Assembly: GCA_009602725.1 (NCBI GenBank)
Contig: WELB01000115.1
Span: 79,034 to 123,945, forward strand
Source: Spirogloea muscicola
Taxonomy: Eukaryota; Streptophyta; Zygnematophyceae; Spirogloeales; Spirogloeaceae
DNA: 44,912 nt
Direction: 5' to 3'
This document shows positions 1 through 44,912 of this stretch, piece by piece. Under the pieces are notes generated by a model that was not told where the DNA came from, made no database searches, and was given only the letters and a program-made list of their open reading frames with translations. Every line of letters begins with the position of its first letter. Positions within the stretch are counted from its first letter, which is position 1. A program made the translations under genes and the position numbers.

Positions 1-484
1 TTGTAACGAATTTACATGGCTGGAATGTCAATGCAGCTGTAATGTATTGACAGATGCCTGGAGATTAGATACCTCATCCGGCTGATAAATAAATTGACTG
101 TCAGTGCCGCAGGAAAGGCTTGACAGATGCCTGGAGACGGACAATTTCACCAGGCTGGGCAGCGTGGCTTTGATATAGAGCTGAGAGCGGCGCAACCCGG
201 AGTCGTGACACGCGAGACAGCATGGTGCTGGCGCTGGAACGGCGACGGGAGGTGGCAGCGCTGTAGACTGCCTTGACGGCATTGTTAGCCGTTAGTATTG
301 ACGGGGATGATAGACGGCTGACGATAGCCTGGGGGTAGTGACCGTCAGCTGCGAGTGACGGGTAGATTGTCGGTGGTAGCCGTTGATAGCCGTCGACAGG
401 TCGTGGACGGGTCATCAACGAGAGACTGGGTGCCGAATATCCCACCCGGGCCCGTATGGCCGGGCTCGCAGTCCGTCGGGCTAT
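1..484. other. No gene recognised; short direct repeat
   Basis: I see no supportable gene. An 18-base direct repeat (TTGACAGATGCCTGGAGA) occurs at 47-64 and again at 120-137. The stretch 260-420 is rich in imperfect GACGGT/CCGTC-like words. It may be the inner part of a decayed repeat, but I cannot assign a family. Confidence 0.4.
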
Positions 485-560
485 AAAGAGAAAATGCGTG
501 TATATTAAGAGATGGGGAGGCCATGTGTGGCCAAGTACAAAGGCAAGCACAAGCTATAAA
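485..560 (-). repeat. LINE 3' tail fragment, type C
   Basis: Reading on the minus strand, this is the tail word TGTGCTTGCCTTTGTACTTG, then GGCCACACATGGCC, then a CTCTTAATATACACGCATTTTCTC-like end split over 485-528. The same tail recurs at about 17150-17200 and 43720-43790 on the plus strand. It is a variant of the commoner tail A, which has GGCCATTTGGCCTTCGTTTG after the same first word. It is a 3' terminus with no coding sequence. Confidence 0.55.
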
Positions 561-1229
561 GGGGGCACCCGAGATGGGAGAGGGAGTGAGTTCTTCACCC
601 AACCTCGGACCCCTGGACCCTTGCCCCTGCAGTAACCGTTGCTCAATTTTACCGTTGCGGCCCCCATCCCAAATGCCTCCCCGCTCTTCCTTGCGCAGCC
701 GGCAGCCCGGGCTTGGCGATCCACAGCATTCGTTACAGCTGCTGCTCGCCCGCCTCTGACCAGTGCTCTAGGAGCGTGCATTTGTTGGTACCATTCCTTC
801 TGAAAAACGCTTTCATCTTCCTAAATTTGCGAGGGAAGATTGAGGAGGTCGTGCTTAGCCATTCGTTCATGAGATCTCACTTGTTGGTGCTTCCCCTTGA
901 AGTTGCCCGCTACTTTGAGCTTGGCCTTTCAAGGCTAATGGCTCGCACTTTCTTTGCTGTGAAGCGCGTGACATGCATCAGACATACACATCAACAGGAT
1001 ATGAGGCTCTGAGAGGCAGTGACAGGCGGTGGTGAACTCGACACAAAGTGTTAGAAGCGCCTTAGGAAGGAAAAGAAGATCTTCCAAGGGGGGTGGGAAG
1101 TGAAGGCCGACCCAAAGACATTAGACAAAGATTTGCAGGGCCCGGAAGCAAAGATTAGTGAAAGGCCAGCACAGAAACTAATGGGTAAGGTCCGTTGGGG
1201 CCTGAAAGGACGTTTGCACACAAGTGGCT
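561..1229. other. No gene recognised
   Basis: Two small open frames (523-759 and 713-1012, plus strand) have no recognisable motif and no family resemblance. I treat the stretch as unannotated intergenic or decayed repeat sequence. Confidence 0.4.
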
Positions 1230-1640
1230 ACGATGAAGCAAGCGCGGCCACATTAACTGGTGGCTGGGAGAGGCCAGCCCAAAGGAATGAACAAGGTCTG
1301 TCCTCTATATTAAGAGCAGAGGCACCAAGAATCTGTCTTTGCATAATGATTCTCTATCTTGTGGATATCCCACACGCCTATAAGGCCTCTTCCTAGCCTT
1401 ATGTTATAAGGAGCCGGAGTGCTAAGGACTAAGATATCATGAAGGGGACGCTGAATGATTGGTTCAATAACCCCTAGTCAGCAGCTGATCTGAGATGAAG
1501 CAGCTCTTCCGCAGAAGAAAGACACTTTCAGCAGATGGCGATGGCTATAATTGACAGTTTCAGAAAATGGAACAGAGTTCGAAGGTGAAGAGAGTACGAA
1601 GGGGCCAGAAGAATGATTCCGTGTACTAGAAACAAATGTA
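1230..1640 (-). repeat. Two LINE-tail/hairpin repeat fragments (type B)
   Basis: At 1263-1285 the hairpin core reads GGTGGCTGGGAGAGGCCAGCCC, followed by an AATGAACAAGGTC-type spacer. At 1464-1472 CAATAACCCC is the reverse complement of the LINE end signal GGGGTTATTG. From 1497 to 1610 a second copy carries the AGAAAGACACTTTCAGCAGATGGCGATGGCTATAA-type segment, also found in the region upstream of the chimeric modules near 18240 and 22380. All read as minus-strand copies without coding capacity. Confidence 0.5.
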
Positions 1641-2111
1641 GGCCTAATGGCCAAGTACAAAGGCAAGCACATCTGAAGATGTACATAACCTACAGCAGAT
1701 TGACCCGCTCAATAACCACGGGTCAAAAGATAAAGGTCACTAACCGATGCATGAATACTAGATGCCAGAAACGGAGCCCTTCTGCCACCAACTAGAGCTC
1801 GCCCAGCTTTCTGGTGCAAGGCACTAGTCTGAGCACGCTGCAAACAGGCCGAAACTCGTCGTCGCAAGAGCGACAGCTGGCAAGCCCATCTCAGCCGGAA
1901 ACACATCTGCACGTCGAATGTAGCCTAGATTGGCAATGTTTTGAAGGAGAGTGTGGAAACGAGGACCCAGACAGCCATGGATGTCGATTGCCGCTGGCAG
2001 GAGCTGATCGCATTGGGGGTAATCGGAGTAGTGCCGCAGTTTTCTTTGTTCTGCACCGCCCACTGCCCACCAGAAGGGGACGGGGCTGGGAACGGAATAA
2101 GAATGCTGCAA
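1612..2111 (-). pseudogene. 5'-truncated LINE, endonuclease-domain end and tail A
   Basis: This is the C-terminal end of a non-LTR retrotransposon protein plus its 3' UTR. On the minus strand, 2080-1920 encodes GGAEQRKLRHYSDYP and FHTLLQNIANLG, which match the longer copy at 20400-20560. After a frameshift, 1912-1709 continues with LLRRRVSACLQRAQ, ALHQKAGRAL and a final DLYLLTRGY stop. The 3' UTR then reads GCGGGTCAATC and ends in tail A (GTGCTTGCCTTTGTACTTGG). The family is inferred from the long copy, where an endonuclease-like motif follows a CCHC-like finger. The copy is dead because of truncation and frameshift. Confidence 0.65.
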
Positions 2112-2350
2112 CTTACTCTAACTTGCGGCTGCTGACTTGTGGTTACTAAACAACAGCGCTGCCAAATTGACTGGTTGACTAAGCTCTCATTCGCTTTAGT
2201 CTCTTGCATAGCTGGATGGCATTGGCGCCTTCTGGACCTTGTTCACTATTCATTCTGGGTTGACCATTCACAGCCCCCGCCCCCTTTGGAACAAGGGCTT
2301 GCCTTTTTACTTGGCCATTTGGCTTTCGTTCGTTCCAAATTCGTACTACC
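2112..2350 (+). repeat. LINE 3' end, plus orientation
   Basis: The segment starts with the ORF-end signature CTGACTTGTGGTTACTAA at 2130-2149. It passes through a TTTAGT...CTGGACCTTGTTCA core, contains the GGTTGACC...CAGCCCCCGCC hairpin-like block near 2260-2285, and ends in tail A (GCTTGCCTTTTTACTTGGCC, with the GGCTTTCGTTCGTTCC extension) at 2298-2345. It is non-coding and a diverged copy of the dispersed family. Confidence 0.55.
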
Positions 2351-2389
2351 TTTGGAAGAGCTCATTTCTAAAGTATGGCAATGGCTTGG

Positions 2390-2990
2390 GGAGGCCCCAA
2401 GGAATGTAAAAGAAGAAAGACTCCGCTAGAAGAGGCTGATGGCTGTGATTGGCCAGCCCAGATAGTAAAAAGAATGTACAAGGGGCCTGAAAGAAGATGC
2501 TCGCCCATTGAGAAGAGGGGCTGGCAAAGCCAACCCAAAATGAATGGACAATGTTCAAAGCCAAAGAAAGAAGTGCCGAAAAAGGACTACACTAGGAAAG
2601 GGAAAGCCAACCCACGAAAGAATGAACAATGCCGACCAGACAACGAAGAACAAAGACTCTTCCAGTACAAAGTGGCTCCTCAAATGGGGGCAAGGGCTGT
2701 GATAAGCCAGCCCGAAAAGAATTGATAAGAGTCGAAGGGGCCAAATTACCAATGGGTCATAAGCGCCAGTAGAGAGGGAGAGGGCGCGCCCATTGAGGAT
2801 ATGGGCTGAAAAAGCCAGCCCAAAAATGAATCAACAAGTAGAGAGGGGCTGTGAGGGCCAACCCAGGAAAAAGGATGAACGAAGTCGGAAGGGGCCAGAA
2901 TCGCGCCAAAACTACGAAAGATAAAGACTCATCCGGTAGAAATTTTCGTGTATTTGGAAGAAACGAAGGCTAAATGGCCAAAGTACATCT
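2390..2990 (-). repeat. Cluster of minus-strand LINE tails (B type)
   Basis: At least three tail copies stand one after another: 2497-2600 (TGCTCGCCCATTGAGAAGAG, then GGCTGGCAAAGCCAACCC), 2640-2740 and 2788-2900 (GCCCATTGAGGATATGGGCT, then GCCAGCCC). A tail-A end follows at 2940-2985 (ATTTTCGTGTATTTGG). The first copy belongs to the same subtype as 16800-16960 and 44569-44721, which share the TAGTGTAGTCCTTTTTC block on the sense strand. No coding sequence is seen. Confidence 0.55.
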
Positions 2991-2999
2991 GGTAGTGGG

Positions 3000-3340
3000 G
3001 CGATGGCTGGTATCGGACAGGAAAAATGTGCAGCGAATGAGAGCTTAGATATCCCGCAGGAACCGCAGCGAGGTCCGTGTGGCACTCCGTTCCCCTCAAG
3101 AGCCGCCGCAACTGGCAGCGGCCGCCGTCAAGGACGCCCGCCACCGCCAGCCACCAAGCGAGGCGGCGGAGATGCCGGACCGCGATCGGCGCCGCTGCTG
3201 GCGGCGGGTATCTTGCCGAGGCTGACCCCCGAGCGGCGGCCCCGCCGCTTGGGATGCCGTTGGAATCTCCGGACCCTGATTCCTGAGCCCTGGCTGCAAG
3301 CGTTCCCCAATAGACAGCCGATGCCTTCCATGGCATATGG
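3000..3340. other. GC-rich segment, no gene recognised
   Basis: A GC-rich block of about 300 bp stands out from its more AT-balanced repeat surroundings. Open frames exist on both strands (3003-3419 plus, 2929-3336 minus) but each looks like a by-product of high GC: low-complexity Arg/Ala/Pro text with no motif. It could be a CpG-rich fragment of a gene or transposon promoter. Confidence 0.3.
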
Positions 3341-3481
3341 CAAGAGTAGTATCTTGGTTGGGTGCCTATCGGAAGGAAGGTGCTCGCCCATTGAGAAGAG
3401 GGGCCTATCGGCTCTTTGAATCTTGTACATTCTTTGGGTTGGCCTCACAGCCACTGCCGCATATGTGGAAGAGCTCTTTCA

Positions 3482-3596
3482 CCTTTGGGCTGGCCTTTCC
3501 CAGCCACCAGTCAACCTGGCCGCGCTTCCTACTTTCATCCGGTTTTCGAGGAAGCGCGGCCAATTGACTGGTGGCTGGGAAAGGCCAGCCCAAAAG
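3482..3596. repeat. Near-perfect 48-bp inverted repeat (foldback)
   Basis: The left arm 3482-3530 and right arm 3549-3596 are reverse complements apart from one or two small differences; the spacer is 18 bp. The arm contains the hairpin core CTGGCCTTTCCCAGCCACCA and a GGCCGCGCTTCC block. The same arm occurs singly at 36645-36700 and partly at 1246-1285 and 43327. This looks like two LINE/hairpin tails joined head to head, or a small foldback element. Confidence 0.6.
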
Positions 3597-3599
3597 AAT

Positions 3600-4450
3600 G
3601 GACAAAGTCTGAGGGAGCATGAGTGCGAACGACTAGGACTAAGACATCAGCCAGGGAACGCTCCGTAACCTCTAGACAGGAGATGCAGGTCCGAGAAGCT
3701 AGCTGGCGGAAAGACGTCGCCCCGACGTCGGCCCCGGTTTTCCCTGTCATGGATTGTATTATTGAAGCGCGCAGCAATGTCACCAGCCCTTGTGCTACGT
3801 GGCCAACATAGACCACGGACGATGCGGGCAGGGCCCACCTGGATGTAAATGGCTCTCGGCTCGACTGACGCGGAGTGTTGTGGTTAGGACTTAGTTACAT
3901 TGCCTGTTTGGCCCTTGCCGTCAAGGAAACGTGCTTGCCACAGTATCCTGCGTAATGCGCCTTCCGGCCCTTTTCAAACCTTTTACAATCCCTCTTTCTT
4001 CCCCTTTTTTTCCCTTTCTTCCTGGGCTGGTCGCTCATTGCCATTGGCTTGCATTGGAAGAGCTGTTGTTAATTATCTCCATAGACCCTCTATCCGGCCC
4101 TTTCAGCCCCTCTTCTCTATGGGCGAGCACTTTTATCAGACCTTGTTCATTACTTTGGGTTATTCTATCTGGGCAAGGGGATAATAACAGGGGACATTGA
4201 GCACAGGGAATACTGAGCACCATTGGCCACTTGAGTTCGCCGTGTGCTTTAGCGCTTCTGACCCTTCACAAAGTTTTTTATTCTTTTACTTGTGGCAATC
4301 AAAACGGATCGCCCATTGAGGATATGGGCTGGGAAAAGCCAGCCCAAAAAAGAATGAACAAAGTACGAGAAGGGGCCAGGGAAAGCACTAAGTAAAACAA
4401 GCACACAAGAAATTAAGCAGCTACGAAGCACTGTTAGAAGCTTCCTCTCT
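3600..4450. repeat. Mixed LINE end fragments
   Basis: Minus-strand 3720-3655 encodes the LINE terminal motif DLHLLSRGY (type B end). 4130-4150 carries a plus-strand TATGGGCGAGCAC tail end. 4225-4290 has GTGTGCTTTAGCGCTTCTGA on the plus strand and 4310-4420 is a minus-strand tail (CGCCCATTGAGGATATGGGC). No host gene is supported here. Confidence 0.5.
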
Positions 4451-5339
4451 TACATTGGAAGCGCTGTTATGCTGGGCTGGCTTTTCACAGCCCCCGCCCC
4501 TTTCGAAGGAATGAATGTGTCTTAAGAGATGGAGGGCTCCCTTCTTCAGGCTGGCCTCTCATAGTCGCAGTATGCTTTAGCGCTTTTCTGGCCCCTTCAA
4601 GGTATTATCGTCTTTTAGGCCAGTCGACCATCGCCATCTACTGGAAGAGTTTCACTCACAGCTATCGCCCTCTTCACTTGCACTTACTGACTGTTACTGA
4701 GAGCCCCTCTTGGTGCCGTCTTTGCGGTTATCATTGTGCTTCTTGCGCCATCTGGCCCCTTCAGACCTTGTCCACTCCTTGGGCTGGCCTCTCACAGCCA
4801 CGAGTTAATTCGGAAGCGCTGTTTCTTTCTCTTCAACAAGAGTCTCTCTCAGAGCCATCGCCATTTGTAGTTGCCCACTTAGGCCCTCCATCACTCTCAC
4901 AGCCATTGCCTTTTATTGATAGATAGACTCTTCTAGTCAAGAGCGGCGGCTACTACTGGCCAGCCCAGACAAAGGATGAATAAAGTTCCAAGGGGCCAGA
5001 AATGCTTGCAAGCACACAGCGACTCTAAGTCGCCAATAACAGGGCTGTTTCATTTCAGTTCATTTCATTTCATCTTTCCAGTCTTTCGGAAAGGAACAGC
5101 TACCTTAAAAGTCAGGCAGTGGCTGTGAGAGGTAGGCCCAAACGGAGCTCAAGAGCTTATGTGCTACTTCCTCCATTTCCAGCTGACTGGTAGTCACTGA
5201 GCAACCCTCGCCCCTTTCACTCCTTTGGGCTGGCCTCTCTCAGCCACTGCCTTCAGATGAACAGCTGTTTCTTTGGAAGAGCTTCTTCTTCTTTTGAGCA
5301 GGCACCCTTCGGTGTCTCGACATTTTCTCGACGCTTATT
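4451..5339 (+). repeat. Hairpin-core repeat array, degenerate
   Basis: Successive plus-strand copies of the GGGCTGGC...ACAGCC core occur at about 4474-4496, 4782-4803 and 5228-5249, separated by CCCCTTC and AAGAGCTG-like blocks. They resemble tail B with diverged flanks. None carries a readable ORF end. Confidence 0.5.
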
Positions 5340-5990
5340 GTGACAATCAACTTCTTTCAAGTCTGCAAATCATTTGAATCGGCAGCCAAGGCAGGGCATG
5401 CCCTTGGCAAGGCTGCTAGCGGTAAAGAGTGGAAGTACGCGGACCACCCAGCCGGCGATGAACTTTTGGCGCTGGCGATGGACCTGCATGGGGCCTTCGG
5501 CAGTCGACGGCTGGACCTCATGCACTGACTTGCATGGCGGGCCATCAATTGTCGTCAGGGACAGCCAGGTGAGCTGGCCGGCTTCAACGTCGCCGGGTCG
5601 CTTGCCAAGGTGCTCCGCGCGCGGCGTTTTATCTTCTCACATCATGCGGAGAGGAAATAGGGATAGGAAATAGAGGCACTATAATGACCACCACCGGGGC
5701 GACCACTTCTTCCCATGCGCCATGGACATACGACTTGGGCGGCTACGGAACGAAGTGGTCTTCCCTCCTCCATCGCCTGGCACTGCATGTCATGACCGCC
5801 GTCGTAGTCGGGCGGGTAGCTTAGGGCAATCTAGCGTCCCGCAAGCCATCGTTGCATGCCACAGAATGCGGCTATCATTGAGTCTACAGCGCTCCCAGGC
5901 ACTAGCGATACACCAGCGTGCTGGGCGTGAACTAGCCCAAACTAATGGCGTGGTGGTGGTATGGCTCCTCAGCTTAGCTTGTTAGATATG
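5340..5990 (+). pseudogene. LINE C-terminal fragment, type B
   Basis: 5430-5530 encodes KYADHPAGDELLALAMDLHG, which aligns by eye with the endonuclease-domain end of the type A copies (RHYSDYP..D.LLPAAI). Downstream, 5862-5985 encodes RMRLSLSLQRSQALAIHQRA, the same block seen at 41902-42102 and 43933-44100. Frameshifts separate the parts. This shows that type A and type B tails come from the same LINE superfamily. It is a non-functional remnant. Confidence 0.5.
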
Positions 5991-7129
5991 CATGTGTTCA
6001 CGCGGGGATCTTAGTGTCCCTTAGCCAGCTCATTACCCACTTAACAGGACATTTGTAAGGCTAGATTGGCCTCCCTCTCATTTTCATGCGCACCGCGCCT
6101 TCTCTCTCTTTCAGCGTTCCCAAGTTCATGCAGTGCACTTGTGCTCAGGCTGCGCTGTGGCTGCTGCTTCTGGGCCTCAGCAGGGTGACTCTTACTCAGC
6201 CCAAGTCACTCCGACTTGCGGCTAATTTGGGTTACTAAGCTCTCATTCGCTGCAGCCACTTATATAGCTGTGTGACTTTAGTGCCTCTCGGCCTTTGGAC
6301 CTTGTCGGATTCCGCAGGGCTGGTGTTTCAAAGGCCCCGCCGCACTTGGAAGAACGTCAATATTCTGGGCTGGCCAATCACAGCCATCGCCCTCTGCTGT
6401 TTCTGTGCTTGCTTAGTAGGGGTTACTAGAAATTTCGTAGCTACTTGAATTCGTGTGTGCTTTACCGCTTTCCCTGGTTCCTTCAGACTTGTTAATTTCT
6501 ATTTCTGGGCTGGCCTCTGCTAGCCACCCGCCTTCTCCTGGAGCGTCTTTCTTCTTCTATTGGAAGCGCCTTTCTTCTCTACTGGAAGAGTGTCTCTCTT
6601 CGGAAGAGCCCATTCCTCTCCGGCTTCTTACCCTTTTTCACTAGTTTGAGGATTGGCTTTTCACAGGCCTCGCCCTCTGGAGGAGCTGCTTCTCCTCCAA
6701 TCAGCGGCTGTTGTATAGGGCTAACGGCGTGGCCATCCGCAATGTAGCCGATTGATTTGCTTGGTGCGCTTCCTTGCTGGGGCTTCCCCCTTGACTTTCC
6801 ACTTCTTATGGGCTGAGGCTCTTAACTATCTTATCTCATCTAGTTTGTGGGCTCGTATGTCACAGCCCTCGCCCCATTCGAAAGAGCTGCTTCTTCTCTC
6901 ACATCCATCGTCCCCTCTTCAAAGTGGCTAACACTATATCGGCAAATGTAACAACCACTCAGCCGAGAGAAGGAGCTCTTTCCAGGAGCATAGTATCATC
7001 AGGTTGAGGAGGCTCTTGGAATTTTTTTTTGTTAGTGAAGAAGCAGAAAGGGCTGGAAACCTTGTGAAAGCTGGGGTTGTGCCTATGGAGCAGGGGTAAA
7101 ATTGATGCTGCCTTTCACTTAACCACAGC
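5991..7129 (+). repeat. Degenerate LINE tails and a Myb-gene upstream scrap
   Basis: 6068-6115 (TTGGCCTCCCTCTCATTTTC, then ATGCGCACCGCGCC) resembles the region upstream of the Harbinger Myb-like gene (reverse complement of 15615-15650; also 23975-24025). Tail-B copies follow: GGGTTACTAAG near 6229, GGGGTTACTAG near 6420 with its TTCTGGGCTGGCC core near 6508, and further cores near 6350-6385. No gene is seen. Confidence 0.45.
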
Positions 7130-7564
7130 TTGCGCTTATCTCAGTTTGAGTCAATTGCACTGGGTTTCTGCCCGTTGTTTAACATCATTAATGCTGTGGC
7201 TCTTTCAATAACCGTCTGCATTTACTCTCTTTTGCAATTATGTCTCTCAAGAGATTTCGACTGCCATTGCTCCGCTGCTGGCAAGACCATTCTTCAAATG
7301 CTTGGCCAGATAAGCCTGCCAATGATACACGCAGTAATGCTGCGCTCACTTCAGCAGGGGTGTACTTTCACAAAGCTTGCCGGGGGGTCTCAATGGCACC
7401 TAGACAAATGAATAAATGTGGGTGGTGAAGCCAGGGCGGGCGCGACCACTTTCAGAGGCGCTTATAAGAGAGTGTGCCGTATATACTCTTCAGGCCTGAC
7501 ACTCCGCATGCCAGTTCTAAACTGTTCAAGTGATTCAGCTTCTGCCTTAATGACGCTCCCTCCT
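7130..7564. other. No gene recognised
   Basis: This is unique-looking sequence. A 93-codon plus-strand frame (7130-7411) is hydrophobic at its start but shows no family motif, no splice support and no neighbouring exon that extends it. I leave it unassigned. Confidence 0.4.
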
Positions 7565-7569
7565 TTACA
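7565..7569 (-). terminator. TGTAA polyadenylation-type signal for ABCF1 gene
   Basis: TTACA on the plus strand is TGTAA on the gene strand, 618 bases after the ABCF1 stop. I saw no other TGTAA between the stop and this site. TGTAA is the well-known chlorophyte polyadenylation signal. The implied 3' UTR length agrees with the other two genes in the window. Confidence 0.5.
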
Positions 7570-8186
7570 TGCATAATTCTTGGAAAACACGAGCTTGGTA
7601 GGCAGCAGAGGCCAAAGCTTGTACAAGACCGACAGATGCAAACTTGCTGCTACAAGGAGCAGAGGAGCTTCTGCATATGAGGACTTCAGAATGAATACCC
7701 TCCGGAAGCCCCGACCTAAATGCTTGGGGTATTAGCAATGGCAGTGCAGTACGGTAATCTGGGCCCTTGCAATTATAAGCTTTGCCCTCAGGCAACAAGG
7801 CTGCCTCTTGAAATGGTGAAAGCGCATGTCACAAAGAATCGTGTCTTTCAATTGCGTAGTTAAGCACGCTGCCGCGTCCTCAATTAATAAACTGCAGGTT
7901 GCGCAATAAGGCGACCTAAGATATGTGAATCTAAAACGGAACTTCTGGAAAAACGCATACACGTGTGCGAATCTTGACGTGTCACGCACGTCTGCAAGAA
8001 TGAATACAACCTCCTGAGGAGGAACCCTGTGAGGACACCCCTGAAGAGCAAAAATGAATGACAGGAAATTGGTGAAGGGCAAGCTTGCCAGCTTGAGAAG
8101 CATCAAGACCTCCTACGAGGGTTATGCAAGGGGGTTCAGAGGAAACCACCACACCATCTACAGCAACTGCTGCAACGGTGTGGTGC

Positions 8187-11100
8187 CTAAATGCCAGACT
8201 TCTTTTTCAAGTGATTCTTGAAGTCCATGATGTCTCCCTCCCAGCGCGTCACCTTCTGATCAGCACACACCCAGATCTCCTTGGCCACCTGGTTGATGAG
8301 CCGGAAGTCGTGGCTCACGAGTACCATGCCGCCATCCCACTCATTAAGAGCCTCAGCAAGCGAATCGATTGTCTGCAGCCAATGTTATGCCCTTTCTGAG
8401 TCAGAAGACAATGTAAAATGGCAGGTGACTAACAAGGTGGTATCCTGCTGAGCTTCATGGAACATGTTGATGATCATCTGTACGATGAGTATGCCAAGGT
8501 AGAAAAGTGAAGACATCCAGTTCACACCACATAACCAAGAGACAAGTGCGACCTACAACCTTTGTCAAAGCAAAGGAATAACAGCTACATAGAACCACAG
8601 ATCTACTTCTAAATGTCCATCAACGAGCAAGTCAGCAAGAATGAGCAACTTGGTCAAGGCCAACCTCAATATCAAGGTGATTAGTGGGCTCGTCCAGCAG
8701 TAGTAGATGTGGTTGTCTCCAAGCTAACCATGCAAAGATGACCCTGCTCTTCTGCCCGTCGGAGAGGTTCTTCATTGGCATTGTCTGTGCCTTTCCTGTG
8801 AGGCCAAACCGGCCTACAGCAGCCCTCATTTTCTCCTCTCCATTGCCAGGGAACTCGTCCATCATATACCGCAAAGAGGGCTTCTCTAAGTCCAGCTTCT
8901 CTGTAAGATGCTGCACGCCCCAAGAAATATGTCATGAACTTGCACGTCTCAAATACCCAGCAGCTAGTTGCATTACTTGCCCTGATCTACAGCCCCATGC
9001 TGGACAAGAAGAAATTAGGAGCAACTTTCTAACCTGTACTCTGAGCAATCTATAGCCAATGGACTTTCTCTTGCACAATACAGGGCTGCCCTTGAGAAGG
9101 TCAACAGACTACGCTGCTTCAGCTCCAATAGGACACAGGTCGGTCAAAGCATACCTGATGATATTGACCTATGCGCAGATGATTATGTCTGCGAACGAGG
9201 CCCTCCTGCGGAGAGACATCTCCCGTCATAAGTTTCAAGAGGGTTGACTTGCCAGCTCCATTGGGGCCGACAAGAGCTATCCTGGAGTCGAGGTCCACTC
9301 CAAAGTCGAGATTCTTGTAAATAAGGTTGTCAGGCGTGTAACCAAAGGTGATCTCGACGAACTGCAGCACAGGAGGTGGCAACTTGCCGACATCTGTGAA
9401 TCGGAAGGTAAGGACGTGGTCCTTGGCCACTTGCTCTGTAAGACCTCCCCTCTGCATCTTCTCCAGGGTCTTTTCCTTACTTTGTGCCTGTCTAGCGAGC
9501 TTCGCAGACCCATGACCAAACCTGCATGCAGCAAAGATATGACATGAATGAGCAGAAGAAAATCTGAGACGATGAGGTCAGTTGAACTTGCAGTCAACTC
9601 CTTCCCTTCTCCGGGATTGCCAGGTGCATTTCAGCGGTGCATTTCAGCAATGGTGCAGCTTCATTGCAAGATGCCATTGCTATCGAGCCCGACACTGCTT
9701 GTACATTGCAGCACAAATATTGCGCGCTGTGTAAACCATATGATGCCCTATGCCTGCTACTAGCAATACCTTGCAATATACTCCTTCATGGCTGAGATCT
9801 GCTCTTGCTCCCAAGCATACTTCTTCATTTGATTCTCTTCTAGGTCCTGCCGCGTCTGGCAATATTGGTCATAATTGCCTGTGTAAAACTTCAGCTGTTT
9901 GCTCTGCATGTGGATGATGTTGGTGCACACACCATTCAAGAAGTCCTGTGAATGTGACACAACGACAAGGATTTTGTCCCACTTTTTCAACACCTCTTCC
10001 AGCCAAACACACGCCTCAAGATCTGCAGCAGTCACAGAGGAGCACACAGTCAAGTCTTCCTTCATACAGCACTGTCGCTGTTAGCAGAACAGTGGAAACC
10101 TGCTCCTGGCTGTAACTTATGAGGCAAAGTACAGCCCTGCGTGTTTGTCAACGAGACATGGCGTTGAGCAGAAGGAGGATACCGAGATGATTGGTGGGTT
10201 CGTCAAGAAGCAGCAGCGTCGGCTGCATGAACAGCGCTCGAGCGAGCGCAATGCGCATGCGCCAACCGCCTGAAAAGTCCCGCGTCTTTTTCGCCTGCAT
10301 CTTCTTGGTGAAACCAAGTCCATGGAGGATCTGAGCAGCCCTCATCTCTGCGGTCCCAGAGTCCATGGCCTCCAGCCGCTCATAGATCATATCCAAGGCA
10401 TCACCACCTCCTCCCTCCTGACAACATCAACAGTTACAAACAACACACCTTGTTGTTTGTAACTGTTGATCACATACATCTCACACCCGAAGAAATCCTG
10501 ACCCCTCTTGACAACACCAACCCAGATGTAGGCCACCATAGAAACTTACGAAGAACAATTACTTATGGTCCGACAGGGTCTGCTGCTTCCAAAGACCTCT
10601 ACTATCTGTGCCCTTGCAGCAATCACGGCTCACCTGCTCTGCAAGCTTCTCAGCTTCCTTCTCCAGAACCATCCGCTCAGCATCCACATTCTTGACGGCT
10701 TCAAGCGCCGACATCTCCGTAGCGTCAATCTCGCGTGTCAGATGGTAGATGTCAATATGCTCTGGGATTGGGAGCTCTCTCTTGCCAATAGCTTCCAGAA
10801 GAGTAGATTTACCGCAGCCATTGAGTCCTAGCAGCCCGTACCGCCTGATCACCAGCAGAGCCAGTGCTCGTGTCAGCTGATCAACGTCTAGTGGCTGCCA
10901 GAAACTGCAGGCATGATAGTAGAGTGTATCTTCCAGGGAAAGAATTGAGACTTGTATCAAGGCTCATGAAGCTGCAAGAGCGCCTTCCATAAACCGAGGG
11001 CGACCTTCATCTAACAATCCACAGCCCCTACTAGTAAGCTTCTTTTGATGCTAGTGAGATGCTTGAACTCATCACTCAATATACAACCTTCCATAATTGA

Positions 11101-12182
11101 GCTCCAGGGTCGTGTCTGCCACAAGCTCGTGCCCGTGGAACGTCAACGAGAAGCTCTCAATCTGCACCCATGAGAGTGTTCAGGTCAAGCACTCTTCGAA
11201 GGGTCTCTGCCTGTAGCCATCATGTGCCTCATATGCATGAGCACCTAAGAGCTCGTCAACAAAGAAGACCTTATACTAAAGAGTTCCAACTTGCTGCTGC
11301 TAACTAGGGGTTACTGAGTAGCCATTCGTGGTAGCCACTTGTGCTGCTGAGCGTTTGTGCTGTCGTGTTGGAGCTGGACCACCGACCATCTCTGCTGGCT
11401 GGCCTGTCATAGCCCCTGTCTCTACCTTGACAGAGCCTTCCGTTCTCTGATCATGCTTGCTGATCTGAAACCCTATGGTTGCTCATTGCATGACCCATTT
11501 GAGGCAAGCTTCTGAACAAGACAGAGGTCACATACAAGACAGCAAGGTCGTAGCGTAACTTATCCATCGCCACGTGCAGGATCGGAGGAGCTATGGGTCC
11601 TACTTAGAAGAGCACCCTCTGTTCCTGTCATCATGCTTGTGCGCAAGAAGGACTCAGCAGCACACGAGTGTGACTGGCACCAACATAGGCAGCTCGGAAG
11701 CCTGGGCCCCAGTGCCTGAATGTCCCTCCCCCCCGTGAGAGGCTGCCAGGTTTTGTGGCTGACACGGCGCGCCGCTAGGTGCTCAAGCTGAGACTTTGGA
11801 GATCCAGCCATCACAACAGTGATGCTCATTGTGCAAGCCAAGGAGCGCAAAAGACACTTTGTTTGACGGGGCGCAGGCGATCCGGACGACAAGCACAGCC
11901 ACGGGACTGAGGTTGGCCGGTAGCAAAGGGAAGGCGGCGAATCCGGCTCACATGGATGTCGCGGGACTGGGGGTGAGACGCCAGGACGCCGGTGCAGATC
12001 CGATCGGCCAGTGCAATAGCGTCCATCTGCTCCTGCAGTTGCATGGCCTCCAGGTTGGAGCTGCTGCCGTTGGCGGAGCCGTCCTTGGCCGGCATCGCCG
12101 CCAGCTCCGGCTTCTTGTGCAGCTTCGCGGCGGCCGCCGCCTTCTTGGCGGCCGCCTTCTTCTTGCTCGCGTCCGACACCAT
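8187..12182 (-). CDS. ABCF1: ABC transporter F family member 1 / GCN20-like ATPase
   Basis: Soluble twin-ATPase ABC protein of the ABCF/GCN20 class. Family members lack membrane domains and act with ribosomes or the GCN1-GCN2 stress pathway. Exons (minus strand): 11952-12182, 11088-11161, 10634-10844, 10183-10417, 9770-10022, 9155-9521, 8665-8910, 8187-8372. All introns are GT-AG, giving 1803 nt and 600 aa, close to the roughly 595 aa of plant ABCF1. The Lys/Ala-rich start [14 protein letters not shown] is typical of plant ABCF1. Walker A1 GLNGCGKST is at 108-116, signature 1 FSGGW at 220-224 and Walker B1 LLLLDEP at 240-246. Walker A2 GPNGAGKST is at 420-428, signature 2 LSDGQ at 506-510 and Walker B2 LLLLDEP at 526-532. 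No break is seen, so it should be functional. Intron 1 (866 bp) contains a LINE tail, and the upstream side faces a Harbinger element head to head. Exon 1 has been copied three times elsewhere in the window. Confidence 0.95.
10426..10470. repeat. Perfect 20-bp inverted repeat in ABCF1 intron 3
   Basis: Left arm 10426-10445 (ATCAACAGTTACAAACAACA), spacer CACCT at 10446-10450, and right arm 10451-10470 is the exact reverse complement. It lies only 9 bases from the exon 4 acceptor at 10417. In RNA it would form a stable stem-loop just upstream of that acceptor. Confidence 0.85.
11295..11430 (+). repeat. LINE tail fragment inside ABCF1 intron 1
   Basis: TAACTAGGGGTTACTGAGTA at 11303-11322 is the LINE ORF-end signature. 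TCGTGGTAGCC follows, then GCTGGCTGGCCTGTCATAGC near 11393-11412, a diverged hairpin core. It is antisense to the host gene and harmless to splicing as far as can be seen. Confidence 0.55.
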
Positions 12183-12222
12183 GGCCGCCGACGACGCGGG
12201 CGGCGCGCCTCGCGCGGCGGCG

Positions 12223-12253
<31 letters not shown>

Positions 12254-12640
12254 ATCGGGAGGAGCGGCGGCACCCTAGGGCTTCTGACGAAGAATGGGGC
12301 TGCCGGTAATAAGGTTAATGGAGTGTGATGAGTGATGGGTGGGGCCTAAGTGGCCAGTTAGTGATATTTGAGGAGAATGATCCCTTTAATCGGCCAGCCC
12401 AAGAATTGCAGTGAGCAAAGTATGAAGGGGCCAGAAAAAGCGCTAAAGCACACAGAGATCTAGGTGGCCACTGAAGGCTCATTACCGATTAGTAACTCCT
12501 ATTATGGCTTTTTAAAGCCACTCCCCCACCTCCCTCTTCAACCACCTCCTCCCTCCGGGGGTGGGGCCCGCAGGGGACACGTGGCGGGCTCGCGAGACCG
12601 CCAACGTGGCCTCCACCGTGGCACTCTCACCGGAGCCGCC
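12183..12640. promoter_or_regulatory. Shared upstream region between ABCF1 and Harbinger transposase
   Basis: This region lies head to head between ABCF1 (minus) and the transposase remnant (plus). It holds a GCC-triplet run (about 12224-12255) next to the ABCF1 start. It also holds a tail-B-like core (CGGCCAGCCCAAGAATTG, then AGCGCTAAAGCACACAGAGA) at 12395-12455 and a G-box ACACGTGGC at 12577-12585. The block recurs in order at 18060-18560, 22200-22600 and 26600-27130, and the G-box is kept at 18453-18458 and 27009-27014. G-boxes are plant-type bZIP/bHLH sites; activity here is inference. It could serve both genes as a divergent promoter. Confidence 0.55.
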
Positions 12641-13029
12641 ATTGTGTGAGCGGCCTCACCGATGGGCGGCCCACCACGCAGTTGACTTCAGCTCCCCGCC
12701 AGGTCGGATTGGCTGCCCGGCGTGGCGCCCGGGCAGCAGCTCCAGGCCCCCAGCAGCAGCGCCGCCGCCTGCAGCCCGGTCGAGCGACCCCGCAGGCGCG
12801 AGCTCCCTTCTCCCGCCACCGACCAGGCCTGCAAGCATGGGGCGCCCCATGCCCGAGCGGAGGCGGATCTGATGCATCATGATTACAGTCCTGGCCTGCT
12901 GGCGGCTGCGCCGGGCAATGCAGCTCAGGATTATGGCTGTCGTGGCCGTGATGATGCTGCACGGGGAAGCGGAGTGAGCCCCGCACCTCCTGTGGAGCTC
13001 CACACAGCCGACCGGCTGCCTCCAGCAGC

Positions 13030-14490
13030 TAAAGTCTCGACTGCGACAAGCAGGTCTCCGGAAGCGCATGAGAGTGTCGCGCAGCCTCTTCGACAAGCTG
13101 GTCCGGGCTCTCCGCGGCACGAACGAGCAGCGGAACACGAATTTCAGAGCACCTGTGCCGGTTGCAGCAGGGACTGCGGCCACGCTGCACCGCCTGGCAA
13201 CCGGATGCCATATTCTGGCAACAGCCGATCTTCTCGGAATAGCGGCGTGCACGTGTATTTCTGAGCTGATATTGCAAATTTAACGTTGATATTAGATAAT
13301 TGGCAGTGACTTCCGTGGCTCATGGTATAGAAATATGATGATCAAGCATTGTGCGTGCTAATCAGAACTAAAACAGTCATCTGAAGCTTCTATGCCCTTT
13401 TCATGGCTAAGCAAGAGATTTGTTGACACACTTGTCCAATACCTCTTTGTATCTCAAACCAAATAGTAGCATTCTTAGAGTCCTCTAACCGCTTGGACAC
13501 CTCATCTGCACTCTTTATTGATTTGCTAGTATCATCATTTAAGAGGTGCTGATCGCCATCAGAGACATCCTGCTGCCGGAGCAACTCAAGTGGCCGATGC
13601 ACAAGGAAACGGCCGGTATGGCCGCCAGTTTCCAGAAGCTCGCAGGCATCCTGTGCGTCATCGGCGCAGTCAACTGCTCGCCCATCCCTATCATTGCTCC
13701 AAGTGATCATGCCGCAGTGTCATACAACCGAAAAAGCCACCACTTCGTGGTCCTGCAGGTGGTCGCTGACGCAAAATAAAGAATCTGGCACTTCGACGGC
13801 GGCCGGTGCTGCAGCATGCACGACTCCACGGTCTTCTCGCAGAGCTGGATCGGCCTGGCGTGCGCAAGAGGGGAGCTTGGAGACTACTGTGCTGGATGCA
13901 CCCTATCGGCCGCGCCGATACACGTTGAGTCCTTACGAAGGACGCCGGGAGGGGTTGTCAGCCCTTCCAAAGGACTGGAACTACAGGCAGTCAAGGTCCA
14001 TAGTGGTGGCCGAGCACGCATTGGGACTCCTCAAGGGGCGGTTCAGGCTTCTTCAGAAGCGGATGAACGTCCCGCTCAAGACTGTGCCCCTCCATGTCGG
14101 GGCGTGCATCGTCTTGCACAACATGTGCAAGACATTGACGACAACGATGCGGTCGATGCCAACTTGATGCTAGACTGCAAGCCTGCGGACGAGGACAACA
14201 CCAACCACTCCAATGTCCAAGAAGCGCTCAAGGCGCTCAGAGGAGGGATGCACTCGTACGCGCACTGGATGCGCACCCTTGATGTACGTCGTTAGACGTG
14301 CTTGCCCCTGTGCTTGGTCATTTTGACCTTTGTTTGTTTCAAATAAACGCAAAATTTTCTTCATGCACAGGAAGACATGGCGCTGGACTCGTCAAAGTGT
14401 CACGATAGCATGGATTCAGATCTGAAAGATTCAGATCGATTTGACTCTTTGCAAGGAATCTGTGCAATATCGTAGGCAGTCAGAGCCCTG
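13030..14490 (+). pseudogene. PIF/Harbinger DDE transposase (HARBI1-like), broken
   Basis: Transposase of the DDE_Tnp_4 / HARBI1 family. The N-terminal part at 13065-13262 reads MRVSRSLFDKLV, NTNFRAPVPV and LHRLATG, a typical Harbinger helix-turn-helix region. After an apparent intron, 13546-13900 gives the core with IGAVN at 13660-13674, IPIIAPSD, a stop (TAA 13777-13779) and MHDSTVF. A frameshift near 13880 leads to SPYEGRR, VVAEHALGLLKGRF and ACIVLHNMC (13930-14125). The second Asp (13822-13824) and the Glu (14012-14014) are kept, but the first catalytic Asp is Asn (AAC, 13672-13674). A last exon after 14371 is suggested by GAAGACATGGCGCTGGACTC, conserved in the two other copies of this end. 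It cannot be active. Confidence 0.8.
14305..14345 (+). repeat. LINE tail-A-like segment in last transposase intron
   Basis: CGTGCTTGCCCCTGTGCTTG, then GTCATTTTGACCTTTGTTTG and TTTCAAATAAACGC, is clearly related to LINE tail A. It precedes the ATGCACAG acceptor of the last transposase exon. The segment is also present in the two inverted remnants (about 20960-21015 and 25330-25395), so it predates their separation. Confidence 0.6.
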
Positions 14491-14633
14491 CCGGCCCCTA
14501 CTACAGCTTATTGATCGTCCTGCTAAGCAGAATAATGAGATCCTGCGAACATTTTGGAAAAAAGCAGATCGGTTGACGGTCTGGGATGTATCTGTATATT
14601 TATGTCTTGCAACAAGATTGCTGCTGGCCCTTA

Positions 14634-15435
14634 CTACAGCTTCTCAATCAGCCTGCTGAGCAGGGACTTAATGTCTCGCAGACCCGCTTGGTGACGCTCT
14701 ACAAGTCCTACAAGTCGAGTCAGTGGCGCCTCTCCCGATTCGCCTGTGCGTTGGCCTGACTTGTCGAGGCCTCCTCTCTGGGCGCCATGCTCGGAAGATC
14801 GGCAAAGCAGCCGCCGCTGGCAAGATGTAATATACCACGATATGAGTTGATGATGTTGAACACCTCGGCCGCGCGGCCGCGAAGATGTAGTGCTGCCTCG
14901 CCGCGAAAGCGCCTCATCCTCTTCTCCTCCTTGTAGATTTCTTCGAGGAGCATGTACTTGGTTAGGCAGGCTCGAATGCCCTTGTCGAAGCTCGGAGCTG
15001 CTCGACAATCCTTGCGACAACTCGACGCCACTCAGCAACCGGGTGGCCTGAAGGAGACAAGAGGCGGTGAGTGGTTCAGTGACACTACTTGTCGCGGAAG
15101 AGCGTCCCGCAATGATTACGCAACAGTGCGGACCGGTGCTCACCTCGTCTGACCACGCCGAACTTCTTGGCCACATCGGCGGCTCCTTTAGCGTGTACAA
15201 GGGCGACCACCCACTCATGTCTCCAGATGGCCCCGCCGCCGTCGGCTGGGCTGCTGCTCGCGCCTTCACCACTGTCCACCGGGACTTCCAAGTTGAGGTC
15301 GGGGGTGCGCTGCATACCCTCGCGCGCCGGACTGCCCCCGCCGGCTGGCGCTGTCGGCGCTGGTGGCGCTGGCATCGGCGGCGGGGAGTTGCTGCCGCTG
15401 TCGGAGCCTGCGCCCGGCACGTCAGCTGCTGCCAT
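14634..15435 (-). pseudogene. Harbinger Myb/trihelix-like accessory protein, copy 1
   Basis: Second gene of the Harbinger element. Proteins of this class have a Myb/SANT or trihelix DNA-binding domain and help the transposase bind element ends. The start is ATG at 15433-15435 (MAAADVPGAG). Exon 1 includes DLNLEVP (15280-15300), an exact match to the plant EAR repression motif DLNxxP, then IWRHEWVVALVHA with paired Trp and VVRRG at a GTGAGC donor. Exon 2 starts after CTCCTTCAG near 15055 with HPVAEWRRVVARI; after a frameshift LTKYMLLEEIYKEEK and AEVFNIINSYRG follow. It lacks the intact C-terminal helix frame. Its 3' end overlaps or abuts the transposase 3' end. Confidence 0.65.
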
Positions 15436-15845
15436 GGCAGCCAGCAGCTGCAGCTGTCCCGCCGACTGCGCGGCCTCGGCGATCCGCTGGCGCTATGGCA
15501 GCGCTGCAGGCCAGAGCTGCCGGGAGGGGGGCGGGAGGGCGCGCCGCCTCGCTCCTGATCAGAAATGGATGCGGCTGCTGATCATGGAAGAGCTCCTGAT
15601 CAGGAGAGGGGGAAGGGCGCGGTGCGCATGGAATGAAAGGGAGGCCAATTCAAGCCAACACACTGTTCAGGCAGAGGGGGAGGAGGGAGGCGGGGGCGAA
15701 CGGGAGATTGGTCGAGCACCCCTGGGACTGCCGACGAGTAGGGGAATTGGGGGGCGGGGTGCCAGCTGTGCCTTTTCGGGCAGGCCGGGCAGCCTCTTGT
15801 GAGTTCAAAGGAGGCTGTCCGACTTATCCAAAGGAGGTGGACATC

Positions 15846-16283
15846 ATGAGGAAATTTCGTGTATTTGAAACAAACGAAGGCCAAATGGCCAAGTACAAAG
15901 GCAAGCACATTCTGTTTCCAATAAATCCTACAGCAGATTCAATCACGGGTCAATACATAAAGGTCGCAATCGATGCCTGAATATTAGATGGCAGATCGAA
16001 GCCCTTCTTCCACCAACTAGAGCTCGCCCACCTCTCTGGTGCAAAGCATTAGCCTGGGCGCGCTGCAAACAGGCCGAAACTCGTTGTCGCAAGAACGACA
16101 AATATGCAGCTGGCAAGCCCATCTCAGCCGTAAATACATTTTCCTGTCGTGTGTAGCCTAGATTGGCTATGTTTGGAAGGAGAGGAAGGAAGCGAAAACC
16201 TAAGCAGCCAAAGATGTCGACTGCCGCTGGCAGGAGCTGATCACATTGGGGAAATCGGAGTAATGCTGCAGCTTTCTTTGTTG
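15846..16283 (-). pseudogene. LINE type A 3' portion (interrupted)
   Basis: This is a close relative of 1612-2111 in the same orientation. Minus-strand sequence carries the MGLPA / LLRRR block (about 16130-16050), the HQ.AGRAL-like block (about 16045-16010), CACGGGTCAATACATAAAGG at 15946-15965 and tail A ending near 15862. The older copy continues beyond 16461 on the other side of a nested insertion. It is broken by frameshifts. Confidence 0.6.
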
Positions 16284-16461
16284 GTGTTAGAAGGGCTTCG
16301 TTTCTGCCATCTAGTATTCAGGCATCGATAAGCGACCTTTCTGTATTGACCCGTGGTTACTGAGCGGGTCAATCTATTGTAGGTTTATGTGGGTCTTCAG
16401 ATGTGCTTGCCTTTGTCCTTGGCCATTTGGCCTTCGTTTGTTTCAAATACACGAAATTCTC
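16283..16461 (+). mobile_element. 179-bp 5'-truncated LINE tail A with 7-bp TSD
   Basis: The insertion is flanked by CTTTGTT at 16276-16282 and again at 16462-16468. Removing it rejoins the antisense LINE reading seen intact near 2030-2060 (CTTTGTTCTGCAC). It encodes only the last codons of a LINE ORF (a DLSVLTRGY-like end, stop at about 16369), then GCGGGTCAATC, GTGCTTGCCTTTGTCCTTGG and the terminus TTTCAAATACACGAAATTCTC split at 16441-16461. There is no poly(A) tail. This is direct evidence for the true 3' end of tail A. Confidence 0.75.
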
Positions 16462-16468
16462 CTTTGTT

Positions 16469-16610
16469 CTGCACTGCCTACTGCGTGGCCAGCAATGTGT
16501 GTCGATGCTGGACCGCTATACGCCTCCGTAACCACGACATCGACCAAGGCCCGTGGTCCTCCACCAGGTTGCACGCCCACAATGTCAAGTGTAAGGCAAT
16601 GATGACGTCG
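16469..16610 (-). pseudogene. LINE endonuclease-domain fragment
   Basis: The minus strand encodes LDIVGVQPGGGPRALVDVVV followed by TEAY and HAVGSAEQRR, colinear with 20310-20440 of the longer copy. It is the distal part of the element interrupted at 16283-16461. LDIV..., VDVVVTEAY and E.RK fit a PD-(D/E)XK restriction-like endonuclease as found in R2-type LINEs; that assignment is by motif only. Confidence 0.6.
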
Positions 16611-17220
16611 CTGGCCATCCGGGGGGGGGGTGGTGGACCTGTTGAAAGAAGAAGTGGCCCTTCCAATGGGGCAAAGGGCTGTGAAAATGGCCACGTCCAA
16701 GCCGTCCACACGCGAGCAAGCAGTGCTATGCTATGGCCGCCGCCTCTGGGTCTCGGCGGAGTGCCTCTTTCCCTGCAGCGAGTTATGCCGACCTGATGTG
16801 TCTCACTCGCGGGTACTGAGCTTCCCTCTGCATCGTTTTGTGTTTTGTCGTGTATTGTAGTGTAGTCCTTTTTCTGGCTCCTCTTTCTTTGGCTTTGGAC
16901 ATTGTCCATTCTTTTTGGGCTGGCTTTGCCAGCCCCTCTTCTCTATGGGCGAGCACTTTGTCATAAAAAAGCCAGCCCGAAAAGAATTGACAAAGGTTCG
17001 GAGGGGCCAAATGAAGGAGGGGCCTAAACAGAGAGAAGTGGCTCTCTCAATGGGGGCAAGGGCTGTGAAAAGCCAGCCCGAAAAGAATTGACAGAGGGGT
17101 CGAAGGCGCCACAGTGACGGAGGGGCCTGACGATGCTATGTCAATTCTTTCTAACTTGTGCTTGGCCACACAGGCCCTCCATCTCTTAACACACTCCAAT
17201 CCCTGATCATCAAGTGGGAC
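16611..17220. repeat. LINE tail B copies in both orientations
   Basis: A ten-base G run lies at 16621-16630. A plus-strand tail runs from the ORF end GCGGGTACTGAGC (about 16813) through TAGTGTAGTCCTTTTTCTGG, the core TTGGGCTGGCTTTGCCAGCC and TATGGGCGAGCAC (ending 16961). Minus-strand fragments with AAAGCCAGCCCGAAAAGAAT occur at 16969-16990 and 17072-17095. Tail C is at 17150-17200. No gene is seen. Confidence 0.55.
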
Positions 17221-17640
17221 GGTTAGACAGTATCAAGGGCTAATAGGTAGGAAAGAATGCATTCCTTTCTACAGATTCCGGCAGCTAGTCTGTTGGATTT
17301 AGGCTCCTCACTCGTAGCTACTGAGTGGTCCATCCTCAACTGTCTGACATAGCATATTGAGGCCCCTTCGTAGCTGCTTCGCGCTTCTTTAGGCCCCTCC
17401 GTCATTTGGCCCCTTTGAGCCTTTGTCAATTCTTTTCCACAGCCCTTGCCCCATTCGGGAAAGCAATCTCTCACTTTCTGGTGGAAAGAATGAGCCTGAG
17501 CACACTGCAAACAGGCCAACACTCGACGTCGCAAGAGAGAGAGGAATTTGTTCGCCCACAGAGGGTAGGGGCTGGGAAAGGCCAGCCCAAAAAGAAGGAC
17601 AAGGTCCAAAGAGCCAGAAGGTGCCGGAGGAAACAAAATA
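17221..17640 (-). pseudogene. LINE C-terminal fragment (LLRRR block) with hairpin core
   Basis: On the minus strand GLSQPLPSVGEQ runs into LSLATSSVGLFAVCS in one frame and SLLRRRVLACLQCAQAHSFH in another, i.e. hairpin core followed by the LINE C-terminal block. The same junction occurs at 21400-21600 and 25790-26000. That shared junction is the 3' flank of all three chimeric modules, so it belongs to the duplicated unit. Confidence 0.55.
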
Positions 17641-18060
17641 CACAGCTAGACACGAGACGACAGCTTCTCAACCAGCTTGCTGAGCAGGAACTTAATGTCC
17701 CGGAATTCCGCTTGCTGTTGCTCTACAAGTCCTACAAGTCGAGTTGATGGCGCCTCCAGCCGATTCGCCTGTGCCTCGGCCTCCGTCTCCCGCTGACTTG
17801 TAAAAGCCTCCTCTCTGAGCGCCATGCCCGGAACATCGGCAGAGCAGCTGCCGCTGTCAAGATGTACTGTAGTGCCCTACTATCTCTGATATACGTCGAC
17901 GACGTTGAAAGTCACGGCCGCTGTGTGGGGAGTTGAGGCCGCCTCGCCGCTCGTGCCCCTCGCCCAGGCGGCCTCCAGAAGGAAACTGCTGCCTTTGGTA
18001 CAGCCGTTAGCACAGCCGTCCTTGGCCGCCGCCGCCAGCTTCTAGTGAAGCTTCGCGGCA

Positions 18061-18097
<37 letters not shown>

Positions 18098-18120
18098 ATC
18101 CGGGAGGAGTGGAGGCGCCC
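17640..18120 (-). pseudogene. Chimeric module 1: ABCF1 exon 1 remnant + Myb-like C-terminus
   Basis: The minus strand encodes the Harbinger Myb-like C-terminus: ALREEAFTSQRE, then ARLVGLVEQQQAEFRDIKFL-type helix, then LLSKLVEKLSSRV stop at about 17650. Further upstream (17960-18060) is a decayed copy of the ABCF1 first exon (LHEKLAAAAKDGCANG-like), preceded by a GCC-triplet run as in ABCF1. Frameshifts and a stop near 17893 break it. This is the most decayed of the three chimeras. Confidence 0.55.
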
Positions 18121-18667
18121 TGGGACTGATGAAGATTGAGACTTTTAAGAAGAATCCGGCTGCTGATGTTACGGTTAATAGTGTATTTGATGAGTGATGG
18201 ACGGGCCTGAGTGGCCAATCAAAAGGAAATGAGAGAAAGACACTTTCAGCAGAAGGCGATGGCTGTAATCGACCAGCCCAGGAGAAAGAATGAAACAAGT
18301 ATGAAGGGCCCAGAAATGCGCTACAGCACACAGCGACCTAGGTGACCACTGGATGCTCATTGATATGATTAATTTACTAGTATATGATGGCTTTCTAATC
18401 CTCTCCACAGCTCTTCGGGGGTAGCGGCCCGCGACGGAGCCCGAGCAGAGGACACGTGGCGAGCCGTACATGTGGCCTCTACCGTGGCATTCTTGGAGCC
18501 GCCGCAGTGTGAAGTCCTCACCGATGGGCGGCCCCCCCCGCGCCGTTATCTTCTCACTGCTACGCTAAGCCGGTAAGGGCCGGGTTACCAGCGCGGGATC
18601 AAGCAGCTCCAGGCCCCAGCTGCAACGCCGTCTGCCTGCAGCCTGGTCGAGCGCCCTTGTCTTCTTG
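18121..18667. repeat. Copy of ABCF1/transposase upstream region
   Basis: Colinear by eye with 12250-12790. It has the TGATGAGTGATGG block, the AGGCGATGGCTGTAATCGACC block, CACAGCGACCTAGGTGACCA, a G-box at 18453-18458, CTCACCGATGGGCGGCC, and the AAGCAGCTCCAGGCCCCAGC / CCTGCAGCCTGGTCGAGCG block of the transposase 5' region. It then breaks off in a CTTCTTGT tandem (18657-18678) at the mitochondrial insertion. Confidence 0.65.
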
Positions 18668-18673
18668 TCTTCT

Positions 18674-18747
18674 TGTCTAGAAGTGGATTTGTACCACCGA
18701 TACAAGGATTCTCAATCCTTTGCTCCAACCAACTGAGCTATCTAAAC
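18674..18747 (-). tRNA. Mitochondrial tRNA-Phe-like pseudogene (anticodon loop TTGAGAA)
   Basis: It folds as a full 74-nt cloverleaf: acceptor GTTTAGA/TCTAGAC, D arm GCTC/GAGC, anticodon stem AAGGA/TCCTT, five-base variable loop, T arm GGTGG/CCACT and discriminator A. The anticodon reads GAG (Leu), but tRNA-Leu normally has a long variable arm. The body resembles organellar tRNA-Phe (GAA), so one substitution at position 36 is the simplest reading. The T loop TACAAAT is also off-consensus. It is probably not expressed. Confidence 0.65.
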
Positions 18748-18799
18748 TTCAATCTCATATGACTATTCAAAAGTTGCTTGCTACAAATGTACGTCTACT

Positions 18800-19032
18800 T
18801 ATCGAACACCTTATCCTGACTTTCATCGTATTTTATGGATTTCGGAATGAAACGGCTATCAAAAGAATTTCATTGAAATACTCCATAATTGTAACCAGCT
18901 CACATTGCGATGTAGAGGTGGACAAATATATCGAGAAGAAGTGCTAAATAGAACACCACAGAGGAGCAATATAATGGTTGAAGTAATCAGAAATATCTCT
19001 GGGGAATAAGCGACAAAATCATTATCAAACAT
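18800..19032 (-). pseudogene. nad2: nad2 5' fragment (mitochondrial origin)
   Basis: The first part of NADH dehydrogenase subunit 2, a membrane subunit of respiratory complex I. The ATG is at 19030-19032. MFDNDFVAYSPEIFLI and LLLCGVLFSTS match the conserved start of plant and algal nad2, and RNVSWLQLWSISM corresponds to the next conserved block. A frameshift near 18865 separates it from LLIAVSFRNP. Only about 70 codons remain. It is inactive in the nucleus. Confidence 0.65.
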
Positions 19033-19051
19033 GGATACAGTTTTTTCTCTA

Positions 19052-19141
19052 CCTTGCAATGCCGCTTATTATATTTACCTTTTGGTAGCATTTTCTTAGA
19101 ATACCTAGCAAAAGATATGATGGTTGGTTTAGGTGCAAATA
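19052..19141 (+). pseudogene. nad5: nad5 internal fragment (mitochondrial origin)
   Basis: FGSIFLEYLAKDMMVGLGAN matches the conserved segment near the C-terminal third of NADH dehydrogenase subunit 5 (GSIF.GY..KDMM.GLG). The residues MPLIIFTF just before it lie one frame away, so one base was gained or lost. Only about 30 codons survive. Opposite orientation to nad2 suggests a rearranged or compact source. Confidence 0.7.
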
Positions 19142-19159
19142 TCGTCGGCCCACCGTTAA

Positions 19160-20640
19160 AAGTCATGGCGGCTTATCTCTTACTCGAACACGAACTGAGC
19201 AATGGGCCTGCGGGTTGCCCCACCAAGAATGTGGCATGGTCATCACGCGGCCTCCCCACCAACCTCCAGCTCCCACCAGGCTGCCAGACCCCTGCCAATG
19301 GGCTGGCTGTTCTCAAAGTTCCCCTTGGCACACCATCGCACGTTGCGGAGGACTTACGTGAATGTCTGCAGCAACACCTTGCCCCCCTTCCCTCCCTTCC
19401 TCTCCTCGGAGATCCGCAGATGGCGCTGGCCATCCTTACTCGCTGCATTGGTCAACGAGCGGGCTACCTGCAGCGAACTGTCGCCCCAACGGACATGGTG
19501 GGCGAGCTGTACAAGGAGTTCGACACCTCCCTCCTGCAAACCCTGACTTCCCTGATTCATCACCCATCCTTCCCCTCACCTTCATCTCCCTGCAGGCAAC
19601 CCTTCCCACACGTTTGGGCGGCCTGGGCTGCCGGTCCCTTGAGCAGACGGCGCGGGCAGCCTTTCTCGGTTGCTGGCACTAGGTTGCCTCCCTTCTTCCC
19701 TTGCGCTTCCCTTGCCTGGCTGGCCCTGCTGCCGAGGTGGAGGAAGGCTCCTTGGCATTCCAAGTGCAATTGAGGAGCATCCGGGAGTCAGCACTCTGCT
19801 CCTTCCCCTCCCTACAACACCTCCTCACCCCCTTCTCAGCGCTCGCTCAAGCACCAGAGAAAGCGGCACAGGCCAGACTCGTTGCTGCAGTTGAGGACGA
19901 GTGTCGCAAGGCGTTGAGGACGATGCCGGATATCAAGACCAATCCAAGGAGTCTGGCACATCTTACATCGCTCGCAACGCCTGGGGCAACGGAGTGGCTA
20001 ATCACTCATGCAATCCACAACGCTTTCAGAATCAGCCCTAAAGCATTCCGGACGCTTCTCCAGCTGTTCCTGGACCTGCCCCCGACCTGCCTGACTGGAG
20101 AAACCTACTGTGAATGTGGCTTCCGTGCGGAGGGCGGAAAAGTAGCCACCCACATGCTGCGGTGTCCCACAGGCCCTGAGGTGGTGGGCGTCCACAATCT
20201 CCTACGGGACGCCCTGGCGGGCTTGATGCGCGACGCCGGCTACCGCGCCATCGTGGAAGTAAGCAATGTAATGCCCATCACCACGAATTCCCAGGGACGC
20301 CATCACCGTTCCACCCTGGACATTGTGGGTGGACAACCTGGCGGAGGCCCACGAGCCTTGGTTGATGTGGTGGTGACCGAGGCATACAAGAGTTCCGCTT
20401 CCACACACATTGTTGGCCACGCAGTAGGAGGTGCTGAGCAGAGAAAGCTCCGACACTACTCTGACTACCCCCGCATTGACCATCTCCTCCCGGCCGCAAT
20501 CAACACTTTCGGCTGCTATCGTCCTCGCTTCCATACCCTACTTGAGAGAATAGCGAGTCTGGGATAAGCACGATGCGAGGATATGCTTCCAGCCCAGATG
20601 GGTATGCCGGCAGCCTATCTGTCATTCTTGCGACGTCAAG
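19160..20640 (+). pseudogene. 5'-truncated RLE-type LINE, C-terminal region of ORF
   Basis: The longest retrotransposon remnant here. 19290-19560 encodes text typical of the segment after reverse transcriptase (VPLGTPSHVAEDL, LTRCIGQRAGYLQRT). After a frameshift comes LPTRLGGLGCRSLEQTARAA, then a TAG at 19681-19683. 19701-20567 is open: CECGF...H.L.C at 20110-20165 is a CCHC-like finger. It is followed by STLDIVGGQPGGGPRALVDV, VVTEAY and EQRKLRHYSDYP, a plausible restriction-like endonuclease as in R2/Dualen-type LINEs. After the stop, QMGMPAAYLSFLRRQG continues the C-terminus. The reverse transcriptase is absent, so the copy is dead. It is joined on the left to the NUMT and on the right to a Harbinger remnant. 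Confidence 0.7.
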
Positions 20641-21020
20641 GCTGATTGAGAAGCAGCAGTCCGGGCCGTCAGCAAAATATTTGCAAGAGGTTGCTGTACA
20701 TATACTTCTCAGACTGTCAACCATTCTGCCTCTTTCCATAGTGTTCGCAGGACTTCGAGACCATCGTTAGCTGGATGATCAATAGAAATAATCAGTAAGC
20801 TGTAGCAGGGGCCGGCAGGGCTCTGACCGCCAACGGCCATGTACAAATTCCTTGCAAACAGTCAAATCAAATTTACTCTCTCAAGTATCGTCGCAGTCCA
20901 TGCTTTCGTCACACTCCGACGACTCCATCAGCATGTCGTGCTGTGCATTGAAATAAGAGTTCCGTGTGCTTAGATAAACTGAGGTCAAAATGGCCAAGTA
21001 CAGGGGCAAGCACATCTAGT
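20640..21020 (-). mobile_element. Harbinger remnant: transposase 3' end, inverted
   Basis: The reverse complement matches 14310-14640 and the 25040-25400 block: the ATGCACAGCACGACATGCTG exon start, GACTGTTTGCAAGGAATTTG, CAGAGCCCTGCCGGCCCCTG, then CTACAGCTTACTGATT. The tail-A-like intron segment is kept at 20985-21015. No coding function remains. Confidence 0.65.
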
Positions 21021-21650
21021 GACGTTCATCACACACTACAACTTGACACGCTCAGTACCCACGGGTCAATACATGAAGGTCGCTAATCGATGCTTAAATA
21101 TCAGATGGCAGATCCAAGCCCTTCTGCCACCAACTAGAGCTCGCCCAGCATTGTGGTCCAATGCCGCTCGCTCGTTAGCTCAGGTCTTCCATATGCGCCT
21201 TTCCGATTTCCTCCAGCGAACCATGCCCACGCCTTGCACCTGCCTGCCGGCCGTGCTCTCGCTGCAGCCTCTGGCTTTCGTCAGGGGCATTGCTTTCCGG
21301 CTGCTAGTCTTTCTAATTTGCGGCTCCTCATGGTTGTTGAGTGATTCATCCTACCCAAGTTCTTAGACAGTGCTCTGGGCCCCTTTGAACGTTGTCAAGT
21401 CCTTTTGGGCTGGCTTTCCACAGCCCTTACCCCCTTTGGGAGAGCAACTTCTCACTTTCTGGTGAAAAGCATGAGCCTGAGCACGCTGCGAACAGGCCGG
21501 AACTCGACGTCTCAAGAGAGAAAGGAATCTGCTCGCGTACAGAGGGTAAGGCAGGGAAAGGCCAGCCCAAAAAGAAGGACAAGGTCCAAAGAGCCAAAAG
21601 GTGCCGGGGATAAAAAACAACAAAGTAATAAACACACAGCTAGACACGAG
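21020..21650 (-). repeat. LINE 3' ends flanking chimeric module 2
   Basis: CTCAGTACCCACGGGTCAAT at 21049-21068 is an ORF-end signature in reverse. 21153-21345 (plus frame PANHAHALHLPAGRALAAAS) carries a diverged ALHLRAGRAL block. 21405-21430 is the hairpin core (GGGCTGGCTTTCCACAGCCC) and 21448-21520 the SLLRRRVPACSQRAQAH block on the minus strand. 21540-21650 leads into the chimera 3' UTR. The order repeats at 25420-26010. Confidence 0.55.
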
Positions 21651-21654
21651 ACGA

Positions 21655-22258
21655 CAGCTTTTTCTCAATCCGCCTGCTGAGCAGGGACTTAAATGTCCTG
21701 GAAATCCGCTTGCTGTTGCTCTACAAGTCCTACAAGTCGAGTCAATATCGCCTCCAGCCGATTCAGCTGTGCGTAGGCCTGCTGACTTGTCGAGGCGTCC
21801 TCTCTGGGCGCCATGCTCGGAAAATCGGCAGAGCTGCCGCCGCTGTCAAGATCTGCTGTAGTGCCCCGACATCCCCGATATGAGTCGATGTTGTCGAAGT
21901 CCTCCGTCACTTTGCTGCAAAGAGTTGATGCCGCCTCGTCGCTCTTGCCCCTCTTCCAGAGGCCCTCCAGGTTGGAGCTGCTGCCGTTGGCGGAGCCGTC
22001 CTTGGCCGGCATCGCCGCAAGCTTCGGGTTCTTGTGCAGGTCCTTGGCGGGCGCCGCTTTCTTGGCGGCCGCCTTCTTCTTGCTCGCGTCCGACTCCAAG
22101 GCCTCCACCTGCGACTGCGGCGGCGGCGGCGGCTTCTTGCGCAGCTTCGCGGCGGCCGACGCCTTCTTGGCGACCCACTTCTTCTTGCTCGCGTCCGACA
22201 CCCGACAGCCTCTCGCCGCCGCGGCGGCGGCGGCGGCGATCAGGGAGGAGGGGACCAC
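21655..22258 (-). pseudogene. Chimeric module 2: duplicated ABCF1 exon 1 + Myb-like C-terminus
   Basis: A long open minus-strand frame. N-terminal half: [20 protein letters not shown], a Pro run, then a second copy [20 protein letters not shown] followed by [16 protein letters not shown], the exact continuation seen in ABCF1 exon 1. C-terminal half: DEAASTLCSK, DNIDSYRGCRG, MAPREDASTSQ and LTRLVGLVEQQQADFQDI, the Harbinger Myb-like C-terminus; the frame ends near 21689 and a shifted frame continues to 21655. The ABCF1-equivalent start codons are changed (CGG and TTG), so translation would need another start. It lacks ATPase domains and the Myb DNA-binding part. Confidence 0.7.
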
Positions 22259-22820
22259 GGGCTTCCGTGGATAGAGACCTTCAAGAAGAATTTTGGCTGC
22301 TGATGCTAAGCTTTAATTGAGTTATGTGTTTGATGAGTGATGGAGGGCCTGAGTGGCTCGTCAATTTCAAACGAGAGAAAGACTCTTTCAGTAGAGGGCG
22401 ATGGCTGTTATCGGCCAGCCCAGGAAAAAGAGTAGCGGTCTTCTGGCGCCTTCGTACTTGTTTCACTCTTCACAGCGCCAGAAAACCGCTAAAGTACACA
22501 GCGACCTAGGTGGCCACTGAGTGCTCATTTGAGTGACAATGAAGTTGAAATATGATGGCCTTCTAAGCCACTCCCCACCTCCCCTCCCATTTTTAAAAAT
22601 TCTTTCCCCCCCCTCCCACATTCACCCACCCTCCTCCTCCGGCATCTAGTCTGTCGGATCAGAGGCTCCTCACTCGTAACTACTGAGTGATTCATCCTCC
22701 CCTTGTTTTGACATAGCATCTTCAGGCCCCTTTGTAGCTGCTAAATGCTTGTAGTCCCCCCCGAACCATAGTCAATTTTTTTTGGGCTGGCTTTTCGCAG
22801 CCCTTGCCCCCACTCTGCTT
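22259..22820. repeat. Copy of ABCF1 upstream region, then repeat tails
   Basis: 22259-22600 repeats the ABCF1 upstream order: GGTTTGATGAGTGATGG-type block, GAGGGCGATGGCTGTTATCG, CCGCTAAAGTACACAGCGAC and CTAGGTGGCCACTGAGTGCT. The G-box part is missing. From about 22600 it gives way to C-rich runs, an ACTACTGAGTGATTCATCC LINE-tail signature (22680-22700) and a hairpin core (22781-22805). Confidence 0.6.
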
Positions 22821-23440
22821 TAAAACATTGCCAATCTAGGCTACACTCGACGTGCAGATGTGTTTCCGGCTGAGATGGGCTTGCCAGCTGCATATCTGTC
22901 GCTCTTGCGTTTGCAGCGAATTCTGGGCAGCTGTGCCGGTGGCAGCAAGGATTGCGGTCATGCTGCACCGCCTGGCAACCGCCCGGCAAATCAGGGCCAT
23001 GACCGATCTTCTTGGGATAGCGGCGTGCACAAGCTTGTAATTTACTATTGGAAGAATTAACGTTCATATTTGCTAACCGGGAGTGTCTACCATGGCTTTC
23101 AAACATAATCATAAACAACCAATCGTGCGTGCAAATCAAAGTCGGACGATGTGTCAAAGCTTCTTTTCCCCTTTCTAAGTTCAACTCGTTGACGAACTTG
23201 TTTAATAGCTCTTTGTTTTTCAAATCGATTAGTAGCAGAGAGTCCCTCTCATCGCTTGGACCCCCTCATCTGCACTCTTCATTAATTCTTTAGCATCCTC
23301 ATAGTAGAGGTGCTGATAGCCATCAGAGACACCTTGCTGCCGGATCAACTCAGGTGGCCGACGCACAAGGAGATGGCCGGCATGGCCGCCAAATTGCAGA
23401 AGCTCGCCGGCATCCCATACGTCATCGGCGCAGCGACGGC
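22821..23440 (+). pseudogene. Harbinger transposase remnant, copy 2
   Basis: 22930-23030 encodes AAVPVAARIAVMLHRLATAR and DLLGIAACTS, the N-terminal domain block seen at 13140-13255. 23310-23440 encodes MLIAIRDTLLPDQLRWP and AGIPYVIGAATART, the start of the DDE core, where the catalytic Asp position is lost. The 5' side begins in a LINE fragment (MGLPAAYLSLLR-like at 22875-22915, shared frame), so transposase and LINE sequences are joined there. Inactive. Confidence 0.65.
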
Positions 23441-23815
23441 TCGCACTTCCCTAACATCCTTTTACTTTCACTACGAGGCGGCCCCGGTGGCACGGGCATG
23501 CAGCCTCCAGAAGCGACGAGCGGCCCCCTCCCAGATGTTTAAGTGGGATGGTTGCACAGTATCAAGGGCTAATAGGCAGGAAAGAATGCAGTCCCTTGGC
23601 AACAGGTCCACCCCCACCCACCCCCCCCCCTCAGAAGTGGCACTCTCAATGAGGGCAAGGGCTGTGAAAAGCCAGCCCGAATTTTTTTTGACCAAGGTTC
23701 GAAGTGGCCAAAAACGCGTAGCAGCTACCAAAAAAGGGACCTGAAGAAGCTATTGCAGAACGGGGGGATCCCGTCGTCCACCCCCCCCCCTTTGGACAAT
23801 TTTCCCTTTAAGACC
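23441..23815. repeat. C-run-rich repeat tails
   Basis: It contains poly-C runs (23621-23632 and 23781-23790), a GCTGTGAAAAGCCAGCCCGA hairpin half near 23661-23680, and a TATCAAGGGCTAATAGGCAG word shared with 17228-17247. No gene is supported. Confidence 0.45.
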
Positions 23816-23817
23816 TA

Positions 23818-25045
23818 AGGAGGCTGCCCGGCCTGCCCGAAAAGGCACAGATGGCACCCCCCCCCGTCCAACTCCCCTCCTCGTCGGCAGACCCGGGGGA
23901 GCTTGACCAGCCTCCCCTTCGCCCCCCGCTCCTTCCTCCCCCTCTCTGCCTGCACAGTGTATTGGCTTGATTCGGCCTCCCTTTCAATGTTTTTCAATTT
24001 TTTTCATTCCATGCGCACCGCGCCCTTTCCCCTCTCCTGATCAGGAGCTCTTCCATGATCAGCAGCCGCATCCATTCCTGATCAGGAGCGAGGTGGCGCG
24101 GCCTCCCGCCCCCTCGGCAGCTCCGGCCTGCAGCGCTGTCATAGCGCCATCCTGATCGCCAAGGCCACGCAGTCGGCGGGACAGCTGCAGCTGTTGGCTC
24201 CCATGGCAGCAGCTGGCATGCCGGGCGCAGGCTGCGACAGCGCAGCGATTCCTCGCCGCCGATGCCAGCGCCAGCAGCGCCAACAGCGCCAGCTGGCGGG
24301 GGCACTCCGGCGCGCGGGGGTATGGAGCGCATCCCCGACCTCAACTTGGACGCCCAGGGGAGCCAGTGCTGGACAGTGGTGGAGGCGCAGACAGCAGCCC
24401 AGCCAACGACGGCGGGGGCATCTGGAGACATGAGTGGGTGGTCACTCTTGTACACGCTGCAGGAGCCGTTGATGTGGCCAAGAAGAGCGGCGGTGTCAGA
24501 CGAGGTGAGCACCGGTTTGCACTATTGCGTGATCGTTGCGGGACGGTCTTCCCCGGTGTCACTGATCACTCACCGCCTCTTGTCTCCTGCAGGCCAACAG
24601 CTTGCTGAGTGGGATCGAGTTTTCGCAACCCTTGTCGACAAGCATCCGAGCTTCGACAAGAACATTTTAGAATGCCTAACCAAGTACATGCGCCTCGAGG
24701 AATTCTACAAGGAGGAGAAGAGTTTGAGGAGCTTTCCCGGCGAGGCAGCATCAAGCCTCCGCGGCAGTGCGGCCGAAGTCTTCGACATCATGGATTCATA
24801 TCGGGGATATCAGGGCACTACTGCACATCTTGACAGCGCCGGCTGCTCTGCCGGTCTTCCGGGCATGGCGCCCAGACAGGAGGCCTCGACAAGTCAGCGG
24901 AAGAGGAAGGCCGACGCATAGGCGAATCGGGACGAGGCGCTATTGCCTCGACTTGTAGAATTTGCAGAGCAACACCAAGCGGATTTGCGGGACATAAAGT
25001 TCCTGCTCAGCAGGCTGATCGAGCTGATAGAGAAGCTGTAGTAAG
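23818..25045 (+). pseudogene. Harbinger Myb/trihelix-like accessory gene, copy 2
   Basis: Inverted counterpart of 14634-15845, including its upstream region from GGCTGCCCGGCCTGCCCG at 23821. Exon 1 has IPDLNLDAQG (EAR-like DLNL kept, the Pro lost). After a frameshift come GGGIWRHEWVVTLVHAAGAV and DVAKKSGGVRRG up to a GTGAGC donor at about 24504. Exon 2 follows CTCCTGCAG near 24593: QQLAEWDRVFATLVDKHPSF, LECLTKYMRLEEFYKEEK, AEVFDIMDSYRG, APRQEASTSQRKRKADA, one stop (24919-24921), then VEFAEQHQADLRDIKFLLSR and LIEKL stop near 25040. Apart from one frameshift and one stop the domain order is complete. The paired Trp helix and the C-terminal amphipathic helix suggest DNA binding plus oligomerisation. 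Confidence 0.7.
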
Positions 25046-25400
25046 GGCCGGCAGCAATCTCTCTAATTGATCGAGTTTGCTTTACAAATACTTCTCAGAC
25101 TATCAACCAATCTGCCTCTTCCCAAAATGTGCGCAGGATTTCCATATTCTGCTCAGCAGGATGATCAATAAGCTGTAGTAGGGGCCGCCAGGGCTCTGAC
25201 CGCCAACGGCTATGTACAAACTCCTCGCGAACAGTCAAATCAAATTCGGTTTGACACTTTCAAGTATCTTTGCATTCCATGCTATCGTCGCAGTCCGACG
25301 AGTCCACCAGCATCTCTTGCTGTGCATAAGAGAAAATTTCCGTGTGCTTGAAACAAACTAAGGTCAAATTGGCCAAGTACAGGGGCAAGCACGTCTAGTG
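25046..25400 (-). mobile_element. Harbinger transposase 3' end, copy 2 (inverted)
   Basis: Convergent with the Myb-like gene as in copy 1. The reverse complement gives the ATGCACAGCAAGAGATGCTG exon start, GACGATAGCATGGAATGC, TTGACTGTTCGCGAGGAG, CAGAGCCCTGGCGGCCCCTA, then CTACAGCTTATTGATCATCC. The tail-A-like intron piece lies at 25362-25395. Confidence 0.65.
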
Positions 25401-26013
25401 ACGTACATCACACACCCTACAACTTGACCCGCTCAGTACCAACGGGTCAACACATGAGGGTCGCTAGTCGATGCCTGAATACCAGATGGCAGATCCAAGC
25501 CCTTCTGCCACCAACTAGAGCTCGCCCAGCTTTGTGGTCCCATGCTGCTCGCTCATTAGCTCAGGTCTTCCGCACGCGCCTTTCCATTTCCCTCAAGCAA
25601 TGCATGCCCACGCCTTGCACCTGCACGCCGGCCGTGCTCTCGCTGCAACCTCTGGCTTTTGTCAGGGGCGTTGCTTTCCAGCTGCTAGTATTTCGAATTT
25701 GTGGCTCCTCACTCGGGGTTGTTGAGTGATTCATCCTACCCAAGTTCTGAGACAGCGCACTGGGCCGCTTTGCACCTTGTCAAGTGTTTTAGGGCTGGCC
25801 TTCCACAGCCCTTGCCCCCTTTGGGAGAGCAACTTCTCACTTTCTGGTGAAAAGCATCCTGAGCACGCTGCAAACAGGCCGACACCCGATGTCGCAAAAG
25901 AGAAAGGAATTTGCTCGCCCACAGAGGGTAGGGGCTGGGAGAGGCCAGCCCACAAAGTAGGACAAGGTCCAAAGAGCCAAAAGGTGCCGAAGGAATCAGA
26001 ATAAGCCACACAA
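25400..26013 (-). repeat. LINE 3' ends flanking chimeric module 3
   Basis: The order is the same as at 21020-21650: reversed ORF end (CTCAGTACCAACGGGTCAAC, 25430-25449), an ALHLHAGRALAATS block in the plus frame (25610-25660), the hairpin core (25791-25815), the SLLRHRVSACLQRAQD block on the minus strand (25840-25895), and the 3' UTR core GGGGCTGGGAGAGGCCAGCC (25930-25949). This is the second copy of a duplication of about 2 kb. Confidence 0.6.
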
Positions 26014-26601
26014 TTAGACACGAGACGACAGCTTCTCAATCAGCCTGATGAGCAGGAACTTAATGTCCCGGATATCCGCTTGCTGCTGCTCTAGAAGTCC
26101 TACAAGTCGAATCAATAGCTCCTCCCGATGCGCTTGTGCGTCGGCCTTCCTCTTCCGCTGACCTGTCGAGGCCTCCTTTCTAGGCGCCATGCCCGGAAGA
26201 TCGGCAGAGCTGCCGGCGCTGTCAAGATCTGATGTGGTGCCCTGACATCCCTGATAAAAGTCGATGATGTCGAAGACCTCCGTCGCTCTGATGCGAAGAG
26301 TTGATGCCGCCTCGTCACTCGTGCCCCTCTTCCGGGGGCCCTCCAGCTTGGAGCTACTGCCGTTGGCGGAGCCGTTTTTGGCCGGCATCGCCGCCATCTT
26401 CAACTTCTTGTGCAGCTTCTTAGCGGGCGCCGCCTTCTTGTCGGCCGCCTTCACCTTGCTCGCGTCCGACACTATGGCCGCCTCCCGCCACGGCGATGGC
26501 GGCGGCGACGGCGGCTTCTTGTGCAGCTTCGCGGCCGCCGCCGCCTTCTTGGCGACCGCCTTCTTCTTGCTCTCGTCCGACACCCGACCGCCTCTCGCCA
26601 C
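26014..26601 (-). pseudogene. Chimeric module 3: duplicated ABCF1 exon 1 + Myb-like C-terminus
   Basis: The best preserved chimera: one open minus-strand frame of about 195 codons. The ABCF1-derived part is present twice: [20 protein letters not shown], then IVSDASKVKAADKKAAPAKK followed by [16 protein letters not shown]. The Myb-like part follows without a break: DEAASTLRIRATEVFDIIDF, GMAPRKEASTGQRKRKADAQ and LIRLVGLLEQQQADIRDIKF, ending RLIEKLSSRV stop. Both ABCF1-equivalent starts are mutated (CGG, ATA). A basic Lys/Ala N-terminus joined to a coiled-coil-like C-terminus is a new arrangement; whether it is expressed is unknown. Confidence 0.75.
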
Positions 26602-27140
26602 CGCGGCGGCGGCGGCGGCGGCGTCGGCGGCGGCGATCCGGGAGGAGCGGAGGCGCCCTCGGGCTTCTGAAGAGAAAGACTTTTAAAGAAGGATTTTGGC
26701 TGCTGAGGAGAATAGTGTGTATCTGATGACTGATGAAGGGGCCTGAGCGGCCAATCAAAGAAATCTGAATGAGAGAAAGACTCTTCCAGTGAGGGCGATG
26801 GCTCTAATCGGCCAGCCCAGGAAAAAGAGTGAAACAAGTACGAAGGCGCCAGAAAAGCGCCAAAGCGCACAGCGACCTAGGTGGCCACTGGATTCTTATT
26901 TGAACAATAGTATCGTTTCATATGATGGCCTTATAAGCCACTTCCCACCTTCCTCGTCACCCATCCTCCATCCGGAGATAGCGGCCCTGGGGGGGCCCGA
27001 GCTGAGGACACGTGACGGGCCGCAGACGTGGCCTCCACCGTGGCGTTTCCAGTCGGAGCTGCCGCGATGTGAAGGCCGCATCGATGGGCGACCAACCACG
27101 CCGTTAACAACTTTGATTTGCCCGCTAGGCTGCCAAGGTC
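26602..27140. repeat. Copy of ABCF1/transposase upstream region
   Basis: Colinear with 12250-12720: GCGGCGATCCGGGAGGAGCG, GATGACTGATGAAGGGGCCT, GAGGGCGATGGCTCTAATCG, CACAGCGACCTAGGTGGCCA, a G-box-like CACGTG at 27009-27014, GTGGCCTCCACCGTGGC and ATCGATGGGCGACCAACCAC. Similarity fades near 27133, after which sequence looks unique. Confidence 0.65.
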
Positions 27141-27995
27141 CGCTGGCGGCCTGGCCATTCCGAGGCAAGGTCTTTCTCGGAGAGTCCACGAGTCGTCAAT
27201 AAGATCATGCAGTAAGGCAATCCGTGGACGACAATAGATAGCATGTGCTAATGTTGTTGCACCTTGTTGAGCCTTCTCATGGAGAGGAGTGAAGTGCATC
27301 CAAGCTACAGCTGAGGACGGATACCTGATAGTCAAAGCAGATGCCTTAAGGCATCACCTTCTAAGCAGAGCGGCACCGCTGTGCTTTACCTCCTACACCA
27401 AACAGCGTCATGAGATGGCATTGACGTTGGTATCATGAAAGGATCAGCATGCCGAGCTCATCTCAAACATGCACATTTTCTGGGCCTGTGTCACCCGGTG
27501 GAGCCTTCTATGTAGAGCGTCAGAGATATTTGCGAAATAGGCAGGTATGCACAGGTGCACATTGCCAAGAGCATAAGGCATCCAATGAAGCACTGGAATA
27601 CCATCACCTAATTTGCATCTCTAAAAGGGGTACTGCTCAATTGCCAACACTCGACGTCTTCATCCAAAACTTGCATCCCGCAAGATGAATTCAGCTCCTC
27701 AGTCGATGTTACGATCACACAACCTTGAACAATATGGACCATCTGACCAGCAGGCTACATTGTCCACCGTTGCTCTGAAGGAGATGGAAAGGGTTTTAAG
27801 AGGTGACTATGCGAGTTGTGCGGCCTCTTCCCATATCTGGCGCTGCGCTTGCTGCTTCTCTTTCTTACTCTGCTTCAGGGGCTGTCCAGAAGCTGACGTC
27901 TCCTTCTACACAAGCATGAAGCAGGTTGCTGTGTCAGCCTGGTCGTCTTGCCAATAGCCGATTGTCAATTTTGCACAGCGCGTATGATCAAGCAA
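27141..27995. other. No gene recognised
   Basis: This is largely unique sequence of moderate GC. Short frames at 27449-27688 and 27685-27957 (plus) show no motif. It may hold the 3' side of the small uncertain gene on the minus strand. Confidence 0.4.
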
Positions 27996-28449
27996 TTCCA
28001 AAGGCTATTAAGCGGCTTGCTACTTGCTTGATGCTCGTTCAGCATGCTTGACTGCAAAAAGTGGGGGTGTCGTCGAAAATACAGCTGCACTTGCGACAAG
28101 GAACTCCATGCTGTGGTACACCATGGCCTTACCTTCAGCGAGATCACATATACAGTGACCGCGGAGCAAGCCCAGCATTGAGTGCACTCCTGCACTTATG
28201 CCTTGCGAGCAATGCGGGACGGACAGCACCTCCGTTGACGAGCCGACGACATCGCATGGGCCCCATGCCAAGTCCTGAGCATACCTGGAAGTTGGCCTGG
28301 ACGAGCCTGTGGAGGCGTGCCAGCCGCCGGCTGCCGTGCCGGAGCAGCGGCGCGACTTGCAGCGCCAGCGCCTGCTGGGCCCGGAGCGCCTCCGCATGCG
28401 CCAGCTGCCGGGCTCTCACCACTGCCCGCGCGAGCGCGCCGCCGGTCAT
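27996..28449 (-). CDS. Possible small gene, unknown function
   Basis: I do not recognise it. The minus-strand ATG at 28447-28449 opens MTGGALARAVVRARQLAHAE, an Ala/Arg/Leu-rich, strongly helical 55-codon segment ending at a good donor (CAG then GTATGCTCAG, exon edge about 28285). Candidate downstream exons are 28180-28140 (acceptor GTGCAG, donor GTAAGG) and a last piece ending AVQN stop near 27996, after a TTTTTGCAG acceptor. The joined product is unconvincing in its later exons. It sits behind a GC-rich block that could be a promoter. It could instead be a chance frame. Confidence 0.25.
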
Positions 28450-28860
28450 GGCTGCCGCTCACCGCGCCCCGGCTGCTCGCTCGCTGAGGTAGCCAGAGCT
28501 CCTTCGTCGCAGGCGCGCGCCGCGCCTCGGCGTCGCCGCCGCTTCTTCTCAGCGCGCTGCTCCTACGCGGCGGCGCCGAGGGGCAGCGCCGGCGCAAGGC
28601 AAAGAGGCGGCCCGGTGGGACGACGCCAGAGGCGGCGCCGCGGAGGACTCCGGCGCCCGCAGCGCTTGCGGCGGCGGCGGAAGCGGNGGCTGCGGCGGCG
28701 GCGTTAGGCGTCAGCGGCGGCGGCGGGGGCGGCGGCGGTAACGGCGGCGGCGGGGGGTGTGGCGGGCGTGGCGGAGAGTGGGGGCTGACGGGGAGGGGTA
28801 ACGGGGACGCGCCACGTGGCGGGTGGCGGGGTTTGTCGGTGGCCTGCATGGCTGATCGGC
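28450..28860. other. GC-rich block with GGC repeats and one N
   Basis: It holds dense GGC/GCG triplets, an ambiguous base at 28687 (N) and a palindromic G-box, GCCACGTGGC, at 28811-28820. It resembles a CpG-rich promoter. Long frames through it are compositional artefacts. The N suggests an assembly or polishing problem at the triplet run. Confidence 0.4.
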
Positions 28861-29626
28861 CTGCAGCTCCAAACGCCCATGTCGGGCACGCTCCTTCGGT
28901 GAATTTTGCCGGCATGCAATTCTGCAGCTTGGCAGATTTAGGATACCAAGGCTTCCAATGCACATTTCGTGCTCACCTATACCTCTTCTTAATGCTGGAA
29001 TATAAAAGCTTTCCTTCTCCAAGATACTAGTCTTAGAGATTGGTGTTCTTGCCTTTTTGCGCCATCTGGCCCAGTCAGACCTTGTCCGTTCCTTCGGCTG
29101 GCCTCTCACAGCCACTGCTGTCATTTTGACAGCGCAGTTCTTTTCTTCAGCTCATATTGGCCGACGAGCAGGCTCCATGTGACGTTGATTCCCAGTCGTT
29201 TACGCGTCCGAGGACAAAGAAGGACGTGAGCGCTCAAGGAGAGGCAAGAGCCCCTAGGTTGGGTCGCAATATGGGTGAAAGCACGGCTAATGACTAAGAA
29301 AGTTGCCTAGCTTGCTGCTTAGCTCATCTACCGATGGGTGACCCTCACACGTGTAGTAAAGATCGTGTTACTGTTTGAGCGTCACAACTTTCGCATGAGC
29401 GTTCTTCAAACGAGTTGGACCAATCAATGGCTGGTCATCCTGACAACAGGATGATGGTCGGCGCAATGACATTGCTATGACACATGTCACTCATATTTGA
29501 AGATGGATTTGCTAACTTGGACAGAGACGGAATTGACAAGCTTATTCAAGTCCTGCAGAACCGAGATGCTAGAGCTATGCCTCCTGTCCAAGAGTGTCCG
29601 CGATCCATAGCCTGACCACGAGCAAG
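28861..29626. other. Intergenic, one LINE-tail scrap
   Basis: 29045-29110 carries GCGCCATCTGGCCC, CCTTGTCC and GGCTGGCCTCTCACAGCCAC, a diverged plus-strand hairpin core. The rest appears unique, with no gene seen. Confidence 0.4.
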
Positions 29627-29695
29627 TTACAGGCTCATACATGATGTCGCGATCCGATAACTCACAACACACAGGGCGTTGGGCATCGGCTTACA
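29627..29695 (-). terminator. TGTAA polyadenylation-type signals for ABCB28 gene
   Basis: TTACA (TGTAA on the gene strand) occurs at 29627-29631 and 29691-29695, 529-597 bases after the stop. Either would suit a chlorophyte 3' UTR of the length seen for the other genes. Confidence 0.45.
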
Positions 29696-30223
29696 TTGTC
29701 CTCAGGTGATGAAGTTGCTAAGCTTGTTCCTATGTATTTCTTGAAAGGCCAGACAGCGCACAAAGTACGGAAGTTTCAAACAGCCTCATCTCCCACCGCA
29801 CGCACCGCAGGATTTGCAGGACTGTGAGACAATAGTCCTACAGCTCCTGGCTGGCCATGCACTAGCAGCAGGTTGAAGGTGCGTCAAGGCGCTTTCCCCA
29901 CGAGTCTCCATTCGAAGTTGCTGACTCGGGAAAACTTTGGCATACATTGAAGTTCTCAATCAGTACCCTTTGAAAGTGGCGTATCTTGCTAGACTCGTGA
30001 TAACTGTGTTCAGCTGGCTCATCCTAGCTACTGCATCTTGCAAAGAAAAAGGATCTAGTTGATCAAAACCTTTAAGTCCTCTCCAAGTTGAACTTCTAAC
30101 ATCAGGTCGCCCACACCTCTATAAAACTAGCAGCCTTATGGGCCTCAAAATTGTATCTGGCGGAAGACCACCTAATGCAAAAGCTCAACCGCCTGCTAAG
30201 TTGTTGTACAAAGAGTTACGCAG

Positions 30224-33200
30224 CTACTCAAATGTCAACCGCTGGCTATGGACGAGATGGGCATAAGCCCCCTGTTTGCTAATTAATTGCGCATGCGATC
30301 CTAACTCAATGACCTCCCCATTCGAAAGGACAGCAATCTGATCGGCCGCCTGCACTGTGCTTAATCTGTGAGCGATGACAAGGGTGGTCCTCCCCTGAAA
30401 GTCCAAATGTGAACATGAATATCAGAGGTCACCATTACAAGTGACTATCTTATGTGCTCAAAATTGAATGAGTGCTACTCAAGTGGCAAACCTTGATGAT
30501 TGATGCAAGAAGCAAATGAGTGGACCTTCATGAGACGCTCCAGTGCATCTTGGACGAGTCGCTCGCTAAGGCTGTCGAGGGCGCTGGTGGCCTGCACATG
30601 CAGGCACAGCTATTAGTGTAGGCTTGGGCACAAGTCAACACATGACAAATGCATCTGAAGAGTACTTAAAGAATCCAGTCATAGTACACACTAGGCATCC
30701 GCATTGCAAGTGACCTCTTGGGTCCTACCTCATCCAGAATAAGTATCGGGGAGTTCTTCAAGAGGGCACGTGCAATGGCTACTCTCTGCCAATTCACCAA
30801 CAAAGCATGGGTCAGTGAAGCTTTTCTAGCAGGATCTGTCTGAAGCCTCTCTTAGCTGGCAACAAAAATTCGAGCAATAGCAGCATACTCACAAGTCAAC
30901 AGCCTGGTCAAGGCGAAGAGCTCAGAAGTACCTGCCGCTGACCGCCACTCAGCAGGCTCCCTCGCTCCCCCACTAGTGTGTCATAACTCTTCACAAGCAA
31001 ACATGCACATGCCGAACATCTGTCACAAAGTTGCCGAATCCCAAGAGGATGCTTAGAGCTTTCTATGCTCAAGGATATTTGCTCTGGCAGCTGTGCGACA
31101 GCAGTCACCGTTGTCACATGACTGACAAGGGTAAGTCTCTTAAATATGTACCTGGGGCAACCTCTCAACAAAATCGTGAGCATTGGCAGCCTTGGCAGCA
31201 GCGACTACATCTTCGTGCGAGACTTCGTCATTAGGCAAGCCATACGCTATGTTGTCTTTCACAGACATGGCAAAGAGCACCGGCTCCTGCATTTGGGCAC
31301 GACATTCCAGAAGTTATCAGCCAAGTGGGAATAGCTCGTTGAAATATACAAGTTCCTGCAACTAGGTTGCTAAGTCTATGACATGGTGTCTGGCAATGCA
31401 AGATAGGCAAAGGAAGGTGGCACACCTGGTTGACAAGCGAGACGGCTTTGGCCCACTCACTCTTGTCGAAGCTTCGGACGTCCCAGTTGGCCAGTGCAAT
31501 CCTACCTTCTACGGGCTGCAATAGCAGCTACCCAAAGTCACACAGACGGCTCCAACAAATAGATTCATGTACGGTGCAGAATCTCAGTTGCACATTATGG
31601 TAGCAATGTCCTGTATGTCATTGACAATGCACCTACCTCGTAAAAGCGGGACAGGAGCTGCACCACAGTGCTCTTGCCAGCCCCACTGGACCCCACCAGC
31701 GCCGTCACTGATCCAGCTTTTAACGTCAAATTGATGCCCTTAAGCACATAGGCATCCGGCCTCAAAGGGTACGCAAAATACACTCCTGCAACACTCGCAA
31801 CAGAGGTTAGTCAACAAGACAAAGTATTTCTGAAAACAGAATCTCAGCAATTGAGGGTGCCACTTGAGAAAGATGGAACCATAGTGGTCCTTACAATGGA
31901 CTTAAGAGTCTGCTCACCCTCAAGTGTGACGTCGCCAGTCCATGCAAGCTCGCAGACACTGCCCCCCTGCAGGCCCTTCTGGCTCCCAGCCAACTCCAAA
32001 GTTCTGTCTGATGAGGTTGGCTGACGCGTGGGCGGCTTGATGTCCTTGCAGCTCTCCAGCTCGCCCATGGCCTCTCTCGCCAGGCCGATTGCCAAGGAGT
32101 CGTCAAACTCAGCTGAGCCGGCAACGTTGTTGACTCGCCCAACTGCCGAAAGAACGCTCCGCAGGTCCGCGAGCGTGTTCACCAGCCCTTGCACCTGCCA
32201 CGCCTCCCCTCATCTTTGAGATTTTGACTGCCATGACCTGATTCATATCTTTGAAAACTGTCTCTAGTGCACTATGGATTGCTAAGCAACACAAAGAAGA
32301 GGACATTCCCATGGGTACATCAAGTGCAGGAAGACTGATGTCAGGCCTGAGGTGATAAGACCCATCACGTAAGCGATGAGATGGTCACAGCAATGAGCGT
32401 ACAGCGAATGTTAATGTGAATGTGTAGCCGATGAAGGACACCATGGTCCCAATAGGAAGCTCACCCTGCCAACAGGAGGACAAGAACCAGAAAAAGGGAG
32501 GAGGCTATGTCATCATAACTGCAGCTGATCATACATACACACGCCTGACAGGAGAAGGTAAAAAGACTGACAAAGGAGCCGCAATTACTCTCCAGTTTTC
32601 TGTTTCATCAGAAGACAAGCCCACAAGGAGAGCAGAAAGTGGGTAATACACAGGAGGCATACCGCCTTGACTTTTGAGCCACCGAGGTAGTACACCACAA
32701 GAAGGGACACATAGACGGCAATACGCGTCCAGCTCTCGTTGGCAGAACGCAGCCAGCTCAACATCGTCCCGCTCTGGCGGTATGCCTCGACCTGAGAACC
32801 AAACATGCTGTACTGACGCATCTCGCCACCGAATGACCGCACCTGCAAAGGGATCAAGGGGCTCAGATGGTGGACATGCTCTGGGCTGCAAGTAGAAACA
32901 ACAACTTACCCTAACCATAACCCTAAACCCTGACACCTAAACCCGAACACCTTGATGACAGACACATTGTATGAGCCTTCGTACCAATGACAGTCAAGAT
33001 CATGCACCGGCTCTTGGCAGCAAAAACATACAGTGCGGATTGCGCCAAATGTTTCATTCGCGCATTCGGAGATCCGAGCCTGTGCTGCGGCATGCGCCTT
33101 GAAGACGGGGGCAGTCGTGCGCTTATACACGGCTGCACCCAAGTACAGTCCACAAAGCTAGGCAGCATCATGTTCGATGCTACTCTCACCCCAACGCTTG

Positions 33201-35596
33201 GATTGCTCACACCATGCTGCGCGTTGTACCTAAACCTTACATACACAGTAGCTCAAGGTGCTCATTGTCGTCCCAAGGGCACAAATGAAGCATCTCACAG
33301 TTGTGAATCTATCTGACAAAAGGAGGTGTGTTCTCCTTGCAAGAGGCAGCAACATACCGACTCCAACTGACACTCCAAGTATGAGGAGGCCGAGAATAGG
33401 AGCAAGCTCTCTGGACAACGTGAAGAGGATAGCCAGGGTGCCCAGCACCTGGTTTGCATTCCATATCATGTACGAAGGGCGTTAGAAGGAGACGAAATTG
33501 CAGTAATCTCAGCCTTGGAGGTCAATAAGCCAAGTAACAACAGGCTGCTTGAGATTGTGATGCAAAGGATCTATGCTTGTTTCACATTAGCCTAAGCTGA
33601 TCCCTCACGCGTGTCCTTCAGCTGAGTCACAGCTGTGGTTGCTGGCCTTGACATATAACAGATTCTAGAGAGCATGTGCTTGACTTAAAATAATTTCGTT
33701 TGGTCGAGTTCCTGACAGATAACACAGGCCTTCATTAAGGTGACGGGCACTAGACTTGACCACCCATCTTGCAGATGAATCAGGTTAACCACTGTACCTC
33801 TGACAGAGCGCGAAAGCCACGATCTCGTGACACGTTTTCGCTGACAATCTTCTCTATGTATCCAAGCTCCGTAGACAGCAGTGCCTGCAGCTCACCGACC
33901 TGGTTCAAACCCACTGAGGATCGTCAGACGAATCTACAAGCTGAGTCAAGATCAAGCAGCCCATAGAGTCAAGCAGCGCCAATCATCAAGCTTGACACCT
34001 GAATGCAGGAGACCAAACCTGAATAAGCGTGACAACTGTAAGCTGAATGCTATATCAAACACAGCAACAAACAAGGCCTCTTCGACCCGCACATAAGGAC
34101 AAAAGAAGGGACTGATAATGCTCAAGGCAGAAAATCCCACCACCCATATGCAAGAGGTCTATCTGTAGAAATTGCAAACAAGCGAGCGCGAGGAGGGAGA
34201 GTGGAAGGGGAAGAGGGGGCTGGNGGAGGGGGAGGGAGAGGGGGGGGGAGGCGAGACGGGTACTGAAAGGGCCTGTGTAACTATCTGCCAAGCCATGCCC
34301 ACCTTGTGCTTATCGTAGAACTCCACCTGTTATTACACAGTCAATAACGTGCCAACATCAGTTGTCAAATTGTCTGATGACGTGCTATCTATGTTGAGCT
34401 GCTTCCCATTTATCCAAACCATTCTGTGAGGATTGATACCAACCAGATGCTACGGAGTGTGCAAAGAAGAGGCGAGACCAAGGAGAAGAAGGCTTACCTT
34501 CTGCACAAGCAAGCGCTGGAACACAGCAGTGCGAAGCTTGGCCATTACTGCCTCCCAGGTGGTACACATGGACGTGACGTACGCAACAGTGAAGATGGGC
34601 TCCATGACGTACACGATGGCGAGCGAGCCCAACAAGCGACTCAGGTTGCCCTGCCGCTTGCCAATGAGCGTCTCAAAGAACTGCCCTGCCGGAAAGGGCA
34701 AGCAGGATATGATAAGATAAAGGTTAATGTCATCCACTTAATGTCATCCACTTTAACACATTAGCGCGTATGCCAGGAGAATGGCCGATTGCCATGAGGG
34801 GGCAGCAAGATAGCAACAACAGCAACATAATTCTTTCACTATTCCACTAGAAAATGCAAGCTGACACTGCAGCCTGCAAGAAGCTGCCTCCGCTGTGGCC
34901 TTCTCACCAGAGAACTGAGGCATGACCAGAGTGCAGGAGGTGCCGCCGACAAGCGCGGCGATGGCGACCAGGATGCGTAGCCGCTGCGTGACCACAATCG
35001 CCATGATGCTACCCCACGTGAGCACTGCCACGCTGCGCGCCTGCCGTGCAGCCTCCCGCGCCTGTGGGGACGCCCTAAGTGGCTCTTTCTGCAAAGAGCG
35101 TGAATAAAAGGGCGTGTTAAGTCCTGAATTTGGGGGATGTGTTCAATCGGCATTCCTACAACAACACACTGACCTCCATGATTTAGCATGATGGAGATCA
35201 AGAACAATAAAATAACAACATAGGCAAAAGACAGCGAGCAGACGACAAGAACAGCGACGCCGTAGAGCCGCCATAGGTGTTGCTCACCAAGGGGGTGATG
35301 GGGTCCTGCGCCGGCTCGATGCTGTCGTCGCCTCGGTCGGCATCCCGCTGCAGCGTTGCCGGAGGGGCGATGTACGCGGCCCTCGGCGGGCCGACTGCGC
35401 GGCCGCCAGTTTGTCGGCGAGACCGGAGCTCCCCAGCTCCTGCTGCCCGCTTGGCCTTCTGCAGCTGCCTCGGCCAGACGAGCGCCAGGCGGCCAGGCCG
35501 AGACAGACTCGCGGTAGCTGCTGCCGTCCTTGGCGGAGCCGGGGCGTGGCAAGCCCATGTCAGCGGCATGGCTGCCGCCAGCGCAGGGACTGCCAT
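30224..35596 (-). CDS. ABCB28: ABC transporter B family member 28-like, probably plastid
   Basis: A half-size ABC exporter (TMD then NBD), closest by motif text to plant ABCB28; substrate unknown. Exons: 35288-35596, 34908-35088, 34498-34685, 34303-34326, 33798-33899, 33358-33448, 33032-33132, 32663-32842, 32403-32465, 31918-32194, 31637-31785, 31426-31515, 31152-31286, 30932-30988, 30729-30785, 30526-30591, 30224-30394. That is 2241 nt, 746 aa, all introns GT-AG. The Ala/Arg-rich start suggests a plastid transit peptide (inference). Membrane part about 120-415. Walker [10 protein letters not shown] is at 537-545, Q-loop Gln 585, signature LSGGQRQ 643-649, Walker B ILILDE 663-668 and H-loop His 699. 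FAYPLRPD (509-516) and FDKSEWAK are typical of this subfamily. Exon 4 is only 24 nt. No break is seen. Telomere-like repeats lie in the 5' leader and intron 7. Confidence 0.95.
32907..32951. repeat. Degenerate telomere-like repeat in ABCB28 intron 7
   Basis: TTACCCTAACCATAACCCTA, then AACCCTGACACCTAAACCC on the plus strand (split here for length): five or six imperfect CCCTAA/CCCTAAA units in an intron of 189 bp. The unit length of seven fits the plant/algal TTTAGGG telomere type. It is probably an interstitial telomeric sequence. Confidence 0.65.
34224..34224. other. Ambiguous base (N) in a G-rich run, ABCB28 intron 4
   Basis: The surrounding 34190-34260 is a GAGGGGG-rich low-complexity stretch with one N. 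It lies between exons 4 and 5 and does not affect the reading frame. Confidence 0.6.
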
Positions 35597-35607
35597 GGCT
35601 GCGGTTT

Positions 35608-35633
35608 GGGTTTAGGTTTTAGGTTTAGGTTTA
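35608..35633 (-). promoter_or_regulatory. Telo-box-like repeat in ABCB28 5' leader
   Basis: On the plus strand GGGTTTAGGTTTTAGGTTTA, then GGTTTA; on the gene strand AAACCTAAAACCTAAACCC, 12 bases upstream of the ATG. It resembles the plant telo-box AAACCCTAA found near starts of highly expressed genes, here with CCTAA(A)A units. It could be regulatory or a repaired telomere scrap. Confidence 0.5.
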
Positions 35634-35639
35634 ACAGTG

Positions 35640-36058
35640 GTTCAGACTAAGCTGGCCCGTCAATGGCCGCCGCCGCATCTTCCGGGCATCCTCTCGGCTC
35701 GGAGGAGCGGCGCCGAGCGCGCGCTTCCGGCAAGGCGGGCATGCGGGCCGGGGCTCTTGGGCGATGGTCAGAAACTCGTAGCAGAAAGACTCGTAGCTCA
35801 GCTCTGACGAGAGAGAGGGGCGGCTGGAGCTGCGAGGGAGGCGGGCTGCCGCAGCTGTGTCGCAAGGAGGAGATGGTTGAGATATGGGAGATGAGGACGT
35901 GAGTGGCCAAGTACACAGGCCATTACAAGAAATGTGAAGGAATTATACTAATTAGATGGAAGAGATGGAGGGAGGTGGGGACGTGGGCGATGGAGGTGGG
36001 CGGTGCTGGCAGCTGGGCTCCGCCAGCCCTCACACCTACTAAGCTTGAAATGAAAGTG
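35640..36058. other. No gene recognised; possible promoter of ABCB28
   Basis: GC-rich sequence directly upstream of ABCB28. A frame at 35663-35902 (plus) looks compositional. AGTGGCCAAGTACACAGGCC at 35902-35921 hints at an old tail-A scrap on the minus strand. Nothing else is supported. Confidence 0.4.
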
Positions 36059-36065
36059 CTACTGC

Positions 36066-36210
36066 GGCTGCTTAGCAGGGGTTACTGAGTGTCTCGTAGC
36101 AGCTTTGTTCCTGTTACTTAGCGCTTCCCCTGGCCCCCTTCTCGTACTCTGTTCATTCTTTTTCGGGCTGGTTGTTCCAGCCCCTATTCTCAATGGGCGA
36201 GCACTTTCTT
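36066..36210 (+). mobile_element. 145-bp 5'-truncated LINE tail B with 7-bp TSD
   Basis: Flanked by CTACTGC at 36059-36065 and 36211-36217. The insert starts in the last codons of the LINE ORF (GGCTGCTTAGCAGGGGTTAC, then TGA), continues with TTAGCGCTTCCCCTGGCCCC and TGTTCATTCTTTTTCGGGCT, the hairpin half, and ends CAATGGGCGAGCACTTTCTT. There is no poly(A). This fixes the 3' terminus of tail B. Confidence 0.7.
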
Positions 36211-36217
36211 CTACTGC

Positions 36218-36640
36218 TAAGAGCGCCCTGTTGTGTGCTTGGCCATTTGGCCTTCGTTTGTTTCAGATACACGAAATTCTCTGTTTGCCTAGCTTGTTGC
36301 TCCGTCCTGAGCACCTTCTTTGTGCACCTGGCTGCCTTTTACAGCCGCAATACATCAAAAAATCATATATCCACAACACATTTTTATATATCTGTTTCCT
36401 TCCTTTCTGCACCTCGGCCACCGCCGGCACTGCGCTCGGCGCCAAAGCCAGCCCGAGCTCGCCTGCTGTGCAGCGGCCAGACCTCGTCTCAAGCAACAGC
36501 CCGAGCATGCGCCGGGGCGAAGGCCGCTGCTGATATCAAAGCGCGGCTGCGAAAGCCAGCCGAGTGCACACGGACAGAATGTGTTGGGATAGAGTCACAT
36601 CAAGCACGGGGAGCCGCCCTCCCTGTTTAAGCCAGTGACT
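36218..36640. repeat. Tail A scrap and unassigned sequence
   Basis: 36235-36285 is tail A, plus orientation (GTGCTTGGCCATTTGGCCTT, then CGTTTGTTTCAGATACACGA). From 36300 to 36640 I see no gene; overlapping frames there are compositional. Confidence 0.5.
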
Positions 36641-36644
36641 TAAG

Positions 36645-36790
36645 AAAGCGCGGCCAGATTGACTGGTGGCTGGGAAAGGCCAGCCCAAAAGAATGGACAA
36701 GGTCTGAGGGAGCTTGAGTGCGAACGACTAAGACTAAGACATCAAGTGACTTGGGAGAGGCCGCCCAAAAGGAATAAACAAGGATTGGAT
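36645..36790 (-). repeat. Hairpin repeat arm and LINE end scrap
   Basis: 36645-36690 is the same arm as 3549-3596 (AAGCGCGGCCAGATTGACTG, then GTGGCTGGGAAAGGCCAGCC). The following AAAGAATGGACAAGGTCTGA, GGGAGC, GAGTGCGAACGACTAAGAC block also matches 3592-3640, so about 100 bp are shared with that locus. Confidence 0.6.
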
Positions 36791-37673
36791 AGATTGGACA
36801 AATTGGACAACCCAAAGGCCACTCAGTACCGCCGTGTCAGCAACTGGGAGTCGGCTAAGTGGTAGGCAAATGAATGCCGCTGCGAGAGCTCGAGGCTGCT
36901 GCAAGGGCACGACCAGCACGGCAGGTGCAAGGCAAGAGATTGGAGCCGCTGGAGCGACATCGGAAGACGCCTATCGTGGTGACAACCAGTGCCTACTAAT
37001 CACCAGCTGGTCAATTGCAGCAAACCTCTTAGCGGCCAGGTCATCTTTCAAACCGTCACGGTGTTCCGGCCAGTCGGGCGAGAGGTAGGCGCCATCGATA
37101 TTAGAGCTTCGAGCATATGTAGGACGCCTGGACATTACTGAAAGCTTTGAAGTGTAGCCACCTACTAAAACCTGTAGTGGGAACGAGCACCAAAACTAGA
37201 AGCTGAGGAGATTTAGGTCACACAGCTACTGCAGAGCCAAGCTATGCTTGCAGTCTTCACAAAGCTGGGGTTGCCGTCATCACTGCAGACCTAGAGCTAA
37301 GGCAGCCACACGTGTGCTGGAAATCACAAACTGCAAAGGGATATGTTGTTCACATTATTAATGGTCAAAATATACTTCGAGACCTAAATGATGCAATCAA
37401 GGCTAATGTCTTCGTATGTAGGAGACGAATGTAGGAGAAGAGCAGTACAAGGTGCAGCTACATGACGACAGGGCCCAGACCAAGAAGCTTGCAGAAGGCA
37501 ATTAAGGGTCATGAATTTAGATTTCACAAACGGTTGAGATGAATGCAACCCAAAGGATGTAAAGAACACGCATGCATATGTGCAGTCTTAGCACATATGG
37601 ATACGTGTAGACCAGCAGAAGGCAGATTTCCAGCAGGATGCATCTTGGTCTAATATGCTTTTGTTCTCCTCCA
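36791..37673. other. No gene recognised
   Basis: Unique-looking intergenic sequence; small frames at 36834-37088 (plus) and 37384-37569 (minus) carry no motif. Confidence 0.4.
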
Positions 37674-37678
37674 TTACA
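37674..37678 (-). terminator. TGTAA polyadenylation-type signal for membrane-protein gene
   Basis: TTACA on the plus strand, 564 bases after the stop at 38242. The spacing agrees with the other two genes. Confidence 0.45.
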
Positions 37679-38241
37679 GGCACTACCCTGCCCAGGTTGG
37701 AGGCAGTAGGGCCTCTTGGTGTGTCAGCTACGAGCAGGCTATACAGCTTAGGAAGCTGTACAGGCCAGGCTGTTTGATGTTCATAACTTAGAAGAGTTCC
37801 TACTCTGTCTGCTCGTGATGCTGCTCCTGTCTGTCACGTTCAGCAGACTCCGCTTCTCGTCTCCTCCACTCTGAGTCCTTAACTAGACGTTTCCCTTTGT
37901 CCGAAGGACCAGCAGACCGCCCTCTTTCTAGCGTATCAGACGCAAATACGCTCACAGCAGCACACAAATTTCAACCTCACTCAGAGATCAGCCACCCGTC
38001 CTTTTAGCCTTGGGATAGGAATGGGCAAGGTGAAGGGCATCATCACGCAATAGCACGCACAATGTGTACTTCACAACAGTTTGAACCAAATGAAGGCCTT
38101 CTTTGGTCTTGGGCTCAATCTGAGGGGGCGCTTAGTCTTCCTGTACAGGTCTGCTGCAGTAGCAAATAATCATGCTAACTTTATGGGTTATCTATACAAC
38201 AAGTGCTCAAGAAGCAACCTGGCGGCACCAGGTGCACGCTT

Positions 38242-41200
38242 TCACTGAATGTCGGACCGCGTGGTGAAGGAGATGAGGATCAGGAAGGTGGAGGCGAGGC
38301 TGACGGTGATGCTGAGGAGGTAGAGCGCCCAGCTTGCTGCGGCAAGCAGCGAAGGCACGAGGCCTTGGCACACTTTGGCCAGGACGACGATCTCGCTGGC
38401 CGCAAGCTGCTGATGAGGTGATGCCAGTGGCGGCCTTGGGATTGCAAAGCCAAGGTCAAGCAGGCGCGGGAAGAGCAGCACAGCGTGCGTTGCCACAAAA
38501 GAGGACGCTGCGAAGCCCAGGCGGACAGCCAGAGCGAGGATAGTGGCCGCCGAGAACACTGCTGCCAGCACGCCGAGCTGCAACACCAGCTGCACCACAG
38601 AAGTAGGCGACCAGTCGATCAGTTGAGAATGAGTCTCAGACTTGCGAACGCCTGAGCATTATTTGGGTAACACGCCAGGGCATCAAGTACAAGCCTTATG
38701 CACTATCAGAGTCACAAGTACTGTTTTCCCACAAATATGTTGATTCTACGAGTTGCACATATGAGGATTGACAAAGTCTGATTTACAGCAACACTGGCAC
38801 ATACCTTATCCCAGCGCCGCCCATTGCGCAGCCGCATGGAGGGCAGGGCATCAAGCGTGGCCTTGTCCTGGGGCAGCGCAAGCAGGCGCAGTGGCGTCTC
38901 GCCATCTTTCTCGTTCTCCTCCTCATGGGCAGTGGGAAAGGTGCTGACGAGCTTTGCAGCAGCAGCCGCCAGCGCGGCGGCCAGCAGGATGGCATAAACG
39001 TCCTGAAAATTGCAGCAAGAAGCCATTGTCAGGGGCACCATGGACACAGTGCATCTTGATGGCCAAGAAATGACATGTCTGCTTATGTTGTGCAGTGACT
39101 GCCTCCACTTGGGTCAATTCTACACAACAAAAGGTGTCAGGTGTCAATGAATACATGATCCAGACAGATAACAGAACAAGCTTAACTATCAAAATAGGTG
39201 TAGACATAAGAGGTGTAGATGCTGCTTTGTGCAAGTCTTTTGACAGTAGATAGACTGTGACCTATGGGAAACTTGACTATCATTCAGAAGCGAGCATTGG
39301 CCGATTCAGCCGTAACAAGCAGGAGCTTTTGTGAACCTGTCCTGATACATTTGTGATTGATTGAGGGCCTTCAAGAGCTTCAAAGTATGATCTGCAGCTG
39401 AGGCACTCTGCATACCTTGGCCAGCGCAGCTGCCTCGCTCATGGTGACCATCAGCGCAGCCAATCCGCCGCAGAGGCTGCTGACCGCCAGCAGGCGGCGG
39501 CCACCCGGGGCAGCGCCGCCGCCTTCCCTGTCACCGGCCATGTAGAGCGAGAGGCAGATGGCCACGACGGCGCGGCCCGCCGCCGTCAGGCCGCCACGCA
39601 GGCCAGCCAGGCCGGCCGCCGGCTTGGCCACCACGAGCGCCAAGCTGGGCCCCCACTGACGACCTCGAGAGCTGCCATCGTCGTCATCGTCATCGTCGTC
39701 GAGGTCTGGCTCGCACTCGACGTACGCCGAGAGGAGCGCGACAGCCGGCCCGACGGCGGCGGCGGGCTGCTGATAGCTCGCCAGGCTCAGCGTGGCAGCG
39801 CCATGCTCCGGCGCCACGGCGCCGCCGCCGCCCACGTCGGCTTCGAAGGCCTCAGCATCGCCAGGCTCGCTCTGGAGCTCCTCGACGCGCCAGTATGGGA
39901 AGAGGCCCTCCTGCGCCGCCCACTCCCTCAGCGACAGCTGGTGCGGCAGCGTGACGGCCACTTGCGCCGCGCCCATCTGTGCCTCGGCGAGCGACACCGC
40001 ATTGTCCCAGAGGAGCGCCCTGAATGGCAATGGCGGCGGCGGCGGCGACGGCGACAGGGTCGAGCGGCCGTAGCCGGCGGCCGCGGCGTCCACATTCACG
40101 ACCGCGCTGCCGCAGGCCGTCCACCCATCAACGTCGCAAAATTCGCCATCGGCGCCATCCGAGCTTGTCGACGGGTTTGCGGCGCTGCCCTCGGCGCCGC
40201 CGCCGCCGTCGGCGATGACTTTGCCGACGTAGCTGCGCCCTCCCTCCTCCTCGGCGCCGCCCAGCGGCATGCCCACGACCTCAAAGGGGTCCTCGCCGAG
40301 CAGGCGCAGCACTGAGCCGCTGGCGCCCCACTGCGCTTCGCAGTGCTGCAGGGCGAGCTCGACAGTCATGGCGCAGCGGGCGAGGCGCCCGACCGGCGCG
40401 GCCTCGTCCTCTTCCGAGATGATGTGCAGGAGCGTGCCGGCGCCATGCTGCCGCGCCAGCTCGACTCCCATGGGCGCCGCCATGTCGCCATTGTAAGAGT
40501 GCTGCGGCAGGAGCAGCGCGAGGGCGCGGACGCCCTCCAGCTCCTCCTCCGACAGCGCGCCCGGCTCGTTGTCGTCGGCGGCATTGCCATCGGAGTTGAG
40601 CAGCTCTGCTTCGACGTCGTGGGCGTCCAGCCAGCGGATGTTGTGATCTGCGAGCCGCGCCTGGAGCTCTGCAGCCACCAAGATGCTCAATCAGTCCCTG
40701 AGTGCGGTCAAGCTTGATTCGTCAGCTTCATCCACAGTCAAGCCTGTATATACAGGCTTGATTGTCGTGTAACGTATAGGATATACAAATATTGACTATC
40801 TACATGTAACAAATCTCTGTTCTGCATGTTAAAGTCGCCGCCTCAGCTCAGCTGTAGCTCGAAATGCAAGGATCCCTGCCGAGCAATTACTGACTGGGGT
40901 TAAGCTGCGCCTTGATCGACGCCTCGGCACGCTCCAGAGCCTTCTTGGTCAAGAGCCGCTGGATGTCCTCCATGGCTGCCACAGAAGTGGAGCAGCCGTC
41001 AGCCGTCAGCCGTCAGCCGTCAGCCCTTGGCGCCCTAACTGCGGCAGTTAGCGACTAATGGCCAAGAATCGGTGGTCAATTTTGCAGTTAAGACCTGCCA
41101 AGCGGTCGAGCGCCTCGTCGGCCATCTCGCGGTCCATGGGCCAGTCGACGATGCTGCCGTCGCCGCCGCCGCCAACGCCGCCGCCGCCCCGAGCGGCGGC

Positions 41201-41564
41201 GGCGCTGCCGCGGACCTCGCTGGCGACGACCTGCGCGCGCTGCAGCCGGGCCTGCGCCGCCTGCAGCCGCGCCACCGCGAGCTCGTACTGCCGCTCCGCC
41301 TCTTCCATAGCCTCCAGCTCTGCGGCGCCTCCGCCGCCGCAGTCGCCGCCGCCGCATTTTCCGCCGCCACTTCTGCCGTCCGCGCCGCCGTCGGCCTGCT
41401 TCCCTCCCCCGCCATGGCAACGGGCTGCAAAGGCGGCCCTCCGAAACGCCACTCTCCGGCCGCCGACAGCCGCCTGCCGCCCGCCGCAGGCAAGCCAGCA
41501 GCTCCCGCCGCCGACGCCGCCGCCACCGCCGCCACCGTCGCGCGGAGCCGCCATCGCCGCACCT

Positions 41565-41601
<37 letters not shown>

Positions 41602-41614
41602 GCGCGGCAGGCAT
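38242..41614 (-). CDS. Multi-pass membrane protein of unknown function
   Basis: I do not recognise a family. Exons: 41095-41614, 40895-40975, 39416-40668, 38805-39002, 38242-38589; all introns GT-AG, 2400 nt, 799 aa, phases consistent. N-terminus: Gly-tract MPAAPGGGG, then a coiled-coil-like stretch AELEAMEEAERQYELAVARL, then EDIQRLLTKKALERAEASIK. Middle: acidic, low-complexity linkers with a run of eight Asp. C-terminal third: hydrophobic segments LTAAGRAVVAICLSLYM, LLAVSSLCGGLAALMV, YAILLAAALAAAAAKL, LVLQLGVLAAVFSAATILAL and ALYLLSITVSLASTFLILIS, about five to six membrane spans. The ATG at 41612-41614 is the first after upstream repeat-derived sequence; an in-frame ATG near 41815 lies inside repeat sequence and is less likely. 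Plastid or endomembrane location is possible but not shown. Confidence 0.8.
40738..40761. repeat. Perfect 24-bp palindrome in intron 2 of membrane-protein gene
   Basis: TCAAGCCTGTAT followed directly by its exact reverse complement ATACAGGCTTGA, no spacer. It lies between exons ending at 40895 and starting at 40668. Nearby GTCAAGCTTGATTCG (40708-40722) repeats part of the arm. It would extrude as a hairpin and may mark an old insertion or breakpoint. Confidence 0.8.
40993..41024. repeat. Short tandem repeat CAGCCGT x4
   Basis: Four to five head-to-tail copies of a 7-bp unit (CAGCCGT) in intron 1 of the membrane-protein gene, just upstream of the exon 2 acceptor at 40976-40978. Length variation is likely between strains. 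Confidence 0.7.
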
Positions 41615-41744
41615 GGCTCGATGCTTGGCTGGCACGGGAGCGCCGAGCAGGGGGATCGAGCTGAGGCCCACGGCCAGCCGTCCGATCCGACGGTCGATCC
41701 GTGGCTCACGGGGCCCTACTAACCGTCCGATTCGCCTTGCCTGG

Positions 41745-41860
41745 ATAACAAGAAGAGGCTCGCCCATAGAGATAAGGCTCGCGGTGCGCATGGAATTGAA
41801 GCGAGGCCAATTCAAGCCAATACATTGTTCAGGCAGAGTCTAGGGCAAACTCAACAGGGC
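41745..41860 (-). repeat. Harbinger Myb-gene upstream scrap
   Basis: CGGTGCGCATGGAATTGAAG, then CGAGGCCAATTCAAGCCAAT and ACATTGTTCAGGCAGAG matches 15620-15680 and the inverted 23950-24020 region. It is cut off from any Myb-like coding sequence. A TCGCCCATAGAGATAAGG tail-B end precedes it. Confidence 0.55.
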
Positions 41861-41879
41861 TATATAATATGGAGACCGA

Positions 41880-42110
41880 AACTAAGGTGCCTAAGGTGAC
41901 ATCAGTACCCATGGGTGAGCACAAAGAAGTGCGACAAGCTAAGTTGGGGAGCTGGAGCGCCACCACGAAAGCCGGAGGCCTGACTTAGAGCGCGCCCTGC
42001 ACATTGATGAAGAGCCAATTGCGAGCGCTGCAAACTAAGTGAGAGCCGCATTCTAACACTCCTGCAAGTAGGAGAATGCAAGTCCGACAGGCTAGCCAGC
42101 AATTATTTCA
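41880..42110 (-). pseudogene. LINE C-terminal end, type B
   Basis: The minus strand encodes RMRLSLSLQRSQLALHQCAG, RALSQASGFRGG and the terminal motif FVLTHGY stop at about 41902. It matches 5862-5985 and 43933-44100. Only the last 60 or so codons remain. Confidence 0.6.
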
Positions 42111-42720
42111 AAATAGGAAGGCATATCTGCAGTCAGGGCTGTTGCTAGCTCGCACAAGTTGGAAAAGGAGCGGATCCTCAGATGATGTGCATGTGAGAAG
42201 CTGAAGTAGCTGACGAGCAGCAGGAGAGCAGCTGGAAGAAGCTGCAAGAAAATGCTTGCACCGGCCAGCTTCCAGCGTAGTGTGATCTTACAAGCCTTTT
42301 TTCATGAAGCACTCACTGTCCATCCTGATCGGTTGGTATTCGTCAGGAAGTGTACTCTAAATCATAAATGTGTGGTGGAAGTACCCGCATCGGGGGACTG
42401 TAATGCCTCAGTACGTGCCATTGACCTGAGTTATTTGCCTTGAAGTCCTGGATCTGGTGCTGTTTTCGCATTCTACTGGCATCCAGTATGCTATCACTAA
42501 CTAAAAGCTGCAGAACACAGAAATCCCCCAAGCAAAGTAGCCTGCTAGTAGAGCTCCTGTGACATGTTATTATCTCCAGTAGCGCGAACCCATGTGGGAT
42601 GTGCAAAGTCAAGTAGTGCACCGGAGTTGCTACTCAAAAGAGATGTGTAAGATGAATACCATTCTCTTGAAGCAGGCAGGAGCCCTGCTCTAACAAGCCC
42701 TCTGCGCTGCAGATACTCTG
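42111..42720. other. No gene recognised
   Basis: AT-balanced, unique-looking. Small frames at 42252-42443 (plus) and 42343-42621 (minus) have no motif or splice support. Confidence 0.4.
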
Positions 42721-43465
42721 TCAGTCCTGTTTGGGCTGCCCGGCTACAGATTCTCGGTATGAAACGACACTTACTCTGACGACCCCCTTTGTTGGTGCCT
42801 GTTCGCCTGTATCTGTCTCCTCACATGCCTACGAGGCAGAAAGCCCCGGATTGGAACGGCCCACCACAGCGCTGGTGACCACGCTGTGGAACCTTGTCCA
42901 CTCCTTTGGGCTAGCCTCTCACAGCCACCGCTGTCATTCCGAAAGCTGTTTGCTGTGATTGGCCAGCCCAAAAGGACGGTCTGAGGATCCGAGCCAGTAG
43001 AGAAATTGCTCGCCCAAAGAGAATAGGGGCTGGGAAAGGCCAGCCCAAAAAGAATGGACAAGATCCAAAGAGCCAAAAGGTGCCGAAATGTGAATCAGAC
43101 TGCTAGACACGAGACGCAGATGGAAGCTTAGTACCCATGAGTAAGCAGCAGCAAGTCCGAGTAAATCGCAGCTGGGAAAGAGGCACTCCGCCTAGACCCA
43201 GATGCAGCAGTCATAGCGCGGCCTGCTCGCGAGTGGACCGCGTGAGCCAAGGAGCGCACTTACATAGAGAAGAACACTTCCTGGAGAGGGCGGTCGCTGT
43301 AAAAGAAGTGGCTCTCCTAAAGAGAAAGCGCGGCCAGATTGACTCTTTAGGAGTCTTTAGGAGTGACTCTCCTAAAGGGGGCAAAGGGCTGTGAGAGGCC
43401 AGCCTCAGAATAATTCCGAGGGGGCCATGGAAAGCGCTAAAGCAGGGACTTACAGCCCCTGGCTT
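42721..43465. repeat. Hairpin cores and tails in both orientations
   Basis: A plus-strand core TTGGGCTAGCCTCTCACAGC (about 42907-42926) faces a minus-strand core GATTGGCCAGCCCAAAAGGA (42957-42976). A minus-strand copy with GGGGCTGGGAAAGGCCAGCC (43027-43046) continues into the chimera-type 3' UTR words CCAAAGAGCCAAAAGGTGCC and CTAGACACGAGACG. 43335-43380 holds CTTTAGGAGT twice in tandem facing ACTCTCCTAAAG. No gene is seen. Confidence 0.5.
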
Positions 43466-43790
43466 TTTGGAAAAGCTTGGTTTCTCGGTGCACTCAGCTG
43501 AGGTTCACAGCCGCCCCTTCACTTCCTTGTGTCGTCGAGTGTCAGCTTGTCTGCAGCGAGCTCAGGCTCATGCGTTGCATCAGAAAGCTGGTCGAGCCTC
43601 AGCTGGTAGCTCAAGAGCTTTCAATTGCCGTCCCGTATTCGGGCATCAATTAGCGACCTCTATGTGCTGACTCGTGGTTACTGAGCGGGTCAGCTTAGCA
43701 GCAGGTGACATACATTTGTCAATGTGCTTGCCTTTGTACTTGGCCACACATGGCCCTCCATCTCTCAACACACACGCATTTCTCTTCACG
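43466..43790 (+). pseudogene. LINE C-terminal end type A with tail C
   Basis: 43535-43610 encodes CRRVSACLQRAQAHALHQKA, 43670-43684 the ORF end (CTCGTGGTTACTGAG), then GCGGGTCAGC and tail C (GTGCTTGCCTTTGTACTTGG, then CCACACATGGCCCTCCATCT) ending in ACACGCATTTCTC. It shows that tail C follows the same ORF end as tail A. Confidence 0.65.
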
Positions 43791-43899
43791 ATCAGCAAGC
43801 CGCGTGTCGCTCCTGCGCTATGGAGAATGGAGAAGGGAGAATCAGCTCTTCTAGACGCAGTAAGCGAGGTGGTTGTGGTCGGCTCGTGCCAGAAAAACA

Positions 43900-44110
43900 A
43901 GCACACAAAGAAACAAAGCAGCTACGGATCACTCAGTAAATCCTGCTTAGCAGCCTCAGGTCAGAGACGCTAGGCTCCTGGAAGTGGGTCCCCTGGCCGG
44001 AGCCAGAGGCAGCAGCGAGGGCTCTGCCGGCCCGCAGGTGCAGCGCGCGGGACATTGACCGCTGCAGCGAGACGGCCAAGCGCATCCGGTACACCTGCGC
44101 TAGCGACCCG
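43900..44110 (-). pseudogene. LINE C-terminal end, type B
   Basis: The minus strand encodes YRMRLAVSLQRSMSRALHLR, AGRALAAASGSGQGTHFQEP and SVSDLRLLSRIY stop (about 43944). This is the best preserved type B end and serves as the uninterrupted reference for the nested insertion at 44569. Upstream at about 44110 it is replaced by a plus-strand tail. Confidence 0.65.
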
Positions 44111-44475
44111 GCTGCTGTGTGCTTGTTCTTCTCAGCGCTTCCCCTGGCCCCCTTCTCGTCCTTTGTTGGGCTGGCTTTTCCAGCCCCTATTCTCAATGGG
44201 CGAGCACCGCCAGGCTTGGGGGGAAGGTGGGACCGGAGAGGCGCGCGCACGTGGGAGGCTCCTCCACAGCGCGTGTGGGCGGCGGGCCCGGCCGTGCGGC
44301 CCACCCTGGGGGGGGCGGGCGGCGACCGGGGGCAGTGGCGCCCCCCCTCCAACTTTCCCACTTCTCAGCGCTTTTTCGAGCCCCTCTTTCCGGACTTATA
44401 TTAATCTCTTTCTTTCGGGCTGGCTGTGCACAGCCCTCTTTAATCACAGAAGAGCCATTTCCTAATCCACTTTGC
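44111..44475 (+). repeat. Tail B copies and GC-rich filler
   Basis: 44112-44207 is a plus-strand tail B (TGTGTGCTTGTTCTTCTCAG, CGCTTCCCCTGGCCCCCTTC, GGGCTGGCTTTTCCAGCCCC, CAATGGGCGAGCAC). After a GC-rich stretch, another core with GGGCTGGCTGTGCACAGCCC lies at 44418-44437. No gene is seen. Confidence 0.5.
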
Positions 44476-44479
44476 TGGC

Positions 44480-44830
44480 GCGGGGGTACTGCGCAAGTGT
44501 ATCGCATGCGCTTGGCCGTCTCGCTGCAGAGGTCCATGGCCCGTGCGCTGCACCTTCGTGCCGGGAGAAGAAGGTGCTCGCCCATTGAGAAGAGGGGCTG
44601 GCAAAGCCAACCCAAAAAGAATGGACAATGTTCAAAGCCAAAGAAAGAGGTGCTGAAAAAGGACTACACTACAAAGTGCAAGATGGTGCAGAGGGAGATG
44701 CAGATGGCTGCTCAGTATCCACGGGAGAGCCCTCGCTGCTGCCTCTGGCTCTGTCCAGGGGACCCACTTCCAGGACCCTAGCCTCTCTGATTTGCGGCTG
44801 CTTAGCAGGGGTTACTGAGTAATTTGTAGC
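44480..44830 (+). pseudogene. LINE C-terminal end type B, split by a nested insertion
   Basis: 44490-44568 encodes AQVYRMRLAVSLQRSMARAL and HLRAG. The frame is broken by the insert at 44569-44721 and resumes with RALAAASGSVQGTHFQDPSL, then SDLRLLSRGY stop (GGTTACTGAG at 44810-44819). Without the insert the two halves line up with the copy at 43944-44100. Confidence 0.65.
44569..44721 (-). mobile_element. 153-bp 5'-truncated LINE tail B with 7-bp TSD
   Basis: Flanked by CGGGAGA at 44562-44568 and 44722-44728. On the minus strand it begins GTGGATACTGAGCAGCC (last codons and stop of a LINE ORF), contains TAGTGTAGTCCTTTTTCAGC, the hairpin TTGGGTTGGCTTTGCCAGCC and ends GGGCGAGCACCTTCT, matching the end of the 36066-36210 insert. 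Confidence 0.7.
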
Positions 44831-44912
44831 TGCTTTCTTTCTTTGTGTGCTTTGGTTTCTTAGCGCTTCCTCTGGCTTCCTCTGGCCCCCTTCTCGTTCT
44901 TTGTTCATTCTT
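44831..44912 (+). repeat. Tail B 3' UTR, cut by window end
   Basis: GTAGCTGCTTTCTTTCTTTG, TTAGCGCTTCCTCTGG and CCCCCTTCTCGTTCTTTGTT follow the ORF end at 44819; the hairpin core would lie just beyond the window. Confidence 0.55.

What the first reader, a model, noticed from the sequence alone, without database searches (positions are those of the whole stretch)
21655..26601. Harbinger-linked capture of ABCF1 exon 1 into chimeric ORFs, donor and products side by side
The first exon of the intact ABCF1 gene (basic MVSDASKKK start through [16 protein letters not shown]) reappears in three modules (17640-18120, 21655-22258, 26014-26601), each fused in the same way to the C-terminal half of the Harbinger Myb-like protein. 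In two modules the exon piece is itself duplicated in tandem, and module 3 keeps a single open frame across the fusion. This resembles Pack-type transduplication but involves a PIF/Harbinger accessory gene. The donor is recognisable because the basic start is conserved in plant ABCF1. Expression is unknown; the original ATG codons are mutated in the two better-preserved modules.
Basis: partly seen in the sequence, partly recalled or inferred. Interest (0 to 1): 0.8.

Follow-up and report, generated by a model that had tools for sequence, protein, structure and literature searches.

The report
Chimeric gene family beside ABCF1
Next to a normal housekeeping gene of what is probably a green alga, the front end of that gene, including its promoter, was joined by what looks like a local DNA rearrangement to the tail of a neighbouring jumping gene's helper protein, and the hybrid was then copied many times and shows some signs of natural selection for protein change.

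Summary
In detail: the start of ABCF1 exon 1 recurs in three modules, joined at the same base to the tail of a Harbinger Myb-like gene. Two readings change. The repeated part is 45 codons plus the 5'UTR and about 500 bp of promoter. And it is probably not Pack-type capture. I find 17 fusion copies: 13 lie between ABCF1 and its upstream flank on the three ABCF1-bearing segments, two far off on the same contig C67, one on C347 (a 99.9% duplicate) and one on C45. Two C67 arrays and C121 keep the order fusion, transposase, ABCF1 promoter, as expected if a Harbinger beside ABCF1 was caught in a local duplication or deletion; the break shares 5 bp. The fusion beside the flank recurs at the same place in all three segments. 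Fusions lack the Myb DNA-binding domain and keep a predicted helix. In nine younger copies the Myb part has omega about 2.2 and no in-frame stop, against omega about 1 in unfused Myb copies; five intact copies alone are not significant. I judge it a Sdic-like chimeric family, possibly functional. Expression is untested and many copies are damaged.

The parts
12047..12186 (-). Part of ABCF1 exon 1 (ATG 12182-12180, to ..NLEG) that recurs in the fusions; the donor
   Evidence: ABC_tran domains further along the gene
12187..12693 (-). ABCF1 5'UTR and upstream (promoter) DNA, duplicated together with exon 1
12694..14175 (+). Harbinger, transposase side: outer end at about 12694, beside a TTAACGGCG-like site upstream of ABCF1; transposase head-to-head with ABCF1
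   Evidence: DDE_Tnp_4 E 4.8e-9 in 13553-14167; the end recurs in 29 of 43 listed matches on other contigs; junction alignment
14280..15796 (-). Harbinger Myb-like gene, tail-to-tail with the transposase
   Evidence: domain assigned through relatives
17667..18656 (-). Module 1: old, decayed fusion (MybC 17667-17946, exon remnant 18003-18068, promoter 18181-18533, Harbinger end to 18656)
21664..22583 (-). Module 2: MybC 21664-21938, exon piece twice (21964-22103, 22130-22202), promoter 22287-22583; first-ATG ORF of 107 codons
22917..23457 (+). Harbinger transposase remnant, head-to-head with module 2
23820..25023 (+). Full-length Myb-like gene, tail-to-tail with module 3
25024..26035 (+). Spacer (Mid 25024-25338, X 25539-26035) between the two convergent genes; lies in the other orientation relative to the fusion in some copies
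26014..26682 (-). Module 3 open frame (222 codons) across the fusion; most likely CDS 26397-26014 (127 aa, from a methionine just before MPAK)
26340..26676 (-). Module 3 exon pieces (26340-26482 and 26512-26676), in tandem
26690..27129 (-). Module 3 promoter copy, bordering upstream flank shared by the three segments, without Harbinger
27160..35600 (.). Upstream flank collinear with C121 and C67
   Evidence: 27160-29660 with C121 and 27282-27632 with C67; 29700-35600 with C121 and C67

Best explanation
The modules are copies of a chimeric gene born at the ABCF1 locus by local rearrangement, not by transposon capture. A PIF/Harbinger element lay about 500 bp upstream of the ABCF1 start, with its transposase head-to-head and its Myb-like gene in the same direction as ABCF1. 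A local duplication or deletion joined a GGAGG in ABCF1 exon 1 to a GGAGG in the Myb gene, in frame. One route is a tandem duplication of the stretch that corresponds to window 12047-14900; the other is duplication of the ABCF1 front end followed by a deletion. The result is a gene with the ABCF1 promoter, 5'UTR and leader followed by the Myb tail without its DNA-binding domain. It probably formed before the three ABCF1 segments separated. Later the exon piece was doubled, spacers between inverted Myb arms flipped, and copies multiplied, most on C67. The Myb tail has since changed under what looks like diversifying selection, with translation probably starting in most open copies at the MPAK methionine. 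Shown: anatomy, shared junction, shared Harbinger-promoter border, locations, selection statistics. Inferred: order of events, expression, protein function.
For: Promoter co-duplicated. Same junction in the copies aligned, with GGAGG at the break. Order fusion - Mid - reversed transposase - promoter - next fusion on C67:157749-163963, and the same arrangement mirrored on C67:2168-6105; on C121 fusion 108300-108733 - Mid - X - transposase - promoter - ABCF1 113205. ABCF1, module 1 and three C67 places share the Harbinger-promoter junction, while module 3, C121 and C67:150 kb show the same promoter without it. Three full-length ABCF1 matches in the genome, plus two 86-bp matches at 78% on C54 and C5, on collinear segments. 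Module 3, C121_108k and C67_153k stand next to the same flank. 13 of 17 copies lie between flank and ABCF1. Selection: omega 2.2 for 9 young copies, 2dlnL 12.2, and 1.04, 0.2 for 9 unfused Myb copies; pN/pS 1.71 against 0.88+-0.16 neutral, 0 of 9 rows with a stop against 4.5 expected.
Against: Four of 17 copies are not between flank and ABCF1: two at C67:2-6 kb, about 220 kb from that contig's ABCF1 and beyond the flank, one on C347 and one on C45. The unit next to ABCF1 in this window carries a full Myb gene, not a fusion, so later rearrangement must be assumed. The flank-side promoter copies lack the Harbinger that a simple tandem duplication would leave there. Gene conversion between segments could mimic a fusion older than their separation. 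A 5-bp microhomology in GC-rich DNA is weak evidence. The tree puts young and old fusions in two supported clades and does not show them to be sisters. For selection: only 7 of 17 copies are open in one frame from MPAK to the end (module 3, C121, C67 2.4k, 153k, its duplicate C347, 202k, and 162k with a 39-codon deletion). The five intact copies tested alone give 2dlnL 2.9, not significant. The whole fusion under GY+F3X4 gives 2dlnL 3.5. Supposedly noncoding Mid frames reach z 2.4, so the simulated null is somewhat narrow.
Confidence: 0.74

Rival explanations
1. Pack-type transduplication: Harbinger elements captured ABCF1 exon 1 between their ends and spread it.
For: Fusion units lie with transposase and Myb pieces of one Harbinger family. 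Four of 17 copies lie away from the ABCF1 arrays: C67 2-6 kb (two), C347, C45.
Against: 29 of 43 listed matches to the ABCF1 upstream DNA are Harbinger ends on other contigs without the promoter (40 of 266 candidates scored). 13 of 17 copies cluster at ABCF1. No fusion carries the Myb 5' half that leads to the second end of the element. Several copies contain the ABCF1 locus's own Harbinger-promoter junction. My end alignments and motif scans gave no TIR pair, but they did not bound every fusion.
Confidence: 0.1
2. Local rearrangement debris with no function: the array arose as described but is neutral, and the open frames are chance in GC-rich DNA.
For: 8 of 9 young copies lack the ABCF1 ATG in the piece next to the Myb part. 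10 of 17 copies are not open in one frame from MPAK to the end. The 5-copy intact subset is not significant, nor is the whole fusion under GY+F3X4. Unfused Myb copies behave neutrally.
Against: 0 of 9 young copies have a stop in the Myb part against 4.5 expected (reached in 1 of 200 simulations; 5 of 400), and pN/pS 1.71 in 0 of 200 and 0 of 400. 24 frames of flanking stretches stay within z -1.8 to 2.4 against 5.2. Leave-one-out 2dlnL 8.3 to 17.0.
Confidence: 0.42
3. The promoter and leader came from the transposon and were donated to ABCF1, not the other way round.
For: The promoter lies next to Harbinger sequence at several places.
Against: 29 of 43 listed matches cover only the Harbinger end and stop where the promoter begins. 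C121 ABCF1 carries exon 1 contiguous with the rest of the gene, and C67 does so from an N onward.
Confidence: 0.03

Closest known systems
Sdic gene cluster of Drosophila melanogaster (PMC3395120, passages read)
   Same: Chimera of two neighbouring genes made by duplication plus deletion; tandem array beside intact parents; a transposon copy carried with each repeat; regulatory DNA formed at the fusion; limited signs of selection
   Different: There both parents are host genes; here one parent is a transposon's accessory gene, its DNA-binding domain is removed, copies are much diverged, and the array exists at three related segments. Expression is shown for Sdic, not here
Pack-TYPE elements, including Pack-PIF (PMC8903248, passages read)
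   Same: Host coding DNA found with PIF/Harbinger sequence in a green-lineage genome
   Different: No two-ended element seen around the fusions, little dispersal, transposase present, fusion into the accessory gene
Co-domesticated PIF/Harbinger proteins (PMC9710019 and PMC4890758, listing and start of abstract only)
   Same: Harbinger proteins possibly put to host use
   Different: There, by recall, the Myb/MADF domain or the transposase is kept; here only the tail without DNA-binding domain is kept, under a host promoter
dm-W of Xenopus (PMC9250109, title and start of abstract only)
   Same: A chimeric gene made from a host gene part and DNA-transposon sequence in a polyploid
   Different: Noncoding transposon part and a known role in sex determination; by recall a single gene

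Membership tests
Pack-TYPE (Pack-PIF) element | Captured host DNA lies between two terminal inverted repeats with target-site duplication | tested here: inconclusive
   No fusion has the Myb 5' half on its own side; end alignments and motif scans gave no TIR pair, but the TIRs of this family were not resolved and not every fusion was bounded
Pack-TYPE (Pack-PIF) element | Copies dispersed away from the donor | tested here: not met
   13 of 17 copies lie between ABCF1 and its flank; the other four are two at C67 2-6 kb, C347 (99.9% duplicate of a C67 stretch) and C45
PIF/Harbinger element (the parent) | DDE_4-type transposase plus Myb/SANT-like protein | tested here: met
   DDE_Tnp_4 4.8e-9 in the window; Myb_DNA-bind_4 4e-6, above cut-off, in the relative on C48
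PIF/Harbinger element (the parent) | TIRs and 3-bp target-site duplication | tested here: inconclusive
   Transposase-side end lies beside TTAACGGCG, and module 3 has the site without the element. Myb-side terminus not defined
Sdic-like chimeric tandem family | Parents intact and adjacent; duplicated chimera in array | tested here: met
   Host parent and array adjacent on three segments; the transposon parent stands beside ABCF1 in the window as transposase plus full-length Myb region, intactness of its frames not shown
Sdic-like chimeric tandem family | Transcribed new gene | not testable with these tools
   no RNA data on hand
Domesticated transposon gene | Selection on the reading frame | tested here: inconclusive
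   omega about 2 and no stops in the Myb part of 9 young copies, but many damaged copies and no significant signal in 5 intact ones alone

The most novel reading that the evidence does not exclude
The fusions are a host anti-transposon gene family. ABCF1's promoter drives a Myb tail that keeps a predicted long helix but has lost the DNA-binding domain, so it traps the Harbinger transposase or full Myb protein in dead complexes (a dominant negative). Amplification and omega near 2 are the marks of an arms race with the Harbinger family still spread through the genome.
Probability: 0.14. Interest if true: 0.87.

Novelty: new variant of a known kind. Interest (0 to 1): 0.55.

Why it matters
It shows, with donor, transposon, likely intermediates and products side by side at three related segments, how a gene can be made from a host promoter and leader plus the tail of a transposon's accessory protein by local rearrangement, where capture would be the usual guess. 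If the selection signal is real, it is a multigene family built from a transposon protein stripped of its DNA-binding domain, and a direct way to test whether a host can turn a transposon's own helper against it.

Tried and rejected
Pack-type capture: thought unlikely on location, absence of the Myb 5' half in the fusions, and co-duplication of the ABCF1 promoter with its Harbinger border. Chance similarity of Lys/Ala-rich sequence: rejected. Terminal inverted repeats of the Harbinger family: motif scans and end alignments gave no clean pair. Overlapping or antisense frame as the cause of the high pN/pS: fwd 2 and rev 2 are low (0.63, 0.57), but 9 of 9 and 6 of 9 rows have stops there, so thought not to be coding, though the rev 2 stop count (6 against 8.8 expected, reached in 1 of 200) is itself odd, and rev 0 and rev 1 are raised too (z 2.3, 2.1). 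Structure of the module 3 protein: low confidence overall (pLDDT 56.4, four sequences); only the last helix, 174-221, is good (block means 83-94 for residues 181-220); not taken to fold search. A first genome search with a short pattern found nothing. Literature: searches for Harbinger with gene capture/transduplication/Myb, with Myb-like/transposase/host gene/fusion/promoter, with Myb-like/dominant negative/domesticated, and Spirogloea with Harbinger listed no report of this; only this open-licence library was searched, and listings were judged by title and abstract.

The count is 13 of 17, so I lowered the best explanation from 0.78 to 0.74 and raised the Pack-type rival from 0.08 to 0.10. 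The count of open copies was mended from 5 to 7 of 17.

Rows dropped: dN/dS used 13 of 17 fusion copies (C347 as duplicate; 162k, 171k and 187k for a long deletion, an internal repeat and truncation), of which 9 are the young set; the tree used 14 of 17. The two X stretches used as controls overlap by about 80 columns, and X, Mid and promoter are assumed, not shown, to be noncoding. One search timed out and was redone without fuzzy regex. One search failed on its last set, which was redone. One search's codon fits failed on threads and were redone. One search printed no omega values, only 2dlnL. One search was an incomplete submission.
Full report
OBSERVATION. The window is G000:C115:79034-123945 of a 153-Mb genome in 471 contigs. 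ABCF1 lies on the minus strand (ABC_tran in two ORFs), ATG at 12182. Its first 45 codons recur at modules 2 and 3 at 92% and 89% over about 140 bp, and module 1 keeps a remnant. The homology does not stop at the ATG: it runs through the 5'UTR and upstream DNA to donor position 12703 (module 3) and 12789 (module 1). The junction is the same in all three modules and in the other copies aligned; donor and Myb sequence share GGAGG there. It lies inside exon 1, not at its end. Modules 2 and 3 have the exon piece twice.

WHOLE GENOME. The 140-bp exon piece has 29 listed matches (19 of 19 candidates scored): 3 in ABCF1 genes and 26 in 16 fusion copies, on C115, C121, C67, C347 and C45; module 1 was too worn to be listed and makes 17. 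A 2.7-kb piece of the ABCF1 gene body finds three full-length loci, C115, C121 and C67, at 89-90% for the other two, and two 86-bp matches at 78% on C54 and C5 that I did not follow. The flank 29700-35600 is collinear on C67 and C121, as is 27160-29660 on C121. So there are three related segments of the order flank - array - ABCF1. Of the 17 fusion copies, 13 lie between flank and ABCF1: three on C115, one on C121, nine on C67. The other four are two at C67:2-6 kb, about 220 kb from that contig's ABCF1 and beyond the flank, one on C347 and one on C45. C347 carries a 2,024-bp stretch 99.9% identical to C67 153-155 kb with other flanks and an N near its left break, either very recent or an assembly fault.

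ANATOMY. In the window a Harbinger stands upstream of ABCF1: transposase on + (DDE_Tnp_4), Myb-like gene on -, tail-to-tail. A search with the ABCF1 upstream DNA lists 43 matches (40 of 266 candidates scored); 29 are on other contigs and cover only the first 97-100 bases, the Harbinger end at about 12694, without the promoter. On C67:157749-163963 two units in a row read promoter - exon - MybC - Mid - reversed transposase; C67:2168-6105 shows the mirrored order with two fusions; on C121 one fusion is followed by Mid, X, reversed transposase, promoter and ABCF1. ABCF1, module 1 and three C67 places share the Harbinger-promoter junction; module 3, the C121 fusion and C67:150 kb have the same promoter joined instead to the upstream flank. 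The fusions beside that flank are therefore probably the same fusion in three segments, older than their separation, unless sequence passed between segments later. Other copies stand tail-to-tail with a full or partial Myb gene, with the spacer Mid-X in either orientation, as expected from inversion between the inverted Myb arms.

MECHANISM. Tandem duplication of the stretch corresponding to 12047-14900 would make exactly this fusion, in frame, and place transposase, promoter and ABCF1 after it. It needs the distal Harbinger to have left later, since the flank-side promoters lack it. Alternatively the ABCF1 front end was duplicated first, Harbinger inserted between, and a deletion between the two GGAGG made the fusion. 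I cannot choose between these; both are local and both differ from capture. The four outlying copies need a further move or breakage in either case.

PROTEIN. The single Myb ORFs scanned have no Myb hit in Pfam; joined exons from the copy on C48 match Myb_DNA-bind_4 (PF13837) at E 4e-6, from C84 at 1.7e-5 (below cut-off), and from C67 not at all. The matched stretch runs to the residues at the fusion point, so the fusions have lost that domain. In 8 of 17 copies the first ATG in the stretch examined opens a frame of 107 to at least 181 codons across the junction, in 5 at ABCF1's internal MPAK and in module 3 just before it. A model of the module 3 protein is poor except for a long C-terminal helix (residues 174-221), which fits a coiled coil. 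Harbinger Myb-like proteins are reported to bind the transposase, enter the nucleus with it and bind the element ends (passage in PMC9179366); whether the tail does any of this is unknown.

SELECTION. Nine copies of the younger clade (100/97 support), 93 codons of the Myb part: pN/pS 1.71 against 0.88+-0.16 in neutral simulations (0 of 200), and 0 of 9 rows with a stop against 4.5 expected (1 of 200); a separate run gave 0 of 400 and 5 of 400. With the exon part included pN/pS is 1.41 against 0.90 (1 of 400). Nine unfused Myb copies: 0.82 against 0.85, and 2 of 9 with stops. Codon model: omega 2.2, 2dlnL 12.2 (young); 2.0, 18.1 (13 fusions); 1.04, 0.2 (unfused). Leave-one-out 8.3-17.0; seven copies without frameshift in the Myb part 6.7; five intact-frame copies 2.9. 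Controls from flanking stretches: z from -1.8 to 2.4 in 24 frames, against 5.2. The exon part alone looks constrained in counts (pooled pN/pS 0.60, 17 codons), and the whole fusion with GY+F3X4 gives only 2dlnL 3.5. I looked at the Myb part after seeing the first counts, so these are not clean p values. The contrast between fused and unfused copies is the strongest point; the damaged copies (10 of 17 not open in one frame from MPAK to the end) are the weakest.

VERDICT. A mostly local, Sdic-like chimeric gene family, new in its parents and in the loss of the DNA-binding domain; probably ordinary in mechanism, possibly functional. The decoy reading is a hypothesis, not a result.

Noticed in passing
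L021 (C67:171512-172164): One fusion copy carries an in-frame internal tandem repeat of about 180 bp (60 codons) of the Myb tail.
   Followed up: partly
L027 (C347:31475-33498): 2,024 bp at 99.9% identity to C67 153-155 kb between different flanks, with an N near the left break: recent duplication or assembly fault.
   Followed up: partly
L019, L036, L039: Myb-like genes on C67, C48, C84: Three copies hold an in-frame stop at the same place before ..RLLSPSG, which reads like a short intron with a pyrimidine-rich 3' end.
   Followed up: partly
window 18982-20567: Long overlapping frames between modules 1 and 2 with no Pfam hit at E 0.01; they have the look of a retroelement remnant.
   Followed up: no
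L034 (C45:380488-382886): The only fusion copy on a contig without a full ABCF1 match, apart from C347: promoter and exon remnant, MybC, then a Myb gene inverted.
   Followed up: partly
L028 (C67:2168-6105): Two old-type fusions with a transposase between them lie at the start of contig C67, about 220 kb from its ABCF1 and beyond the shared flank.
   Followed up: partly
L029 (C67:224000-224230): The C67 ABCF1 exon 1 lacks its first codons at a single N, probably an assembly gap.
   Followed up: no
C67_173k and C67_182k fusions (L021, L022): Both have a 1-nt deletion at the C-run right after the fusion point; homopolymer sequencing error is possible.
   Followed up: no
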